Shown: positions 1-64,000 of the stretch, one piece after another
Position numbering within the stretch: the stretch's first letter is position 1
Layout of the letters: the number at the start of each line of letters is the position of its first letter
From: Thermoanaerobaculia bacterium
GTDB lineage: Bacteria > Acidobacteriota > Thermoanaerobaculia > UBA5066
Direction of reading: 5' to 3'
Assembly (NCBI GenBank): GCA_022071945.1
Contig: JAJVIN010000024.1
Span: 1 to 64,000, forward strand
DNA: 64,000 nt
The notes under the pieces: model-generated
The model's database searches: none
What the model was told of the DNA's origin: nothing
The model's input: the letters and a program-made list of their open reading frames with translations, nothing else
Program-made: the position numbers and the translations under genes

Positions 1-184
1 CCGCCCTGTGCCGGTCCAGCACCTGCGCGGCGACCACCGAAAGGGACCCGTCGGGGACGCCGAGCGACTTCAGAGCCGACTTGCCCTTCGAGCCCGCGGC
101 AGGCCTAGACGTCACCTGGTCTTCCAGGAGAGACCGCATCTCCTTGATGATGGCTGAGACGGTCGAAGCGGAGGTCTTGCCCAT
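1..184 (-). CDS. Hypothetical protein, 5' end only (cut by window edge)
   Basis: An open frame starts at an ATG at 184-182 and stays open to the first base of the window, giving 61 residues that begin MGKTSASTVSAIIKEM. The N-terminal part looks helical and charged, with a Ser/Lys-rich stretch after residue 25. No family is recognised. It lies 59 bases downstream of mnmA on the same strand, so it may be co-transcribed with it. No strong Shine-Dalgarno sequence precedes the ATG, so the start is uncertain. The rest of the gene lies outside the window. Confidence 0.45.
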   Translation of the reverse strand, partial: MGKTSASTVSAIIKEMRSLLEDQVTSRPAAGSKGKSALKSLGVPDGSLSVVAAQVLDRHRA

Positions 185-243
185 ACTACAGCACAATTTT
201 AGCACCGGAGGAGGATCTCCTCGCATGGGTTCCCTCCTGCCGT

Positions 244-1395
244 CTACGGGCCTTGGCTGCCGTCAGCCCGGAGCATACGCCGGATCACGCCGCCTCCCAG
301 CACCCGATCGGGCTCGGCCAGGGAAAAAAAGACCGCCGACTGCCCGGGAGTGACCGCCCGAACGGGCTCCTGGAACTCGAGATCGCCCTCGAGGGTCTCC
401 TCGCGGCGCCACAGCCGCAAGACCGCCTCCTGTTCAGGGTGGCGGTACCGGATGCGGGCCCGGACCCGATGGACCCCCTCGGCGGGTAAAGGACCGAGCC
501 AGTTGACCCCCGAAACCCCCACTCGCTGCTCGCAGAGCTCCTCCGCGCCCCCCACGACGACGCGCGCTTCCGAGGGCCGGATCTCGAGCACGTACAGCGG
601 TTTGCCGGCGGCCAAGCCGAGGCCGCGGCGCTGGCCGACCGTGTAAGGGAAGACTCCCTGGTGATGACCGAGCACGTGGCCCTCCCGGTCGGTGATGTCG
701 CCGGGAGAGGATCCCGGCAAGGCGGGCAGCCGCAAGCCGAGCCAGTCCGCCTCGCGCCGGATGAACTCGCCCGGCCCCTCCCCTTTCGGCACGAAACAGA
801 CTTCCTGCGAATCCGGCTTTCCCCAGTTCGGGAGCCCCGCTTCCCTTGCCATCTCGCGGACCTGGCTCTTCATGAGGCTCCCGAGCGGAAACCGGACGGC
901 CCGAAGCTGCTCGACGGTCAGTCCGTGGAGGAAATAGGTCTGATCCCGGTCCAGATCAAGGGCTTTCCGGAGCACGGGAAGTCCTGTCTCGGGGTCTTCT
1001 TCGATCCGGGCGTAATGGCCCGTCGCGACGGCCTCGCACCCGAGCGAGCGCGCTCTCTCGAGGAGGCTCGCGAACTTGAGGTCCGTGTTGCAGGAGACAC
1101 ACGGAATGGGCGTGGCGCCCGCGAGGTAGCTCTCGGCGAAGGGCCGGACGACCTTCTCCTTGAACTCGTCTTCCATGTTGAGGATGTAGTGCGGGATCCC
1201 GATGATGTCGGCCGCGCGCCGGGCGGTTCCCAGGTCATCGAGGGTGCAGCAGCGTCCCTCGAGAGACCCCGTCCCATCGCGGTCGTGATTCCACAGGTGC
1301 ATCGAAACCCCGACGACCTCGGCTCCCTCCCGCGCCATCAAGAGGGCGGCGACCGACGAATCGACGCCCCCCGACATTGCCGCCGCAATCCTCAC
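244..1395 (-). CDS. mnmA: tRNA-specific 2-thiouridylase MnmA
   Basis: This enzyme makes the 2-thio group of U34 in tRNA-Lys, -Glu and -Gln, using ATP and a persulfide relay. The 383-residue product has the PP-loop SGGVDSS at residues 8-14, the PCVSC motif at 98-102 and a second cysteine at 200 (SQEVCF), matching the catalytic cysteine pair of the family, plus the GQRRGLGLAAGKPLYV region near the C-terminus. The frame is open further upstream, but that part is antisense to the pterin dehydratase gene. The start was put at the GTG at 1395 because VRIAAAMSGG matches the usual N-terminus. The start codon is 51 bases from the divergent pterin dehydratase gene. Confidence 0.93.
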   Translation of the reverse strand: MRIAAAMSGGVDSSVAALLMAREGAEVVGVSMHLWNHDRDGTGSLEGRCCTLDDLGTARRAADIIGIPHYILNMEDEFKEKVVRPFAESYLAGATPIPCVSCNTDLKFASLLERARSLGCEAVATGHYARIEEDPETGLPVLRKALDLDRDQTYFLHGLTVEQLRAVRFPLGSLMKSQVREMAREAGLPNWGKPDSQEVCFVPKGEGPGEFIRREADWLGLRLPALPGSSPGDITDREGHVLGHHQGVFPYTVGQRRGLGLAAGKPLYVLEIRPSEARVVVGGAEELCEQRVGVSGVNWLGPLPAEGVHRVRARIRYRHPEQEAVLRLWRREETLEGDLEFQEPVRAVTPGQSAVFFSLAEPDRVLGGGVIRRMLRADGSQGP

Positions 1396-1446
1396 CGGCC
1401 GGATTCTAGACTCTGTGGTTTCCCGGATCGGAAAGGAGGGGGCAGA

Positions 1447-1749
1447 ATGTGCCTCATGGCAGCGCGACAGAAGTTGAGCGACGGTGAGGTCTCGGCGCGT
1501 CTCTCCCGGCTTTCGGGATGGACGCTTTCGGGAGCCCAGATCCAGAAGACGTATCAGTTCAGGGACTTTTCGGAGGCCTTCGGCTTCATGACGCGAGCCG
1601 CCCTGGCCGCCGAGAGAAGAGACCACCACCCCGACTGGTCGAACTCGTGGTCGAGAGTCGTGGTTTCGCTCTCGACTCACGACGCCGGAGGACTCACGGA
1701 GCTCGACTTCGAAATGGCGGAGGAGTTCGACCGGCTCATCCCGCACTGA
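1447..1749 (+). CDS. phhB: 4a-hydroxytetrahydrobiopterin dehydratase (PCD/DCoH family)
   Basis: This 100-residue protein dehydrates 4a-hydroxytetrahydrobiopterin, the product of aromatic amino acid hydroxylases, or acts on related pterins. The family signature is clear: HHPDW at residues 60-64 with the catalytic histidines, then STHDAGGLTELD at 76-87. The start at 1447 has AGGAGG seven bases upstream; an ATG nine bases further in is a possible alternative. No aromatic amino acid hydroxylase lies nearby, so the in vivo substrate is open. It is transcribed divergently from mnmA and convergently with the cytochrome gene that follows. Confidence 0.88.
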   Translation: MCLMAARQKLSDGEVSARLSRLSGWTLSGAQIQKTYQFRDFSEAFGFMTRAALAAERRDHHPDWSNSWSRVVVSLSTHDAGGLTELDFEMAEEFDRLIPH

Positions 1750-1810
1750 GCGGGAAGGCGAAAGACGCCAGCCGAACTCCTCTCTCGTGAGACCTCGTCA
1801 GACCTGAAGA

Positions 1811-2149
1811 TTACTTCGAGTTCGGGTCGCCGGGGTTGGTTCCGGCCTTGATCTCGTCGGCGTTGGGCTTCCCGTCGCCGTCGCTGTCGAGACCCGCGAT
1901 CTTCGAGTAGTCATAGGTCTTCTTGTCTTCCCGGAGGGCCTTGGCCATGTCCTTGCCGTACGCGTTGACCACGAAGTCATCCTTCTTCGGCATGGGCTTG
2001 ACGTGGCACGTGCTGCACTTTCCGAGCTTCTGTCTTGCGTCCGGATAGGTCTTCAAGAAATCGGTCTGGATCGGCCCGGTTGCCAGGATGGAGGTGCCGA
2101 AGCCAATCGCGATGATCGCCGTCAGAGCGGCCTTGGTGGTTGCTTTCAT
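1811..2149 (-). CDS. Secreted monohaem c-type cytochrome with EF-hand-like tail
   Basis: The 112-residue product starts with a signal peptide (about residues 1-24). It has one haem c site, CSTCH, at 45-49, with KPMP just after it where a Met axial ligand could lie. The C-terminus holds a DSDGDGKPNADE loop at about 88-99 followed by AGTNPGDPNS, the pattern of EF-hand/thrombospondin type 3 calcium repeats. A periplasmic, calcium-stabilised electron carrier is the natural reading. A good ribosome binding site (AAGGAGA) lies seven bases before the ATG. Its partner cannot be named from sequence; the cbb3/Act operon 6 kb away is one candidate. Confidence 0.75.
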   Translation of the reverse strand: MKATTKAALTAIIAIGFGTSILATGPIQTDFLKTYPDARQKLGKCSTCHVKPMPKKDDFVVNAYGKDMAKALREDKKTYDYSKIAGLDSDGDGKPNADEIKAGTNPGDPNSK

Positions 2150-2191
2150 GTCCTGTCTCCTTGGTTTCTGCGGTTGATCACGCCCGGCTTC

Positions 2192-2500
2192 CTACCGGAC
2201 CGGGCCCTTGTGGGTGTCTTTCCCGGACGGCTCGTCTTTCGCTCCGTCCTCCGGGGACCCGTCATGCGAGGCGGCCTCGGGGAGGCCGCGAACGAGGTTC
2301 TTCTTCAGGAGCTCGACGACCGCCGGATCGAAACGCCGGTGGCCGCCCAGAGTCACCAGGCACGGCAGGCGCCCCTCGCGGGCCCACCGCGTCACGGTCG
2401 TCGGCGCGACACCCACTATCCGCCCGACCTCCGCCGGTGTGAGATAGTTTCGTGCCAGGTCGCGGTCTGCGGCATCCGCCGGTTTGGGGCTCCTGCCCAT
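2192..2500 (-). CDS. MerR/excisionase-type helix-turn-helix DNA-binding protein
   Basis: The 102-residue product contains one winged HTH of the excisionase/BldC class (HTH_17): LTPAEVGRIVGVAPTTVTRW, then the wing GGHRRF at about residues 52-57. The C-terminal 35 residues are charged and probably disordered. The frame extends upstream to a TTG, but the ATG at 2500 with AGGGG five bases before it is preferred. No integrase is nearby, so a BldC-like transcription factor role is more likely than excision. Its upstream region carries a 16-base sequence at 2535-2550 that recurs, with one change, upstream of the cbb3 operon. Confidence 0.8.
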   Translation of the reverse strand: MGRSPKPADAADRDLARNYLTPAEVGRIVGVAPTTVTRWAREGRLPCLVTLGGHRRFDPAVVELLKKNLVRGLPEAASHDGSPEDGAKDEPSGKDTHKGPVR

Positions 2501-2534
2501 GTCGCCCCTAGATTGGCCCAATCCGGCGCCGAGC

Positions 2535-2550
2535 GAAATAGTGCAAATGA
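2535..2550. promoter_or_regulatory. Candidate operator, copy 1 of a shared 16-mer
   Basis: The bases GAAATAGTGCAAATGA lie 35 bases before the start codon of the HTH gene. The same sequence with a single A-to-C change occurs at 8568-8583. It sits in a gap that is AT-richer than the surroundings. The nearby HTH protein is the obvious candidate binder, which would make this site autoregulatory. This is inference from repetition and position only. Confidence 0.4.
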
Positions 2551-2606
2551 CTCAGGGCTCCTGAGCTTTCTTTCTCATGTGGCGGGGTGTGCCGGGGGAG
2601 GAGGGG

Positions 2607-3338
2607 TCAGTTCTCGAGAGCGGCCGGGGCGGATTCCAGCTCGACCCAGCCTCGCCGGAAGGCGAGCGACACCGCCTCGAGCTTCGAGTGGACCTCGAGC
2701 TTCTCCAGGATCCGGTGAATGTGGTTTCTCACCGTCGCCAGGCTGATGTCGAGCTTGTGGGCGATCTCCTTGTTCTGAAGACCCGCGGCCACCCATCTCA
2801 AGATCTCCCGCTCCCGATCCGTCAGCGGGGGGTCCTCGGGAAGGGGCGCCGAGAGCGGCGTCAGGCCCAGCAGCGTGTCGGGGGCACTCCGTGCCGAGTC
2901 GAGCTGCCTCAGAAGCGCCGCCATCCTCGTCCCGGCCTCGACCGGCTGCAGGAGATGGACGATGGTGTAGGTCTCGGGCCGATGCCCAGGGATCTGGACG
3001 ATAGTCACGTTCAGCTGCCGCGACATCCCGCTCGGATGCCCAACGGAGAACTCGTACCCGTTGACCGGCTCCCCTTCCCGCGTCGCCGACACCACCGAGC
3101 ACGCCTTGTAGCAGAACCGGTTTCCGTAAAGGTCGCGCCCGCCCACGACCACGTAGCACGGCTTGCCGAGCACCTTGTCGGCCCGCTGCCCGAGGAGCTC
3201 CTCGGCACCGCGGTTCCAGAACACGATGCGGTCGTCAGCATCCGTCGCAAACGCCGGAGGAGTCCCCGTCGAGAGGATGTCGAGAAGATCCGCCCTCACG
3301 GGCGTCTGGTCTCCCTTGGATCCTGACTTAGCCGCCAT
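2607..3338 (-). CDS. PAS-LuxR transcriptional regulator with Cys-containing PAS domain
   Basis: The 243-residue protein has a PAS domain at about residues 20-130 and a LuxR/FixJ-type HTH at 171-227 (LTDREREIL ... NKEIAHKLDISLATVRNH). It has no receiver domain, so it should sense directly through PAS. Three cysteines (61, 76, 80) frame a DLYGNRFC segment, a spacing that could bind a metal or iron-sulfur centre or respond to redox; this is inferred. The frame continues upstream, but the ATG at 3338 has GAGGG about seven bases before it and begins a plausible protein. The inverted repeat at 3422-3436 upstream may be its operator. Confidence 0.8.
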   Translation of the reverse strand: MAAKSGSKGDQTPVRADLLDILSTGTPPAFATDADDRIVFWNRGAEELLGQRADKVLGKPCYVVVGGRDLYGNRFCYKACSVVSATREGEPVNGYEFSVGHPSGMSRQLNVTIVQIPGHRPETYTIVHLLQPVEAGTRMAALLRQLDSARSAPDTLLGLTPLSAPLPEDPPLTDREREILRWVAAGLQNKEIAHKLDISLATVRNHIHRILEKLEVHSKLEAVSLAFRRGWVELESAPAALEN

Positions 3339-3421
3339 TCCCCGTTCCCTCGCAAGATCCGCCGCGCTCGGCTCGGACCAGCCGATTATAGGCAAGGAAA
3401 TCCGGCCCGGATTGTCGGTAA

Positions 3422-3436
3422 CGAACATTTTGTTCG
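3422..3436. promoter_or_regulatory. Inverted repeat, candidate operator of the PAS-LuxR gene
   Basis: CGAACA-TTT-TGTTCG is a perfect six-base inverted repeat with a three-base centre, inside the AT-rich patch about 85 bases upstream of the regulator's start codon. GTAA and TTAC flank it as an outer, slightly offset pair. The size and symmetry fit a dimeric regulator site. The binder is unknown; autoregulation by the PAS-LuxR protein is possible. Confidence 0.4.
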
Positions 3437-3520
3437 ATTTACACAAATTAATCAGATATCGGACTCCCTGCCGTTTCGGCTCCCGGACCGCCCTCACCTG
3501 CGCTATCCTTTCCGCGATGA

Positions 3521-3573
3521 TGCCCAGCCCCCCGCTGGTGCCCAGCTGTCGGCTGGTGCCCAGCTCACGCTGG
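3521..3573. repeat. Three tandem 17-18 bp hairpin units
   Basis: Three units follow one another: TGCCCAGCCCCCCGCTGG (3521-3538), TGCCCAGCTGTCGGCTGG (3539-3556) and TGCCCAGCTCACGCTGG (3557-3573). Each keeps TGCCCAGC and GCTGG and can fold as CCAGC-loop-GCTGG, while the loop sequence differs. Conservation of the stems with changing loops suggests structure rather than plain slippage. Function is unknown. Confidence 0.6.
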
Positions 3574-3709
3574 TGCGCCGCTTCCGGCGGCTCGGAGCCA
3601 GTCAGGCGCTCTTGCGATCTCGCATCCGGGATCTCCAGGCGCTTCGCGCTGGTTTGTTTGCGTCCCGGCGCAACCTCCCCACGAGCTCGACCGGCGAAAG
3701 GAGTTCCCC

Positions 3710-3919
3710 ATGCCCCATGATCACCTCCCCCCGGTGGATCCAGACGCCCCTCTCCCGACACACTATTCCTTCTGCAAGACCCCGGGATGTCCCGAGCTGA
3801 TCTCCCAACACGAGGACCCGCTTTGTCCGCGCTGCCAGAGCGAGCTCGCCCACTTCGATCTCGAGAGGCTGATGGAAGCCGACTACATCCCCCTTGACGG
3901 CCTGATCCGCGCGAACTGA
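3710..3919 (+). CDS. Small zinc-ribbon-like protein
   Basis: This 69-residue protein has four cysteines arranged as C22-x4-C27 and C39-x2-C42 (CKTPGC ... CPRC), a likely zinc ribbon or knuckle, followed by an acidic C-terminal helix. A strong ribosome binding site (AAAGGAG) lies six bases before the ATG, and a clear terminator follows at 3946. This makes a real monocistronic gene likely although it is tiny. No named family is recognised. It is convergent with the SPFH operon. Confidence 0.65.
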   Translation: MPHDHLPPVDPDAPLPTHYSFCKTPGCPELISQHEDPLCPRCQSELAHFDLERLMEADYIPLDGLIRAN

Positions 3920-3945
3920 AGGGACATCACCCAGCAAGGACGCAA

Positions 3946-3980
3946 GAAGCCCGGGGAACCTCCCGGGCTTCCTTCTTTTC
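3946..3980 (+). terminator. Rho-independent terminator
   Basis: GAAGCCCGGG and CCCGGGCTTC form a perfect ten-base stem around a six-base loop, followed by CTTCTTTTCC. It lies 26 bases after the zinc-ribbon gene. It may also serve the minus-strand SPFH operon, which ends at 4019. Confidence 0.8.
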
Positions 3981-4018
3981 CGGCAAGCCGAGAACGTCTC
4001 CGGCGCGTTCTTTCGGAC

Positions 4019-5116
4019 CTACGGCCGTTTCGGATTCGGCCCAGGGGGCTTTGGGAGCTCCCCTCTCAGGATGTCCTCCGGCAGGATGGGAGGCAGCGCC
4101 ATTTCCCTGGAGAGCTCCTCTCCGGTCTTGCCCTTCGAGGGCGCGGGAGGGGGGCTTTGCCCGCCGATTCCGGCGCCGGGACCCAGGAGAGTGCGGATCG
4201 TCTGGGTCTTCTTTCCCGGGGGAAGGACGATCAGGCGGGCCGAAGCGGCGACGCGCTCGAGGGTCTCGAGATGGAGACGCGTCAGGGCTGCGGACCGTTC
4301 CTCCGCAACCTCCCGGGCGAGGGCGCGGAACTTCTCGACGGCCCCCCTGGCTGTCTCCACCTGCTCTCTCTGCCAGCTCCCGGCCTCGCGTCTGAGTCGG
4401 TCGGCCTCGGCGCGGGCCAGGGCGAGCGCCTCGGAACGCTTTCCGTCGGCTTCACTGACCCGTCTTTCTCTCTCCGCCGAAGCCGAGCTGACGGCGGTAA
4501 AGGCGTCCTCGGCGCCGACCGGAGGGCCCGCCATGACGATCGCGACGCTGGCGAGCCTCACTCCGAGGCCCAGCCGGTCACACTCTTTCTGAAGGTCGAG
4601 GCGAACGTCTTCCTGCAGGCGGACCTTGCCGTCCGTCAGAATGGACTCGACACTCTCGGTGGCCGTCCTGCGTGTCAAGATCGAAAAGGCGGCGCTTCGG
4701 AGAACGGCCTCGGCGTCGAGGTACCGCATCCTCAGCGCGATCGGATCCTCGGCCCTGTATTGAATCTGGGCTCGCACCGAAACGAGATTTTCGTCGCCCG
4801 TGATCAGTTCGAGGGGGCTGCCGTCCCGGCGGGAGAGTTCGAGCTTCCTCTCGTTGCCCACGCCAACCTTCTCGAGGGACTCGACGAGAGGCACGACGTA
4901 CAGGGCTCCGGGAGGCACGGGCTCGGGCCGGACCCTTCCGAATCTGAGGAGGAGGCCCGCCTCGCCGTTCCTCACGATGCGAAACCCGGTCGCCAGCGAG
5001 CCCAACAGGACCGCCCCCAGGGCCGCGAGAAGGGCGGACGTCCTCCGCCCGTAAAGCCAGCGTGTGAAGCGCCAGACGGCCTCGACGTGCGACGGGATCC
5101 CGGAGGGATCGCTCAT
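4019..5116 (-). CDS. hflK: HflK-like SPFH/band-7 membrane protein
   Basis: The 365-residue product has one N-terminal membrane segment (about residues 26-46, ALLAALGAVLLGSLATGF) after a short cytoplasmic start, then an SPFH domain (NGEAGLLLRFGRV, about 50-215), a charged Ala/Arg/Glu coiled coil and a Pro-rich tail. HflK and HflC form a periplasmic cage around FtsH in the known system. Here the order is reversed, with the HflC-like gene first, and no ftsH is nearby. The start ATG overlaps the stop of the upstream HflC-like gene (ATGA), so translation is coupled. The assignment to HflK rather than another SPFH family is by general layout. Confidence 0.72.
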   Translation of the reverse strand: MSDPSGIPSHVEAVWRFTRWLYGRRTSALLAALGAVLLGSLATGFRIVRNGEAGLLLRFGRVRPEPVPPGALYVVPLVESLEKVGVGNERKLELSRRDGSPLELITGDENLVSVRAQIQYRAEDPIALRMRYLDAEAVLRSAAFSILTRRTATESVESILTDGKVRLQEDVRLDLQKECDRLGLGVRLASVAIVMAGPPVGAEDAFTAVSSASAERERRVSEADGKRSEALALARAEADRLRREAGSWQREQVETARGAVEKFRALAREVAEERSAALTRLHLETLERVAASARLIVLPPGKKTQTIRTLLGPGAGIGGQSPPPAPSKGKTGEELSREMALPPILPEDILRGELPKPPGPNPKRP

Positions 5117-6006
5117 CTCTGGGGGGCCTCGGCACCCGGGCCGCGCGTCAGGAGCTTCATGACCGGCCCGTCCGAATCGAGAAAGACGGTCGTGCCCGGG
5201 CCCGCCATCTTCTCGTAGGCATGGAGAGTCCTGATGAACTCGTAGAGCTTCGGGTCGAGCCGGTACGCCTGCGCGTACAGCCGGGCGGCATCCGCATCTC
5301 CCTTTCCACGGCTGATCTCCGCGTCGCGCGCCGCCTCGGCGAGCAGAAGCCGCTTGGCCTGCTCGGCCTCGGCCTCGATCTTCTGCGCCGCCTCCTCCCC
5401 TTCCGAGCGCAGGCGCCGGGCGATCCGGTCCCTCTCGGCCCGCATCCGCGAAACGATCGCCTCCCGGTTCTGATAGGGGAAGTGGACCTGCGTGATCCAG
5501 GCTGTTTCGACCCGGATCCCGAAGCCGAGGGCCGCCTCCTGGACACGCTGTCTGACCTCCTCCGACAGCTCGGGCAGCTTCACCTTTCCCGGTTCGGCAG
5601 AGAAAAAAGACTCCGAGGGAGAGCGGCCGGCGATCGCTCCGAGCGCGGCGATCGACAGGTCGGTGAGGCGGGATTCCGCCCCGGCCGTGTCTCTGACGCG
5701 CTGCAAGAAGAGCTCGGGATCCTCGACGCGGTAGACGGCCGCCAGGTCGAGCAGGAGGTTCTTCTTGTCCACGGTCAGGAACTCCGTCGGGGGTATACGG
5801 AGCAGGAGCTTCCTGCGGTCGATTCGAAAGACGGATCCGATGGGCCGCGGCGCGATCAGGTTCAGGCCCGGCCCCATCGGCCCTCCCGAGATGCGCCCGA
5901 AGCGCACGGGAAGTGCCACTTCCGTCTCGTCCACGACGACGAGGGACGACAGGGTCAGGGCCGACACGGCCACGACCGCGACGATCCCGATGATCTTCTT
6001 CTTCAT
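5113..6006 (-). CDS. hflC: HflC-like SPFH protein
   Basis: The 297-residue protein has an N-terminal signal anchor (MKKKIIGIVAVVAVSALTL) and an SPFH domain starting VVVDETEVALPVRFGRI. It then carries the HflC-style helical region EAAQKIEAEAEQAKRLLLAEAARDAEISRGKGDADAARLYAQAY (in part) and ends with YEFIRTLHAYEKM ... VFLDSDGPVMKLL. The GDADAARIYAxAY and FYxFxRSLxAY patterns are typical of HflC. It overlaps both neighbours by four bases (ATGA). In the family it helps control the AAA protease FtsH, but here it may partner with the upstream permease fusion instead. Confidence 0.8.
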   Translation of the reverse strand: MKKKIIGIVAVVAVSALTLSSLVVVDETEVALPVRFGRISGGPMGPGLNLIAPRPIGSVFRIDRRKLLLRIPPTEFLTVDKKNLLLDLAAVYRVEDPELFLQRVRDTAGAESRLTDLSIAALGAIAGRSPSESFFSAEPGKVKLPELSEEVRQRVQEAALGFGIRVETAWITQVHFPYQNREAIVSRMRAERDRIARRLRSEGEEAAQKIEAEAEQAKRLLLAEAARDAEISRGKGDADAARLYAQAYRLDPKLYEFIRTLHAYEKMAGPGTTVFLDSDGPVMKLLTRGPGAEAPQR

Positions 6007-8300
6007 TTCTCGCTCCCGGCCGCCTTCTCTGCTGGAGAGGGCGAAACGCTGGGCAGCCCGCCCTGGATGACATCGTGGCTCACGTAGGACGGCGCGATGA
6101 TCACCGGCCGGCCGCTGACGGCCGCTCCGATGGCGTCCCAGAAGAGCCGCGTCCTCACTTCCCCGGGAGCCCCCCTCATTCCCTCCGCCCGGGCCGCAAA
6201 CGAATGGAAGGCCCCCTCGGCCGCCAGCCGTTTCTCACCGGCTTCCGCCCGGGCGCGAGAGATCCTCATGGCCGCGTCCCCACGAGCTCTTGGCAAGGAC
6301 GACTCGGCGAGTCCCCGGGCCTCGTATTTTCGCCGTTCGCGGTCCTCGGACGCACTCCCGACATCCCTGAAGGCCGTCACGGCTCCCTGCGGCGGGTGCA
6401 GGTCGAGAAGGTTGAACGAGACGGCCTCGAGCGGCAGTCCAGCCGCAAGGAGCGCCCTGTTCAGCTCCCGGACCGCCTCCTTCTCCAGCTCTCCCCGGCC
6501 GTCGCTCAAAACGGCGTCGATCGGCCGGCCGCCGAAGAGCCCCTTCAGAACCGCCAACGCGAGCGGCCGGGCGGGCTCCACGCCATCCCGCACCTCGAAG
6601 GAGTACCGGAACGGATCGGAAATTCTCAGGTGCACGGTGCACTTCGCCTCTATCAGATTCTGGTCTCCGCTCACGAAGGACGATTCCTCTGGCATGTCGC
6701 CGGGCGTCGTATAGATGGCGTGCCAGGCGTTGCCCGCGTAGATCCAGTCTTCCGACAGAGGGTCGGGAATCCCTGCCGCCCGGTACCCGAGGTCGAGGCG
6801 CAAGAGGGTGTGTGCCGGGACGATCACGGTGCTTCCCAGGGGTGTGGGTAACCGCCAGTGGATCCCCTGTTCCATCCGTGCGGGCGACGCCTTTCCGAGC
6901 GTCTTGGCAAACCCGGTGGATCCCGGCGGGACGACCGTGAAACCAAAGCCGGCCCACACGAGAACGGTCAGGCCGGCGCACAGCAAGGCGAAGCGGCGCG
7001 CCGGCAGTGACGCCAGGGCATCCAGCCCCCGGTCGAGCCCCCTGAGAACGGCCCGGGGAACGACCCCGCGAAAGGCCGAAACCACCTGCTCCCCCCCTTC
7101 CCTTAACCCGACCCGGGCGAGCGAAAGGAAAAAGGGCCCGCCAAAAACGAGGGCGGCGGCCAGCTCCCACGTCCGGACACCCCGTTCCAGGAAGGGGAGC
7201 TCGCTTCCGCCTCCGGGGAAGATCGACCGGCCAAAGACCTGGAGCAATGTCCCCATGAAGAAGGAAACGGACAGGGCCGCCAGCACCACGGCGAAGAGGA
7301 ACTTCTTCCCGAAGGCTCGGCGAAACAGGAGCACAGCCGGAGCGCTCGTGACCGGACCCGTCAGGAAGAGAACGAGAACGGCGGCGGGCGCCATGCCCTT
7401 TGCCATCAGGACGGCTCCGAGCGGCGTGGACGCCGACGCGCAGAGGTAAAGAGGCGCGATCAGGACGGCGAGGAGCATCTGCCCGGGAACACCTCCCGGG
7501 ATGAAGCGGGTGAAATCGGAAGGCAATGCGGCCGCGAGAAAGCCCGAGAGGAGGAGTCCCGCCAGGAGGGGCCACGAAATCTCGTCGAGGACCTCGCGGA
7601 ACCCGAAGCGCCAGACTTCCCCCGCGAGACGTCTCGCGTTCAAGACCGCTCCTTCCGGGCGGGCTGCCCCGCCAGCCTGACCTTCACCGCCCGCCGGATC
7701 GGAAAGGGCCGCCGTGTCGGCGGAACCTGCCTGGTCTCGCCGCAAGAGGTGTCTCAGGGCTGCCTTGAGCTTCGCCCAGAAGACCGGGTCGGGCCGGTCC
7801 GTGAGCGTCTCCGTGTCGTGGCACCCATCCTGGCAAGAGGGTGTCGCCGCCTCCTCCACGGACTCTGGCTTTCCCCACGCCTCCGAGGCGAGGACGAAGA
7901 GCCCGGCCACGACGCCGGAAACGAGGCTCGCGAGGACGCGAAAGACGGCAAAGGCCGGACCGAAGAGCCCCGCCGTCAAGACCACGGTGTCCTCGCTGTT
8001 CTCCGGCGTCGCGACGGCAAAGGCGGCCGTCGCCTCCGGCGAGGCCTTCCTCTTCCGCATCGCCACGGCAAGGGGCAGCACGCCGCACGAACAGACGGGC
8101 AGGAGCACGCCGAAGCCGATCCCGGACAGGATGGACCGGAGCCCTCGCGTCCCGAGATTCTTCCCGAACGGCCGGCCCCGCAAGGCGACGTGGACGATTC
8201 CGGCGATCAGAAAGCCGGACAGAAGATAAACGCTGCTCTTGACGAGGACTTCGAAGGTGAGGGCGAGGATTCTGACGAGGCCGCGAAAGATGACGTCCAT
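6003..8300 (-). CDS. Fusion of ArsP/SO_0444-type permease and HflK-like SPFH domain
   Basis: The 765-residue protein joins two families. Residues 1 to about 420 match the DUF318/ArsP_1 permease class (SO_0444 Cu/Zn and ArsP organoarsenical efflux): PVCSCGVLPLAVAMRKR with C70 and C72, AVATPENSEDT, and in the second half CASASTPLGAVLMAKG and LTGPVTSAP. A hydrophilic linker at about 165-240 carries SCQDGCH. A further membrane span at about 436-458 leads into an SPFH domain (VVPPGSTGFAKTLGK ... SGDQNLIEAKCTVHLRISDP) that runs to the end. Separate permeases are about 300-450 residues long, so this is a true in-frame fusion. It heads an operon with the HflC- and HflK-like genes. Substrate is inferred to be a metal or metalloid. 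Confidence 0.8.
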   Translation of the reverse strand: MDVIFRGLVRILALTFEVLVKSSVYLLSGFLIAGIVHVALRGRPFGKNLGTRGLRSILSGIGFGVLLPVCSCGVLPLAVAMRKRKASPEATAAFAVATPENSEDTVVLTAGLFGPAFAVFRVLASLVSGVVAGLFVLASEAWGKPESVEEAATPSCQDGCHDTETLTDRPDPVFWAKLKAALRHLLRRDQAGSADTAALSDPAGGEGQAGGAARPEGAVLNARRLAGEVWRFGFREVLDEISWPLLAGLLLSGFLAAALPSDFTRFIPGGVPGQMLLAVLIAPLYLCASASTPLGAVLMAKGMAPAAVLVLFLTGPVTSAPAVLLFRRAFGKKFLFAVVLAALSVSFFMGTLLQVFGRSIFPGGGSELPFLERGVRTWELAAALVFGGPFFLSLARVGLREGGEQVVSAFRGVVPRAVLRGLDRGLDALASLPARRFALLCAGLTVLVWAGFGFTVVPPGSTGFAKTLGKASPARMEQGIHWRLPTPLGSTVIVPAHTLLRLDLGYRAAGIPDPLSEDWIYAGNAWHAIYTTPGDMPEESSFVSGDQNLIEAKCTVHLRISDPFRYSFEVRDGVEPARPLALAVLKGLFGGRPIDAVLSDGRGELEKEAVRELNRALLAAGLPLEAVSFNLLDLHPPQGAVTAFRDVGSASEDRERRKYEARGLAESSLPRARGDAAMRISRARAEAGEKRLAAEGAFHSFAARAEGMRGAPGEVRTRLFWDAIGAAVSGRPVIIAPSYVSHDVIQGGLPSVSPSPAEKAAGSEK

Positions 8301-8814
8301 GGGAAACCCGGCCGATTCTAAGACCCCTGGCCGGGACAGCTCGCGCGGTCCGCCGAAAGCCCGCCCGGGATCCCGCGGGGTGAGGACCGGGGCGCGGAAG
8401 AGCCGGGGCGCCTCCAGCGATGAATCAGACCACGGCCCCTCATCGAGCCAGCGTCACTCTCTGTTGATCCTCTCATGCAACCATCTGGAACGCATCGGGT
8501 TACGGGATATGAATTCCCGCGCCGAAGCCGGATGAGCCCCGGCTCAGATGCGTCCTGGTGTTCAGCTGAACTAGTGCAAATGATCCATTTTCAAATTGTG
8601 ACCAATCTGGGATCCTTTTCGGGTCCAAGGGGAAGGCGCCGGTTCCTCACGAGCCGGATCCCCAGGAGAACCTCCATGACGGTCGTGACAGCTGGTCCGA
8701 ACGGAAGCGACCCCCGAAGAGCTCGTGTTTTCGGGGTCCGATCTTCGAGCCCCGGACCGGTCCCTGACCACTGCGTGCCCGAGCAAAACGCACCGAAAGC
8801 AGGATGGGAGATCG
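8301..8814. other. Divergent control region between SPFH operon and cbb3/Act operon
   Basis: These 514 bases hold no convincing gene. They must contain the promoters of the minus-strand permease operon and the 15-kb plus-strand respiratory operon. The AT-richer core is about 8560-8605 (listed 16-mer, then TCAAATTGTGACCAATCTGG). A half-site TGTGA is present, but no symmetric CRP or FNR box was found by eye, and no sigma-70 hexamer pair stands out. Confidence 0.55.
8568..8583. promoter_or_regulatory. Candidate operator, copy 2 of the shared 16-mer
   Basis: GAACTAGTGCAAATGA matches 15 of 16 bases of the sequence upstream of the MerR/excisionase-type gene (2535-2550). It lies 232 bases before the ccoNO start and 268 bases before the start of the divergent permease-SPFH gene, in the AT-rich core of this control region. 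The binder is not known. Confidence 0.4.
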
Positions 8815-11112
<2,298 letters not shown>

Positions 11113-11114
11113 CC

Positions 11115-11312
11115 GTGCTGCAGCAGCTGGTCAGAGACACGGGCGGAAGCGGCTGGGCCATCGCCTCGATGCTCTTTTTCATCGGGGTCTGGTGCGTCAT
11201 CGTCCTCCGCGTCTGGAAGGCCAGTCCGAAAGAGATGACCGAGCATGCCCGCCTTCCGCTCTCGGACAACGGCAATGGTCAATCCCCGGCGGAAACGGAT
11301 CCGCGGGCCTGA
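11115..11312 (+). CDS. ccoQ: CcoQ-like small membrane subunit
   Basis: The 65-residue protein has one membrane helix (about residues 10-30, GWAIASMLFFIGVWCVIVLRVW) followed by a short polar tail, the CcoQ/FixQ layout. The GTG start at 11115 is chosen because GAGGT lies just upstream and it follows the ccoNO stop by two bases. CcoQ stabilises the cbb3 complex in known systems. Position between ccoNO and ccoP supports the call more than sequence does. Confidence 0.75.
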   Translation: MLQQLVRDTGGSGWAIASMLFFIGVWCVIVLRVWKASPKEMTEHARLPLSDNGNGQSPAETDPRA

Positions 11313-11324
11313 GGAGAGGGAACC

Positions 11325-11909
11325 ATGGCAGAGTACGAAGACAAGATCCTCCACGACATCGACGGCATCAAGGAGTACGACAATCCCCTCCCGGGCTGGC
11401 TGATGGCGATCTGGTGGGGGAGCCTCCTGTTCTCCGCCCTCTACATCGCTTTCTATGCCCTGAGCTTCGGCGAGCCCACCATGGAGGCGGAGTACCGGAG
11501 CGCCGCCGAGAAGGACCTCGCGGCCCTCCAGGCGCATTTCGACGCCCACCCGATCGTGGCGCCGACACCGGCCGAGCTCCTCTCGGGAGCCAAGAACCCC
11601 GAGGTTCTTTCCGCCGGCGCCGCACGCTTCGCCAAGACCTGTGCGTCGTGCCACGGCCAGCAGGCACAGGGCCTGATCGGGCCAAACCTCACCGACGAAC
11701 GCTGGATTCACGGCGGAAGCGTCGAGCAGATCTTCCACTCGATCGTGAAGGGCTGGCCCGCGAAGGGAATGCCTCCGTGGGGCCGCGCGATTCCGCAGAA
11801 GGAGATCGCGGCTCTCGTCTCCTACGTGAGGAGCCTGCAAGGCACGAATCCGCCGAATGCCAAGCCCGCCGAGGGCGAACCCTTCAAGGCCGAGGCCCTC
11901 CCGGAGTAA
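11325..11909 (+). CDS. ccoP: CcoP, monohaem form of the cbb3 cytochrome subunit
   Basis: The 194-residue protein starts with the typical CcoP N-terminus (DGIKEYDNPLPGWLMAIWWGSLLFSALYIAFY), which anchors it in the membrane. It has a single haem c site, CASCH, at about residues 106-110 with a downstream WPAKGMPPWG methionine-ligand region. Most CcoP proteins are near 300 residues with two haem sites, so this one lacks a haem domain. It would accept electrons from the soluble carrier or from the Act complex. A ribosome binding site (GAGGAGAGGG) lies before the ATG. Confidence 0.9.
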   Translation: MAEYEDKILHDIDGIKEYDNPLPGWLMAIWWGSLLFSALYIAFYALSFGEPTMEAEYRSAAEKDLAALQAHFDAHPIVAPTPAELLSGAKNPEVLSAGAARFAKTCASCHGQQAQGLIGPNLTDERWIHGGSVEQIFHSIVKGWPAKGMPPWGRAIPQKEIAALVSYVRSLQGTNPPNAKPAEGEPFKAEALPE

Positions 11910-11939
11910 CAGCCCTTGCAAGACGGACCCGTCCAGACT

Positions 11940-13388
11940 ATGGAGGCGCAAAGGAACGAGGTTCCCCGAGGTCCTTCGCGCCTCTTCGATGTGGCTCCCG
12001 AGGAGGAGCTCCTCTACAGCATCACGGCGGAGGGAAAGCGGAAGTTCATCCATCCCGTCGTCCACAAGGGCAGGTACTGGAAGATCCGCCGCTCGATGGC
12101 CTATGCCCTCATGGTGCTGTTTTTCGGGTTGCCCTGGATTCCCGTGGGCGGTCACCCGGCGGTCTTCCTCGACCTGGCTTCCCGGCAATTCCACATCCTC
12201 GGCGGCACCTTCCACCCGACCGACAACCTCCTCTTGGCCGCCCTGGGCGTCTCGATCATCATCACGGTCTTTTTCGTCGGCTCGACCTTCGGACGCATGT
12301 GGTGCGGGTACGCCTGCCCCCAGACCGTCTATCTCGAGTTCATGTTCCGGCCCATCGAGATCTGGCTGGAGGGCACGCCCGTCGCGCAGCGAAAGCTGAA
12401 CGCGGCCCCCTGGAGTGCAAAGAAGGCGGCCGTCAAGTCCGCCAAGTGGGCCCTCTGGACTGTTCTCGCGCTCCTGATGGCGGTCACATTCGTTTCCTAC
12501 TTCGTCAGCTGGAGCGCCCTTCTGGGCGACGTCCTGCCGAATCCCGCCGCGAACAAGGCCGTCGTCGGCGTTGCCCTGTTCTTGACCGGGATGATCCTCT
12601 TCGACTTCGGGTGGTTCCGCGATCAGATGTGCACGGTGGCCTGCCCCTACGGGCGGCTCCAGAACGTCATGGCCGACCCCGACACGATCCTCGTGGCCTA
12701 TGACCAGCCCAGAGGCGACCCCAAGACGAAGCTGAAGGACCGGATCGAGGGAGGCACGTACGGCGACTGCATCGACTGCAAGAGCTGCGTCAGCGCTTGC
12801 CCGACCGGCACCGACATCCGCCGGGGGCTTCAGCCCGAATGCATCGGATCGGCGCAGTGCATCGACGCCTGTGACGTCGTGATGGAACGGACCGGCAAGC
12901 CGCCGGGCCTCATCCGGTACACGTCCGAGCGGGAGCAGGCAGGGGGAACTCGCAGGATCTGGCGGCCGCGCGTCATCATCTACCTCGTCCTTCTGACAGT
13001 CGCCTGGGGAACGCTCGCCGCCCTGGTCATCGGCAGGGCCGAGGCCCTCGTGGAGATCATCCGGGGGGGACGCGAGCCGTACCGGATTCTCCCGACCGGC
13101 GAGGTGGCCAACCAGCAGCGGCTCCGGATCACGAACCAGCTGCCCCAGACCCAGAGCTTCACCATTCAAGTCCTCTCGCCTGCCGGGGCGAAGCTCGTCC
13201 TGAGCGAGTCGCCCGTGGTCGTTTCCCCGGCCGAGCTCTCGGCGATCAACGCGGTGACGACCGTCCCGCCAAGCGTGTTTTCCGACGGCCAGGCGGAAGT
13301 GCGGTATCTCGTCACCTCCGACCGCGGATTCAAGAAAGAAGTGAAGTTCCTGCTTCTCGGTCCTTACACGGACTCGGAGGGGCCGTGA
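11940..13388 (+). CDS. ccoG: CcoG/RdxA ferredoxin-like cbb3 maturation protein
   Basis: CcoG is a polyferredoxin needed for cbb3 biogenesis and shown to reduce Cu(II) in known systems. The 482-residue product shows EGKRKFIHP near the N-terminus, several membrane spans, CGYACPQTVYLEFMFRPIEIW, CTVACPYGRLQ and the ferredoxin motif CIDCKSCVSACPTGTDIR followed by CIGSAQCIDACD. A C-terminal periplasmic Ig-like domain (from about residue 380) is also typical. The frame starts at a TTG at 11916; the ATG at 11940 is used here, but the TTG has GGAG about ten bases upstream and cannot be excluded. Confidence 0.92.
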   Translation: MEAQRNEVPRGPSRLFDVAPEEELLYSITAEGKRKFIHPVVHKGRYWKIRRSMAYALMVLFFGLPWIPVGGHPAVFLDLASRQFHILGGTFHPTDNLLLAALGVSIIITVFFVGSTFGRMWCGYACPQTVYLEFMFRPIEIWLEGTPVAQRKLNAAPWSAKKAAVKSAKWALWTVLALLMAVTFVSYFVSWSALLGDVLPNPAANKAVVGVALFLTGMILFDFGWFRDQMCTVACPYGRLQNVMADPDTILVAYDQPRGDPKTKLKDRIEGGTYGDCIDCKSCVSACPTGTDIRRGLQPECIGSAQCIDACDVVMERTGKPPGLIRYTSEREQAGGTRRIWRPRVIIYLVLLTVAWGTLAALVIGRAEALVEIIRGGREPYRILPTGEVANQQRLRITNQLPQTQSFTIQVLSPAGAKLVLSESPVVVSPAELSAINAVTTVPPSVFSDGQAEVRYLVTSDRGFKKEVKFLLLGPYTDSEGP

Positions 13389-13921
13389 GAGTCCGGCAGT
13401 TCCTCTCGGAGTACCGCTGGCCCCTCTATCTGAGCGGGCTTCTCGGCATGGCGATCGCCGCTTACGGCGTCCTCATCTACGTGGCGACGCGGCCGAACTC
13501 TCCCCGTCCGATCCCCAACTACTACGAGTCGGCCCAGAAATGGGACGCCGACGAGGCCGTCGAGGCCGCGAGCCGGCAACTCGGCTGGACCGTCCGCTAC
13601 GAGATCCCGGCTGGAGTCCCCCACATCGCGGGGACCCCCCGGCCCGTCGACATCAGGGTGACCGACCGCGAAGGAAAGGGTGTTTCTTCCCTGAAGGGCC
13701 GCCTCTTCGCCCTCCGGCCGTCGGACCAGAGGCTGAACCAGACCGCGGAGCTCGTCGAACTCCCCCACGAGGCGGGGTGCTATCGCGCTCTCGTTCGCGT
13801 GGACGTGCCGGGAACCTGGGAATTCCGCGTGGATGCGACACGCGACTCCGCGCGGTTCGTCCACGCGGCACGGGTCCCCGTCGCTCCAGATACCCCGGCA
13901 GACGCGGGAGAAGGCAAGTGA
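13385..13921 (+). CDS. ccoH: FixH/CcoH family protein
   Basis: The 178-residue protein has one N-terminal membrane span (about residues 13-33, LYLSGLLGMAIAAYGVLIYVA) and a periplasmic beta-rich domain with VRYEIPAG, PVDIRVTDREGKGV and VPGTWEFRVDA, the FixH layout. It assists cbb3 assembly together with CcoI. The GTG start overlaps the ccoG stop (GTGA) and its own stop overlaps ccoI, so the three are translationally coupled. Confidence 0.82.
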   Translation: MRVRQFLSEYRWPLYLSGLLGMAIAAYGVLIYVATRPNSPRPIPNYYESAQKWDADEAVEAASRQLGWTVRYEIPAGVPHIAGTPRPVDIRVTDREGKGVSSLKGRLFALRPSDQRLNQTAELVELPHEAGCYRALVRVDVPGTWEFRVDATRDSARFVHAARVPVAPDTPADAGEGK

Positions 13922-16434
13922 ACCCGCGAGGCGAGCGCCCGATTCCCTCCGGAGCGGAGGCGGCGTGCGCCCACTGCGGGCTGGAAGTGCCCGAGAGGCT
14001 CGTCCGGCCGGATGAGGCCCGTCAATTCTGCTGCGCGGGATGCCGGCAGGTCTTCACCATCATCAACGAGTGGGGCTACGGCCAGTACTACCGCCTGGCA
14101 GATCAACAAGGGGCGAGGAATCAGCCCGCTCGCGTCACGGGCCGGACATTCGCGGACTTCGACGACCCGGCCGTGGCCTCGGAGACGAGCGAAGCCCTGA
14201 CGGCGGGCCGGTGCCGGACCCGCCTCTACCTCGAGGGCGTGCACTGCGCCGCCTGCGTGTGGCTCGTCGAAAAAATCCCCGAGGCGCTCCCCGGCGTCGA
14301 TTCCGTGAGGCTCAATCTCGGAAACGGCGTGGCCGAGGTCACATGGGAGCCGGGCCGGGTCGCCCTCTCCGTGATAGGGCGGACTCTCGACAGCCTCGGC
14401 TACACGCCTCACGTTCACCGCACGGGGAAGATCCAGGAAGTCCGCCGCAAGGAAGACCGAGCGGCCCTCGTCAAGCTGGGCGTCGCCGGTGCCTGTGCCA
14501 TGAACCTGATGTTCCTGCACGGCGCCATCTACGCCGGCGAGTACTCGGGCATGGCCACCCCTTTCGAGACGTTCTTCCGCTGGGTCTCCCTCGGGGTCTC
14601 CCTGCCGGTCATGCTCTTTTCGGCCCGCCCCTTCTTCACGTCGGCCGTGGCGGGCCTCCGATCGCGGATGGTGCACATCGACCTCCCGATCGCCCTCGGG
14701 ATCGCAACCGGATTCCTCTACAGCGCCTGGAACACGGTCGCGGGGAAGGGCCCCCTGTACTTCGATTCGCTCGCGATGCTGGTCGCCGCGCTTCTGGGCG
14801 CGCGTCAGCTTCAGCGGGCGGCCCAGAGAGCCGCCCTGGAGCGCGCGGATGGTCTGCGAGGCGCTGCCTTCATCGAGTTCGCCCGCAAGCTGACGGGCCC
14901 CTCCCTGGACTCGCCCGCCATCGAGTGGAACGTCAACGGTCTTGCTCCCGGTGATCGCGTCGAGGTCCTGTCTGGCGACCTCGTTCCCGTCGATGGGACC
15001 GTCCTTTCTGGACGATCCACGCTCGACAACGCCGTCCTGACAGGAGAATCGGTCCCCGTCGCGGTTCGGGAAGGCGACTCTGTCAGCGCGGGAGCAACGA
15101 ATCTCGGGGCCCGGCTCGTCGTCAGCGTGGAGGCATCGGGGAAGAAGACCCGAGTGGGAGCTCTTCTCGCCCTCGTCGAGGAGGCGCTCTCGCGGCGTCC
15201 GGCCGTCCTCGAGCTCACCGACACCCTCGCGCGCCGCTTCGTGAAGGTCCTCCTGGCGGTTGCCGTCCTGACCGCCGTCATCTGGTTCCCCGCGGGACCA
15301 TCCGTCGCTCTTCACCGGGTGATCGCGCTTCTCGTCGTGGCCTGCCCGTGTGCCCTGGGGCTTTCCGTTCCGCTCGCCGTCTCGGTGACGCTTCTGAGGG
15401 CCGCTCGCGCCGGGATCTTCGTGAAGAACCCCGACGCCTTGCAGAAGCTCCGGACCGTGTCGACCGTGCTCCTCGACAAGACGGGCACATTGACGGAGGG
15501 CCGGACGACGATCTCGCGGTGGGCCGGAAGCGACACCGCAAGGGAGCTCGCGTGCGCCCTGGAAGAGGAGTCCTCTCACACAGTCGCCGAGGGCTTCCGG
15601 ACCGCGTTCGGGCGAACTCTCCGCGCCGTCCGCCGGGTGGAGAACGTCAGGGAATCAGCGGGACAGGGGATCTCTGGCGACGTCGATGGCCGGGCCGTCG
15701 CCGTGGGCAACCTCGCGCACATGGCGGCGTCGGGCGCCTGTGTTCCCGAGGCGCTCGCGGTCCACGCGGACACCCTTCTGGGCGATGGACTGAGCCCTGT
15801 CTACGTGGCCGTCGATGGCCGCGTGGAGGGGGTGGGCGGAGCCGGCGATCCGATCCGCGCCGGGGCCCGCCAGACTGTGGCGCGGCTCCTGTCGCTGGGG
15901 ATCAGGGTCCGGATCATCTCCGGAGATCACGCGGCCGTCGTACGGAGTGTCGGGGCGAAGCTCGGGGTTCCGGAGGAGGACGCCCTGGGCGGACTGACTC
16001 CGGAGGCCAAGCGCGACCTCGTTCGCTCTCTCGTGGAGTCTCCCGGCCGCAAGGGCTCGGTCGTCATGGTGGGCGATGGCGTCAACGACGCCGCGGCGCT
16101 CGCCCTCGCCGACGTGGGCGTCGCGGTCCACGGCGGGACGGGAGCCTCGATCGCCGCCGCAGACGTGGTCCTGACGCGAGAGGGTGTCACTCCCCTGCTC
16201 GAGGTCCTCAAGGGCGCGCGGCGATTCCACGGCCTGATCCGGCGAAACCTGGTTTTCTCCGTTCTCTACAACGCCACGGGAGCGACTCTCGCGGTCCTCG
16301 GCGTCATGGGCCCCCTCCTGGCGGCGATCCTGATGCCGGCCTCATCGCTGACCGTCATCCTCTCTTCAGCACTCGCCCGGACCTTCGCGGGAGACGAAAA
16401 GCGGGCCTCTTTCGAAAGAGAGGCAGGAGTCTAG
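13918..16434 (+). CDS. ccoI: CcoI-type copper-exporting P1B ATPase
   Basis: The 838-residue pump carries an N-terminal metal-binding segment (CAHC at 17-20, FCCAGC at about 38-42) of the kind found in CcoI/FixI. It then has an HMA domain with CAAC at about 109-112, the transmembrane CPC motif near 476, phosphorylation motif DKTGTLTEG near 520 and GDGVNDAAAL in the hinge. CcoI exports Cu(I) for insertion into the CcoN active site rather than for detoxification. The GTG start at 13918 overlaps the ccoH stop; the longer upstream frame is a shadow of ccoH. Confidence 0.93.
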   Translation: MNPRGERPIPSGAEAACAHCGLEVPERLVRPDEARQFCCAGCRQVFTIINEWGYGQYYRLADQQGARNQPARVTGRTFADFDDPAVASETSEALTAGRCRTRLYLEGVHCAACVWLVEKIPEALPGVDSVRLNLGNGVAEVTWEPGRVALSVIGRTLDSLGYTPHVHRTGKIQEVRRKEDRAALVKLGVAGACAMNLMFLHGAIYAGEYSGMATPFETFFRWVSLGVSLPVMLFSARPFFTSAVAGLRSRMVHIDLPIALGIATGFLYSAWNTVAGKGPLYFDSLAMLVAALLGARQLQRAAQRAALERADGLRGAAFIEFARKLTGPSLDSPAIEWNVNGLAPGDRVEVLSGDLVPVDGTVLSGRSTLDNAVLTGESVPVAVREGDSVSAGATNLGARLVVSVEASGKKTRVGALLALVEEALSRRPAVLELTDTLARRFVKVLLAVAVLTAVIWFPAGPSVALHRVIALLVVACPCALGLSVPLAVSVTLLRAARAGIFVKNPDALQKLRTVSTVLLDKTGTLTEGRTTISRWAGSDTARELACALEEESSHTVAEGFRTAFGRTLRAVRRVENVRESAGQGISGDVDGRAVAVGNLAHMAASGACVPEALAVHADTLLGDGLSPVYVAVDGRVEGVGGAGDPIRAGARQTVARLLSLGIRVRIISGDHAAVVRSVGAKLGVPEEDALGGLTPEAKRDLVRSLVESPGRKGSVVMVGDGVNDAAALALADVGVAVHGGTGASIAAADVVLTREGVTPLLEVLKGARRFHGLIRRNLVFSVLYNATGATLAVLGVMGPLLAAILMPASSLTVILSSALARTFAGDEKRASFEREAGV

Positions 16435-16704
16435 ATGGAGACGGTCTTCGTCCTCCTGCCCCTGGCCCTCCTGATCGCCGGGATCGCGCTCGCGCTCTTC
16501 ATCTGGGCGGTGAGGTCCGGGCAGTTCGACGACCTGGAAACCCCGGCCGTCCGGATCCTCTTCGACGACGAGGCGCCTCCACGGAGAAACGGGAGCGCGC
16601 CCTCGGTACCCCCGCTCTCGCCAGGGGCGAAAGACAACGGCGAGAACTCCAAAACAGACCGGCAAACGACGGAAGCGGCATCGACAAGGAGGGACCCTGA
16701 ATGA
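16435..16704 (+). CDS. ccoS: CcoS, cbb3 maturation protein
   Basis: The 89-residue protein starts METVFVLLPLALLIAGIALALFIWAVRSGQFDDLETPAVRIL (in part), with the GQFDDLE motif that marks CcoS, needed for cofactor insertion into cbb3. It begins directly after the ccoI stop. The C-terminal 40 residues are a polar extension beyond the usual length of about 50-60. Its stop overlaps the actA start (ATGA), which links oxidase maturation and alternative complex III in one transcript. Confidence 0.9.
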   Translation: METVFVLLPLALLIAGIALALFIWAVRSGQFDDLETPAVRILFDDEAPPRRNGSAPSVPPLSPGAKDNGENSKTDRQTTEAASTRRDPE

Positions 16705-17291
16705 GCCGACCGAGTATGTCCGTCCGCATCCTCATCTTGGTGGGAGGCATGGCTGCGGCGGGCTCCCTGGCGTTCGCCCTGAGCAACGCGCGCAGGGGGT
16801 ACGAACCTCGACAGCCCATCCTGTTCAAGCACTCGCGAATGGCAGGCCCCCCTGTCATGGTGAAGAACGACAAGGGCGAGATGGTCAACGCGGGGGGGTT
16901 CAACATCCCCTGCCTCTACTGTCACACCATGCCGTACAAGGGCCGCCACTCGACAGTGCCGTCCACCGCCGTGTGCATGAACTGCCACAGTACCGTGGGC
17001 CTGAACAGGGAGTGGGTTCTCAAGATGAAGGACTACTGGGAGCGCGGAGAGCCGATCCCGTGGGTGAAGGTCCACGACCTGCCCGACTTCGTCTACTACG
17101 ACCACTCCGCCCACCTCAACGCCAAGAACGAGAAGGGCGAGCCCAAGGTAGCCTGCAAGGACTGCCACGGCGAGGTGGAGAAGATGGACGTCGTTCGCGT
17201 CCAGAACGCGTTCAACATGCAGTGGTGTCTGGACTGCCACCGGAAGAAGGAGATGGCGGCCCCGACCGACTGTGTGGCGTGCCACCGCTAG
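16701..17291 (+). CDS. actA: Alternative complex III pentahaem cytochrome ActA
   Basis: The 196-residue protein has an N-terminal membrane anchor (about residues 8-27) and five CxxCH sites (CLYCH, CMNCH, CKDCH, CLDCH, CVACH), with KHSRMAGP, YDHSAHL and FNMQWCLDCHRKKE segments typical of ActA. In alternative complex III it passes electrons from the iron-sulfur subunit toward ActE and the terminal oxidase. It overlaps ccoS by four bases and is followed by actB after 12 bases. Confidence 0.93.
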   Translation: MSRPSMSVRILILVGGMAAAGSLAFALSNARRGYEPRQPILFKHSRMAGPPVMVKNDKGEMVNAGGFNIPCLYCHTMPYKGRHSTVPSTAVCMNCHSTVGLNREWVLKMKDYWERGEPIPWVKVHDLPDFVYYDHSAHLNAKNEKGEPKVACKDCHGEVEKMDVVRVQNAFNMQWCLDCHRKKEMAAPTDCVACHR

Positions 17292-17303
17292 AGGAAGACG
17301 ACG

Positions 17304-20300
17304 ATGAAAGCGAACGACACCCTCACCCCGTTCGACCCTGATAGCCTCGACAGACGGGAGTTCTTGCGCCTGGGCGGGACACTGGCTGCCGCCGGAGCCC
17401 TCGCCAGCGCCGGCTGCCAGCCGCCCCAGGAAGCGACCGTCCCCTTCCACGACATGCCCGAGAGCCTGGTCGATGGAGTGGGCCGGGCCCGCTTCTTCAC
17501 GACCGTGCTGGACGGCGCTCCGGTCGTCGTCAAGACGCGCGAGGGCCGCCCCATCCTGGCGGCGCCCAACCGCGGGCTTTCGAGCGGCCGGGGGCTGACC
17601 CTGCGGCACCACGCCACCCTGATGGACCTCTATGATCCGGACCGGGCGAAGGGCCCCGTGTCGGTCCGTCGCGGAAAGGGCGCCCCCGTCGCGAGCAGCT
17701 GGGCCGCCATCGGGACCGAGGTCGTCTCCCGCCTGCAGAAAGAGAAGGGGCAGACCGTCCTCCTCACCGGCCCGGTCACGAGCCCCTCGCTTGCCGCCGC
17801 CATCGCGGGCCTCGCCGCCGCCGGCGTGAGGCACGTGGCCTACTCCCCCATCGAGCCGGGAGCTCCGGCCCTGGCCTGGCAAAAGGCCACGGGGTCCCCG
17901 CGCCGGCCCCGGCCCGCTCTCGCCAAGGCGGACCTGATCGTCGGCCTCGGCGCGGCGTTCCTCGACGGCAACCGGGATGGGCTCGACGAGGAGTTCGCCC
18001 TGAGGCGCGTGCCGGATCAGAAGGACGCGCCGATGAGCCGGTTCGTGCAGTTCGAGAGCCGGCTGAGCCTGACCGGCGCCAACGCCGACACGCGCATCCG
18101 CGTGCGCGACTCTCACCTTCCCCTGGTCGCGGCGGCCCTGGCCCACGAAGTGATCCTGGGGCAGAAGACGGGACCCCTCGCGTCAGTCGGCGACATCGCC
18201 ACCGCTCTCGCCGCCTTCTCCCCGCAAGAGGTCTCGAAGAAGACGGGCGTGAGCGCGGAGGTTCTCGGGACCGTGGCCAAACAGCTGGCCGCCGCCACCG
18301 GAAAGGCCGTTGTCCTGGCCGGCGGCCCCGCGAGCGAGTCCGCCGGCGGTCCGGCCCTGGAGATCGCGGTTCACCTGCTGAACCTCAGCCTCGACGCCTA
18401 CGCCTCGGGCCTTCTCGACCTTTCGGCAGGTGAGGATCTGACTCACGGGACCATCCAGGCCCTCGGCACCCTGACGGCCGAGATGCTCGCGGGAAAGGTC
18501 ACGACGCTCATCATCGGCGGGTCGAATCCCGTCTACGACGCGCCCGCCTCCTTGAAGTTCGCCGAGGCCCTCGCGAAGGTTCCGTTCGTCGTTTCATTGA
18601 ATGACCGGCTCGACGAGACGAGTCTTCTCGCCGACTACCTGGCACCAACGAGTCATCCCCTTGAGTGCTGGGGCGACGAAGCGCTGCCGAAAGGGCTCCT
18701 TTCGATCCAGCAGCCGTGCATCCAGCCGCTTCACGACACTCAGGGTCTCCTCGACGTCCTGGTTCTCTGGGGCGCTGCCGCGGGCGCCGGAGGAGCGCTC
18801 GAGGCGGCGCTCTCGGCGACGAAACCCGCTCCTGGCACCCCGGCAAACACACCGGCTCCCCACCCGAGCGCGGCCTGGCATTTCATTCGTGGTCAGTGGG
18901 CCGCGAGGCTCTCCCTGACACCGGGCACGCCCGAGTTCGATTCCGCCTGGAACGAGCTTCTCCGCTCCGGTTCGTGGCAGGGTCCCGTTCCGGCGGCGGC
19001 CCCAGTCGCAAAGCCTGGGGCCGAGGCTCTGGCCCTTCTGGCCAGTGCCGTCCCGGCGGCGGCGGAACTCGAACTGGAGCTCTACCCCCACACCGCGCTC
19101 CACGACGGCAAGTCCGCCAACAACGGCTGGCTGCAAGAGTTCCCGGACCCCATCACGCGGATCTCCTGGGGCGGCGCCGTCTCGATCGCCCCGAAGCGGT
19201 TCGACGAGATGGGGCTCTCGAATGGCGACATGGTCGAGCTCGACCTCGGCCACGCCAAGATCGTGGCTCCGGCTTACCGCCACGCGGGGATGCACAACGA
19301 CCAGGTGGCCCTGCCGTTCGGCCTCGGCCGGACGGCGTGCGGCGTCATCGGTTCGGGCATCGGCCAGAACGTCTTTCCACTCCGCCTTCTGGCGGACGGG
19401 CGCGCGCTGGCGGCCGGGTTGCCCGTCAAGATCCTGAAGACAGGCAAGAACGAGCCCCTTGCCTTCGCGCAGGGCTCGGACGTGATCGACCGCGACCGCC
19501 GGCCCCTGGTTCCGGCCACGACCCTCACGGCTTACGAGAAGGACCCCAAGTCCGGCACCGAGCAGCAGGAGGCCGGTCCCTCGATCTGGCCGGAGCACCC
19601 CTACAAGAACTCGAAGTGGTCGATGGCCATCGACCTTTCGAAGTGCAACGGCTGCGGGAAGTGCGTCATCGGCTGCCAGGCGGAGAACAACATTCCGGTG
19701 GTCGGCAGGCGGGGAATCCTCGACGGACGCGAGATGTCCTGGATCCGGATCGACCGCTACTACGACGCCCCGAAGAAGGACGGACGCTGGGGGGCCGAGG
19801 TCTGGGACGGCCCGCTGGCCGTGGTCGAGGAGCCCACCACGCTCTTCGAGCCGATGCTGTGCCAGCACTGCGACAATGCCCCGTGCGAGTCCGTCTGTCC
19901 GTTCGTGGCGACGATGCACAGCGAGGACGGCCTCAACCAGCAGATTTACAACCGCTGCGTCGGGACGCGGTACTGCGCCAACAACTGCCCGTTCAAGGTG
20001 CGCCGCTTCAACTTCTGGGAATACTCCTACGAGAAGAAGAGCGCTCTCTTCACATCCCTCGACTCGCGTTTCGAACAGTTCAACCAGCTCAACACGCGCA
20101 AGCCGATGCAGATGAAGAACAACCCCGAGGTCACGGTGCGGATGCGGGGAGTGATGGAAAAGTGCTCCTTCTGCGTCCAGCGGATCCGCGAGGCCCGGGC
20201 CCAGGCGACCCGGGACGGGAAGAAGAAGGACCACTTCCCCGACGGGGCGGTGATCCCGGCCTGCATGGAAGCCTGCCCGGCGGGCGCGATCACGTTCGGT

Positions 20301-20429
20301 GATCTCAACGCCCCGGGCGCGAAGGTCAAGGAGCTCAGTTCGCATCCCCGCGCCATGCGCCTCCTCGAGGCTCTCGGCGTCAAGCCCTCCATCTCTTACC
20401 TGACGAAGGTGCGCAATGACAAGGCATGA
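17304..20429 (+). CDS. actB: ActB, molybdopterin-like/iron-sulfur subunit of alternative complex III
   Basis: The 1041-residue protein begins with a twin-arginine signal (RREFLRLGG) and a following cysteine. The first ~740 residues resemble a molybdopterin oxidoreductase fold, which in ActB lacks the cofactor. The C-terminal third carries ferredoxin motifs: [11 protein letters not shown] from about 780, [31 protein letters not shown] and the CSFC ... [10 protein letters not shown] pair, consistent with four clusters. It relays electrons from the quinol site in ActC to ActA. It overlaps the start of actC by 14 bases. Confidence 0.92.
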
Positions 20430-21912
20430 GATGAGTCCCTACGCGACTGTCATGGACGACAGCCAGCTCACGGGCCAGCCGATCGTCCTCTCGGGCAAGG
20501 GACCTTTCGGCGGCGACGTCGAGATCCCGGAACCCCTCGTCACGGGCGGGAAGAAGTGGTCGGATGTCGACAGGGATATCTGCCTGCACACCGAGCAGTT
20601 CCCGACGAAGAGGTGGTGGATCTGTTTTGCCGCCGCCCTTTCCATGCTCGGAGTTCTGGTCTTCTCGCTGGCCTACCTCCTGTACGCCGGAATGGGGATC
20701 TGCGGTGTCAACGGTCCCGTCGGCTGGGGGTCGTTCATCATCAACTTCGTCTTCTGGATCGGCATCGGCCACGCCGGAACGCTGATCTCGGCGGTCCTCT
20801 TCCTCTTCCGCCAGCAGTGGCGGACGGGAATCAACCGGGCCGCGGAGGCCATGACGCTCTTCGCGGTGGCCTGCGCCGGCATCTTCCCCATCATCCACCT
20901 CGGCCGCGCCTGGTTCGCCTACTGGCTGGTCCCGTACCCCAACGCGCGAGGCCCGCTCTGGGTGAACTTCAACTCGCCGCTCGCCTGGGACATCTTCGCC
21001 ATCTCGACCTACGGGCTCGTCTCTCTCGCCTTCTGGTACGTCGGGCTCCTGCCCGACCTCGCCACGGTCCGTGACCGCGCGACCCACCCCTGGCGGAAGA
21101 AGCTCTACAACGTCCTGAGCTTCAACTGGACCGGGTCACACCGCGCCTGGCGGCACTACGAGTCGGCCTACATGATCCTGGCGGCCCTGGCGACTCCGCT
21201 CGTCTTCTCGGTCCACACGATCGTGTCGTTCGACTTCGCCACCTCGGTGATCCCGGGCTGGCATACGACGATCTTCCCGCCCTACTTCGTCATCGGGGCG
21301 ATCTTCTCCGGCTTCGCGATGGTCATCACCCTGATGAGCCTGATGCGCGGCGTCTTCAACCTCAAGAACTACATCACGCTGAACCACATGGAGGCGATGG
21401 CGAAGATCCTGATGCTGACGGGCATGCTCGTCGGATTCGCCTACTCCACCGAGTTCTTCATGGCGTGGTACTCGGGCAGCGAATGGGAAGGGTTCGTCTT
21501 CAAGAACCGCGCGTTCGGACCGTACTGGTGGGCGTACTTCATCATGTTCACCTGCAACGCGATCGTCCCGCAGATCTTCTGGTGGAAGAGCATGCGACGG
21601 AACACCGTGGTGCTCTTCGTGGTCTCGATCCTCGTCAACATCGGCATGTGGTTCGAGCGCTACGTGATCGTCGTGACCTCGCTGCACCGGGACTTCCTCC
21701 CCTCCTCGTGGGGCATGTATGCCCTCACGCGCTGGGACTACGCGATCCTGATCGGCTCGTTCGGTCTCTTCTTCACCCTGTTCCTGTTGTTCGTGCGCGT
21801 CCTGCCCGTCATCGCCATCTCCGAGGTGAAGGGCGTGATGGATCCGAAGGTCGCGCGAAGTGCTCCTTCGGACGCTGGCCCGGCCGCTGCCGCACGGCCC
21901 CAGGAGGTGTGA
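20416..21912 (+). CDS. actC: ActC, NrfD-like quinol-oxidising membrane subunit
   Basis: The 498-residue membrane protein of the NrfD/PsrC family has about ten membrane spans. Landmarks are [23 protein letters not shown] (in part), [27 protein letters not shown] and [20 protein letters not shown]. In the known complex it holds a quinol site. Two in-frame ATGs (20416 and 20431) have similar AAGG sites six bases upstream; the longer form is given. It overlaps actB and is followed by actD after three bases. Confidence 0.92.
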
Positions 21913-21915
21913 GCC

Positions 21916-22464
21916 ATGTTGAGTTCGACAATAGGCGTGCTCGGTCACTTCTGTGAACCGGCGGAGGCTCTCGCTGCAGCCGCGAAGGTCCGCGACGCGG
22001 GCTGGAAGCACTTCGACTTCCTCACTCCCTTCCCGATCCACGGGATGGAAGACGCCATGGGCCAGAAACGCTCGTGGATCCCCTGGGCGACGGGGGTCCT
22101 GGCGATCTGCGGGATCCTCTTCGCGCAGGGCCTTCAGAACTATGTGATGGTCTACGACTGGCCGATGAACTTCGGCGGCAAGCCACACGCGTCATGGCCG
22201 GCGTTCATCCCGATCACCTTCGAGGCGATGGTCTTCTGGGCGGCCCTCGGCAGCGCGGCCCTCGCCATCATCGCCGGCAAGAAGGACAACATTCCCCAGC
22301 CGCCTCCGATGCTCATCCAGACCGGAGCGACCGTCGATCGTTTCGTCTTGTGGATCTCGGCAACGGATCCCAACTGGGACGCGAAGAAGGCTGTGGCATT
22401 CGTGAAGTCGCTCGGTGCCAACGGCGTCCGGCTCGTCGACGCCGAGGGGGGGACCCATGAGTAG
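21916..22464 (+). CDS. actD: ActD, DUF3341 membrane subunit of alternative complex III
   Basis: The 182-residue protein starts with IGVLGHFCEPAEALAAAAKVRDAGW and DFLTPFPIHGMEDAMG, the DUF3341 signature, followed by two membrane spans and a short C-terminal domain. ActD anchors and stabilises the complex; no cofactor is expected. Its stop lies inside the start of actE (8-base overlap). Confidence 0.9.
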   Translation: MLSSTIGVLGHFCEPAEALAAAAKVRDAGWKHFDFLTPFPIHGMEDAMGQKRSWIPWATGVLAICGILFAQGLQNYVMVYDWPMNFGGKPHASWPAFIPITFEAMVFWAALGSAALAIIAGKKDNIPQPPPMLIQTGATVDRFVLWISATDPNWDAKKAVAFVKSLGANGVRLVDAEGGTHE

Positions 22465-23068
22465 AGTCGCCAAGAGCCTGGCCCTGGCGGCGGCGGTCCT
22501 GCTTCTGCCCGCGTGTGACCTGGGCCTGCCGGCCGGGCGCACGCCCCACCGCGAGTTCAACCGCCTGGACATGGCCGACCAGCCTCGGCTCAAACCGCAG
22601 CGCGCGGACATCTTCGGAAACCGGCCGACCGGGATGATGGAGCCCCCGCAGGGAACGGTCGCCATGACCGAACACCCGTATCCGTTCGCCCAGAACGAAG
22701 CCGACAAGGCGGGAGCGGCCCTCAAGAATCCTCTCCAGCCAACGCCCGAGGTCCTCGCGCACGGCAAGTTCATGTATGAGAACGTCTGTATCACCTGCCA
22801 CGGTCCGAAGGGAGCCGGCGATGGTCTCGTGACCCAGCTCTTCCCCAAGCCACCGAGCCTGATGACACAGAAGGTCAGGGACTGGCCCGACGGCCAGCTC
22901 TACCACCGGCCGATGCGCGGCCAGAACTCGATGCCCAGCCACGCCCGGCAGGTGGACGAGCGGGACATCTGGTCGATCATCCACTACATCCGCAAGATGC
23001 AGAGCGAGAACCCGGTTGCACCTCCGCCCGTCCTCCAGACTGCCGCGGCTCCAGGAGGGAAGTCATGA
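22457..23068 (+). CDS. actE: ActE, monohaem cytochrome c lipoprotein of alternative complex III
   Basis: The 203-residue protein has a lipoprotein signal (LALAAAVLLLPAC) and a single haem site CITCH at about residues 111-115, with MFDQPRLKP-like segment MADQPRLKPQ near the N-terminus and a RGQNSMPSH methionine-ligand region. It is probably the electron exit of the complex, toward CcoP or a soluble carrier. The start at 22457 was taken from the lipobox and family N-terminus; the frame is open 42 bases further upstream inside actD. Confidence 0.92.
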   Translation: MSRVAKSLALAAAVLLLPACDLGLPAGRTPHREFNRLDMADQPRLKPQRADIFGNRPTGMMEPPQGTVAMTEHPYPFAQNEADKAGAALKNPLQPTPEVLAHGKFMYENVCITCHGPKGAGDGLVTQLFPKPPSLMTQKVRDWPDGQLYHRPMRGQNSMPSHARQVDERDIWSIIHYIRKMQSENPVAPPPVLQTAAAPGGKS

Positions 23069-24285
23069 GCCAGGGTCACGATCACAAACACGCGATTCCG
23101 GAGGTACCGGAGAGGCTGGAGCTGCCAGGACTCCTCCGCGGCCTCGCCATCGCCCTCGTCGTCGCCGGTGGCGCGGCTCTCGGCTGGGCCTTCTCGGGCG
23201 GTCACGCGGGACTCGCCTGGAGCTCCTACCTGATCGGTGTCTTCTTCGCCCTGGGCCTCGGGGTCTTTGGAATCGCCTGGATCTCCATCCTCTACCTCGC
23301 CGGAGGGGCGTGGTCCGTTTCCATGCGCCGCATCCCGGAGGCCATGACCGCATGGCTCATCCCGGGCGGCGTGCTGGCGCTGGCCGCGGGCCTCGGGGCT
23401 CACTCGCTCTACCACTGGTCCCACGCGGAAGCGGTGGCCGCCGACCGGATCCTCACCCACAAGGCGCCGTTCCTGAACATGACCATGTTCTATGCGCTCG
23501 TCGGGATCAGCATCCTCATCTGGGTCGCCTTCGCGGCCGTCATGGTCGGCGCATCCCGGCGCCAGGATGAGACGGGCGGTATCGAGCTGACGAAGAAGAA
23601 TCACACTTTCTCGGCGATCTTCCTGGTCGTCTTCGCCCTCTCCATCAGCGTGGTCAGCTTCTACCTCCTGATGTCGCTCGAGGCCCACTGGTTCTCTACG
23701 ATGTTCGCGGTGGTCGTCTTCACGGACGTGGTCCAGACGGGGACGGCGTTCGTCGCCATCATCGCGGGGCTCCTCAAGATGGGCGGGAAGCTCAAGGGCT
23801 TCGTGAACGAGAATCACCTGCACAGCCTCGGCAAGATGGTCTTTGCCTCGACGGGCTTCTGGGCCTACATCTACTTCTGCCAGTTCATGCTGATCTGGTA
23901 CGCCAACATCCCCGAGGAGACCGTCTACTTCCTGAAGCGGTCGGCCAATGGCTGGCTCCCCTACTTCCTCATCCTCCCGGTCCTGAAGTTCCTCCTCCCC
24001 TTCCTTCTCCTGATTCCGCGCGACGCGAAACGGCGAGCGAACAGGCTCGTTCCAATCTCGGTCCTGATCGTCTTCGCGCAGTTCTGGGAGCTCTTCGTCA
24101 TGGTGGGACCGGCCGTCGGGCACGGAACCGAGGCCGCGCACGGGCACATTCCCATCGTGGAGTTCGGGGCGACGCTGGGCTTCACCGGCCTCTTCCTTCT
24201 GGTCTTCGGGTGGGCCCTCGCGCGCAACAACCCCATCCCCCTGAAGGATCCCCAGATGGCGGAGTGCCTCCACTACCACTCATGA
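23065..24285 (+). CDS. actF: ActF, second NrfD-like membrane subunit of alternative complex III
   Basis: The 406-residue membrane protein has about ten spans and a His-rich N-terminus (MSQGHDHKHAIPEVPE). Characteristic stretches are WRRIPEAM-like SMRRIPEAMT, SLEAHWFSTMFAV, HLHSLGKMVFASTGFWAYIYFCQFMLIWYANIPEE (in part) and GWLPYFLILPVLKFLLPF. It is the second NrfD-like subunit of the complex and may take part in proton handling. It overlaps actE by four bases and closes the 15.5-kb operon, 35 bases before a terminator hairpin. Confidence 0.92.
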   Translation: MSQGHDHKHAIPEVPERLELPGLLRGLAIALVVAGGAALGWAFSGGHAGLAWSSYLIGVFFALGLGVFGIAWISILYLAGGAWSVSMRRIPEAMTAWLIPGGVLALAAGLGAHSLYHWSHAEAVAADRILTHKAPFLNMTMFYALVGISILIWVAFAAVMVGASRRQDETGGIELTKKNHTFSAIFLVVFALSISVVSFYLLMSLEAHWFSTMFAVVVFTDVVQTGTAFVAIIAGLLKMGGKLKGFVNENHLHSLGKMVFASTGFWAYIYFCQFMLIWYANIPEETVYFLKRSANGWLPYFLILPVLKFLLPFLLLIPRDAKRRANRLVPISVLIVFAQFWELFVMVGPAVGHGTEAAHGHIPIVEFGATLGFTGLFLLVFGWALARNNPIPLKDPQMAECLHYHS

Positions 24286-24320
24286 CCGCCTGAGGTTTCG
24301 CCCGGGGACTCTCCCCGGCG

Positions 24321-24358
24321 CGGCCGCCGTCGCCAGCCTGGCGGCGGCGGCCGTTTCC
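24321..24358 (+). terminator. Terminator hairpin after the cbb3/Act operon
   Basis: CGGCCGCCGTCGCC (24321-24334) pairs with GGCGGCGGCGGCCG (24340-24353), fourteen base pairs with one G-U, around the loop AGCCT, followed by TTTCCT. It is the first such hairpin after ccoNO, consistent with one long transcript. The T-run is short. Confidence 0.7.
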
Positions 24359-24475
24359 TATCCGGGCCTCCGAGAGGCCAGTCCGGGCATGAGGCCCGGG
24401 GCCCGAAGGGCCACCCGCTCCCCTGCGATCCCGCGTGGGCCGTCGCTCTTCTGGAAGGCAGCTAGAATTCAACAC

Positions 24476-25528
24476 ATGGCACTCACCGGAACGGTCACGG
24501 CCGCGGAGTTCGATGCCGCTCTCCTGCTCGCGAACTGCGGGGACGAACTGCTCCCCACGGACGGCGTCATCTGGCAACAGGGAGAGCCCGCGACCGGGGT
24601 CGCGGTCGTCTCGGGCGGGATCGTGACCGTCACGATGAACACCCCGTACGGTCCCCACCAGATCGCGGCGACGGAAGGTCCGGTCATGGCTGGCCTGGCC
24701 GAGCTCCAGAACTCGGAGGAGCGGATCGCGACGGTCGAGGTCAAGGGGGTCCGCAAGGCGGCCCTGATCCGGTACCCGCAGGTCCTGACGCTTCTCGGTT
24801 CCGACACTCGCCTCGCCGTGGCTTTCCGCCGGCTGGCCCTCTTCTCGCTGGAGAGGCTCTTGAGGCAGTGCAACGAGCAGCTCTTCGTCTACTTCCAGAA
24901 TCCTTCGCTGCCGCAGCCCGAGAACATCCGGGCCTCGGGAGCGTTTCGGGCGATGCTGCCGGAGAGGCCCGCGGACCCCCGGGAGGTCGCCCAGCTCCTG
25001 GCCGCTCCCGAGCTCGACCCGGTGGCGTTCCAGCAGCTCGGCCTGGTGAAAAGGACGTATCCCGCCGGTGCCAAGCTGGCGAAGAAGGGAACGCCCGGCG
25101 ACGAAGCCTTCTTCATTGCATCGGGGCGGGTCCGCGTTTCCCTGCGCATTCCGGGGGTCGGCGAAGAGGCCTTGACGATCCTCGGCCCCGGACAGATCAC
25201 GGGGGAGATGGCCCTGATCGACGATGCACCCCGGTCGGCGGACCTGATCGCGCACGAGCGCCCGGTGGACGTCTTCGTCCTGAACCGGACGAGCTTCCGC
25301 AAGATGATGTCGGGCACCGTGGCGGGCTCGGGTTGGCTCGGCTCGCGCATCGCGCTCGCCCTGACGCAGCGCCTCGCCGAGACGTTGCAGCGGAGCGTTT
25401 CCTTCTACGTCCTGTCGGGAGGGAACCAGGCCGCGGGAACCGCGGAGCTGCCGCCCTTGACCGAGGAGGACCTGGCGGCCGACGACGACGAGCCGCTTCT
25501 GGGCTTCCAGCCCGGAAAGAAGAGCTGA
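24476..25528 (+). CDS. Protein with two cyclic-nucleotide-binding domains, no HTH
   Basis: The 350-residue protein holds two cNMP-binding (CRP-like) beta-barrel domains, about residues 20-130 and 190-310. The second has a good phosphate-binding cassette (GEMALIDDAPRSADL, about 242-256). The first lacks a recognisable cassette and seems degenerate. No C-terminal HTH is present, so it is not a CRP-type transcription factor but a sensor or adaptor. The ATG at 24476 starts the first domain; no clear ribosome binding site is seen. It follows the Act operon terminator on the same strand, with unknown output. Confidence 0.75.
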   Translation: MALTGTVTAAEFDAALLLANCGDELLPTDGVIWQQGEPATGVAVVSGGIVTVTMNTPYGPHQIAATEGPVMAGLAELQNSEERIATVEVKGVRKAALIRYPQVLTLLGSDTRLAVAFRRLALFSLERLLRQCNEQLFVYFQNPSLPQPENIRASGAFRAMLPERPADPREVAQLLAAPELDPVAFQQLGLVKRTYPAGAKLAKKGTPGDEAFFIASGRVRVSLRIPGVGEEALTILGPGQITGEMALIDDAPRSADLIAHERPVDVFVLNRTSFRKMMSGTVAGSGWLGSRIALALTQRLAETLQRSVSFYVLSGGNQAAGTAELPPLTEEDLAADDDEPLLGFQPGKKS

Positions 25529-25625
25529 TCCCCAAGAACGCCCCGCAGAGCCTCCGTCCGATGCGCGGCACCCGGGGCCGGAACTGTTGCCGCCCTCAGC
25601 CCGCCCGCGCCCCGTAGGAGCCTCT

Positions 25626-28862
<3,237 letters not shown>

Positions 28863-29000
28863 GGAACGATGATACGGGACACGAATCCGTCCGCTCGGTC
28901 CGAGAACTTTCCCCGGAAGACTTCCGTACCTTCTGGCACGACGAGAGCAGCGCCTGAAGAGGAACGAGACAGGCGGGCGGCGCTCGAGATGGAATGGCGA

Positions 29001-29016
29001 GGAACTGAGCAGTTCC
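29001..29016. promoter_or_regulatory. Inverted repeat upstream of export operon
   Basis: GGAACTG-AG-CAGTTCC is a perfect seven-base inverted repeat with a two-base centre, 38 bases before the start of the MacA-like gene and within the divergent gap shared with the histidine kinase. Its size suits a repressor or activator dimer. No binder is known. Confidence 0.35.
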
Positions 29017-29053
29017 GGATCTGGAATTCGAGGGTTTCTGTAAGGAGTGTGCC

Positions 29054-30274
29054 GTGAAAAAGACCTGGATTGCCCTGGGGTCAGTCGTCATCCTGGCAGG
29101 TGCTGGAGCCGTTTTCGCTTCGCGCGGAGGCGACAAGCCCGCGGCTCCCACGGCAGAGAATCTCCCCTTCCGTCTCGGGAAGGTCCAGAAGGAAGACCTC
29201 CAGGTGAGCGTCCGCGAGGTCGGCGTGATCGATCCCGAGACCAAGGTCGACGTGAAGTCCGCCGTCTCGGGGCGGATCGTCAGCCTGAAGGTCCGGGACG
29301 GCGCCACCGTCAAGAAGGGAGACCTCCTGGCAGAGGTCGAGCCTGACGTGAGCCAGGCGCAGTCGCTCTCCGAGGTCAAGGCTTCCCTGACCGAGGCCGA
29401 GCTGAAGTTGAGGAACGCGGAGCGCGAGCTCAGGAGTCAGACCGCTCTCTTCGAGAACGGTTTGATCGGCAAGGAAGTCCTCAGGGACTACATCACCCGG
29501 AAAGACCTCGCCGCACAGGCCCTGAAAGCCGCCCAGACCCGCTACCGGATCGTCGAGGACCGCGGCATCCCGATCTCGGGAGACGCCTCGCTGCAGAAGG
29601 CCCGGGTGACGAGCCCGATGACGGGCGTCGTCATCAAGAAGGGGACCGAACTCGGGGAGACCGTCACCTCGGGTGTCTCCTCTTTCAACTCAGGCACGGT
29701 TCTCTTCACGGTCGCCGATCTCGACTCTCTTCTGATTCGCGTGAACCTGAACGAGGTCGACATCGCCAAGGTGCGCGTGGGGCAGCCTGTCCGGATTTCG
29801 CTCGACGCCTATCCGCAGAAGGTCTTCGCGGGCAAGGTCCGGTTCGTGGCGCCCGCGGCGAAGGTGGTCGAGAAGATCAAGGTCTTCGAGGTGGAGATCT
29901 CTCTGGACGAGAAGTCCGAGGTCTTCCACACGGGCATGAGCGCCAATGTCGAGGTCCTGGGAGAACGCCGGGATGCGGCGCTCTCGATCCCGCTCGAGGG
30001 TCTTCAGAAGCGCGATGGAAAGACGGTGGCCTACCGGCTGAAGAAGGGCCTCGCTCCGAAACAGATCGAAGCCGCCAAGGCCGGGCTTTCCGGCCGGTCG
30101 AAGTTCACCTGGCTCTCCGAGAACTGGAAGCAGTATTTCGAGCCCGTCCCGGTCACCGCCGGCATCGCGACGCTCGAGGCTGTCGAGGTCGTGGCGGGGC
30201 TCTCCGCGGGCGACCAGATCGCGCTCGAGGACCCGACGAAGAAGAAGATCGAAAAAGACGACGAGAACAACTGA
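29054..30274 (+). CDS. Periplasmic adaptor protein (HlyD/MacA family) of an ABC exporter
   Basis: The 406-residue membrane fusion protein has an N-terminal anchor (about residues 4-23). A split lipoyl domain follows (VDVKSAVSGRIVSLKVRDGATVKKGDLLAEV and later VTSPMTGVVIKKGTELGETV), flanking an alpha hairpin, then beta-barrel and membrane-proximal domains. The GTG start has AAGGAG seven bases upstream. It would link the inner-membrane ABC transporter encoded next to an outer-membrane channel; no TolC-like gene is in the window. The substrate is unknown. Confidence 0.85.
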   Translation: MKKTWIALGSVVILAGAGAVFASRGGDKPAAPTAENLPFRLGKVQKEDLQVSVREVGVIDPETKVDVKSAVSGRIVSLKVRDGATVKKGDLLAEVEPDVSQAQSLSEVKASLTEAELKLRNAERELRSQTALFENGLIGKEVLRDYITRKDLAAQALKAAQTRYRIVEDRGIPISGDASLQKARVTSPMTGVVIKKGTELGETVTSGVSSFNSGTVLFTVADLDSLLIRVNLNEVDIAKVRVGQPVRISLDAYPQKVFAGKVRFVAPAAKVVEKIKVFEVEISLDEKSEVFHTGMSANVEVLGERRDAALSIPLEGLQKRDGKTVAYRLKKGLAPKQIEAAKAGLSGRSKFTWLSENWKQYFEPVPVTAGIATLEAVEVVAGLSAGDQIALEDPTKKKIEKDDENN

Positions 30275-30305
30275 AGTCTTCGAAAAGCCGGCGAGGAGAA
30301 GCACC

Positions 30306-30983
30306 ATGAGTCGCGTCATCGAAACCCGGAACCTCACCAAGGTCTACGGCTCCAACGGAACGGCGGTGCACGCGCTGCGGGGGATCGACCTCCTCGTCGA
30401 GCGAGGCGAATTCGTCGCCCTCATCGGACCTTCCGGGTCGGGAAAATCGACGCTGATGGCCATTCTCGGGTGCCTGGACAAGCCGAGCGAGGGCACGTAC
30501 CAGCTGGATGGCGAGGCGGTCGAGGGGCTCTCGGGCAGCGCGCTGGCCCGGATCCGCAACCAGAAGATCGGATTCGTCTTCCAGAGCTACAACCTGCTGC
30601 CCAAGGCCTCGGTCCTCAGGAACGTCGAACTGCCCATGCTGTACGGCGGAGCGGGCGGGCGCGAGCGCCACGAGCGCGCGATGGCCCTTCTCGAGAAGGT
30701 CGGCATCGCGGACAAGGCGAAGAAGCTGCCCGCGGAGCTTTCCGGCGGGCAGAGGCAGCGCGTGGCCATCGCGCGGGCCCTTGCCAACGAACCCGCGATG
30801 CTCCTCGCCGACGAGCCGACTGGGGCTCTCGACTCGAAAACAGGAAGCGAAGTGCTCGCTCTCTTCGGCGAGCTGCACACGCAGGGCAACACCGTGATCC
30901 TGGTGACGCACGACCCGTCGGTGGCCGCTCGCGCCCCGCGGCAGGTCGAGCTCCGGGACGGTCTGATCGCCGCGGCGGCCTGA
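30306..30983 (+). CDS. ABC transporter ATPase, MacB/LolD family
   Basis: The 225-residue ATPase has Walker A GPSGSGKST (about 38-46), Q-loop FVFQSYNLLPKAS, signature LSGGQRQRVAIARAL and Walker B LLADEPTGALD, followed by a switch histidine in VTHDPSVAARA. This is the mechanotransmission family that works with FtsX-type permeases. It lies between the adaptor gene and two permease genes and is well spaced for one operon. Confidence 0.92.
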   Translation: MSRVIETRNLTKVYGSNGTAVHALRGIDLLVERGEFVALIGPSGSGKSTLMAILGCLDKPSEGTYQLDGEAVEGLSGSALARIRNQKIGFVFQSYNLLPKASVLRNVELPMLYGGAGGRERHERAMALLEKVGIADKAKKLPAELSGGQRQRVAIARALANEPAMLLADEPTGALDSKTGSEVLALFGELHTQGNTVILVTHDPSVAARAPRQVELRDGLIAAAA

Positions 30984-30990
30984 GGAAGCC

Positions 30991-32241
30991 ATGAGACTCA
31001 ACGGCAAGCTCCGTGAGCGCCTCGCCGAGGCCTGGGTGGAGATCCACCAGAACTTCGGCCGCTCGATCCTGCAGGCCCTCGGCGTCATGCTCGGGGTGGC
31101 CGCCGTTCTCGGTGGCTTCTCGATCACCGACAGTCAGCGGCGGCGCTCGGACGAACTCTTCTCCAAGATCGGCGGGCTCGACAAGCTCAACGTCCAGCCC
31201 ACCGCCCTCGCGCTCGACAGCAACCCCAGCGCGCTGCAGTCCGCCAACCTCGGACTACGCGCCGAGGACGCGCACGATGGGACCCGAATCAACGAGAAGA
31301 ACATCCAGGGAGTCTCGCTGAGGAAGTTCGCCACCGCCCGTGTCCGGTCCCCCTACGCCGACGAGGAGCGCCGTCTCACCGGAGTCGCGGGCGACTTCTT
31401 CGCCCTCGAGGGCTACGAGATCGAGGAAGGCCGGCTGATCTCCGAACAGGATGTCGAGGCCGCGGCCGCCGTTGCCGTCCTCGGGAGCGAGGCCGCCAGG
31501 ACGTTCTTCCCGGGCGGCGACGCCCTCGGAAAGACGATCCGGGCCGGAAACGTCCCCGTCGTCGTCATCGGGGTTCTCTCCGAGAAGGTCTTCCGGTTCC
31601 GCGAAGGTCAGCGGAACGTCTTCCGCTGGCGCAACCGCATCGTCGCCGTCCCCTCCAGCCTCGTCGCGAGGCGGATGCAGGGCGATGCCTACCAGAGGCT
31701 CGACCGTGTCACGTTCCGGATTCCCGACCTGTCCTCCATGTCGGACTTCGCCAACCAGCTGACCGCCACGATCCGGGCCAATCACAGACAGCAGCAGGAC
31801 TTCCGTCTGGATGACGTCGCCGCGCGGATCCGCCGCCAGCGAAGCCAGGGCAACGTCTACAACGTCATCTTCATGCTCTCGGGCTTCCTCTCCCTGATCG
31901 GCGGCGGAATTGTCAACGTCAACATCCAGATGGCGAGCCTGAGGGACCGCGTCCGGGAGGTCGGCGTGAAGATGGCGATCGGCGCCTCGCCCGCGGAGAT
32001 CTTCAAGAGCTTCATGACCGAGGCGCTCCTTTTGACCGCCCTCGGGTCCTCCGCCGGGCTCTTCGTCGGAATCGGGCTCTCGAAGATCATCACGTCCTCT
32101 CTCGGCATCCCGCTCTACATGAACGCCGCGAGCTTCGTCTCGGCGTTCTTCCTCGCCTCGGCGTTCGGCTTCGTCTTCGCCCTCTTCCCGGCCTGGAAGG
32201 CGAGCCGGCTCTCCCCGATGGAGGCCCTGCGTTATGAGTGA
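30991..32241 (+). CDS. FtsX/MacB-type ABC permease, subunit 1
   Basis: The 416-residue permease has the MacB layout: one N-terminal membrane helix (about 28-50, QALGVMLGVAAVLGGFSITDS), a large periplasmic MacB_PCD domain and three C-terminal helices ending SRLSPMEALRYE. The segment REVGVKMAIGASPAEIFKSFM is the conserved FtsX coupling helix. It overlaps the second permease gene by eight bases, so the exporter probably uses a permease heterodimer instead of the usual MacB homodimer. Confidence 0.85.
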   Translation: MRLNGKLRERLAEAWVEIHQNFGRSILQALGVMLGVAAVLGGFSITDSQRRRSDELFSKIGGLDKLNVQPTALALDSNPSALQSANLGLRAEDAHDGTRINEKNIQGVSLRKFATARVRSPYADEERRLTGVAGDFFALEGYEIEEGRLISEQDVEAAAAVAVLGSEAARTFFPGGDALGKTIRAGNVPVVVIGVLSEKVFRFREGQRNVFRWRNRIVAVPSSLVARRMQGDAYQRLDRVTFRIPDLSSMSDFANQLTATIRANHRQQQDFRLDDVAARIRRQRSQGNVYNVIFMLSGFLSLIGGGIVNVNIQMASLRDRVREVGVKMAIGASPAEIFKSFMTEALLLTALGSSAGLFVGIGLSKIITSSLGIPLYMNAASFVSAFFLASAFGFVFALFPAWKASRLSPMEALRYE

Positions 32242-33541
32242 AACCCTCGAGCTCACCGCCCCCGTCGCCGTGCCGGCGAGAGAGAGCCGCCCCCGTTCCC
32301 TGCGCTCGGTCTTCTCGACCGCCTTCCAGACGATCGAGGTCGTTCGCGGGAGCCTGGTCGAGCTCTGGGCCCACAAGGTCCGGTCGCTCCTGACCCTGAC
32401 CCTGCTCATGCTCGGGGTCTTCGCCCTCGTCGTCCTCACCTCCGTCCTCGACGGCGTCATGGACAAGATCTCGACCGGCTTCGCCGGCATGAGCTGGGAC
32501 GGCACGCTCGTCCTGTCGCAGAAGGCTCCCGCCACGAGCGAGGAGCAGAAGCGGTTCGCCATGAGCCCTGGTCTGAGGTACGAGGATCTCCCCCGCCTCA
32601 CCGCTCCGCACCCGAAGGTGCTGGGCTTCCTGCCGCGGGCCTACACGAGAACCCCCGTCCGCATCTCGGGCGGCGCCGAGCGCGTCTTCGTCACGGGCGT
32701 CTCGAGTGACTACGCCCTGCTGATGAACCGGCCGATCGGCAGCGGACGCGGCATCACCGAAAACGACCAGAAGCGGCGCTCGACGGTCGCCGTCGTCGGA
32801 GCCACCCTCGCCTCCAAGCTCTTCGGCGGGGCCGATCCGGTCGGACGGGACGTCCTCATCGAGGGAATCCCCTTCCGCATCGTCGGTGTCCAGGCCGCCG
32901 GCCAGATCTTCAGCGACGAGAACTACATGGACGCCAACGGGTTTCTGGTTCCTCTCGAGACCTACATGGATCGTCTCGACCCCTCCCACAAGCTCGCTCA
33001 CCTGGCCGTGAAGCTCCGGAACCGGGCAGATCTCGACGAGGTGACGGCCCTTCTGATCGGACGCGCCAAGCAGGCGCACCACGGTATCGAGGACATCGAG
33101 GTGCTCGACCTGGAGGGCGAGGCCGCGCGCGAGTGGCAGAACTTCCTCGAGCAGATGCGCGGCTGGAGAGTCGTCCTGATGAGCCTCGCGGCCATCGTCC
33201 TTCTCGTCGGCGGCGTGGGCGTCCTGTCGGTGATGCTGATTTCCTTCGCGGATCGCCGCTACGAGATCGGCCTGAGGAAGGCCATGGGTGCCTCGGATGG
33301 ACAGATCCTCCTGCAGTTCCTTCTCGAGGCCCTCGTCCTGGCGGCGCTGGGTGCGCTCGCCGGAACATTCGGGGCCGCATTTCTCTGCAGAGCGCTCGGC
33401 CATCTCTTCCCGTACGGCCTCGTCGTGAATCCTCTCGGACTCCTGACCGCCTGGCTCTCAGCCCTGGGTTTGGCCCTAGTCTTTGGCCTGTACCCCGCAA
33501 TCCGGGCGTCGAGACTGTCTCCCATGGAGGCGATGCGCTGA
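32234..33541 (+). CDS. FtsX/MacB-type ABC permease, subunit 2
   Basis: The 435-residue protein has the same build as its neighbour: an N-terminal cytoplasmic stretch of about 45 residues, a membrane helix (LLTLTLLMLGVFALVVLTSVL), a periplasmic domain and three C-terminal helices with RRYEIGLRKAMGASDGQILLQF (in part) and a final SRLSPMEAMR. It shares the ending LSPMEA with subunit 1. It completes a four-gene adaptor-ATPase-permease-permease operon. No terminator is obvious directly after it. Confidence 0.85.
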   Translation: MSETLELTAPVAVPARESRPRSLRSVFSTAFQTIEVVRGSLVELWAHKVRSLLTLTLLMLGVFALVVLTSVLDGVMDKISTGFAGMSWDGTLVLSQKAPATSEEQKRFAMSPGLRYEDLPRLTAPHPKVLGFLPRAYTRTPVRISGGAERVFVTGVSSDYALLMNRPIGSGRGITENDQKRRSTVAVVGATLASKLFGGADPVGRDVLIEGIPFRIVGVQAAGQIFSDENYMDANGFLVPLETYMDRLDPSHKLAHLAVKLRNRADLDEVTALLIGRAKQAHHGIEDIEVLDLEGEAAREWQNFLEQMRGWRVVLMSLAAIVLLVGGVGVLSVMLISFADRRYEIGLRKAMGASDGQILLQFLLEALVLAALGALAGTFGAAFLCRALGHLFPYGLVVNPLGLLTAWLSALGLALVFGLYPAIRASRLSPMEAMR

Positions 33542-33765
33542 GAAGGGCGTCCCGGTGACCCCTTGCGGGTAGGAGTTGCACGAAATCGTGCGAGTCCCAG
33601 AAGCTCCCCCCAGGTCCCCCGACAAAGCGGGACCACACAACCACATGCAGTTCAATAGTTTACGTCCAGAGGACGGTCCTCCGGAGAATACTGGCAACGA
33701 GATTGAAGTAAATCGGCCAGACGGTTGACCCAAGAGATTGGGAAGTAAGAACCGGAGGAGAAAGA

Positions 33766-34110
33766 ATGAAGAAGCTCATCGCCACGCTCGTTGCGGTCAC
33801 GATCGTTTCCCTCGGCGCCGCGTTCGCGGAAGAGGCCAAGCCGGCTGCCAAGCCCGCCGAAGCCGCCAAGCCCGCCGCCGCCGCCCCGGCTGCCGAGGCT
33901 GCCAAGCCCGCCGCTGAGGCTGCCAAGCCGGCCGAGGCCAAGCCCGCCAAGAAGGAGAAGAAGGCCGCCAAGAAGGAAGAGGCCAAGCCGGCTGACGCCG
34001 CGAAGCCCGCCGAGGCCGCCAAGCCCGCCGAGGCCGCGAAGCCCGCCGCCGCCGCTCCCGCCAAGCCGGCCGAGGCCAAGCCTGCCGCCGCCGCTCCGGC
34101 CCCCAAGTGA
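33766..34110 (+). CDS. Secreted Ala/Lys/Pro/Glu-repeat protein
   Basis: The 114-residue product has a signal peptide (MKKLIATLVAVTIVSLGAAFA) and then almost only A, K, P and E, in repeats such as AEAAKPA, AAAAPA and a KKEKKAAKKEE block. Such sequence is disordered and strongly basic-acidic, as in histone-like tails or cell-wall linkers. A good ribosome binding site (GGAGGAG) lies six bases before the ATG, and a strong terminator follows, so expression is likely. The opposite strand is also open, but only because of the repeat composition. Function is unknown. Confidence 0.75.
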   Translation: MKKLIATLVAVTIVSLGAAFAEEAKPAAKPAEAAKPAAAAPAAEAAKPAAEAAKPAEAKPAKKEKKAAKKEEAKPADAAKPAEAAKPAEAAKPAAAAPAKPAEAKPAAAAPAPK

Positions 34111-34167
34111 GCTGAGCGAAACCTACCCCGGTAGAAAAAGAAACCAAACACCCCAAGCTTCCAAGAA

Positions 34168-34201
34168 TGCCCCGGCGCGATCGCCGGGGCTATTTTTCTT
34201 T
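34168..34201 (+). terminator. Strong Rho-independent terminator
   Basis: GCCCCGGCG and CGCCGGGGC form a perfect nine-base stem around CGAT, followed by TATTTTTCTTTT. It ends the transcript of the repeat protein and is one of the clearest terminators in the window. Confidence 0.9.
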
Positions 34202-34245
34202 TGGGGGCTGGTTTCGTTGACGTCCGCCGGTCCGCCCTCGATCGC

Positions 34246-35142
34246 TCAGTCCCCGAGGGCTGCCGCGATCTCGACTCTCACCACGGGCCCGCTCAGAATC
34301 GACCGGACCAGGTTCGCGGTCGACGCATCACCGAACGTCATCTTGTAGAGCCACGTCGATGTCGAGACACCGAGGGTCTTCACGATCTGCCGGATCGAAC
34401 GGCCCTTCCGGTGCTCTTCCTTGACCAATCCCTCCACCTCGAGGAGCCACTGGAGCTTCCCGTTGATGGCGTCCCTGCCGCCCTCGAACCGGGGCCGGTG
34501 CGCGCAGAGCAGAGCATCGAAATCGAGCGTGAGAAAGCGACGCATCGTCGCAACGGTGTCATAGAAGTCCTCGTCACCTCTGAACACCTTGATCCTCTCG
34601 GCAACGAAGGCGTCTCCCGAGAACAGCCAGCCTTCTTGGGGCACGAAGTACGCCACGTGATCGACACTGTGCCCCATTGCGGGGATGACGCGGGCCGAGT
34701 GCGGCCCCAGTTCGACCACTTCCGCGGCGGCCTGGGCTTCGACGGGATCGGCCTCGCCCCACAGCGCGTGCTGGTAGAACTTCCGCGGCAGACGGTTCCG
34801 GGCGAGTTTCACGCCGTCGGAGGAGGCGAAGACACGCACGCCACGCCCGGCCAGGAGCGCCGCGTTGCCGGAGTGGTCCTCGTGATGGTGCGTGAGGTAG
34901 GCACTTTCGACACGGGCGTCCCTCGCGGCCTCGGAGATCTCGGGAGCGACCGAACTGATCCCGGTGTCGATCATTGTCGAACCAACGACGTAGCAGTAGA
35001 CGGGGAGGACCTCCCGTCCGAAATAGACACGCGTCATTCGGTAGACCGCGATCGAAGCAAACGTCGACCGCTCGAAGTGGTGGGTGGCCGGGAACGGAAA
35101 CCGGGACCAGAACGGATCGAGATAGTGGTAGAGCGGACGCAT
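34246..35142 (-). CDS. MBL-fold metallo-hydrolase
   Basis: The 298-residue protein carries the metallo-beta-lactamase-fold motif THHHEDHSGN (about residues 84-93), a later histidine in AMGHSVDHVAYF, an aspartate in FSGDAF and ALLCAHRP, together enough for a binuclear metal site. The C-terminal region (EEHRKGRSIRQIV) resembles a winged-helix lid as in glyoxalase II/LACTB2-like enzymes. The substrate cannot be told from sequence. It is convergent with the repeat-protein gene and divergent from the NosL operon. Confidence 0.85.
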   Translation of the reverse strand: MRPLYHYLDPFWSRFPFPATHHFERSTFASIAVYRMTRVYFGREVLPVYCYVVGSTMIDTGISSVAPEISEAARDARVESAYLTHHHEDHSGNAALLAGRGVRVFASSDGVKLARNRLPRKFYQHALWGEADPVEAQAAAEVVELGPHSARVIPAMGHSVDHVAYFVPQEGWLFSGDAFVAERIKVFRGDEDFYDTVATMRRFLTLDFDALLCAHRPRFEGGRDAINGKLQWLLEVEGLVKEEHRKGRSIRQIVKTLGVSTSTWLYKMTFGDASTANLVRSILSGPVVRVEIAAALGD

Positions 35143-35315
35143 GACGCCAGGACTCCGGACGGAGAGTACTCCAGCGGAGCACGAGGCGACGTCCGTGGCC
35201 CGGAACCGTGCCCAGATGAGTACGCCTTGACGCTGAGGGCTGCGCCTCCTAACCTCGTCTTCGGGGGCCAGAAGGCGTGCCGCCGCGACAAACCCCTCTC
35301 TCGCAAGGACTCTTC

Positions 35316-35657
35316 TTGAATCGTCCGGGACACTTCCGCAGACCCCTGCACGCGAGGCTTCGGCCCGTCCAGTTCCTCGGTCTCGTCCTGGGCCTCTTCC
35401 TCCTCGGCGGGGTTCTCATCGTCATCGACCTGGCTCGCAGCCGGGTGAGCCGGACCGAGGCCCTCGAACTGACTCGCACCCTGGGGCTGACAGACCTCGC
35501 TCTCTCGACTGAGGCGAGGTACCTGCGCCACCCGAGCCTCGCCGATCTCCATTCCGCCTTCCAGGATCACCCGGCCTCCCTCGATCACTTCCCCGCCGCC
35601 GCTGCGATCGGCCCGCCGGGCCATCTTCGGCCCGCGCCTCATGCACGCCTGGATTAA
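35316..35657 (+). CDS. Small single-span membrane protein heading the NosL operon
   Basis: The 113-residue product has one membrane helix (about residues 17-38, QFLGLVLGLFLLGGVLIVIDLA) and a periplasmic tail with an acidic-basic patch (RTEALELTRTLGLTDLALSTEARYLRHPS, in part). The TTG at 35316 is taken as start because AAGGA lies six bases upstream; a GTG 39 bases earlier is possible. Its end overlaps the permease gene by 17 bases. No family is recognised. Its place as first gene of a metal-handling operon suggests an accessory role. Confidence 0.6.
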   Translation: MNRPGHFRRPLHARLRPVQFLGLVLGLFLLGGVLIVIDLARSRVSRTEALELTRTLGLTDLALSTEARYLRHPSLADLHSAFQDHPASLDHFPAAAAIGPPGHLRPAPHARLD

Positions 35658-36783
35658 CCGGCAGTCCCTGCTCGTCGACTACACACTGTCGGCACTGGCT
35701 CGCCACGCGGGCCGGAATCTGGCCATCCTCGCGGTCTACTCGTGTCTCGTCTTCGTCCTGGCGTCGACGATGCTGTTTTCCGACGCGCTCCGGCGGGAAT
35801 CGCGGGCGTTGCTGTCTCACAGTCCCGATGTCCTCATCCAGAAGCTCTCCGCAGGACGTCACGCCTTCCTGACTGCCGCCGATGTCGAGCGGATCGGGCC
35901 CCTGCGCGGTGTCAGCCGGATCGAGGGACGCCGCTGGGGCTACTTCTACGATCCGGCGGTACGGGCGAACTACACCCTGATGGCAGTCGCCTCCGATCCT
36001 CCGGCCCGAGGCTCGATCCGCGTGGGAGAAGGCGTCGCGCGACTGTCGGGCCTCGCGAAGGGGAACGCCCTCGCCCTGCGAAGCCCCGAGGGTCCGCTTC
36101 ACGTGTTCACCATCGAAGGGGTGTTCCGGGAAGAGAGCAGCCTCGTCTCGACCGACCTCGTCCTCATGCACCCCGAGGACTGGATCGAGTTCTTCCAGGT
36201 CGCCAGCGATCTCTGCACGGACGCCGCTGTCACTGTCGTCAATCCCGCCGAGGTGAGAAACGTGGCCCGCAAGGTGGCCGAGAGGCTCCCGGGCTCGCGC
36301 GTCGTCCTCAAGGAGGAGATCCTTCGCACCTACGACTCGCTCTTCGACTGGAGAGAGGGTCTCCTCCTTGCCCTGGCGAGTCTTCTGGCGGCCTCGTTCG
36401 CGGTTCTGGCCTGGAACAAAGCCTCCGGCCTGGCGGCGGACGAGCGCCGCGAGATCGGCATCCTCAAGGCCATTGGATGGGACACCCGCGACGTCCTGAC
36501 GATGAAGCTGTGGGAGGGCGCGCTCGTCTCGGGATGCGCCTTCGGAACCGGCCTCCTGGCCGCATGGATTCACGTCTTTCACTTCCGTGCGCCGCTCGTA
36601 GCGCCGGTCCTGGCGGGGTGGTCCGTCCTCTACCCGCGCTTCGATCTGACTCCTTCCCTCGATCCCTGGATGCTCCTGACCCTGTCCTTCCTCACCATCT
36701 TCCCGTACACGCTCGCGACCCTGGTCCCGGCGTGGAAGGCCGCCATCACCGATCCGGACGCCGTCATGCGGGGGTCGGAATGA
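35641..36783 (+). CDS. FtsX-like ABC permease of the NosL operon
   Basis: The 380-residue permease has an N-terminal span (NLAILAVYSCLVFVLASTMLFSDAL), a periplasmic domain of about 220 residues and three C-terminal spans around ERREIGILKAIGWDTRDVLTMK. It ends LVPAWKAAITDPDAVMRG. This is a MacB/FtsX-type mechanotransmission permease. Its stop overlaps the ATPase start (ATGA). In known nos clusters the ABC transporter NosFY works with NosL and NosD; this permease is of a different family but sits in an analogous place. Confidence 0.82.
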   Translation: MHAWINRQSLLVDYTLSALARHAGRNLAILAVYSCLVFVLASTMLFSDALRRESRALLSHSPDVLIQKLSAGRHAFLTAADVERIGPLRGVSRIEGRRWGYFYDPAVRANYTLMAVASDPPARGSIRVGEGVARLSGLAKGNALALRSPEGPLHVFTIEGVFREESSLVSTDLVLMHPEDWIEFFQVASDLCTDAAVTVVNPAEVRNVARKVAERLPGSRVVLKEEILRTYDSLFDWREGLLLALASLLAASFAVLAWNKASGLAADERREIGILKAIGWDTRDVLTMKLWEGALVSGCAFGTGLLAAWIHVFHFRAPLVAPVLAGWSVLYPRFDLTPSLDPWMLLTLSFLTIFPYTLATLVPAWKAAITDPDAVMRGSE

Positions 36784-37460
36784 ACTCCTTCATCGAACTC
36801 GAGGCCATCCGGAAGGTCTTTCACGAGGGGGAGCACAACGAGTTCACCGCGCTCCGCGACGTCAGCCTCTCCTTTTCGCGCGGGAGCCTCACCGTGCTCT
36901 CGGGTCCCTCGGGCTCGGGGAAGACGTCGCTCCTGACCGTGCTTGGCTGTCTCTCGCGTCCGACCGAGGGCCGCGTGAAGGTGGAAGGTGAACTCGTGTC
37001 GAACCTCCCGGAGCCGCTGCTCGCTGTCGTGAGGCGCAGGACGTTCGGGTTCGTCTTCCAACAGTTCCAGCTGATCCCGGGACTCTCCGCCCTGACGAAC
37101 GTCGTCCTGCCCGCGTATCCAACCGGCAAGCCGCATCGAGTCATCGTGGATCGCGGTCTCGCGCTTCTCTCACACCTGTCGCTCGGCCGGCTCGCGCACG
37201 AGAGGGTCGAGCGGCTCTCGGGCGGGGAACAGCAACGTGTCGCCATCGCGCGAGCGCTGATCAACGATCCTCCCGTGATCCTCGCGGACGAACCGACCGC
37301 GAACCTCGATTCGGCACTCTCTTCGGCCTTTCTCCAGACCGCCCGGGAGCTTCGAGACGAGGGGCGGACCGTGATCCTCTCGAGCCACGATCCGAGGATC
37401 TGCGACGCCCCCGAGATCGATCGGCGGATCCGGCTTCTCGACGGAAGGATCACCCCGTGA
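36780..37460 (+). CDS. ABC transporter ATPase of the NosL operon
   Basis: The 226-residue ATPase shows Walker A GPSGSGKTS, Q-loop FVFQQFQLIPGLS, signature LSGGEQQRVAIARAL and Walker B VILADEPTANLD. The start at 36780 overlaps the permease stop and gives a normal N-terminus; the longer upstream frame is a shadow. It pairs with the FtsX-like permease to drive periplasmic or outer-membrane work rather than classic import. Confidence 0.9.
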   Translation: MNSFIELEAIRKVFHEGEHNEFTALRDVSLSFSRGSLTVLSGPSGSGKTSLLTVLGCLSRPTEGRVKVEGELVSNLPEPLLAVVRRRTFGFVFQQFQLIPGLSALTNVVLPAYPTGKPHRVIVDRGLALLSHLSLGRLAHERVERLSGGEQQRVAIARALINDPPVILADEPTANLDSALSSAFLQTARELRDEGRTVILSSHDPRICDAPEIDRRIRLLDGRITP

Positions 37461-38473
37461 TCCTGGACAAGTCGGTCCTCGCCTTGCTCCTCGCCAGCGG
37501 CGCGGGTGCGGCGGGCACGCTGGCGGCGGCTCCGCACGCCCTCGCGGTTCTGAGACGCTGGGACCTCTCTTCTGGAAGCGCCTCTCAGCTCCGGCTGGAG
37601 AGGATGTCGACGCTCGTCTCGACGGGAATGGCCCTGCTCCTTCTCGTTCAGGCGCCGGCTCTCCTCCTCTTCGTCGCCGCGGCGGACGGGATGGCGAGTC
37701 ACTTCGTGGGAGCCATGTGCGCCATCGGTAGCTTGAAGGTCAATCCCTTCGGGTTCCCGGCCCTCATCACCCAGATCGCCGCCTTCTTCGGAACCCTCAT
37801 CTGGCTGGTCCTCAACGCCGTCGACGGCGGGTGCCGCGACTATCCACTCACCCGGGCCAAGCACGGAGTTCTCGTGGCGCTCATCCCTCTGATGGCCGCC
37901 AGCTTCGGACTCGAGATCGCCTATTTCTCGGGCCTCGATGCCAGCGTCATCACCTCTTGCTGCGGCAGCCTGTTCTCCTCGGACTCCTCGAAGGTGGCGA
38001 ACGATCTGGCGTCCCTCCCGGTCCGGATGGCAATCCCGATCTACTTTGTCGTCCTGGCCACGGCGGCTGCCGTCGCGGCAGTGACGGCGTGGCGAGGCCG
38101 CGGCGGGATCTGGCTCGGCCTGGCCGGAGTCGTCGCCTTCCCCGTGGGGCTGGCCGGGATCGTGAGCTTCCTGTCGCTCTACGTCTATGAGGATCCCCTT
38201 CACCACTGTCCGTTCTGCTTCTTGAAGCCGGAATACGGATACCGAGGCTATGCCTTCTACGGAATCCTCTTCGTCGCAACGGCCGCGGCCGTGTCCGCCG
38301 CGGCTCTCGGCCTTCTCTCCCCGCGAGAGAACGCGAGCAGGGACCTTCAGGAGCGAGTCCCCCGGGCCACGCGAACACTTGGCCTCGTCGCGCTCGCTGG
38401 GTATCTCTCCACAGTGGCTGTTTCCGGATGGCAGGTTCTGGCCTCAGGCCTGAAACTCCTCGGTGATGCGTAG
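37457..38473 (+). CDS. Polytopic membrane protein with conserved-looking Cys pairs
   Basis: The 338-residue protein has about eight membrane spans. Cysteines are placed in paired or exposed positions: GAMCAIG, GGCRDY, SCCGS and HHCPFCFLKPEYGY, the last a CxxC next to two histidines. Such sites could bind copper or take part in thiol exchange with the thioredoxin-like neighbour. The GTG start overlaps the ATPase stop and the end overlaps the next gene. No named family is recognised. Confidence 0.7.
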   Translation: MILDKSVLALLLASGAGAAGTLAAAPHALAVLRRWDLSSGSASQLRLERMSTLVSTGMALLLLVQAPALLLFVAAADGMASHFVGAMCAIGSLKVNPFGFPALITQIAAFFGTLIWLVLNAVDGGCRDYPLTRAKHGVLVALIPLMAASFGLEIAYFSGLDASVITSCCGSLFSSDSSKVANDLASLPVRMAIPIYFVVLATAAAVAAVTAWRGRGGIWLGLAGVVAFPVGLAGIVSFLSLYVYEDPLHHCPFCFLKPEYGYRGYAFYGILFVATAAAVSAAALGLLSPRENASRDLQERVPRATRTLGLVALAGYLSTVAVSGWQVLASGLKLLGDA

Positions 38474-38978
38474 GGCACTCTTCCTCCTCGCCGTTCTCGC
38501 CGCCTCGCTGACCTCGTGTTTCGGCGACCGACCCTCGCTGAACGCCGGCGATGGGGCGCCCCGCTTCGAGCTGAAGGGCCTCGACGGCAAGACTGTCCGC
38601 TACCCCGGGGACTTTGCGGGCCGGGCCGTCATCATCCGGTTCTGGGCCGACTGGTGTCCTCACTGCTCGCGGGAGATGAGCGAGATCGACCCCGTGGCCA
38701 TGGCCCTCGAGAAAGAAGGCGTCACGATGCTCGCGATCAATGCTGGACAGAGCGAGGCCACCGTTCGCGCATTCGTCGAGAAGCACGGAATCCACTACCG
38801 GGCGCTCGTCGACGAGAAGGCGGACGTCAACAAGGCGTACGGCGTCATCGTCATGCCGACGACGTTCTTCATCCGTCCCGACGGACGGATCCACAACAAG
38901 GGGATCGGCGAGGCGAAGGCCGCCGTTTTCGAGAAGATGGCGAGAGAACTCGTGCCGTTCGTGACGGGGCGCCCGTGA
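38466..38978 (+). CDS. TlpA/ResA-like thioredoxin lipoprotein
   Basis: The 170-residue protein has a lipoprotein signal (LAVLAASLTSC) and a thioredoxin fold with active site WCPHC in FWADWCPHCSREM (about residues 60-72), followed by PTTFFIRPDGRI with the cis-proline. It should be a membrane-tethered thiol-disulfide or metallochaperone protein in the periplasm, comparable to TlpA/ResA that prepare CuA or haem sites. A GTG three bases upstream is an equal start candidate. It overlaps both neighbours. Confidence 0.85.
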   Translation: MRRALFLLAVLAASLTSCFGDRPSLNAGDGAPRFELKGLDGKTVRYPGDFAGRAVIIRFWADWCPHCSREMSEIDPVAMALEKEGVTMLAINAGQSEATVRAFVEKHGIHYRALVDEKADVNKAYGVIVMPTTFFIRPDGRIHNKGIGEAKAAVFEKMARELVPFVTGRP

Positions 38979-39736
38979 CGCTGTGGCTCGCCGCGCTCAC
39001 GGGACTCCTGGGGAGCGGGCACTGCGTCGGGATGTGTGGCGGGCTCGTCTCGAGCTGCTTTCTGCGATTCGGCGCCGGAGCCCGGAGGCTCTCTCTTCAC
39101 CTCGCCTACCACGGGGCCCGCATTTCGGTCTATGTCCTGGCCGGGGCGCTCGCGGGGGGCTTTGGCCAGCTCGTGACGCAGAGTGGACGCCTGGCGCTCG
39201 TGCAGGGTGTGCTCCAGATCGTCACGGGGGTCGTCGTCATCCTGATGGGGCTCGATGTCCTCGGCCTCCTGCCGTTCTCGATGGCGGTCGGTCTGGCGCC
39301 GGCGTCGTGGACGCGGTCCCTGATCCGGAAAGGCCTGCCCCTTCCGCCCAGCGATGATGCCCCTCAGCCTGCGCCGGACCGGTCGCCAGAGCCGGTTCCA
39401 GGGACTGCCGTTTCCCATCACGCGACGGCGTCGTCCTGGCGGCCGGCGCTGCTCGTGGGGCTGGCGAACGGGCTCATGCCGTGTTCGCTGACCCTGTCGG
39501 TGGCAGTGCAAGCCCTGTCCGCCAAGAGCGCTCTCGGGGGAGCTGCGTTGATGGCGGCCTTCGGTGCGGGCACGCTTCCCTCCATGGTTGCCGTCGGGCT
39601 GCTCTTCTCCCGGCTTTCCCAGGCAGCCCGGGGACTCCTCCTGAAGGCGGCAGCTCTTCTGATCATCATCATGGGCGCCGCACAGATCTGGCAGGGCTTG
39701 ATCTACACGCGCGTCATGGGAAAGCTGGTCCTCTGA
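38975..39736 (+). CDS. TauE/SafE-UreH_2-like membrane protein
   Basis: The 253-residue membrane protein has six or so spans in two halves joined by a hydrophilic linker (about 112-150). Motifs are GSGHCVGMCGGL near the N-terminus and ANGLMPCSLTLSV in the second half, the pattern of the UreH_2/sulfite-exporter-like proteins often found beside cbb3 genes and heavy-metal ATPases. The Cys/Met/His-rich motif suggests metal transport, probably copper. The GTG start overlaps the TlpA-like stop. Confidence 0.82.
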   Translation: MTLWLAALTGLLGSGHCVGMCGGLVSSCFLRFGAGARRLSLHLAYHGARISVYVLAGALAGGFGQLVTQSGRLALVQGVLQIVTGVVVILMGLDVLGLLPFSMAVGLAPASWTRSLIRKGLPLPPSDDAPQPAPDRSPEPVPGTAVSHHATASSWRPALLVGLANGLMPCSLTLSVAVQALSAKSALGGAALMAAFGAGTLPSMVAVGLLFSRLSQAARGLLLKAAALLIIIMGAAQIWQGLIYTRVMGKLVL

Positions 39737-39762
39737 GGGGACAAACGAAAGGAGAACCATCC

Positions 39763-40380
39763 ATGAATCGCCGTAGTGCCATCAAGGCCGCCATTGTGTC
39801 GGCGGCTGCTGTTCCAATGAGTCTTTCTGCCGCGGACACCGTGACCCAGAAGCGCTGCGAAGGCGACGGGACCCCGTCGCAGTTCCTGCCGAAGAACGCG
39901 CCCGATTCGCGTCCCGAGGAGAACGACATCGCGAAATTCCCGAAGTGCCCGTATTGCGGGATGGACCGGAAGGCGTTTCACCACTCCCGGATGCTGATCC
40001 TCTATTCGAACGAGGTGCCGGATGCCACGTGTTCCCTCCACTGCGCGGCCGTCAGCCTCGCCCTGAACATCGACGCGGAACCGAAGGCGATCTGGGTCGC
40101 CGACAATGCCGAGAAAGACGAGCCGAAACCCCTCGTGGAGGCGGTGAAGGCGAGCTTCCTGATCGGGGGCAGCAGTCCGGGAGTGATGACCACCCGCGCG
40201 AAGGCCGCGTTCGGGTCCCAGGCAGCGGCCAAGGCCGCTCAGGACGCGCAGGGCGGCGACATCGGAGGTTTCGATCAGGCTCTCGAAGCAGCCTACGCGG
40301 ACATGGCAAAGGACGTGGCGAGAATCCGCAAGAACCGCGAGGAGAGGCGAAACCGGATGAAGGCCATGCCGAAAGGTTGA
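39763..40380 (+). CDS. NosL-like exported protein 1
   Basis: The 205-residue protein has a twin-arginine-like signal (MNRRSAIKAAIVSAAAVPM). The core carries FPKCPYCGMDRKAFHHSRM and ATCSLHCAAVSLALN, and WVADN, related to the NosL CxxCGM metal site. The C-terminal 60 residues form a basic helix absent from ordinary NosL. NosL binds Cu(I) and delivers it to nitrous-oxide reductase in known systems. AGGAG lies nine bases before the ATG. It is immediately followed by a second NosL-like gene. Confidence 0.75.
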   Translation: MNRRSAIKAAIVSAAAVPMSLSAADTVTQKRCEGDGTPSQFLPKNAPDSRPEENDIAKFPKCPYCGMDRKAFHHSRMLILYSNEVPDATCSLHCAAVSLALNIDAEPKAIWVADNAEKDEPKPLVEAVKASFLIGGSSPGVMTTRAKAAFGSQAAAKAAQDAQGGDIGGFDQALEAAYADMAKDVARIRKNREERRNRMKAMPKG

Positions 40381-40384
40381 TGCG

Positions 40385-40876
40385 ATGGAGAGGCGCCACT
40401 TCCTTCTGTCCGGCGTTTCCGTGGTCCTCGCCTCCTGGGCCCAGGGCGCCGATCGCCCCATCTCGAAACCGGGCCCGAAGGACGTCTGTCCGGTCTGCGG
40501 AATGCTCGTCGCCAAGTACGCGAACTGGATCGCCATCGTCGAAGACAAGGATGGAACGGCTCTCTTCTTCGACGGGCCCAAGGACATGTTGAAGTACGTG
40601 TTCAACCCGGCGAAGTACCGGCCCGGCCGGAGTGCCTCGGGCATCACGCGGATCTGGGTGACCGAGTTCTACGGCCTGACCCGGATCGACGCCCGAAAGG
40701 CGCTCTACATCTCTGGCTCGGACGTCCTGGGACCGATGGGTCACGACTTGGTCCCGCTCTCGACACGCGCTGAGGCAGAGGAGTTCCTGCGGGATCACAA
40801 GGGCCGCCGCATCTACTCGTTCGACGAGATCCCCCGCGACCTTCCCGCAAAGCTGGACGCTGGACGCTTCGAATAG
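40385..40876 (+). CDS. nosL: NosL family protein 2
   Basis: The 163-residue protein has a twin-arginine-like signal (ERRHFLLSG) and the NosL core: DVCPVCGMLVAKYANWIA, LFFDGPKDMLKYVF, WVTEFYGL and AEEFLRDHKGRRIYSFDEIP (in part). The Cys-x2-Cys-Gly-Met motif is the expected Cu(I) site. No lipobox is seen, unlike classic NosL lipoproteins. It ends the eight-gene operon; nosZ is not in the window, so the client is unknown, perhaps a cbb3 or other copper enzyme. Confidence 0.82.
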   Translation: MERRHFLLSGVSVVLASWAQGADRPISKPGPKDVCPVCGMLVAKYANWIAIVEDKDGTALFFDGPKDMLKYVFNPAKYRPGRSASGITRIWVTEFYGLTRIDARKALYISGSDVLGPMGHDLVPLSTRAEAEEFLRDHKGRRIYSFDEIPRDLPAKLDAGRFE

Positions 40877-40965
40877 GAAGCACCGAACGCCCAGCGAAGG
40901 GTCCTGTAGTGGGCCATGCCGGCCGGCCTCTGGAGCTATTGCATTATTCGTGTCTGTGGGTCCGT

Positions 40966-41107
40966 GCCTCCCCTTACGAAGGGGAGGCGGGCGCATGAGC
41001 GCCGGAGGGGTCCACGGGATACCTCGGATGGCGCGGGCTGACCAACGAGAGCCGGCGCCGACCCCTCCCGGGCCTGAGGGCCCGGCCTCCCCTTCGTAAG
41101 GGGAGGC
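40966..41107. repeat. 142-bp element bounded by exact 23-bp inverted repeats
   Basis: The 23-base sequence at 40966-40988 (core CCTCCCCTTACGAAGGGGAGG) is the exact reverse complement of 41085-41107. Each arm is itself a hairpin. Inside, GCGCCGGAGGGGTC near the left arm is partly complementary to GACCCCTCCCGGG near the right arm. The whole can fold as one long cruciform. This fits a REP/BIME- or MITE-type intergenic element. The surrounding gap 40877-41201 has no gene. Confidence 0.7.
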
Positions 41108-41140
41108 AAGCCCGGGGGATTCACCGCCGGCCAAGGCAAA

Positions 41141-41169
41141 GCCGGCCGGCCTTCGAAGGGCCGGCCGGC
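41141..41169. terminator. Palindrome between convergent genes, possible bidirectional terminator
   Basis: GCCGGCCGGCCTTCGAAGGG followed by CCGGCCGGC is an almost perfect GC palindrome between the convergent NosL and DUF2202 genes. No T-run follows on either side, so it may be a repeat element or a Rho-type pause rather than a true intrinsic terminator. Confidence 0.4.
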
Positions 41170-41201
41170 ATCACTTGCCTTCTCGAGGCCCGCGGGCCGC
41201 G

Positions 41202-41945
41202 CTATCGGCGTCCGCGTCCATTCCCGCCGCAGCCCGTCAGGAGCACATCCACCGGCTCTCCCTCGGCGTCGTAGAGGACCTGTTTCTCCATGGCGGACGC
41301 AACGATCGCCTCGTACTCGGCAGGTCCCAGGAACTGCGGGGAGTAGGTGATGCCCAGACCCGCCAGCTGTGCCACGAAGGCCCGGAGGTGGTTCCGTGAG
41401 CCCTTCGCCAGGTTCTGGCTGAGGGTGTCGATGTCCGCGTTGTCAGATTCGGACAGCATCCGCTCGACGTCGGCGATGTCGAGGTCCTCTATGGTGGCGC
41501 CCACTGTCAGGGCACTCGTCAGGCTGGCGACGCCGTTCGCGAGGAGACTGTCGTAGAGAGCCTGGAGGCGAGCGTTGGTGAACGCGCCGGGAGCCTTGCC
41601 TTCCGCCGGATCCGGGAGGGCGTACCTGTCGAGCAGGACCTTCACCGCGTCCATGTGCGCCTGTTCAGCGGCCGCGATGTTCGTGAACGTCCGCTGGCCC
41701 CACTTCGCCGCCAGAGCGATGTAGGCGTCACGGGCGAGCTTCTCCTCCTCTCGTACGAACTGGAGGCTCTCGGCTTCTGACTGGGTCAGCGGTTCGACCG
41801 GAAGCGATTCGAGATAGGCAATCAGGGCGTCGCAGGGCGCGGGCTCCGGAGGCGGGGCTGGCTTGCCCTTCCCCGCGGCGGCCAGGGGGCTTCCCACGGC
41901 AAGTGTCAGTGCCAGTGTGAGGGTACGGGTGAGAGACTTCTTCAT
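41202..41945 (-). CDS. Secreted ferritin-like DUF2202 protein
   Basis: The 247-residue protein has a signal peptide (about residues 1-24) and a four-helix ferritin-like DUF2202 domain with metal-ligand motifs REEEKLARDAY, NIAAAEQAHMDAV and NLAKGSRNHLRAF. Iron or oxygen-radical handling in the periplasm is likely by fold; the reaction is unknown. The C-terminus ends GCGGNGRGRR. The gene lies 137 bases downstream of the Gly-rich secreted protein gene on the same strand, so the two may form an operon. Confidence 0.82.
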   Translation of the reverse strand: MKKSLTRTLTLALTLAVGSPLAAAGKGKPAPPPEPAPCDALIAYLESLPVEPLTQSEAESLQFVREEEKLARDAYIALAAKWGQRTFTNIAAAEQAHMDAVKVLLDRYALPDPAEGKAPGAFTNARLQALYDSLLANGVASLTSALTVGATIEDLDIADVERMLSESDNADIDTLSQNLAKGSRNHLRAFVAQLAGLGITYSPQFLGPAEYEAIVASAMEKQVLYDAEGEPVDVLLTGCGGNGRGRR

Positions 41946-42082
41946 CTTCGTTCTCCTTCGAGATTCGTGTTGTTGGTTCGATTGTCGTCAGTGACCGGGA
42001 ATCGTCGGTCCCCGTGCCTCGGTCAGCAGATGCCAGGGACCTCGTGGCTGGACAGTCCAGAGGATCGCTGTGCGCGGCGAGA

Positions 42083-42469
42083 TCAGCGGGGGCCGTTCGA
42101 ACCGTTTCCGTTGCTGTTGCCGGTCCCGTCGCAGGTGCCGGTACCCGTTCCCGCGCCGTTGCCCGAGCCGTTTCCGTTGCCCGAGCCAGCGCCCCAGCCC
42201 GTGCCGTCCCTCGGACCGGTCCCGTCGTTCCCGGTTCCGTCGCCGGGCCCCCAGTTCTTCGCCTTGCCCTGGGCACTGCCACTCGCCTTCCCGGCGGTGC
42301 TTGCGCCGGGAGTGTAGTTGCAGCTGGAGCCGGACATGGGGCCCGCTCCCGCGCTCCCGTTCCCCGACCCCTGGCGGCGCCCCGCCGCGGCGGCCGGCAG
42401 CGCGAGCGAGCCGGTCAGGATGAGGGCGAGCGTGACGACGACGGCGCTCTTGTTGGTGTTGTTCAGCAT
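42083..42469 (-). CDS. Secreted Gly/Asn/Thr-rich small protein
   Basis: The 128-residue product starts MLNNTNKSAVVVTLALILTGSLALPAAAA, a clear signal peptide, followed by a sequence dominated by G, N, S, T and D with a repeated GDGTGNDGTGPRDGTG pattern. Two cysteines (in SSCNY and TCDGT) could pair. Asp/Gly spacing resembles calcium-binding repeats, but this is only suggestive. The ATG at 42469 has GGGAG nine bases upstream; the longer frame upstream is not needed. It precedes the DUF2202 gene. Confidence 0.7.
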   Translation of the reverse strand: MLNNTNKSAVVVTLALILTGSLALPAAAAGRRQGSGNGSAGAGPMSGSSCNYTPGASTAGKASGSAQGKAKNWGPGDGTGNDGTGPRDGTGWGAGSGNGNGSGNGAGTGTGTCDGTGNSNGNGSNGPR

Positions 42470-42790
42470 TTTCGTTTCTCCCTTCTCAATCGCCCGGATT
42501 CTCCCGGGTCGTTGGCCGGTTGGTTTCAATAGTGATGCCAGCCCGTGGAGCGATGCCTCAAAGAGTCGCGAACCCGCATTCCACGCGGCCCCGCACTCTC
42601 ACTGTAACTTCGGCACTACCAGCGAGATGACTGCAAGATTTGCAGTCTGCGGCAATAGGACCCAACAGTCGTGTCGAATGGACCCACCCTCCGCGCGACG
42701 AGACGTCTTGGCCTTGCGGCGAGGGCGGCGGAGGCCGGAGAGGGACGGGAGGGTGCTGGACGCGGAACGGCCTTCCCGTAGACTTCCGGC
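42470..42790. other. Divergent intergenic region with a strong palindrome
   Basis: These 321 bases hold no convincing gene. They separate the minus-strand Gly-rich/DUF2202 pair from the plus-strand membrane protein. The part from about 42595 to 42665 is AT-richer and holds the palindrome listed separately. Confidence 0.5.
42629..42647. promoter_or_regulatory. Perfect 19-bp palindromic site
   Basis: GACTGCAA-GAT-TTGCAGTC is a perfect eight-base inverted repeat with a three-base centre, about 160 bases from each of the divergent start codons. The form is that of a dimeric regulator's operator. The binder is unknown. Confidence 0.5.
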
Positions 42791-43912
42791 GTGGCGGCCT
42801 CTTCCGGAAACTGGCTCTTCTCCCGCCCGGTCGACCTGTGGCTCTTCGGCGGATCGGCGGGGCTTGCCATGGGCCTGCTCGTGACCGGTCACTTCACGGG
42901 TGTTCTCTATGGAGACGCTCCTCTCTGGATCTGGGCCCTCACGGTCGTCGGCGTGGACGTCGCGCACGTCTGGGCCACCGCCTACCGGACCTATCTCGAC
43001 CGGGAGGAGTTCTCCCGCAGATCGGCTCTCTACCTGGCCATTCCGGCCGGGGCCTACGCGGCGGGAGTCGTCGCCCACTCGATCTCCCCTCTGTTCTTCT
43101 GGCGCGTCCTCGCCTACATCGCCGTCTTTCACTTCGTGCGGCAGCAGTACGGCTGGGTCGTTCTCTATCGCCGGAAGAACGGGGAAACGGACGAACCACG
43201 GGCCCACCACATCCTCGACAGTCTCGTCATCTACGGATCGACCGTGGTGCCGCTCCTCTACTGGCACGCGCACCTGCCCCGCAAGTTCCATTGGTTCCTG
43301 GCGGGCGACTTCCTGACCGGTCTGTCGGAACGGTTCTTCGCCGCCGGCCTCGTCATCTATCTCGCCGCCCTGACGCTGTACGCCGCCAAGGAGTTCCGGC
43401 GGTCTCGCGCCGGCCGGAGAGTCTCCTGGGGAAAGCAACTCGTCATCGGGACGACCGCGATGACCTGGTTTTCGGGGATCGTCGTATTCGATTCGGACTA
43501 CGCCTTCACCGTCACCAACGTCCTCGTCCACGGCATTCCGTACTTCGGGATCGTCCTGGCATCGACGCGGCAGAGGGCCGCCCTCCACGCCGAACTCGGC
43601 CGGACCGCGACGGTGGCGGACCGGCTCTCGGCGACGGCCGCCGGGTTCATGATCCCCCTGCTGGCCGTCGCCTTCCTCGAGGAGTGGGGGTGGGACCGCT
43701 TCGTCTGGCATGAGAACGGGTCTCTTTTCCCCGGACCCGACATCTCCCCGGGGCCTTTCCTGCTCTCTTTGGTCGTGCCCCTGCTCGCCCTCCCGCAGGC
43801 CACCCACTACCTGCTCGACGCGTGGATCTGGAAGATCCGGCCCGAGAACCGCGAGGCGGCGGCTTCTCTCGGCCTCTCCGCAAGTCGAGAGGCCGTAACA
43901 TCGCCCCGATGA
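42791..43912 (+). CDS. Polytopic membrane protein of unknown function
   Basis: The 373-residue protein has about nine to ten membrane spans and His/Trp-rich loops: VAHVWATAYRTYLDREEF, HFVRQQYGWVVLYRRK, YWHAHLPRKFHW, NVLVHGIPYFGIV and QATHYLLDAWIWK. The repeated histidines within spans could bind metal or haem, but no known family is recognised. It starts at a GTG. Its stop overlaps the ATG of the SAM decarboxylase gene (ATGA), so the two are coupled. Confidence 0.7.
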   Translation: MAASSGNWLFSRPVDLWLFGGSAGLAMGLLVTGHFTGVLYGDAPLWIWALTVVGVDVAHVWATAYRTYLDREEFSRRSALYLAIPAGAYAAGVVAHSISPLFFWRVLAYIAVFHFVRQQYGWVVLYRRKNGETDEPRAHHILDSLVIYGSTVVPLLYWHAHLPRKFHWFLAGDFLTGLSERFFAAGLVIYLAALTLYAAKEFRRSRAGRRVSWGKQLVIGTTAMTWFSGIVVFDSDYAFTVTNVLVHGIPYFGIVLASTRQRAALHAELGRTATVADRLSATAAGFMIPLLAVAFLEEWGWDRFVWHENGSLFPGPDISPGPFLLSLVVPLLALPQATHYLLDAWIWKIRPENREAAASLGLSASREAVTSPR

Positions 43913-44265
43913 CGGATACCCCGCTCGGCCACCACTTCCTCCTCGACATCGCGGGGGCTCCGTTCGAGGTCCTCGACGATCTCGTGGTCATCGAGACGGC
44001 GCTCGTGGAGACGGCCGGGAAGATGGGGGCGAAAGTCCTGGGGACCCACCTTCACCGGCTTCTCCCGCAAGGGATCAGCGGGATCGTGGTGATCTCCGAG
44101 TCGCACCTGACGATCCACACCTGGCCGGAACGCGGGGAAGCCGCCATCGACATCTTCTCCTGCGGCAATCCGGAGAGGGCCAGGGCCGCGCTGCCTCTCC
44201 TCGCCGAGAGGCTCCAGGCCGGCCGGAGCAAGCTCCTCGTGATCACCCGCGGGGTCGACGCATAG
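43909..44265 (+). CDS. speH: S-adenosylmethionine decarboxylase proenzyme (prokaryotic class 1B)
   Basis: The 118-residue proenzyme cleaves itself between E64 and S65 in SESHLTIHTWPE to form the pyruvoyl cofactor. H70 and C85 (FSCGNP) fit the catalytic residues of the short class 1B enzymes. It makes decarboxylated SAM for spermidine synthesis; no spermidine synthase is in the window. The start overlaps the upstream membrane-protein stop; the longer frame upstream is a shadow. Confidence 0.93.
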   Translation: MTDTPLGHHFLLDIAGAPFEVLDDLVVIETALVETAGKMGAKVLGTHLHRLLPQGISGIVVISESHLTIHTWPERGEAAIDIFSCGNPERARAALPLLAERLQAGRSKLLVITRGVDA

Positions 44266-44371
44266 TCCATTTGCTTCATCCAAAAGGAATCGTCCGCTTC
44301 TATCGCTCGCCGGGTCCATTCGCTAGCCTGTGGGAGGGGAAGGCATGCCTTCCCGACGGAGGCCAAGAGCA

Positions 44372-44869
44372 ATGCCACCAGAAGCTCCGAAGGCGGCTCC
44401 GGCACCCAAGGACAACCGCTGGAAGCTCGTCGAGGCCGCGATGCGGCGTCACGGCTACAAATCCCATGCCCTGATCGAAACCCTACACACCGCGCAGGAG
44501 GCCTATGGGTTCCTCGAGGAACCGGTCCTGCGCGCCGTCGCTCAGGGTCTGAGGGTTCCCCTCAGCAAGGTCTACGGTGTCGCCACCTTCTACAACTTCT
44601 TCTCTCTCAAACCCCAGGGTGAACACACCTGCGTCGTCTGCACCGGAACCGCCTGCTACATAAAGGGCGCGGGCGACATCATGGAAGCCATCGAAAAGAA
44701 GTTCGGGATAGAGGGGGGCGAAACGACCCCGGACGGGAAGATCTCGCTCCTCACCGCCCGCTGCTTCGGGTCCTGCGGCCTCGCCCCGGCCGCCGTCTTC
44801 GACAGCGAGGTCGCCGGCAAGCTCACGGTCGAGACGACCCTGTCTCGCCTCGAGAAGTGGAGCACTTGA
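44372..44869 (+). CDS. hoxE: HoxE, [2Fe-2S] subunit of NAD(P)-linked hydrogenase
   Basis: The 165-residue thioredoxin-like ferredoxin has the cluster ligands in [14 protein letters not shown] and [12 protein letters not shown], with [16 protein letters not shown] typical of NuoE/HoxE. HoxE is a marker of the bidirectional group 3d enzyme. The ATG at 44372 is favoured by GGAGG nine bases upstream over two earlier in-frame starts. It opens a compact hoxEFUYHW cluster. Confidence 0.9.
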
Positions 44870-44870
44870 A

Positions 44871-46526
44871 ATGATCACTCTCGAGGACCTCACCGAAATC
44901 GCCGCCAAGGAGCAAGAAACCCGCTCCGCGGCGGACCACCACGTCCACGTCTGTGTCGCTGCCTCCTGCCTGTCGCTGAAGAGTGATCTCGTCAAGGAAT
45001 CGCTCGAGAAGGAGGTCAAGCAGAACGGCCTCGCCGGGAAGGTCGCGGTCAAGGGTGTCGGCTGCATGGGCCTTTGCATGGCCGGTCCCCTCGTGACCGT
45101 GGGCGACGGCGTCCTCTATCAGAACGTGACGCCGGAAGACGGTATCGACATCGTCAAGGGTCTGGCGGAAGGGGCTCGGCCCATCTCCCGGCTCGAGGGC
45201 GACTCCAAGGCTCCGTTCTTCACCAAGCAGGTCAAGGTCGTCCTGGAAAACTGCGGAAAGATCGACCCGGAGCGGGTCGAGGACTACATCGCGGCGGATG
45301 GCTACCGGGCCCTGCTCGAGACGCTCGAGAACAAGACTCCCGTGGACGTCTGCCACGAGATCCAGAAGAGCGGACTGAGAGGACGGGGCGGTGGCGGGTA
45401 CCCGACGGGCCTGAAATGGTCGACTGTGTTGAAGTCGACCGGGGCGAGAAAGTACGTCATCTGTAACGCCGACGAGGGCGACCCCGGAGCCTTCATGGAC
45501 CGAAGCCTCCTCGAGAGCGACCCCCACCGGGTCATCGAGGGGATGGCGATCGGCGCCTATGCCGTCGGGGCGTCCCATGGCTACCTCTACGTGCGAGCCG
45601 AGTACCCGCTGGCGGTGAAGCGGCTGAAGGCCGCCATCAAGCAGGCGGAACGCCTCGGACTCCTCGGAACGAACATCCATGGGACCCCGTTCAGCTTCAC
45701 CGTCGACGTGCGGCTGGGGGCGGGAGCCTTCGTCTGCGGCGAGGAAACGGCCCTGATCGCCTCCATCGAGGGGGGCCGCGGGACGCCGCGTCCGCGTCCA
45801 CCGTACCCGGCGGAAGAGGGACTCTGGGGATACCCGACGCTCATCAACAACGTCGAGACGTTCGCCAACATCGCGCCGATCCTGCGAAACGGCGGGGCGT
45901 GGTTCGCGAGTCTCGGCACCGCCAAGAGCAAGGGAACGAAGGTCTTCGCTCTCGCCGGCCGCGTGAGGAACACCGGCTTAATCGAGGTCCCGATGGGGAT
46001 GCCGCTGCGCGAGATCATCGAGGACATCGGAGGCGGGGTCCCCGATGGACGCACCTTCAAGGCGGTCCAGACCGGAGGGCCCTCGGGCGGCTGCATCCCA
46101 GCTCCGCTCCTCGACATGCCCGTCGACTACGAGTCGCTCGCCCAGGCGGGCTCGATGATGGGCTCGGGAGGAATGATCGTCATGGACGACTCCTCCTGCA
46201 TGCCCGACGTCGCGAAGTTCTTCATGGAGTTCTGCAGGACCGAGTCGTGCGGCAAGTGCACGCCGTGCCGCGTCGGCACCGTGCACATGCACCAGATCCT
46301 CCAGAAGATCTGCTCCGGTCGCGCCACGGAGGCTGACCTCGCGCTCCTTCTCGACCTCTGCGACGTCGTCAAGAACACGAGCCTCTGCGGCCTCGGCCAG
46401 ACCTCACCGAACCCGGTCCTCTCGACGCTCCGCTACTTCAAGGACGAGTACACGAGGCACGTGATCGACAAGAAGTGCGGGGCCTCGGTCTGCAAGATCA
46501 GGAAGGACGAGGAGGTGCACGGATGA
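44871..46526 (+). CDS. hoxF: HoxF, FMN/NAD(H)-binding diaphorase subunit
   Basis: The 551-residue protein has an N-terminal [2Fe-2S] thioredoxin-like part ([11 protein letters not shown] ... [10 protein letters not shown]). A NuoF core follows with [31 protein letters not shown], the [16 protein letters not shown] nucleotide site and the [4Fe-4S] motif [13 protein letters not shown]. It passes electrons between NAD(P)H and the iron-sulfur chain of HoxU. It begins one base after hoxE and overlaps hoxU. Confidence 0.94.
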
Positions 46527-47245
46527 TCACCGGCCCTCGCATCAAGACCCTCACCATCGACGACAAGCCCGTCGGCGCCAGAGAGGACGAAACCATCCTG
46601 ACCATCGCCCGCGAGAACGGGATCCGGATCCCGACTCTGTGTCACCTCGAGGGCCTCACCCCGATCGGCGGCTGCCGCCTCTGCCTCGTCGAGGTCAAGG
46701 GAATCGCCCGCCCCGTCGCGGCGTGCGTCACCTCCGTTCAGGAGGGAATGGAGGTCACGACCGATTCTCCCCGCCTCACGCAGTACCGCAGGATGGTCCT
46801 CGAGCTCCTCTTCTCGGAGAGAAACCACGTTTGCTCCGTCTGCGTTTCGAACGGGGGATGTGATCTGCAAGACCTGGCGCAGGAGTTCGGACTGACGCAC
46901 CTGACCGTCCCCTACCAGTACCCGCGGCACAAGGTTGACGCTTCTCACCCCTGGTTCACACTCGACCACAACCGCTGCATCCTGTGCACCCGCTGCGTGA
47001 GGGTGTGCGACGAGATCGAGGGCGCCCACACGTGGGACCTCTTCGGTCGCGGCATGCAGGCACGGGTCATCACCGACCTCAACCAGCCCTGGGGCTCTTC
47101 CCAGACCTGCACCGGCTGCGGCAAGTGCGTCCACGTCTGCCCGACGGGTGCACTTTCCGAGAAGGGCAAGTCGGTGCGCGAGATGAGGAAGTCGCGTGAG
47201 TTCCTGCCCTACCTGCGTCTGATGCGCCAGGGGAGACAGGTGTGA
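46523..47245 (+). CDS. hoxU: HoxU, iron-sulfur diaphorase subunit
   Basis: The 240-residue protein resembles the N-terminus of NuoG: [2Fe-2S] ligands in [21 protein letters not shown] (in part), a HxxxCxxCxxxxxC-type cluster around [15 protein letters not shown], and two [4Fe-4S] motifs, [13 protein letters not shown] and [16 protein letters not shown]. It bridges HoxF and the hydrogenase module. The start overlaps the hoxF stop (ATGA); a strong GGAGG lies just upstream. Confidence 0.94.
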
Positions 47246-47249
47246 TGCC

Positions 47250-47786
47250 ATGAACAAGGTTCGCGTTGCCACGCTCTGGCTCGATGGCTGCTCCGGTTGC
47301 CACATGTCGCTTCTCGACATGGACGAGCGTCTGATCGCCCTGACCGAGAAGATCGAGATCGTCTACAGCCCGCTCGTCGACACGAAGGAGTTTCCACAGG
47401 GCGTCGACCTGACCGTCATCGAGGGCGGGATCAGCTCGGAGGAAGACCTGGAGAAGATCCGGACGGTCAGGGCCAATACAAAGGTGCTCCTCGCTCTCGG
47501 CGATTGCGCCATCACGGGGAACGTCCCCGCGATGCGCAATACGTTCCCGGTCAGCGAGATCTTCAAACGCGTCTACGAGGAAAACTCGGACTTCAACCAG
47601 GAGGTCAAACCGGTCCTCGTCGTCCCGGCACTTCTCCCGAAGTCCCGGCCGGTTCACGAATTCGTCGCCGTCGACGCGTATCTCCCGGGCTGTCCGCCCC
47701 CCGCGGACGCCATCTTCTTTGCTTTGTCCGAGCTTTCGGAAGGGCGGGTTCCCGAGCTCGGGTCGCTCTCCCGATTCGGGCGTTAG
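47250..47786 (+). CDS. hoxY: HoxY, small subunit of [NiFe] hydrogenase
   Basis: The 178-residue small subunit binds the proximal [4Fe-4S] cluster through DGCSGCHMS (residues 13-21), GDCAITGN and LPGCPPPAD. It lacks the C-terminal domain for medial and distal clusters and has no Tat signal, as expected for a cytoplasmic group 3d enzyme. It lies four bases after hoxU and ten bases before hoxH. Confidence 0.94.
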
Positions 47787-47796
47787 GACGTCAGAT

Positions 47797-49224
47797 ATGA
47801 GCCGGTCGACGATCACCATCGATCCCGTCACCCGCATAGAAGGCCACGCCAAGATCACCATCCAGATCGACGAGAACGGCCACGTCGAGGACGCGCGCTT
47901 CCACGTGACCCAGCTCAGGGGCTTCGAGAAGTTCTGCGAGGGCCGCCCCTTCCTCGAGATGCCCTCGCTCACGGCCCGAACCTGCGGGATCTGCCCCGTG
48001 AGCCACCTCATCGCGGCCGCAAAGGCCTGCGACGGCATCCTCGCCGTCACCATCCCGCGTCCGGCCTCGATGCTCCGGCAGGTCCTCAACCTCGCTCAGC
48101 TCGTGCAGTCGCACGCCCTGAGCTTCTTCTACCTCTCTCTTCCGGATTTCCTCCTGGGAATGGACGAGGATCCGAAGGTGAGGAACCTCTTCGGAATCCT
48201 CGCGAAGTTCCCCGACGTCGCAAGGGACGGCGTGAGGCTCCGGCAATTCGGACAGTCCGTCATCGAGGAGCTCGCGGGCAAGCGGATCCACCCCTCGTGG
48301 GTGGTTCCGGGCGGAGTCAACGAACCCCTCACCGAGAGCCGCCGCGACGCCATCCTCTCGCGGATCCCCGAAGCCCTGGCCATCGTCCGCAGGGCCCTGG
48401 AGCGAGGCAAGCGGGTTCTGGAGGACCACCGGGAAGAGATCCGGACGTTCGCCAACTTCCCCAGCCTCTTCATGGGCCTCGTCGACGACCGCGGCCTTCT
48501 CGAGCACACCGACGGCAAGCTCCGCATCGTCGACGCGCACGGCAAGATCATCGGAGAAAACCTGGATTCGACGCGCTACCGCGAATTCATCGCGGAGGCC
48601 AACGAGGGCGACTCATTCCTCAAGAGTCCCTACTACCGGCCCCTCGGATATCCCGCCGGAATCTACCGCGTGGGCCCGCTGGCCCGGATGAATATCGTGG
48701 ACGGCTGCGGCACCCCGCTGGCCGACCAGGAATGGGCCGAGTTCCGCGACCTCGAGAGAGGAGCCGTCCTCAGTTCCTTCCACTACCACTACGCCCGCCT
48801 CATCGAGATCCTCTATGGAGTCGAGCGGATGGAGCAGCTGCTCCTTCAGCGCGACATTCTCAGCAAGCACGTCAGGGCCCAGGCCAACGTGAACAACGCG
48901 GAGGGGATCGGCATCGCCGAGGCCCCGCGCGGAACGCTGATCCACCACTACCGGGTCAACGAGGACGGTCTCGTCGAGTGGGCGAACCTCATCATCGCGA
49001 CGGGACACAACAACCTGGCGATGAACCGGGGGATCCTGCAGGCCGCGCGGCACTTCATCTCGGGCCGGACCCTTACCGAGGGAGCCCTGAACCGCGTCGA
49101 GGCCGTCATCCGGGCCTTCGACCCTTGCCTGTCCTGCTCGACTCACGCCTCGGATCAGATGCCCCTGCACGTCTCGGTCGTGAACCAGGCCGGGGAAATC
49201 CTGGACCAGAAGATCAGGGGTTGA
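47797..49224 (+). CDS. hoxH: HoxH, catalytic large subunit of [NiFe] hydrogenase
   Basis: The 475-residue subunit has both Ni-Fe ligand pairs: [10 protein letters not shown] with C63 and C66, and DPCLSCSTH with C444 and C447. After H450 there is a 25-residue extension, the part removed by the maturation protease encoded next. It also shows [12 protein letters not shown] at the N-terminus. It oxidises or evolves H2 in the cytoplasm. The ATG at 47797 is chosen since the longer frame is inside hoxY. Confidence 0.95.
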
Positions 49225-49667
49225 CGCCTCCCGTCCTCCTCATCGCCTACGGCAATCCCCTCCGGGGCGACGACGGCCTCGCGGCCGCCATCGCCTCGGA
49301 GGTTTCCCGGACCCTGCCCGAGGAAACGGTGGAGATCCTGACCACCGTCCAGCTCCTCCCCGAGCACGCCCCCTCGGTCGCGGACCGCAGGCTCGTGATC
49401 TTCGTCGATGCACGTGCCGGGGAAAAACCTGGGACCGTCAACCTCTCACCCGTCTCGTATCCCGACGAGGCCGGTGGCGGCGCGGCCCTGACCCACCACT
49501 TCCGGCCCGCTCATCTCCTGGGCCTTGCCTCCCTCTTTGGACGGGTTCCCCGAGCGCTCCTTCTGACCGTTGGAGCCTCGGAATTCGGGTATGGCGGCCC
49601 GGTCTCGGCGTCTTTGCGCTCGGCTCTGGCGGCGGCTGCTGGTATCGTTGCGGGCCTGTCCCGGTAG
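49221..49667 (+). CDS. hoxW: HoxW-type hydrogenase maturation endopeptidase
   Basis: The 148-residue protease of the HybD/HycI family has the N-terminal LLIAYGNPLRGDDGLA motif, whose first acidic residue binds nickel in the precursor, then VQLLPEHAPSVADRRLVIFVDA and a later TVGASEFGYGGP. It should cleave the HoxH C-terminal tail. The TTG start overlaps the hoxH stop (TTGA); no better start is available. The hypABCDEF genes needed for cofactor assembly are not in the window. Confidence 0.88.
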   Translation: MTPPVLLIAYGNPLRGDDGLAAAIASEVSRTLPEETVEILTTVQLLPEHAPSVADRRLVIFVDARAGEKPGTVNLSPVSYPDEAGGGAALTHHFRPAHLLGLASLFGRVPRALLLTVGASEFGYGGPVSASLRSALAAAAGIVAGLSR

Positions 49668-49754
49668 GACTGCGGAAGCTCTTCCGGCCCCACCCGGGTC
49701 AGAATGCGCTAATCTTCAGAACAACGGCGTAAAGCCACAAGGAGTGCCTGTTCG

Positions 49755-50897
49755 ATGAGAATTCTGACTCGAGATGAGCTTCAGACGCTTCTCTCCCCTC
49801 ACGACAGCCCCTGCATTTCCATTTTCTTGCCGACCCACAAATATCTGCCCGACAGCGAGCAGGACCCAATTCGCTTCAAGAATCTCCTCAAGGAGGCGGA
49901 GCGGCTCTTGTCCGACAAGTACAGCGGCAAGGACCTCAACGACCAGCTTTCCGAGCTCTCTTCGATGGCGACTCCGGAGTTCTGGAGGGAGCGCACGAGG
50001 GGAATGGCGGTCTTCCACGCTCCCGGGTTTACGCGCACGTACCGCCTGACTCGCCCGCTGCCCGAGCTCGTTGTCGTGGCCGACAGCTTCCACGTCAAGC
50101 CCATCATCCGGTTCCTGCAGTCCAACAAGCGTTTCTACCTTCTCTCGCTGAGCCAGAAATCGGTCTCCCTGTATGTCGGGAGCCCGGCCAGCCTGAAGAT
50201 CGCGGACCTCTCGGGGCTTCCCGCGTCGTTGAAGGACGTCCTCGGGATCGACGAACGGCGGGAACCGGCGGCGGGCGCCCTGGGCGTCGGCTCGGGACGC
50301 TCCCCCATCTACCACGGACGCGGAACGTCCGAGATCAACAAGAAGGAAGAACTCGCCGCCTACTTCAGAGCGATCGACCAGGCGCTCTGGCAGGTGCTCA
50401 AGGACGAGAAGGCCCCGCTCTTTCTGGCCGGGCCCTCGTATTACTTCCCGATTTACCGCGAGATCTCGCGGTACCCGAATGTCGCCCCGGTCGGCATCGA
50501 GGGGGCCTTCGACGGAACGTCCCCGGACGAGCTCCACAGCCGCGCCTGGCCGATCGTTTCGAGCCACCTCGAGACCGTCGACGATGCGGCCATCGACGAG
50601 TACCACCGGCTCAGAGACCGCAAGCTCGCTTCCGAGATCCTGACCGAGGTGGCCCAGGCGGCCGTCCACGGAAGGGTGAGGAAGCTCTTCCTTTCCGAGC
50701 AGAAGCGGCTCTTCGGCAGGATCGATCCCGTGACGGGCGAGGTGCTCCTCCACGGTCCCCAGCAGAACGGCCCGGAGGACGACGACGTCCTCGACGACCT
50801 GGCCGAGGCCGTGCTGAAGCGCGCGGGCGAGGTCTTTCTGATCGAGAAGGACCGGATGCCCAGAGACTCCGCCGCCGCCGCGATCTTCCGCTGGTAG
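49755..50897 (+). CDS. baeRF-type (bacterial/archaeal eRF1-like) protein
   Basis: The 380-residue protein resembles the bacterial eRF1-like families: SPCISIFLPTH near the N-terminus, RFKNLLKEAERLL, MAVFHAPGF, FHVKPIIRFLQSNKRFYLLSLSQKSVSLY (in part) and a C-terminal ribosomal L7Ae-like part around AVHGRVRKLFLSEQKRLFG. These proteins are thought to act at stalled ribosomes or in ribosome-linked stress. The exact baeRF subfamily is a guess. It lies 87 bases after hoxW and ends with its own hairpin. Confidence 0.7.
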   Translation: MRILTRDELQTLLSPHDSPCISIFLPTHKYLPDSEQDPIRFKNLLKEAERLLSDKYSGKDLNDQLSELSSMATPEFWRERTRGMAVFHAPGFTRTYRLTRPLPELVVVADSFHVKPIIRFLQSNKRFYLLSLSQKSVSLYVGSPASLKIADLSGLPASLKDVLGIDERREPAAGALGVGSGRSPIYHGRGTSEINKKEELAAYFRAIDQALWQVLKDEKAPLFLAGPSYYFPIYREISRYPNVAPVGIEGAFDGTSPDELHSRAWPIVSSHLETVDDAAIDEYHRLRDRKLASEILTEVAQAAVHGRVRKLFLSEQKRLFGRIDPVTGEVLLHGPQQNGPEDDDVLDDLAEAVLKRAGEVFLIEKDRMPRDSAAAAIFRW

Positions 50898-50914
50898 CTC
50901 CGGCTCCGCTCCTG

Positions 50915-50951
50915 GACGGGCCCTCTTCCGCACTGTGCTGGAGAGGGCCCG
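50915..50951 (+). terminator. Hairpin after the baeRF-type gene
   Basis: ACGGGCCCTCTTCC pairs with GGAGAGGGCCCGT (one mismatch) around a loop of about ten bases, followed by TCGTT. The stem is long but the T-run is poor, so termination strength is uncertain. Confidence 0.6.
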
Positions 50952-50986
50952 TTCGTTAGGCGGACCATCCTCGCGCGAGCGAACCT

Positions 50987-51018
50987 GAACGCCCGGCGAT
51001 GATTCGCCGGGCTACGGA
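50987..51018. repeat. REP-like 32-bp repeat, copy 1
   Basis: A 32-base sequence beginning AACGCCCGGCGATGATTCGC is repeated without change at 51112-51143. Its core CCCGGCGA-TGAT-TCGCCGGG is a hairpin. It lies in the intergenic stretch 50898-51182, which has no gene, and is followed by another hairpin of the type CCTTCTCCGCCTGGGAGAAGG near 51029. Confidence 0.75.
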
Positions 51019-51111
51019 GCCCTTGCCTTTCCTTCTCCGCCTGGGAGAAGGTGCCGCGTGAGCGGCGGTTGAGGGCCTCGCCACGGGGTGATGCCACCGT
51101 CTCGAACGAGG

Positions 51112-51143
51112 AACGCCCGGCGATGATTCGCCGGGCTACGGAG
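51112..51143. repeat. REP-like 32-bp repeat, copy 2
   Basis: Identical to 50987-51018 and in the same orientation, 125 bases further on. The two copies flank a segment with GCGTGAGCGGCGG and other short inverted repeats, as in clustered REP elements. Confidence 0.75.
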
Positions 51144-51182
51144 CGGCGCCCTCCGGGCTACCGGAGGTTGAGGGAGAGCGAC

Positions 51183-52211
51183 CTACCCTTCGGACAGGAG
51201 TTGCTCCAGGCCGGACTTCATTCTGGCCACTTCGACCGGAGCGACCTGCCAGACGATCACCGTGAGGCGCGTCCGTCGCGGTCCCTCGGGCCAGGCATCG
51301 AGAGTGGCGATCGGGTAGAGCGCGCCCCCGACTCCCTGGATCACGAGCGGCCTGTCTCGCCTCATGGCGTGAACGACACCCTTGACCCGCAGAAGCCTTG
51401 GGCCGAGGTCGGTCGCGGTCTCGCGAAGCCACCTGCCCAGGGACGCAAAGTTCACCGGTCTTTCCGCCTCGGCGCTGAACGTTGAAACCTCTTCGGAGTG
51501 GACAGGGACGTCCGACGAAGCCAGAAAGGCCTCGGCCTCGACGAGGACGTCTCGAGCCTCCCGTCCCTCCACCTGGAGGACGCCCGGAGCCAGGAGGTCA
51601 CACGCGGGGACGTCACCAAAGGCCGACACGAAGACGCGAGCCTCTGGATTGAGTCCGCGCAGCCGCGAAACCAGGGGGTCGAGCCCGCCGTCGGGAACGA
51701 GATCCGGCTTCGTGATGACGAACCGGTCCGCGAGGACAGCCTGCCGGGTGGTCTCGGGGTGAGCCGAAAGCTGCGAAAGACCGAGGACCCCGTCGACTGT
51801 TGTCACGACAACACCCGGCACGACGAGGATCCCGAGCGCCGGATCGTCCATGAGCGTCTTGATGACGGGCGCGGGATCCGCGAGACCCGTCGTCTCGAGA
51901 AGGATGCGAGAGAAGTAGGGGATCTCTCCGTCCTCCCGCCGGGCCACCAGATTCTTGAGGGCGTCGACGAGATCCCCCATGACCTGACAGCAGATGCAGC
52001 CCGATTCGAGGAGAAGGAGCTCGTCCCGGATCTCGGTGACGAGCAGATCGTCGATACCGATCTCACCGAACTCGTTGATGACGATGGCGGTCCCCGCCAT
52101 GTCCGGGCTTTTCAGGAGCCTCTTGAGAAGCGTGGTCTTTCCGCTGCCCAGAAACCCGGTCAAGACCGAGACGGGCACCCGGCCATCCGGCAGCTCTCCC
52201 AGGACCGTCAT
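51183..52211 (-). CDS. CobW/COG0523-type metallochaperone GTPase
   Basis: The 342-residue P-loop GTPase has Walker A LTGFLGSGKTTLLKRLL, the metal-binding CxCC motif in LESGCICCQVMGD, LLETTGLADPAPV and base-recognition VITKPDLV. The C-terminal CobW_C domain ends PVEVARMKSGLEQLL. COG0523 proteins move zinc, cobalt or other metals into enzymes. No histidine-rich stretch is present and the neighbours give no clear metal. HypB-like function for the nearby hydrogenase is unlikely by sequence. Confidence 0.88.
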   Translation of the reverse strand: MTVLGELPDGRVPVSVLTGFLGSGKTTLLKRLLKSPDMAGTAIVINEFGEIGIDDLLVTEIRDELLLLESGCICCQVMGDLVDALKNLVARREDGEIPYFSRILLETTGLADPAPVIKTLMDDPALGILVVPGVVVTTVDGVLGLSQLSAHPETTRQAVLADRFVITKPDLVPDGGLDPLVSRLRGLNPEARVFVSAFGDVPACDLLAPGVLQVEGREARDVLVEAEAFLASSDVPVHSEEVSTFSAEAERPVNFASLGRWLRETATDLGPRLLRVKGVVHAMRRDRPLVIQGVGGALYPIATLDAWPEGPRRTRLTVIVWQVAPVEVARMKSGLEQLLSEG

Positions 52212-52262
52212 ACGGACAGAGTATCCACCCTGACGAGCCCATGATGCTGGCGGCCTCTGGCT

Positions 52263-52314
52263 GGAGCCTCCGGCGGGAGCCTCCGGCGGGAGCCTCCGGC
52301 GGGAGCCTCCGGCC
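52263..52314. repeat. 13-bp tandem repeat, four copies
   Basis: GGAGCCTCCGGCG is repeated four times head to tail (last copy ends GGCC). The unit holds the short palindrome GGAGCCTCC. Copy number may vary between strains by slippage. Confidence 0.85.
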
Positions 52315-52369
52315 CGAGCCGCTGACGGCAGCCCCCGACGGCTCCCTCGATCGTCAGTCGGGCAGAAAG

Positions 52370-52392
52370 CCCCCTCTTTTGTAAAGAGGGGG
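52370..52392. repeat. 23-bp palindrome CCCCCTCTTT-TGT-AAAGAGGGGG
   Basis: A perfect ten-base inverted repeat with a three-base loop, followed by GTTGGGGGAG. It resembles the CTCCCC/GGGGAG hairpins at 40966 and 56660 and looks like a scattered REP-type element rather than an intrinsic terminator. Confidence 0.65.
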
Positions 52393-52538
52393 TTGGGGGA
52401 GTTAGAGCTCGAGGACCGTTCCCCTCCTCATCTCATCAGGGCTGTGCCGGAACGCAATTCCGGGCACTTTCTCGAGAAGGGGCTTCCGGGCGCCCTGGGC
52501 CGCCAGCGTCATCCGGGCCTCGTGTATATTTCCCTCAA

Positions 52539-53033
52539 ATGTCCAGCGTACTGCCCGACTTCGAGGAATTCGAAGGCATCGACGTCTTTCAAAAGCTCCC
52601 GCTCTTCTCGGCTCTCAACTATTCCGAGACGATCCGTCTCGGGGCCATCGCCCGGACGGTGAGACGGGAGGCCGGATCGGTGCTCGTCTCGGAGAACGCC
52701 CTCGGCGAGGCCCTCTACGTGATCAGAAGCGGACGGGTGCGCGTCTTGAAGGGAGAAGGCGACAGCACCATCGCGCTCGGAGATATGGGGCCGGGCGAGC
52801 TCTTCGGGGAGATGTCCCTCGTGGACGACCTCCTCACGAGCGCCTCCGTGGTGGCCCTCGAGCCCGTGGAGCTCTTCGTCCTGCCGAGAAAGGACTTCGA
52901 CGCTCTCCTGGCCGGGGATCCTGGGCTGGCTCTGAAGGTCTACAAGTCCTTCAGCCGGGCCCTTTCCGACAAGCTTCGCCAGCTCCACCAGAAGCTGGTC
53001 CCCGGCGACAGCCTCGCCATCGAGGGAGCCTGA
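52539..53033 (+). CDS. Single-domain cyclic-nucleotide-binding protein upstream of pilT
   Basis: The 164-residue protein is one cNMP-binding domain (LPLFSALNYSETIRLGAIA ... GELFGEMSLVDDLLTSASVVAL) with a short C-terminal helix (SFSRALSDKLRQLHQKL) and no HTH. The phosphate cassette has Ser/Ala where CRP-like proteins have Arg-Ser/Thr-Ala, so the ligand is not certain. It lies only five bases before pilT, so the two are one operon and the protein may tune pilus retraction. Confidence 0.8.
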   Translation: MSSVLPDFEEFEGIDVFQKLPLFSALNYSETIRLGAIARTVRREAGSVLVSENALGEALYVIRSGRVRVLKGEGDSTIALGDMGPGELFGEMSLVDDLLTSASVVALEPVELFVLPRKDFDALLAGDPGLALKVYKSFSRALSDKLRQLHQKLVPGDSLAIEGA

Positions 53034-53038
53034 AGTTC

Positions 53039-54115
53039 ATGGATTTCGCGACCTTCAATCGACTTCTCTCCGCCGCGGCCAAGGCCGACGCCAGCGACAT
53101 TCATCTGAAGACAGGGGCACCCCCCGCGATTCGCAAGTCGGGGAATCTCGTCCCGATCAAGGCCCCCGCGCTGGCCGACGACGACCTCGCCCGGATCGCG
53201 GGGTATCTCGTCTCCCAGCGGCCCGACGCGCCCGACCCGGCGCGCGTCACCGAACTGGACACGTCCTACACGCTGGAAGGGAGCGCGCGCTTCCGCGTCT
53301 CCCTCTACCGCCAGCGCGGACACCTCGCCGCGGTCCTGCGGATCGTCCCCTTCACGATCCCGTCCTTCGAGCAGCTCCATCTGCCGCCCGTGATCGAGAA
53401 GGTCGCCTCCGAGGAGAGGGGGATGATCCTCGTGACCGGCGTGGCGGGTTCGGGCAAGTCTTCCACGCTGGCCGCGATCGTTGACTGGATCAATCAACGG
53501 CACAAGAAGCACATCCTCACAATAGAGGATCCGATCGAGTTCCTCCACGCGGACAAGATGTCGCGCATCAGCCAGCGCGAGGTGGGGGCCGACACGGAGA
53601 GCTTCTCGGCGGCGCTTCGCGCGGGCCTGCGGCAGGATCCCGACGTCATCCTGATCGGAGAGATGCGTGACCTCGACACGATCGAGACGGCGTTGAAGGC
53701 CGCCGAGACGGGCCACCTCGTCCTGGCGACGCTCCACACGACAGACGCTCCGCGCACGATCTCGCGCATCATCGGGGCGTTCCCGGGTGACGTGCAGCAC
53801 GGAGCGCGGCTCCGGCTGGCCGAGGTCCTGAAGGCCGTCATCTGTCAGCGTCTCGTGCCCTCCGCGGACGGGAAGGGCTTGGTTCTGGCCTGCGAGATCC
53901 TGGTCAACACCCTGGCGACACAGCAGATGATCCGCGAGCCCGAGAAGATGGCCGGGATGAAGGAGTACCTCGAGAGGGGCACGGAGGTCTACGGCACGCA
54001 GTCGTTCGACCAGCACCTCATCCACCTCTTCCGAGAGGGCAAGATCACGATGGAGACCGCCATGGCCTCGGCCTCGAGTCCATCGGAAGTCCAGCGGGTG
54101 ATGATGATCGAGTGA
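53039..54115 (+). CDS. pilT: PilT-type twitching motility ATPase
   Basis: The 358-residue retraction ATPase begins DASDIHLKTGAPPAIRKSG and has Walker A GVAGSGKSST (about 134-143), the Asp box IEDPIEFLH, Walker B DVILIGEMRDLDT and His box GHLVLATLHTTDA. It powers type IV pilus depolymerisation at the inner membrane. No other pil gene is in the window. The C-terminal region ends AMASASSPSEVQRVMMIE. It is followed by a hairpin. Confidence 0.92.
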   Translation: MDFATFNRLLSAAAKADASDIHLKTGAPPAIRKSGNLVPIKAPALADDDLARIAGYLVSQRPDAPDPARVTELDTSYTLEGSARFRVSLYRQRGHLAAVLRIVPFTIPSFEQLHLPPVIEKVASEERGMILVTGVAGSGKSSTLAAIVDWINQRHKKHILTIEDPIEFLHADKMSRISQREVGADTESFSAALRAGLRQDPDVILIGEMRDLDTIETALKAAETGHLVLATLHTTDAPRTISRIIGAFPGDVQHGARLRLAEVLKAVICQRLVPSADGKGLVLACEILVNTLATQQMIREPEKMAGMKEYLERGTEVYGTQSFDQHLIHLFREGKITMETAMASASSPSEVQRVMMIE

Positions 54116-54120
54116 AGAGG

Positions 54121-54145
54121 AAGGCCCGGGGAAAACCCGGGCCTT
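54121..54145. terminator. Terminator hairpin after pilT
   Basis: AAGGCCCGGG and CCCGGGCCTT form a ten-base stem around GAAAA, followed by CTGGCTTCTCC. The gene on the other side converges, so it may serve both. The T-run is weak. Confidence 0.65.
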
Positions 54146-54199
54146 CTGGCTTCTCCACGTCACGCGGCGGCGGGGCTGACCGCCGGATGAGTTGGTCTG

Positions 54200-54526
54200 T
54201 CAGGGCTTCTTCTGCGCGTCGTGTTTCTGCTTGTAGATCTTCGCGCTCTGCTTGTCGCGGGCGTGCTGGAGCTCGGCGCGCTCTTTCTTGGTGACGTTTC
54301 CGTCGGCTTTGGCGGCCGCTTCCCTGGCGTCGACCTTCGCCTGGCCAGCCTCGAGCTTCGCGGCTTCCTTGTCCGTCAGCTCGCCGCTCTTCTCGCCCTG
54401 CTGGATGCGGGTTTCCTGCTTCTGATCCCGCTTGTCGAGGTTCGGAGTGTTGGTGTTCTGGGCACACACCGAACCGGCGAATGCCACCATGAGCACGAGG
54501 GCAACGGGGGGCATGAACTTCTTCAC
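54200..54526 (-). CDS. Small secreted Lys/Glu/Ala-rich protein
   Basis: The 108-residue protein has a signal peptide (MKKFMPPVALVLMVAFAGSVCA) and a helical, highly charged mature part: DKRDQKQETRIQQGEKSGELTDKEAAKLEAGQAKVD (in part) and GNVTKKERAELQHARDKQSAKIYKQKHDAQ (in part). The ELTDKEAAKLE and NVTKKERAELQ segments look like a duplicated EF-hand-like helix pair. The GTG at 54526 has AAGGAGG seven bases upstream, so the longer upstream frame is discarded. It belongs to a widespread but uncharacterised type; function is unknown. Confidence 0.72.
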   Translation of the reverse strand: MKKFMPPVALVLMVAFAGSVCAQNTNTPNLDKRDQKQETRIQQGEKSGELTDKEAAKLEAGQAKVDAREAAAKADGNVTKKERAELQHARDKQSAKIYKQKHDAQKKP

Positions 54527-54689
54527 CTGGGGCCTCCTTCTTTTGTGCGAGTTCTGGCGAACCCGCTCTCGATCTCTCCGGGGACCTTCCCGCTCGATCT
54601 GGGGCTTTCGACGAGCCGTCCCAGATTCCGGTTTACGGGCGTCTGCATCCGGATGATGATCGTCACACTTCTCAATCAGGGGGAGACGG

Positions 54690-54998
54690 ATGGGGATCCT
54701 CGGTGGCGCACGCGTGATCAAGTGTCCGACGGGAGAGTGGACGAGCCTGATCTCGAACTTCGGGTCGGGCATTCCCGCCCGCTTCACCATCACGTTCGAA
54801 CCCGTGGAGGGGGGGAGACTCGGGGGCTCCTTCCGGGAGCGGAGGTACTTCTGGATCTTCCCGCAGGCGCCCCGGGAGGGGCCGCTCGCGCCGCGGATGA
54901 TCTTCGACCGGTACTGGATCAATGCCATCTACAAGGTCGAGGTCTTCCCCAGGGAGTCCGGCCTCGTCGCCACCATCGAGGGAGGGGTTTTCGGATGA
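54690..54998 (+). CDS. Small protein of unknown function upstream of band-7 gene
   Basis: The 102-residue product (MGILGGARVIKCPTGEWTSLI...) has no signal or membrane span and looks beta-rich, with RFTITFEPVEGGRLGGSFRER and aromatic IFDRYWINAIYKVEVFPRES. GGGGGAG lies four bases before the ATG. It is 74 bases upstream of the band-7 gene on the same strand, and both seem to belong together. No family is recognised. Confidence 0.65.
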   Translation: MGILGGARVIKCPTGEWTSLISNFGSGIPARFTITFEPVEGGRLGGSFRERRYFWIFPQAPREGPLAPRMIFDRYWINAIYKVEVFPRESGLVATIEGGVFG

Positions 54999-55072
54999 CT
55001 CCGTGAAAGGGCTCACTGACTCCCGCGGGAACGGAGTCCATCGTGGAGAAGCGGACAGATCGGAGGGGCGCC

Positions 55073-56515
55073 ATGCAGCCTGAGAGCAACCAGTACCTCG
55101 GACAGGTCCTCGCGCAGCAAGAGAAAGTGCAGCAAGAGCTCAAACGCGGCAGCCCGGTGAGGGTGGCTCACTCGGCCGCTCTTCCGGGAAGCGCGGCGCA
55201 CGCGCCAGCCGTGGCTGGCGCGCCAGCCGTGGTTGGCGCGCCATCGGCTCTTCGGGCCGTGGACTACCGGATCACGGGATTCTGGCGCTGGAAGACCGTG
55301 GTGGTCCCGCCGAACGTCTACGTCATTCACACCCGGCGTGGACAGCAGAAGCCGCTCCACGCAGGGCTGGGCACCTCCTTCGGGTACAACCCCTACACGG
55401 ACGCGTTCCTGGTGATCCCCGCGGCGATGCAGACGATCGTCATCAACGCGAACTGCATCTGCATCGAGAGGCAAGGGATCCTGGTACAGGCGTACGTGCA
55501 GTGGATCATCGACGACATCGAGACGGCGTACAGGAAGCTCGACTTCTCCGATCCGGAGGACCCGATGCGGATCGTGAACGTCCAGCTGCGCGAGCAAGCG
55601 GAGGCCGCGATCAAGGACAAGGTCGCGACGATGAGCATCGACGATGTCCTGTCGGACAAGCAGCCGATCATCGAGGAGCTCACGCACCGGCTACGGTCGG
55701 TCGCGGAAGGCAAGGGGGGCGGAGGCGGGGCCGGTTCCGGGCTCGGCTTGAAGATCGTGACGGTCCAGATCAAGGAAGCGGTCGTCAGCTCGACGCGCCT
55801 GTGGGAGCACCTCCAGGCTCCGTTTCGGGCCGAGCGGGAGCAGTCGGCGAAGCTGGCGCAGCTCGGCGCGGAGCGGACCATCGCGGAGAGAACTCTTCAG
55901 AACAAGAAGGAGCATGACGCGTCGATCCTGGCGACGGATGCCGAGATCGCTCTACTCGCCGCGCAGAAGGATCGCGAGAAATACGACCGCGAGCAGTCGG
56001 AGCGGGTCCGGCGGCAGAAACTCGAGCAGGAGGCGAAGCGCCGGGCGGCCGTTGAGGAGAACGCAACGAAGGAAGCGATAGAGGAGGGCGATCTGGCTCT
56101 TCTGCTGGCCGGGATCGAGAGGGAGCGCCGCCGCCTCGTGAGTGAGCTCGAGGCGCTCGAAACGCGGCGAACCCACCAGGCCGCGGAAGCGCTGGCCCTG
56201 CGGGAGTCGACGGCTTCTGCCCTCGAGATCGAAGGGCTCCGGAAGGACGAGGAGGTCCGGCAAAAGAACCTCGGCCTCGATCTTCTGACCCGTCAACAGG
56301 CGATCGAGAACTCCGTGTCGGAGACCCGTCTCCAGTCGCTCCTCATCCAGCACATGAAGGGGATCGCCGAGGCGTTGCCGTCGCCGCAGCAACAGCAGGT
56401 CGTGACGATCGGGAGCGGCGCGGAGGGCGGCGCCCTGGCTCCCCTGCTCTCGCTGATCGCGGGGGCCTCGGCGCTCTTGAAGGGTGGAGGGGTTGGGCAG
56501 AAGAGCGAGGGATGA
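55073..56515 (+). CDS. Soluble SPFH/band-7 protein with long coiled coil
   Basis: The 480-residue protein lacks any signal or membrane helix at the N-terminus. An Ala/Val-rich stretch with an AVAGAPAVVGAP repeat is followed by an SPFH domain (ITGFWRWKTVVVPPNVYVIHTRRG, in part, to about 230) and a long Glu/Arg/Ala coiled coil. The C-terminus (LLSLIAGASALLKGGG) is hydrophobic and glycine-rich as in flotillin tails. The ATG at 55073 has GGAGG six bases upstream; a GTG 30 bases earlier also has GGAG. Its last 71 coding bases lie in a 127-bp direct repeat. Confidence 0.82.
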   Translation: MQPESNQYLGQVLAQQEKVQQELKRGSPVRVAHSAALPGSAAHAPAVAGAPAVVGAPSALRAVDYRITGFWRWKTVVVPPNVYVIHTRRGQQKPLHAGLGTSFGYNPYTDAFLVIPAAMQTIVINANCICIERQGILVQAYVQWIIDDIETAYRKLDFSDPEDPMRIVNVQLREQAEAAIKDKVATMSIDDVLSDKQPIIEELTHRLRSVAEGKGGGGGAGSGLGLKIVTVQIKEAVVSSTRLWEHLQAPFRAEREQSAKLAQLGAERTIAERTLQNKKEHDASILATDAEIALLAAQKDREKYDREQSERVRRQKLEQEAKRRAAVEENATKEAIEEGDLALLLAGIERERRRLVSELEALETRRTHQAAEALALRESTASALEIEGLRKDEEVRQKNLGLDLLTRQQAIENSVSETRLQSLLIQHMKGIAEALPSPQQQQVVTIGSGAEGGALAPLLSLIAGASALLKGGGVGQKSEG

Positions 56516-56571
56516 AGCCCCGGGCCCGAAAACAACTCACCCTGGAAACGGCAGTTGGAAGGTTCGAAATG
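56445..56571. repeat. 127-bp direct repeat, copy A (end of band-7 gene)
   Basis: From TGCTCTCGCTGATCGC to TTCGAAATG this matches 57871-57997 at 124 of 127 bases. It covers the last 23 codons of the band-7 gene, its stop and 56 bases of flank. The copies are direct and 1426 bases apart. Confidence 0.92.
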
Positions 56572-56659
56572 CGGGGGTGTGGTTCCGCCGTTCCTTTCAA
56601 ATGCTCCGCATTCCCCTGTTTTCTTGATGAGAACACGCTGACGCACAGGCCCTTGCTGT

Positions 56660-56687
56660 CCCCTCCCCCGCGGGCGCGGGGGAGGGG
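56660..56687. repeat. GC-rich REP-like hairpin
   Basis: CCCCTCCCCCGC and GCGGGGGAGGGG form a perfect twelve-base stem around GGGC. It belongs by look to the CTCCCC/GGGGAG hairpins seen elsewhere in the window. Confidence 0.6.
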
Positions 56688-56869
56688 AGGGTGGGGGCGC
56701 CGCGTGGCAGGGAATCACCTTTTCGATGACGCTGCGCCTTCGTGTAAGTTCCTCCTGAAGAAGGGTTGCCACGCGGTTCTGTTGTTCAACTGCCGTCTCT
56801 GGGATCACTCGTCTTCCCGATGCTCGTTCACGAGATCAGAGACCCGCACTACCCCGTGGAGCCCCGCCC

Positions 56870-57034
56870 ATGACCCGCCGCGTCGAGAGCCCGTTCCCTT
56901 CCGTCCGCACCGATGGCCGGCTCTTGCCGCCCGGGGTGTTGCGGCGCATGCCCTCCGCCGATGAGAAGCGCCTCGATCGGCTCTCTCAGCGGGAACGCTC
57001 GACATCCGCAGCCCCCCTTCTTCATCTCTCGTGA
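56870..57034 (+). pseudogene. 54-codon open frame, possible remnant of a DNA methyltransferase-type gene
   Basis: The frame MTRRVESPFPSVRTDGRLLP ... runs 54 codons. The stretch SPFPSVRTDGRLLPPGVLRRM resembles the extreme N-terminus of large Eco57I/PglX-like restriction-modification methylases (usual form FTTVRTEGGLLPPDLL), and the remainder does not continue that family. A decayed fragment is therefore suspected. No ribosome binding site is evident. It lies between the two copies of the direct repeat. The rest of 56516-57131 shows no gene. Confidence 0.3.
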
Positions 57035-57096
57035 CTCCCGGATTCTTCCGCGCCAGCGGTCAGAACTCCGGTCGTGATCGCCAAGTCCTGCCTTCG

Positions 57097-57125
57097 TTGA
57101 CTTAGTCCACTGGTTAGTCTAGTTT
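57097..57125 (+). promoter_or_regulatory. Sigma-70-type promoter of the toxin-antitoxin pair
   Basis: TTGACT (57097-57102) and TAGTTT (57120-57125) are separated by 17 bases. The predicted start point, about seven bases on, coincides with the ATG of the antitoxin gene at 57132, and no Shine-Dalgarno sequence is present, so the mRNA may be leaderless. TTAGTC occurs twice between the hexamers, which may be an operator. Confidence 0.6.
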
Positions 57126-57131
57126 TCATCC

Positions 57132-57347
57132 ATGGAAACGGTCAACATCCACGATGCCAAGACCCACTTCTCCAAGCTGATCGCAAGGGTACTGGCCGGG
57201 GAGACCGTCATCATTTCCAAGGCCGGCAGACCCATCGCCCAGCTCGGGCCTCTTCTGGCGCCGATGAAGCCCCGATCGCCCGGTCAGGACAGAGGCCGGG
57301 TCGAGATCCACCCGGACTTCGAGGAACCGTTGAGCGAGTTCGAGTGA
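57132..57347 (+). CDS. vapB: Phd/YefM-type antitoxin
   Basis: The 71-residue protein starts METVNIHDAKTHFSKLIARVLAGETVIISKAGRPIAQLGPL (in part), the Phd/YefM DNA-binding fold, and has a short acidic tail (HPDFEEPLSEFE) that would wrap the toxin. It should repress its own promoter and neutralise the PIN toxin ten bases downstream. It lies in the segment bounded by the 127-bp repeats. Confidence 0.9.
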   Translation: METVNIHDAKTHFSKLIARVLAGETVIISKAGRPIAQLGPLLAPMKPRSPGQDRGRVEIHPDFEEPLSEFE

Positions 57348-57357
57348 CGCAAGCCGC

Positions 57358-57744
57358 ATGAGACTGCTCCTCGACACGCACGTCTTTCTCTGGTGGAACA
57401 TGGACGATCCACGCCTTTCCGCCAGTGCCCGGGCCGCCATCGCCAGCGCTTCGAACGAGGTCTTCTTGAGCGCCGCCAGCGCCTGGGAGATCGCGATCAA
57501 GTGGCAGAAAGGCCGATTGACACTCCCGGAGCCACCCGATGCGTATGTCGCCTCCCGCTTGCAGTCGAACGCCATCCTCCCGCTGGCGGTCGAGTTGCAA
57601 CATGCCGCTGCGGTGGCGGCGCTCCCTCCGCTGCACTCGGATCCGTTCGACAGGCTACTGGTCTCGCAGGCACGGATGGAGGACCTCACCCTCGTGACCG
57701 GGGATCCAGAGATCGCCCGCTACGGCGTCACGACCCTGTGGTGA
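57358..57744 (+). CDS. vapC: VapC-type PIN-domain toxin
   Basis: The 128-residue PIN ribonuclease has the acidic metal-binding residues: D6 in LLLDTHVFLWW, E44 in SAASAWEIAIKW, D95 in SDPFDRLLVSQA, and TGDPEIARYGV near the end. This is the type paired with Phd antitoxins. Together they form a complete type II module. Confidence 0.9.
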   Translation: MRLLLDTHVFLWWNMDDPRLSASARAAIASASNEVFLSAASAWEIAIKWQKGRLTLPEPPDAYVASRLQSNAILPLAVELQHAAAVAALPPLHSDPFDRLLVSQARMEDLTLVTGDPEIARYGVTTLW

Positions 57745-57870
57745 CTTCTCCTGCGTCGACTCCCTCGTACACCTCGTCGAACCTCAACACCGCCGCCACC
57801 GACTTCAGCTCCACCTTCCCCGATTCCGGCATGTCGGGAACATGTCGGGAATGCCTGTCCCTGGATGGCG

Positions 57871-57997
57871 TGCTCTCGCTGATCGCGGGGGCCTCGGCGC
57901 TCTTGAAGGGTGGAGGGGCTGGGCAGAAGAGCGAGGGATGAAGCCCCGGGCCCGAAAACAACTCACCCTGGAAACGGCAGTAGGAAGGTTCGGAATG
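57871..57997. repeat. 127-bp direct repeat, copy B
   Basis: Matches 56445-56571 with three substitutions and no gap. It carries an orphan copy of the last 23 codons of the band-7 gene and ends 11 bases before the stop of the convergent histidine kinase gene. Just before it, CATGTCGGGAA occurs twice in tandem (57830-57851). Confidence 0.92.
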
Positions 57998-58007
57998 TTC
58001 GTCGCGC

Positions 58008-60083
58008 CTACTGCCGGCCGGAGCGGCCCGCGGTCGCGTTTCCCGTCTCCAGCGCCTGACGCACTTGCGACATCAGCGTCGCGAGGTCGTAGGGCTTCTG
58101 CACGAAGCCGGATATGCCGTACCCGGAAAAGCGGGGGCCCACCTCCAGGTCGGTGTAGCCGCTACTGATCAGGACCGGTGCGGTCAGGCCGGCCTTCCGC
58201 ATCTCGCACAGCGCCTGCTCGCCATCGATTCGGGGCATCGTCAGGTCCAGGATCACGAGCCGCACGTCGCCATGCTCCGCGAAGCACCTCAGCGCCTCAT
58301 AACCATCCGCGGCCGTCACCGCCGTGAACCCCATCGCCGCGAGCATCGACGAGGCAACCGCGCGAACCCCTTCCTCGTCGTCGACCAGCAGGACCTTCCC
58401 GTGCCCGCGCCAGCCCCCCTGGACCGCTCGGGCCTCGCCCGCTGTCATCACGCTCGTCGCGGCGGGAAAGAGGACCTTGATCGTGGTCCCCCGGCCCAAC
58501 TCACTCGCGACGCTGATGGCTCCACTGTGGCCGCGGACGATCCCGAGAGCCGCCGCCATGCCCAGGCCGCGACCGGTGAACTTGGTCGTGAAAAACGGAT
58601 CGAAGAGCCGCGCCTGTGTCTCCCGATTCATCCCGCAGCCGCTGTCGGCAACCTCGAGCACGACATAGCGGCCCGGCTTGAGGGAGTCGCCCGCGAGCAT
58701 CTCGGCCAGGTCCTTCTCGCCGCACTCCTCCACTCCGGTACTCACGGCGATCGTCCCGCTCTCCCCTCCCAGCGCCTCCGAGGCGTTGATCACGAGATTC
58801 ATGAGCACCTGCCGCACCTGAGTGGCATCCCCCTTGATGGCCGGGAGGGTCGCACTGTAGTTCAGACGCAGGAGCGCTTTCTTCGAGATCGAGACCTTCA
58901 GCATGTGGGTCGTCTCGTGCACCACACGGTTGAGGTCGATCGTCTCGATGAGGAATCGGCCCTTTCCCGAGTAGGCGAGCATCTGTTTTGCCAGGTCGGC
59001 CGCCCGGCGCGCGGCGTGCTCGATTTGCCCGAGGTAAGCCACCGCCGGCGACTCGGGACCTAGGCACTCCAGCGCCAGGTCGGCGTTCCCCAGTACCGAC
59101 ACGAGGATGTTGTTGACGTCGTGCGCGATCCCGCCCGCGAGCACTCCCAGGCTCTCGAGCTTCTGCGCCTGCAACATCTTCTGTTCCAGACGGCCTCGTT
59201 CCTCCTCGGCACGGCGCAGATCGCTGATGTCGAATGCCGTCCCGCGCGTGCCGACGACGCGTCCGCGATCGTCCCGCACGGACTTCGCGTTGAAGACGAG
59301 GTGAACGGGCGAACCGTCCTTTCGCCTGTGTTCCGTCTCGTAGCGGCGCACGAGGTTCCCCTCTATCAGGCGGGCGAACGCCCGCTGGTCGCGCTGGGCA
59401 TACTCCGGCGTCTGAAAGTCCGAGAACCGGCGACCGAGCATCTCCGTCACGGCGTACCCGAAGACATCCTCCCAGGCCGGGTTCAGATACGTGTAGCGGC
59501 CTTCCGCATCGCACTGCCAGATGAGATCCTGCGCCGTCTGTACCAGATCCTGATAGAGCGCGCGCGACTCCTGCAGTTCCGCCTCGGCCCGTTTGCGCTG
59601 AGTGATGTCCGCAAACGCCGCCGCCATCCTGCCGGGCCCCATCTGAAAGGCCCGGACTTCGAAAGCACCCGCGATCCGGTCGTCCTCGTAATCGACCTGC
59701 TCCGTGCTCCAGGGGACACCATCCCGCGCCACTTGCCGGTACCGATCGGGGATCTCGGTGCCCGCCAGAGGAGGGAAAGCCTCTTCGATGCTCTTGCCCA
59801 CGAAGGCGGCGTTCTTCACTCCCAGGATGCGGTCCGCCGCCGGATTGGCGCCGTTGAACACCAGCCGGCCGTCCGGTTCGAGGGTGTAGAGGTGGACGCC
59901 GAGCGGAAGGTGTTCGATCACCAGGGCAAAATGCGCCTGCTCGTCGAGGGTTCGCTCCGCTTGCCTCCGGCTGCGAATCTCCTCCAGCTCCGCCCGTAGC
60001 CGTCGCAGCTCGTCTCCACCTTCCCCGCTGCCTTCGCGCTCGATAGTCAAGGAATCGTCTTCGATGGCACAACCCTCCGGCAC
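58008..60083 (-). CDS. PAS-PAS hybrid histidine kinase with receiver domain
   Basis: The 691-residue soluble protein has a coiled start, two PAS domains (about 50-165 and 175-300), a HisKA with phosphoacceptor in GGIAHDVNNIL (near 319) and a HATPase (VADSGCGMNRET, GRGLGMAAALGIVRGHSG). A C-terminal receiver follows with phosphoacceptor D in LVILDLTMPRIDG (near 611) and the KP switch in FVQKPYDL. No membrane span is seen, so the signal is cytoplasmic. It starts at a GTG with a weak ribosome binding site. No output regulator is adjacent. Confidence 0.9.
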   Translation of the reverse strand: MPEGCAIEDDSLTIEREGSGEGGDELRRLRAELEEIRSRRQAERTLDEQAHFALVIEHLPLGVHLYTLEPDGRLVFNGANPAADRILGVKNAAFVGKSIEEAFPPLAGTEIPDRYRQVARDGVPWSTEQVDYEDDRIAGAFEVRAFQMGPGRMAAAFADITQRKRAEAELQESRALYQDLVQTAQDLIWQCDAEGRYTYLNPAWEDVFGYAVTEMLGRRFSDFQTPEYAQRDQRAFARLIEGNLVRRYETEHRRKDGSPVHLVFNAKSVRDDRGRVVGTRGTAFDISDLRRAEEERGRLEQKMLQAQKLESLGVLAGGIAHDVNNILVSVLGNADLALECLGPESPAVAYLGQIEHAARRAADLAKQMLAYSGKGRFLIETIDLNRVVHETTHMLKVSISKKALLRLNYSATLPAIKGDATQVRQVLMNLVINASEALGGESGTIAVSTGVEECGEKDLAEMLAGDSLKPGRYVVLEVADSGCGMNRETQARLFDPFFTTKFTGRGLGMAAALGIVRGHSGAISVASELGRGTTIKVLFPAATSVMTAGEARAVQGGWRGHGKVLLVDDEEGVRAVASSMLAAMGFTAVTAADGYEALRCFAEHGDVRLVILDLTMPRIDGEQALCEMRKAGLTAPVLISSGYTDLEVGPRFSGYGISGFVQKPYDLATLMSQVRQALETGNATAGRSGRQ

Positions 60084-60246
60084 TCGCCGTGAGCGACCGA
60101 TGAATACAGCATTCTAGGCTTGGCCGCGCTTGCCCGGGCGCCGTTCTCGAGATCCTGGACCAGAGAGCATCTGTCCGTTCGTATTTCTGTCCCTCTCCTC
60201 CCGCGGACCGGTGGGAGCACGGAGAAACACACCTATCCAGGTCCTG

Positions 60247-61506
60247 CTACTGGCCCTTCGGTTCCGTGGGTTTCGCCCTCCCCAGCTTCTCCAGGAGCTT
60301 CGGAATGTCGACGCCCAGCGCCGACCGCGCCTCTTCCACGAGCGGCAGCGCCTTGCCCATCGCCGAGCCTCCGCCCGGCAGGATCGTCAGCCGTCCGACC
60401 TCGTCGTCCTGAATCGTCGAGACCAGAGTGCCGACCAGCTTCTCGAGCTTCTGCATCAGGAAGACGTCCCGCGCCGCCGGACCTGCCGCCTTCCACGTCT
60501 CGATCATCTGCCGCATCACGGCCGCCGCCGCCTTGCCATCCTCGACGATCTTGGCGGCCGCGCCCCGCGCCTCCGCCTGCCTCGCTTCCATGCCCGCCCG
60601 CGCCGGCGCCACGATGTCGGCCTCGAGCTGGTGCTTCACCTGCTCCACCCGCGCCAGCTGCACCTTCAGCTCCGCCTCGGCCTTCGCCACCGCCGCCGTG
60701 ACCTTCCCGACTTCCTCGGCCGACATCGCCTCGCGCCCCGTCTCCGCCTGAGTCGTCCGCTTGGCGACTTGAGCCTTCACGATCTCCATCTCCGAATCGA
60801 TCTGCACGAGCCGGGCACGCAGGTGGTTCTCCGCCTCACGCATCGTCGACTCCGCCTTCGCCTGCGCTTCCGCGATCAGCGCCCGCTTCTCGAGCTCCGC
60901 GGACTGCTTGCGCCCGATCGAGTCGAGATACCCGACGTCGTCGGCCACGTTCTGGATCTTCAGAACGTCCAAGACGAGACCCAGCTTCGAGAGGTCGTGC
61001 TCCGCCTCTTCCAGGAGCTTCTCGGCAAACGTCAGCTTGTCCTGGTTGACCTCCTCCGGAGTCAGCTGCGACAGCACCCCCCGGAGATTCCCCTCCAGCG
61101 TGTCCTTTGCGAGCTGGATGACTTCCTGCCTCGACTTTCCGAGAAGCCTCTCGAGCGCGTTGTTCAAGAGCGGCTGGTGACCGGCGATCTTGAGGTTCGC
61201 CACACCTTGGATGTGCAGCGGAATGCCTCCCTTCGAGTAGGCATTGCTCACCGCCACGTCGACCGTCATGTTCGTGATGTCGAGACGGTCGACCTTCTCC
61301 AGAAGCGGGATCCGCAGGGAACTCCCCCCCTTGACCACCCGGTACCCCGCGGGCTTGCCATCGACGATGGACTGGCCGCCCGAAAAGACGAGGACTTCAT
61401 TGGGACTGCAAATATAGAGGAGCCTCTTGATGCCGATGACGGTCGCGATGCCGAAAAAGAGAAGGACTCCCCCGATGACGGCCGCGATGGAAAAGGCGTC
61501 GTTCAT
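60247..61506 (-). CDS. Flotillin-like SPFH protein 2
   Basis: The 419-residue protein has an N-terminal membrane hairpin or span (AAVIGGVLLFFGIATVIGIKRL, in part), SPNEVLVFSGG and GGSSLRIPLLEKVDRLDIT (SPFH), and AYSKGGIPLHIQGVANLKI, then a long Ala/Glu/Lys coiled coil. It ends with a soluble C-terminal part. Flotillins scaffold membrane microdomains. It overlaps the upstream flotillin gene by four bases and closes the NfeD-flotillin-flotillin operon. Confidence 0.88.
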   Translation of the reverse strand: MNDAFSIAAVIGGVLLFFGIATVIGIKRLLYICSPNEVLVFSGGQSIVDGKPAGYRVVKGGSSLRIPLLEKVDRLDITNMTVDVAVSNAYSKGGIPLHIQGVANLKIAGHQPLLNNALERLLGKSRQEVIQLAKDTLEGNLRGVLSQLTPEEVNQDKLTFAEKLLEEAEHDLSKLGLVLDVLKIQNVADDVGYLDSIGRKQSAELEKRALIAEAQAKAESTMREAENHLRARLVQIDSEMEIVKAQVAKRTTQAETGREAMSAEEVGKVTAAVAKAEAELKVQLARVEQVKHQLEADIVAPARAGMEARQAEARGAAAKIVEDGKAAAAVMRQMIETWKAAGPAARDVFLMQKLEKLVGTLVSTIQDDEVGRLTILPGGGSAMGKALPLVEEARSALGVDIPKLLEKLGRAKPTEPKGQ

Positions 61507-62768
61507 GACCGGGCTCCTTCCGTCCCGAGGAGGCTCCTGATGGGCACCCCCGTCGTCAGGCTGATCTCGTCCAGGATCTGCCTCACCGAGGCGGGATAGG
61601 ACGCCGCGTACCGGGCAAGCGCCGTCCCGTCTCCCCCGTCGAGAACGTTGATGTTCGCAACGGAAACCTCGCGGACCCGCGCCGCGATCGTCTCCAGAAT
61701 GACGTCGATGTTCTGCAGGAGGAAGATCTCCCGCGCGTTCGGCCCCGCCTCCGCCCAGACCTGGGCGAGGAGTCTCAGGACCTCTGCAAGAGCCTTTCCG
61801 TTCTCCTCGATCGTCGCCGCCTCGCCCCGGGCCCGAAACGCCGAGGCTTGCTGCTCGGCCTGGGCGGGAAGCACCTTGTCGGCCAGAAGCCGCGTCTCCT
61901 CGAGCTTCGTCCTCACGATCTGGAGCTTCTTCTCGGCCTCCATCCGCGCCTGCTGCGCCGCCTGGACAGCCGTTTCCTCGGCGACGCGAGCCGTCGCCTC
62001 CAGCTCGGCTCGCAGCCGCCTCAGCTCGTTCTCCTTCTGCGCGGTCGTGGTGCCCGCCTGCTGGATGGCGACCTCGCCCGCGCGCTTGGCTTCCGCCTCC
62101 CGCTGCTGGGCCTCGGACTTGGAGAAGGACTCCGCCATCTCGGCGTCACGCAGTACAACGGCGATCCGTGCCCGGCCGATCGACGCCAGGTAATTGGCGT
62201 CATCCGAGACGTTCTGGATCTTCAACGTGTCGAGCTGCAGCCCCATCTTCGAGAAATCGCTCTCCGCCTCGTCCACGAGCGCCGTCGCGAACTTGAGCCG
62301 GTCCTCGTTGACTTCCTCCGGAGTGAGGTTCGCGAGGACACCGCGAAGGTGCCCCTCGAGACTCTCCTTGGCCACCCGCGCGATCTCCGCCGGGTCGCGG
62401 CCCAGAAAACGCTCGATGGCGTTCCCGATGATCTTCCGGTCGCTCGACACCTTCACGTTCGCGATCGCATGCACCTTCAGGGGAATGCCCCCCTTCGAGT
62501 AGGCATTGGCGACCTTCAGGTCGATCGGGATCGACCTCAGGTTCATCGACGAGACCTGCTCGAGCAGGGGGACCCTGAAGATCCGGCCCCCGAGCACCAC
62601 GCGGTACCCGACCGAGCTGCCGTCGGCCAGCTGCTTCTTGCGGCCAGAGAGGATCACCGCCTCGTTCGGCCGGCAGATGACGAGGAGACTCCTCGCGACC
62701 ATCGTGAGGATCGCGAACAGACTCAGGGAGAGCGTCGCCCCCGCGACGATGCCAATCAGGGATTCCAT
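61503..62768 (-). CDS. Flotillin-like SPFH protein 1
   Basis: The 421-residue protein parallels its neighbour: N-terminal span (IVAGATLSLSLFAILTMVARSLLVI, in part), CRPNEAVILSGRKK, GGRIFRVPLLEQVSSMNL and AYSKGGIPLKVHAIANVKV, followed by a coiled coil rich in E, A, R and Q. The two genes are paralogues and probably form a hetero-oligomer. It lies 18 bases after the NfeD-like gene. Confidence 0.88.
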   Translation of the reverse strand: MESLIGIVAGATLSLSLFAILTMVARSLLVICRPNEAVILSGRKKQLADGSSVGYRVVLGGRIFRVPLLEQVSSMNLRSIPIDLKVANAYSKGGIPLKVHAIANVKVSSDRKIIGNAIERFLGRDPAEIARVAKESLEGHLRGVLANLTPEEVNEDRLKFATALVDEAESDFSKMGLQLDTLKIQNVSDDANYLASIGRARIAVVLRDAEMAESFSKSEAQQREAEAKRAGEVAIQQAGTTTAQKENELRRLRAELEATARVAEETAVQAAQQARMEAEKKLQIVRTKLEETRLLADKVLPAQAEQQASAFRARGEAATIEENGKALAEVLRLLAQVWAEAGPNAREIFLLQNIDVILETIAARVREVSVANINVLDGGDGTALARYAASYPASVRQILDEISLTTGVPIRSLLGTEGARS

Positions 62769-62786
62769 GGATGAACGACCTCCTTT

Positions 62787-63371
62787 TCAGTCCTTCCAGG
62801 GGGCGGACCGCACCTCGGCCACCCCGTTCTCCATGCGCACGACGACGACCTTCTTTCTTGTTTCCAGAGCGGCGTCCTCCCCCGAGCGAGCCAGGAACTC
62901 GAGGTCCTGGTTCGCGAGGCGGACACGGATCTTCCCGACTTTCCCCGGCAGCAGAGGCAAGACCACCTCGCCCTCCGTCCCCAGGACGGACGAGGAGTCG
63001 ACCGGAGCCGCCGCGGACCCCTTCTGCAGCTTGCGAAAAACCCAGCACACCACCGTGCCGACTCCGAAGCCCATCGCCAGCGAGAGCGGGACGTGAAGGG
63101 CCGGCGAGGTTCCGAGCAGCGAGAGGGCCGTTCCCGTCATCCCGAACGCGCCCAGGGAGTACGTCCAGAATCGCAGCGACAGGACCTTGGGAAGCATCCC
63201 CTCGTCGTGGTGGGCGGCATCACCCGCGACATCTTCCGCCGTGGCACCCGCGACGCCCTCACCGCTCGCGCCGGCGTCGTGATCGCCCTCGCCGGAACCG
63301 GCTCCCGCGACGAGGGACGCCACGATGAAGACGGCCCCGAACGCCAGCGCCGCCAGGTAGATGGTGAGCAT
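62787..63371 (-). CDS. NfeD/YqiJ-like membrane protein
   Basis: The 194-residue protein has an N-terminal span, a Gly/Ala/Asp-rich loop with GDHDAGASGEG, two or three further spans (about 68-112) and a C-terminal OB-fold domain (SVLGTEGEVVLPLLPGKVGKIRVRL, in part). NfeD proteins are the usual partners of flotillins. It is first in the operon with two flotillins, supporting a scaffold function. Confidence 0.82.
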   Translation of the reverse strand: MLTIYLAALAFGAVFIVASLVAGAGSGEGDHDAGASGEGVAGATAEDVAGDAAHHDEGMLPKVLSLRFWTYSLGAFGMTGTALSLLGTSPALHVPLSLAMGFGVGTVVCWVFRKLQKGSAAAPVDSSSVLGTEGEVVLPLLPGKVGKIRVRLANQDLEFLARSGEDAALETRKKVVVVRMENGVAEVRSAPWKD

Positions 63372-63481
63372 CCCGCACCCCCCCTACGGACTCAAATGGA
63401 TCGCTTGCTTCCTCATACTCTACGGGATCACGCCGAAACCCGGATTCGGAAATGCATGCGCCCAGGGGACCCTTTAACCCG

Positions 63482-63922
63482 CTAACCGGCCTCGATCAAG
63501 GGGTTTCGGGCGCGAAGCCTCGGGAAGCTGCCGAAGTCACGATCCGCCGTCCAGAGCTCCTTCACACCGTGACTCAAACAGAGAGCCGCGATCCTCGCGT
63601 CGTGGATGCGAGGCCCCCGAGTCTTCGCCAGTCGCGTCAGGCCCTCGAGCTCTCCCCAGTAGGACGCGTTCTCCGAAAGGAGCCGGAGCGTTGGCGATGT
63701 CATCCACGCCGCGACGGCCGCGAGCGCGATTTCCAGTTCGGCTGGCGGACGGTAGATTCTCGGGTGCGTCACGATCGACAGGAATTCGTGGATGCAGGGC
63801 CAGGGGATGGCCCACGGGCCCGTTCCTTCCCCGAGATCCTGGATCCTCCGGTGGGCCTCCGCGTGCCACGGAGAGTCCTCCCGGAACGCGTACACGAGGA
63901 TGTTCGTGTCGAGGGCGATCAT
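63482..63922 (-). CDS. vapC: VapC-type PIN-domain toxin (second TA module)
   Basis: The 146-residue PIN protein has D4 in MIALDTNILVYAF, a central glutamate in CIHEFLSIV, and D/H residues in GPRIHDARIAALCLSHGV and TADRDF. The ATG at 63922 is chosen over one 33 bases upstream because it overlaps the stop of an antitoxin gene (ATGA) and AGGGG lies nine bases before it. It is a different subclass from the PIN toxin at 57358. Confidence 0.88.
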   Translation of the reverse strand: MIALDTNILVYAFREDSPWHAEAHRRIQDLGEGTGPWAIPWPCIHEFLSIVTHPRIYRPPAELEIALAAVAAWMTSPTLRLLSENASYWGELEGLTRLAKTRGPRIHDARIAALCLSHGVKELWTADRDFGSFPRLRARNPLIEAG

Positions 63923-64000
63923 CCGCCCCGCCCCTCGTAGATCGCCGCCAGCCATCGATCCCAGCCCGCCCCCTGGAATCCAGGATTCAGGCCCTCACCC
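63919..64000 (-). CDS. vapB: VapB-type antitoxin, C-terminal end only (cut by window edge)
   Basis: A frame enters from the right edge and stops at 63919-63921, giving 26 residues that include LNPGFQGAGWDRWLAAIYEG. Such Trp- and Gly-containing tails are typical of antitoxins of VapC toxins. Its TGA overlaps the toxin ATG. It is too short for the open-frame search. Confidence 0.6.
   Translation of the reverse strand, partial: GEGLNPGFQGAGWDRWLAAIYEGRGG

Follow-up and report, generated by a model that had tools for sequence, protein, structure and literature searches.

The best-known bacterial case of an SPFH assembly is the HflKC complex, which encloses FtsH (PMC13220708), and human stomatin domes enclose AQP1 and UT-B (PMC12407830). 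The function of SPFH domes is an open question, and the proposal that transporters are corralled by them is based on loosely bound cargo, for example AQP1 in the stomatin dome. Among metal permeases, SO_0444 is required for growth under Zn or Cu stress, and efflux of Zn and Cu by SO_0444 itself was proposed from mutant fitness (PMC3219624). The analyzed stretch of 64 kb of DNA from a Thermoanaerobaculia bacterium, referred to here as the window, contains three genes in which both protein types meet. The first gene (F) fuses a permease to an HflK-type SPFH domain, and the second (C) and third (K) encode HflC-like and HflK-like proteins (Table 1).

The domain composition of the first gene was established with Pfam and NCBIfam profiles. 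The gene opens with ATG and runs through 765 codons without an internal stop. Its permease half matches ArsP_1 (PF03773) with 117 bits against a cut-off of 32.3, covering profile positions 4-293 of 294, carries the motifs CSCG, CASASTP and LTGPVTSAP and consists, as judged by eye, of two similar halves. Against the SO_0444 Cu/Zn efflux model NF033936 a score of 217.5 bits was obtained, under the equivalog cut-off of 300. The permease is a relative of SO_0444 and not an equivalog, and its substrate and direction of transport can therefore only be inferred. A hydrophobic span at residues 439-457 lies C-terminal to the permease; the corresponding AlphaFold2 (AF2) helix is the counterpart of the single N-terminal helix of HflK. 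Residues 456-664 match Band_7/SPFH (PF01145) with 41.0 bits (cut-off 23.6), and the SPFH half reaches 100.2 bits with the hflK model TIGR01933 (equivalog cut-off 159.4).

Genes 2 and 3 each share 4 nt (ATGA) with the preceding gene, and both match Band_7 (87.0 and 59.4 bits, same cut-off). Gene 2 passes the equivalog cut-off of the hflC model TIGR01932 by a narrow margin (134.8 versus 134.4 bits) and gene 3 remains under that of the hflK model with 137.8 bits; canonical proteins in relatives score higher, with about 260-290 bits for HflK and about 230-284 bits for HflC. As the SPFH half of gene 1 and gene 3 fall under the HflK cut-off and gene 2 is barely over that for HflC, these proteins are diverged paralogues. 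The gene order of fusion, HflC-like and HflK-like also differs from the two-gene hflK-hflC order. The initial annotation, made from the sequence alone, had claimed one 765-residue frame with ArsP-type permease motifs and an SPFH domain, an extra membrane span near residue 436 and a three-gene operon with translationally coupled HflC- and HflK-like genes. All of these claims held, with the correction that the proteins are diverged from canonical HflK and HflC.

Table 1. Features of the transporter-SPFH trio and its downstream neighbor in the window.
Feature	Position	Strand	Basis
Gene 1 (F), metal-permease / HflK-type SPFH fusion, 765 aa	6003..8300	(-)	ORF, Pfam, NCBIfam, tblastn, AF2
ArsP_1 / SO_0444-type permease half, residues 10-354	7239..8273	(-)	Pfam, NCBIfam, AF2 structure comparison
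Extra membrane helix linking permease to SPFH, residues 434-451	6948..7001	(-)	Hydrophobicity, AF2
SPFH domain, residues 454-635	6396..6941	(-)	Pfam, sequence and structure matches
Long C-terminal helix after SPFH, residues 638-708, as in HflK	6177..6389	(-)	AF2
Gene 2 (C), HflC-like partner, 297 aa, ATGA overlap with gene 1	5113..6006	(-)	Pfam, NCBIfam
Gene 3 (K), HflK-like partner, 365 aa, ATGA overlap with gene 2	4019..5116	(-)	Pfam, NCBIfam
PAS-LuxR regulator, downstream of trio, same strand	2607..3338	(-)	Also downstream of trio in G005, 69% identical

A promoter-like site could not be detected upstream of the window trio. The PAS-LuxR gene is placed outside the core and is a possible regulator of the trio. 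The region divergent from the trio (8815-24285, forward strand) was inspected by eye and contains cbb3 oxidase genes with fused CcoN-CcoO, CcoP, CcoG, FixH and a P-type ATPase, followed by an alternative complex III cluster. Three more SPFH-domain genes are present in the window at 55073-56515 (+), 60247-61506 (-) and 61503-62768 (-), the latter two overlapping and preceded upstream by a small membrane-protein gene (62787-63371). The window holds six of the genome's 12 SPFH matches.

The same permease-SPFH fusion was identified in ten other genomes of the phylum (G005, G003, G004, G009, G011, G013, G057, G071, G114 and G362), and with the fusion as query, HflC-like and HflK-like genes were found downstream in all ten. 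The fusion of G114 is located on a single 6-Mb contig. In the nearest relative, G005, one tblastn match without a stop spans residues 6-759 with 56% identity. At the junction, amino acid identity to G005 is 59% for residues 400-440 and 53% for residues 440-480, GC3 stays high from the permease into the SPFH half, and the coding pattern is kept.

To follow the trio beyond the phylum, GTDB genomes were scanned with an alignment of the HflC-like partner and the best 80 loci were kept, which do not amount to a census. The loci were annotated in six frames with custom profiles and twenty proteins were checked by Pfam. Eight loci are cut by a contig end. Of the 72 loci with an intact 5' end, 69 have a transporter-SPFH fusion as the gene upstream of HflC. 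The transporter position of these fusions is occupied by exporters of three unrelated families: CDF proteins (31 fusions), P1B-type ATPases (23) and ArsP permeases (15). C and K without a fusion beside them were observed in L073, L123 and L133. The trio genes are tightly spaced (median gaps of 3 and 1 nt), and the loci cover about twenty phylum-level names, with carriers that include an isolate, Bradyrhizobium erythrophlei, as well as sequences at closed or chromosome level (Acidobacteria Mor1, WWE3). Among 396 genomes sampled evenly from the window's phylum, 33, many of them from one genus, have a trio-type HflC, defined by a score of 264 bits or more (next scores 258 and below). Twelve further trio-type loci were opened; ten contain a CDF, permease or P-type ATPase fusion and one, in G310, has the canonical gene order. 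Plasmid relatives yielded canonical HflK only and no transporter fusion. The initial annotation had stated that a lack of similar fusions in relatives would refute it, and had proposed checking for a frameshift across residues 400-480 and how often the two domains occur fused or adjacent. The refutation failed, as fusions are conserved in the phylum and in many others, and the frame is intact by conservation to G005 and by GC3. The pattern is much wider than the initial annotation had recognized.

Several variants were observed. In L155 (G362:C11), the last of the twelve further loci, the first gene (L155:4805-6586) fuses SPFH to an unknown multi-span membrane domain of 286 residues without a Pfam match, and a separate P-type ATPase gene comes after this trio. 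A fourth conserved gene occurs at L056:9513-9998 and at the equivalent place in 21 further P-type ATPase trio loci; its membrane-anchored product of ~150-177 aa is mostly encoded within a few tens of nucleotides of the HflK-like gene and gave no Pfam match for the three members tested. It is likely to encode an accessory subunit that only the P-type ATPase version has. A related large protein adjoins short-type CDF trios, upstream or downstream (L082, L098, L101, L105, L110, L124 and L140); two tested members match PpiC-type rotamase, and the N-terminus of one of them is weakly SurA-like. In L104, L141 and L143, a further SPFH gene (HflC profile) lies upstream of the permease-SPFH fusion at a distance of one to two kb. 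An apparent fusion of 685 aa in L058 (G010) was rejected as an upstream extension by the gene caller and is actually a canonical HflK-HflC pair.

The ancestry of the subunits was examined by maximum likelihood. One clade (SH-aLRT 96) unites the third-gene HflK-like proteins and another (support 96) the permease-fused SPFH halves. The middle gene of the trio groups with HflC. Fused halves and third-gene proteins group apart from canonical HflK with a support of 66, which is not firm. That all fused halves share a single origin is not rejected by the tree test (p-AU 0.57). The CDF fusions are scattered and do not form one clade, and a single CDF clade is likewise not rejected. This scatter hints at the possibility that CDF came first and was then exchanged, which is not shown, and the order of swaps remains undecided.

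An AF2 monomer model of the window fusion (50-row alignment; mean pLDDT 81, pTM 0.58) consists of a helical permease, helix 434-451, the SPFH domain and helix 638-708, and at this pTM the relative placement of permease and SPFH halves is not fixed. Both Foldseek (E 3e-12) and VIA (Z 16.1, 8.6 A over 266 residues) match the SPFH half to E. coli HflK. The permease half has no solved structure that covers it by sequence, and its residues 3-363 match Pho90, NaDC1 and INDY with VIA Z of 10-12. These scores are lower than what would count as clear between helical bundles, and a DASS / ion-transporter superfamily fold is a possible lead only. The model of a CDF fusion from WWE3 displays six helices, a seventh and then SPFH, and matches both HflK (1e-20) and YiiP (rmsd 2.5 over 193 columns). 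Because the C-termini of CDF and P1B proteins are cytoplasmic and one more helix follows in the fusions, the SPFH domain is inferred to be periplasmic, as in HflK, and seven basic residues in the loop preceding helix 434-451 of the window fusion agree with this placement.

The transporter halves retain the motifs of their families. Full-length P-type ATPase halves contain CPC, DKTGT and TGE, with GDGxND in nearly all, CDF halves contain HxxxD in TM2 and TM5, and permease halves contain CSCG and CxSxSTP. This retention suggests that the transporters are active. Zinc-uptake genes (ZnuB/ZnuC-type ABC, ZnuA, ZrgA, ZIP) adjoin permease trios in four loci. Because of these neighbors and the need for SO_0444 in Zn or Cu stress, zinc is the first guess for the metal of gene 1, perhaps with copper; this assignment is probable at most, and the metal, the direction and efflux as such are all inferred. 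That these neighboring zinc genes serve uptake counts against the export reading.

The interpretation that we favor, with moderate confidence, is that the operon encodes an SPFH assembly of three components in the membrane, into which a metal exporter is built; no such complex was predicted or seen. C-terminally, the exporter of gene 1 would continue into an HflK subunit with its membrane helix, SPFH domain and long helix, and genes 2 and 3 would provide an HflC-like subunit and a transporter-free HflK-like subunit. As F and K are K-type and the middle gene is C-type, the simplest ring alternates C with either F or K. The three proteins would co-assemble into an HflKC-like periplasmic dome with a predicted C:F:K stoichiometry of about 2:1:1, e.g. 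12:6:6 in a 24-mer. The pump would be held at or inside the fenced membrane patch, and metal would be exported into or beside the dome. Co-assembly, the position of the pump inside the dome and any benefit of encapsulation are inferences, and it is possible that a bulky transporter on every fourth subunit does not fit a closed ring and faces outwards. A three-component transporter-SPFH assembly had already been suggested by the initial annotation and remains an inference. It is now better supported because unrelated transporter families share the SPFH subunit type and nearly always the same two partners, and because the modeled SPFH half matches HflK and a published SPFH dome encloses transporters. 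A bolder reading, for and against which the evidence appears balanced, is that bacteria repeatedly built metal efflux micro-compartments, in which CDF, P1B-ATPase and ArsP-type exporters were each fused to one conserved HflK-type subunit and a periplasmic dome with HflC- and HflK-like partners would enclose the pumps and receive or channel the exported metal. If true, this would constitute a general system of an SPFH cage with fixed, genetically encoded transporter cargo.

The main rival explanation, considered unlikely, is that the trio serves FtsH as an adaptor in the manner of HflKC and that the fused transporter is a permanent client or regulator with a role in quality control or proteolysis. 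The precedent of HflKC enclosing FtsH speaks for this explanation. In addition, the trio is the only HflK/HflC-like set in the window genome, G003 and G005, which are without canonical HflKC, and both G003 and G005 retain FtsH. However, FtsH was found in seven of eight genomes tested and the exception is the window's own, in which no M41 peptidase was detected; for an assembly that is 96% complete this is only suggestive, and an assembly gap or a real loss are both possible. Canonical HflKC also occurs alongside the trio in G057, G114, G071, G048 and G024 (G010 has the canonical pair only), and a general protease adaptor does not explain why, one unknown membrane domain apart, the passengers are only metal exporters. 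Less plausible still is a transporter half that has lost transport and instead acts as a metal sensor or as an anchor of the SPFH complex, altering its assembly. Transporter domains reused as sensors are known and fusion to a structural protein would permit such a role, but the transport motifs are retained in all three families. Equally remote is a function of the permease-type trio in metal supply instead of detoxification, such as zinc uptake or delivery of copper to the neighboring cbb3 oxidase. The adjacent zinc-uptake genes and the divergent oxidase and P-type ATPase genes of the window are in favor, but established biochemistry identifies the CDF and P1B-ATPase homologues at this position as exporters, and a link between trio and oxidase was rejected as G005 has the trio without the adjacent oxidase. 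An error that joined two genes in the draft assembly (69 contigs) is all but excluded by the ten other genomes, one represented by a single 6-Mb contig, and by the conservation of the junction as coding sequence.

Many bacteria, among them the source of the window, join a metal-export protein to an SPFH scaffold subunit and produce the fusion together with two partner scaffold proteins, which suggests pumps built into a membrane cage. The attachment of three unrelated exporter families to the same subunit type in distant phyla points to a direct gain from coupling pump and dome. The cargo of the trio is covalent, encoded and of known identity, which makes SPFH function testable by metal-tolerance assays and cryo-EM. 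One unrecognized system includes many proteins whose annotation reads HflK, HflC or efflux transporter. No published description of transporter-SPFH fusions or of the trio was found in the literature searched, which did not cover most subscription journals, and a review of SPFH evolution mentions no transporter.

Both halves of the fusion belong to known families, and the inferred assembly would be of the HflKC kind. As in E. coli HflK/HflC (PDB 7vhp, 7vhq, 7wi3, 9cz2), the trio combines subunits of HflC and HflK type, which have a membrane helix followed by an SPFH domain and a long C-terminal helix, as supported by sequence and fold matches. In contrast to the K-C gene pair of E. coli, the trio has three genes in the order F-C-K, one K-type subunit bears a whole transporter, the K proteins form their own clade and FtsH was not found in the host genome assembly. 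The permease half resembles SO_0444 / ArsP_1 (DUF318) permeases over its full length including the signature motifs, but stand-alone relatives (L059-L061) end after the permease, while gene 1 continues into SPFH. CDF zinc exporters such as YiiP and P1B-type metal ATPases supply the transporter half in most other trios with their motifs kept. The CDF half of the WWE3 fusion superposes on YiiP; its six helices lead directly into the SPFH membrane helix, where YiiP has a C-terminal domain, and it is possible, by inference, that the SPFH half takes over oligomerization from that domain. QmcA-YbbJ (SPFH-NfeD, PDB 8z5g) is likewise a bacterial SPFH protein with a dedicated membrane partner, which is an NfeD protein and not a transporter. 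The stomatin domes share with the proposed assembly an SPFH dome enclosing membrane transport proteins, but are built from separate polypeptides as cytoplasmic homo-oligomers around water and urea transporters, whereas the cargo of the trio is covalently attached and its substrate would be a metal.

Follow-up and report, generated by a model that had tools for sequence, protein, structure and literature searches.

A conserved NosL/FtsX-type ABC operon, apart from nitrous-oxide reductase, as a candidate periplasmic copper-handling system in a Thermoanaerobaculia bacterium

The DNA analyzed here (the window) is a stretch of 64,000 nucleotides from contig JAJVIN010000024.1 of a Thermoanaerobaculia bacterium (phylum Acidobacteriota). 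An ORF listing combined with a Pfam search of the window placed eight ORFs, g1 to g8, on the plus strand at positions 35316-40876 (Table 1). Neighboring ORFs overlap by 17 bp (g1/g2), 4 bp (g2/g3), 4 bp (g3/g4), 8-11 bp (g4/g5) and 4 bp (g5/g6) or are separated by 26 bp (g6-g7) and 4 bp (g7-g8), and the preliminary description of eight genes that overlap or lie less than 30 bases apart was thus confirmed, all being on one strand. The gene products it had named were also recovered, namely a single-span protein (one transmembrane segment in g1), an FtsX-type permease with its ATPase (Pfam FtsX and ABC_tran) and a polytopic protein in which both the HHCPFC and the SCCGS motif are present (g4). 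Since both flanking genes, a metallo-beta-lactamase gene at 34246-35142 on the 5′ side and a DUF2202 gene at 41202-41945 (minus strand) on the 3′ side, lie on the opposite strand, the operon is bounded as a unit. A promoter scan found no sigma-70-like site for it. Just upstream, at 29054-33541, are genes for a MacA-like membrane-fusion protein, an ABC ATPase and two MacB-type permeases, a second FtsX-type system that an opposite-strand gene separates from the operon. Behind a short ORF with Ala/Lys/Pro repeats and a signal-like start (33766-34110), a strong terminator-like hairpin occupies 34169-34190; beyond the DUF2202 gene, the opposite strand carries a secreted ORF rich in Gly and Thr (42083-42529, minus).

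Table 1. Positions in the window and characteristics of the eight genes of the operon.
Gene	Position	Strand	Description
g1	35316..35657	+	small single-span protein, 113 aa, one TM 21-39, conserved periplasmic tail
g2	35641..36783	+	FtsX-type permease, Pfam FtsX 35.5 bits
g3	36780..37460	+	ABC ATPase, MacB/FtsE/LolD class, Pfam ABC_tran 105.9 bits
g4	37457..38473	+	polytopic membrane protein, 338 aa, with HHCPFC and SCCGS
g5	38463..38978	+	TlpA/ResA-like thiol-disulfide lipoprotein, CPHC
g6	38975..39736	+	DsbD_2-family membrane protein with GHCVGMCGG, Pfam DsbD_2 149.1 bits
g7	39763..40380	+	NosL-family, CxxCGM and CSxHC, conserved M142, Tat-like N-terminus
g8	40385..40876	+	NosL-family, CxxCGM, conserved M118 and H138, Tat-like N-terminus

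The AlphaFold2 model of g2 (pLDDT 88.6) matched LolE, MacB, HrtB and YbbP in a Foldseek search (E down to 1.4e-15), and the best NCBIfam models for g3 were those of MacB, FtsE and LolD, all scoring below cut-off. Based on the modeled FtsX-type permease fold and the partner ATPase, g2-g3 can be assigned to the type VII (LolCDE/MacB/HrtB-like) ABC transporters. The likeness to LolCDE, MacAB and HrtBA lies in the fold of g2 and the class of g3, whereas the scores are below the NCBIfam cut-offs for LolCE (38.9 vs. 362), LolD (168 vs. 308), MacB and FtsE, and the partners here are NosL and the Cys/His-rich g4. Neither are the marks of MacAB-TolC, an ATPase fused to MacB and a MacA partner, found, since g2 and g3 are separate ORFs and the operon holds no adaptor. 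By analogy with the family, from which its mechanism is taken, the g2 fold supports a transporter acting on periplasmic or membrane-bound cargo.

The TlpA-like lipoprotein of the preliminary description was upheld, as g5 is of the AhpC-TSA/ResA type (Pfam AhpC-TSA 93.1 bits; ResA the best NCBIfam model) with a lipobox-like Cys at residue 19 as read from the sequence. The UreH_2/TauE-like assignment of g6 stood in part: the GHCVGMCGG motif is present and the family is DsbD_2 rather than TauE proper. In the Methylocaldum relative of g6 (L113:6110-7525), the DsbD_2 part is preceded by an HMA copper-binding domain and followed by a cupredoxin domain within one fused protein. The two remaining proteins had been called NosL-like and Tat-type, and indeed both exceed the Pfam NosL (PF05573) gathering cut-off of 24 (g7, 38.4 bits; g8, 96.3 bits) and have Tat-like N-termini; a whole-genome search found these two as the only NosL proteins above cut-off in the genome. 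Residues C62, C65, M67, C90, C94 and M142 of g7 are invariant in 40 relatives, and among 78 relatives of g8, C35, C38 and H138 are kept in 100% and M40 and M118 in 99%. Cu(I) binding by NosL has been linked to a CXM/CXXCXM motif and a second conserved Met (PMC6530538). Both g7 and g8 retain these copper-ligand residues, CXXCXM as well as the second Met, and are predicted to bind Cu(I).

Two of the operon's proteins, g1 and g4, represent families that are described in none of the libraries searched. For g1, Pfam gave only a chance match that stayed below threshold, and no NCBIfam family was matched. Its tail follows the consensus LTDL.L.TEARY.RH......D......FQD.P....HFP, and in 84 homologs from related loci D60, T65, A67, R71, P86 and P93 are invariant with H91 kept in 96%. 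No Pfam or NCBIfam family was matched by g4 either; an alignment of 94 homologs showed M87-C88, C168-C169 and H249-H250-C251 to be invariant and C254 nearly so. The g4 AlphaFold2 model is confident (pLDDT 91.2), and a structure search with it returned no PDB fold match at E ≤ 0.001, while its sequence had no PDB relative better than E 0.12. CcmF, at rank 9 of the PDB fold search with a TM of 0.31, was not usable as the fold of g4. The conserved cysteines of g4 could be redox-active instead of metal-binding. In a quick tree of g4, the window sequence sits on a long branch.

When GTDB species genomes were scanned once with the g4 alignment, 505 g4 relatives emerged, 80 of which were kept. The carriers include deltaproteobacteria, Nitrospirota, Acidobacteriota, Methylococcales and others. 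Among the 78 loci whose upstream flank spans 3.6 kb or more, g1-g2-g3-g4 occurred in this order in 74, and NosL lay within 5 kb in 71; the commonest order was NosL-g1-g2-g3-g4. Based on these comparisons, the core of the module can be set at five genes (NosL, g1, g2, g3 and g4), which recurs far beyond the window genome. A gammaproteobacterial locus (L096) carries all of g1-g8 in the same order as the window, and in Methylococcales almost the same genes are arranged as g6-g1-g2-g3-g4-g8-g5-g7. The conservation of gene order that the preliminary description had set as a check was thus found, the order not being confined to this genome; the eight genes form a real and widely shared bacterial module. 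Because the order is shared between phyla, the eight-gene arrangement is not a chance one. Within the phylum the distribution of g4 is patchy, because relatives were found in 15 of 396 Acidobacteriota genomes, the window genome counted, and in none of the three listed same-family relatives of the window genome.

Two loci, L034 and L035, are divergent relatives of the module, with no g1 match in either and no separate g2 match in L034. Loci of family f35, which we tentatively label Geothrix-like, mostly show only the five-gene core; in two of them (L021 and L027), the core adjoins opposite-strand heme-biosynthesis genes that read as hemL-, hemE- and hemN-like. In the open-access literature, we found no description of an FtsX-NosL-g4 module, and within that open-access literature there was also no link between the Sir/Mcc octahaem sulfite reductase and this gene set. 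By reading, no Sir/Mcc-type octahaem cytochrome was recognized among the loci read.

The neighborhoods of the module were examined for copper proteins. CusB-type adaptors, CusA, SCO1 and TlpA/DsbD_2 are recurrent neighbors, with a CusA match, some partial, beside the module in 30 loci and SCO1 in 12. Counted over the 54 well-flanked loci, CusA/CusB was found in 17, SCO1 in 10 and TlpA/DsbD_2 in 9, and 20 had none of the tested neighbors (CusA, SCO1, TlpA, DsbD_2). With the CusA/CzcA model, a neighbor scores 1072.7 bits (cut-off 701). Three Met aligned to M573/M623/M672 of E. coli CusA, which we take to be its copper/silver site, are conserved in every one of the 27 CusA proteins above 800 aa. 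The P-ATPases beside L096 and L099 exceed the cut-off of the copper model and contain the CPC, YN and MxxSS motifs, presumably the marks of the Cu(I) class. A copper role is supported independently by what these neighbors are predicted to be: CusBA, SCO1, copper-type P-ATPases and HMA/cupredoxin fusions. The window's own operon contains no CusBA, SCO1 or copper ATPase. Although CusCBA copper/silver efflux is encoded alongside the module in about a third of the relatives, with the three-Met site of CusA kept, it differs from the module, which is a separate ABC system, and no CusA RND protein is found in the window's operon.

The preliminary description had suggested a dedicated metal-delivery route, perhaps to the cbb3 oxidase. 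A complex through which NosL copper reaches a membrane or exported enzyme, here the cbb3 oxidase, would agree with the cbb3 cluster at 8725-17291, about 20 kb upstream of the operon, where CcoN and CcoO are fused in one ORF (COX1 and FixO domains) and are accompanied by a CcoG-like protein, a cytochrome c7-family protein and a CcoI-type copper ATPase whose N-terminus holds a metal-binding domain. It would also agree with the SCO1 genes that adjoin the module in the well-flanked loci counted above and with the heme-copper oxidase-family match in the window genome and in all 13 phylum relatives that are at least 90% complete. However, the cbb3 cluster already has its own copper ATPase, and 16 of 50 module-bearing genomes had no ccoN-family match to a model that also picks up weak superfamily relatives. 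No CuA-type COX2 match was found in 15 of these 16 either, the L063 genome having no ccoN match but two weak CuA-type COX2 matches. Of the 16 genomes without a ccoN match, 14 have CusBA next to the module, vs. 6 of the 34 with one (Fisher p 3.5e-6, with kinship ignored and many of the genomes being incomplete MAGs). Since 16 of the 50 genomes had no match and 14 of these have CusBA alongside, it is unlikely that heme-copper oxidases are what the module generally serves; the cbb3 oxidase was not borne out as its general client, and we regard enzyme loading as an unlikely, if still serious, account of the operon. Efflux is the commonest visible partner of the module in anaerobes, and a role in export or detoxification is no less probable than one in enzyme loading, because the CusBA efflux pump is the partner in many relatives. 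The delivery idea therefore stands as a copper-handling system distinct from NosDFY and is weakened where it concerns loading of the cbb3 oxidase.

That the operon encodes a type VII ABC system with a different substrate or task (heme, a lipoprotein or periplasmic thiol-redox work), and that NosL has another role in it, appears improbable to us. It would fit the resemblance of g2 to LolCDE and HrtB as well as MacB, its fold matches including the HrtB of HrtBA, a heme exporter, and it would fit the thiol-redox proteins g5 and g6 and the heme-biosynthesis genes that flank Geothrix-like loci, but the recurring neighbors of the module are copper proteins of several independent kinds, and the copper ligands are kept in both NosL proteins.

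The operon had been described as being without nitrous-oxide reductase, which is true of the operon and of the 64-kb window, where nosZ is absent, including from just outside the operon; a whole-genome search located nosZ on another contig (G000:C3:196924). The nos cluster there is complete (G000:C3:192156-201592; L020:4157-13593, minus strand) and encodes a Rieske-like protein, cytochrome b, cytochrome c, NosZ, a NosB-like membrane protein, NosD (142.6 bits), an ABC ATPase (NosF), a divergent NosL-like lipoprotein (21.2 bits, cut-off 24; CAACRM) and an ABC-2 permease (NosY). Because NosZ has its own copper set on this contig, the window operon is a second system, different from the nos cluster of the genome. 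Pfam found no NosD-family match among the eight operon proteins, and Pfam together with the structure search bore out the earlier remark that NosD is missing and that the permease is FtsX-type, not an ABC-2 NosY. Co-occurrence with nosZ, also proposed as a check, was found in 0 of 14 other g4-bearing genomes of the phylum and in 2 of 50 elsewhere (2 of 64 in all). That the operon acts in trans as an accessory of the NosZ on the other contig is thus very improbable and was rejected, for although nosZ occurs in both genomes with the eight-gene order, the window's and that of L096, the gene is missing in 62 of the 64 other module-bearing genomes, and both nos clusters include a NosL-like ORF of their own, accompanied in the window genome by NosD, NosF and NosY.

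We therefore lean, with modest confidence, towards the operon encoding an ATP-driven periplasmic copper-handling machine that is separate from nitrous-oxide reductase maturation. The best reading, by analogy, is a Cu(I) capture-and-handover system similar to NosDFY-NosL, which serves CuZ assembly of nitrous-oxide reductase, yet distinct from it. Both combine a NosL copper chaperone with an inner-membrane ABC ATPase/permease and periplasmic copper, whereas the module has no NosD beta-helix protein, an FtsX/type VII permease in place of the ABC-2 NosY, the extra families g1 and g4 and no association with nosZ. In Parageobacillus, a NosL and NosDFY locus without NosZ has been proposed to serve another recipient (PMC13068155); it resembles the module as a NosL-ABC copper relay without nosZ but keeps NosD and NosFY and is not FtsX-type.

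In the proposed copper machine, the exported NosL proteins g7 and g8 would bind Cu(I) through their CxxCxM sites, and g2-g3 would turn cytosolic ATP into periplasmic conformational work in the manner of LolCDE/MacAB, no copper being pumped through the membrane. The Met-Cys, Cys-Cys and His-His-Cys sites of g4, together with the anchored tail of g1, would offer a copper relay or docking surface at the membrane, and the TlpA-like g5 and the DsbD_2 protein g6 may hold the relay cysteines reduced. The copper recipient would differ by organism, with CusBA efflux in many anaerobes and, in other carriers, cuproenzymes linked to SCO1 or of other kinds. What the analysis shows is the gene content, its conservation, the domain families, the kept copper-ligand residues, the copper-type neighbors and the independence from NosZ; what we infer is that g4 binds copper, in which order the relay runs, which way the copper moves and which client receives it in the window organism.

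It is plausible, and we put it forward tentatively, that the module stands for an undescribed class of copper machine, in which a mechanotransmission (type VII) ABC transporter with NosL and the new families g1 and g4 extracts periplasmic Cu(I). If so, such a machine would route Cu(I) to efflux or cuproenzymes across several phyla, and its reach would include anaerobes without heme-copper oxidases as well as methanotrophs; sulfate reducers, Geobacter relatives, Geothrix-like Acidobacteriota and methanotrophs would share an ATP-driven periplasmic copper system. It would also account for NosL genes in organisms unable to reduce nitrous oxide, and nosL would then be a trap when denitrification is annotated. 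The module further offers two uncharacterized conserved families, one of which (g4) has a confident model and no solved fold counterpart. Elsewhere in the window, at 5113-8300 on the minus strand, a single ORF joins a predicted ArsP_1 permease to a Band_7/SPFH domain, and a second SPFH gene comes next, which is an unusual combination.
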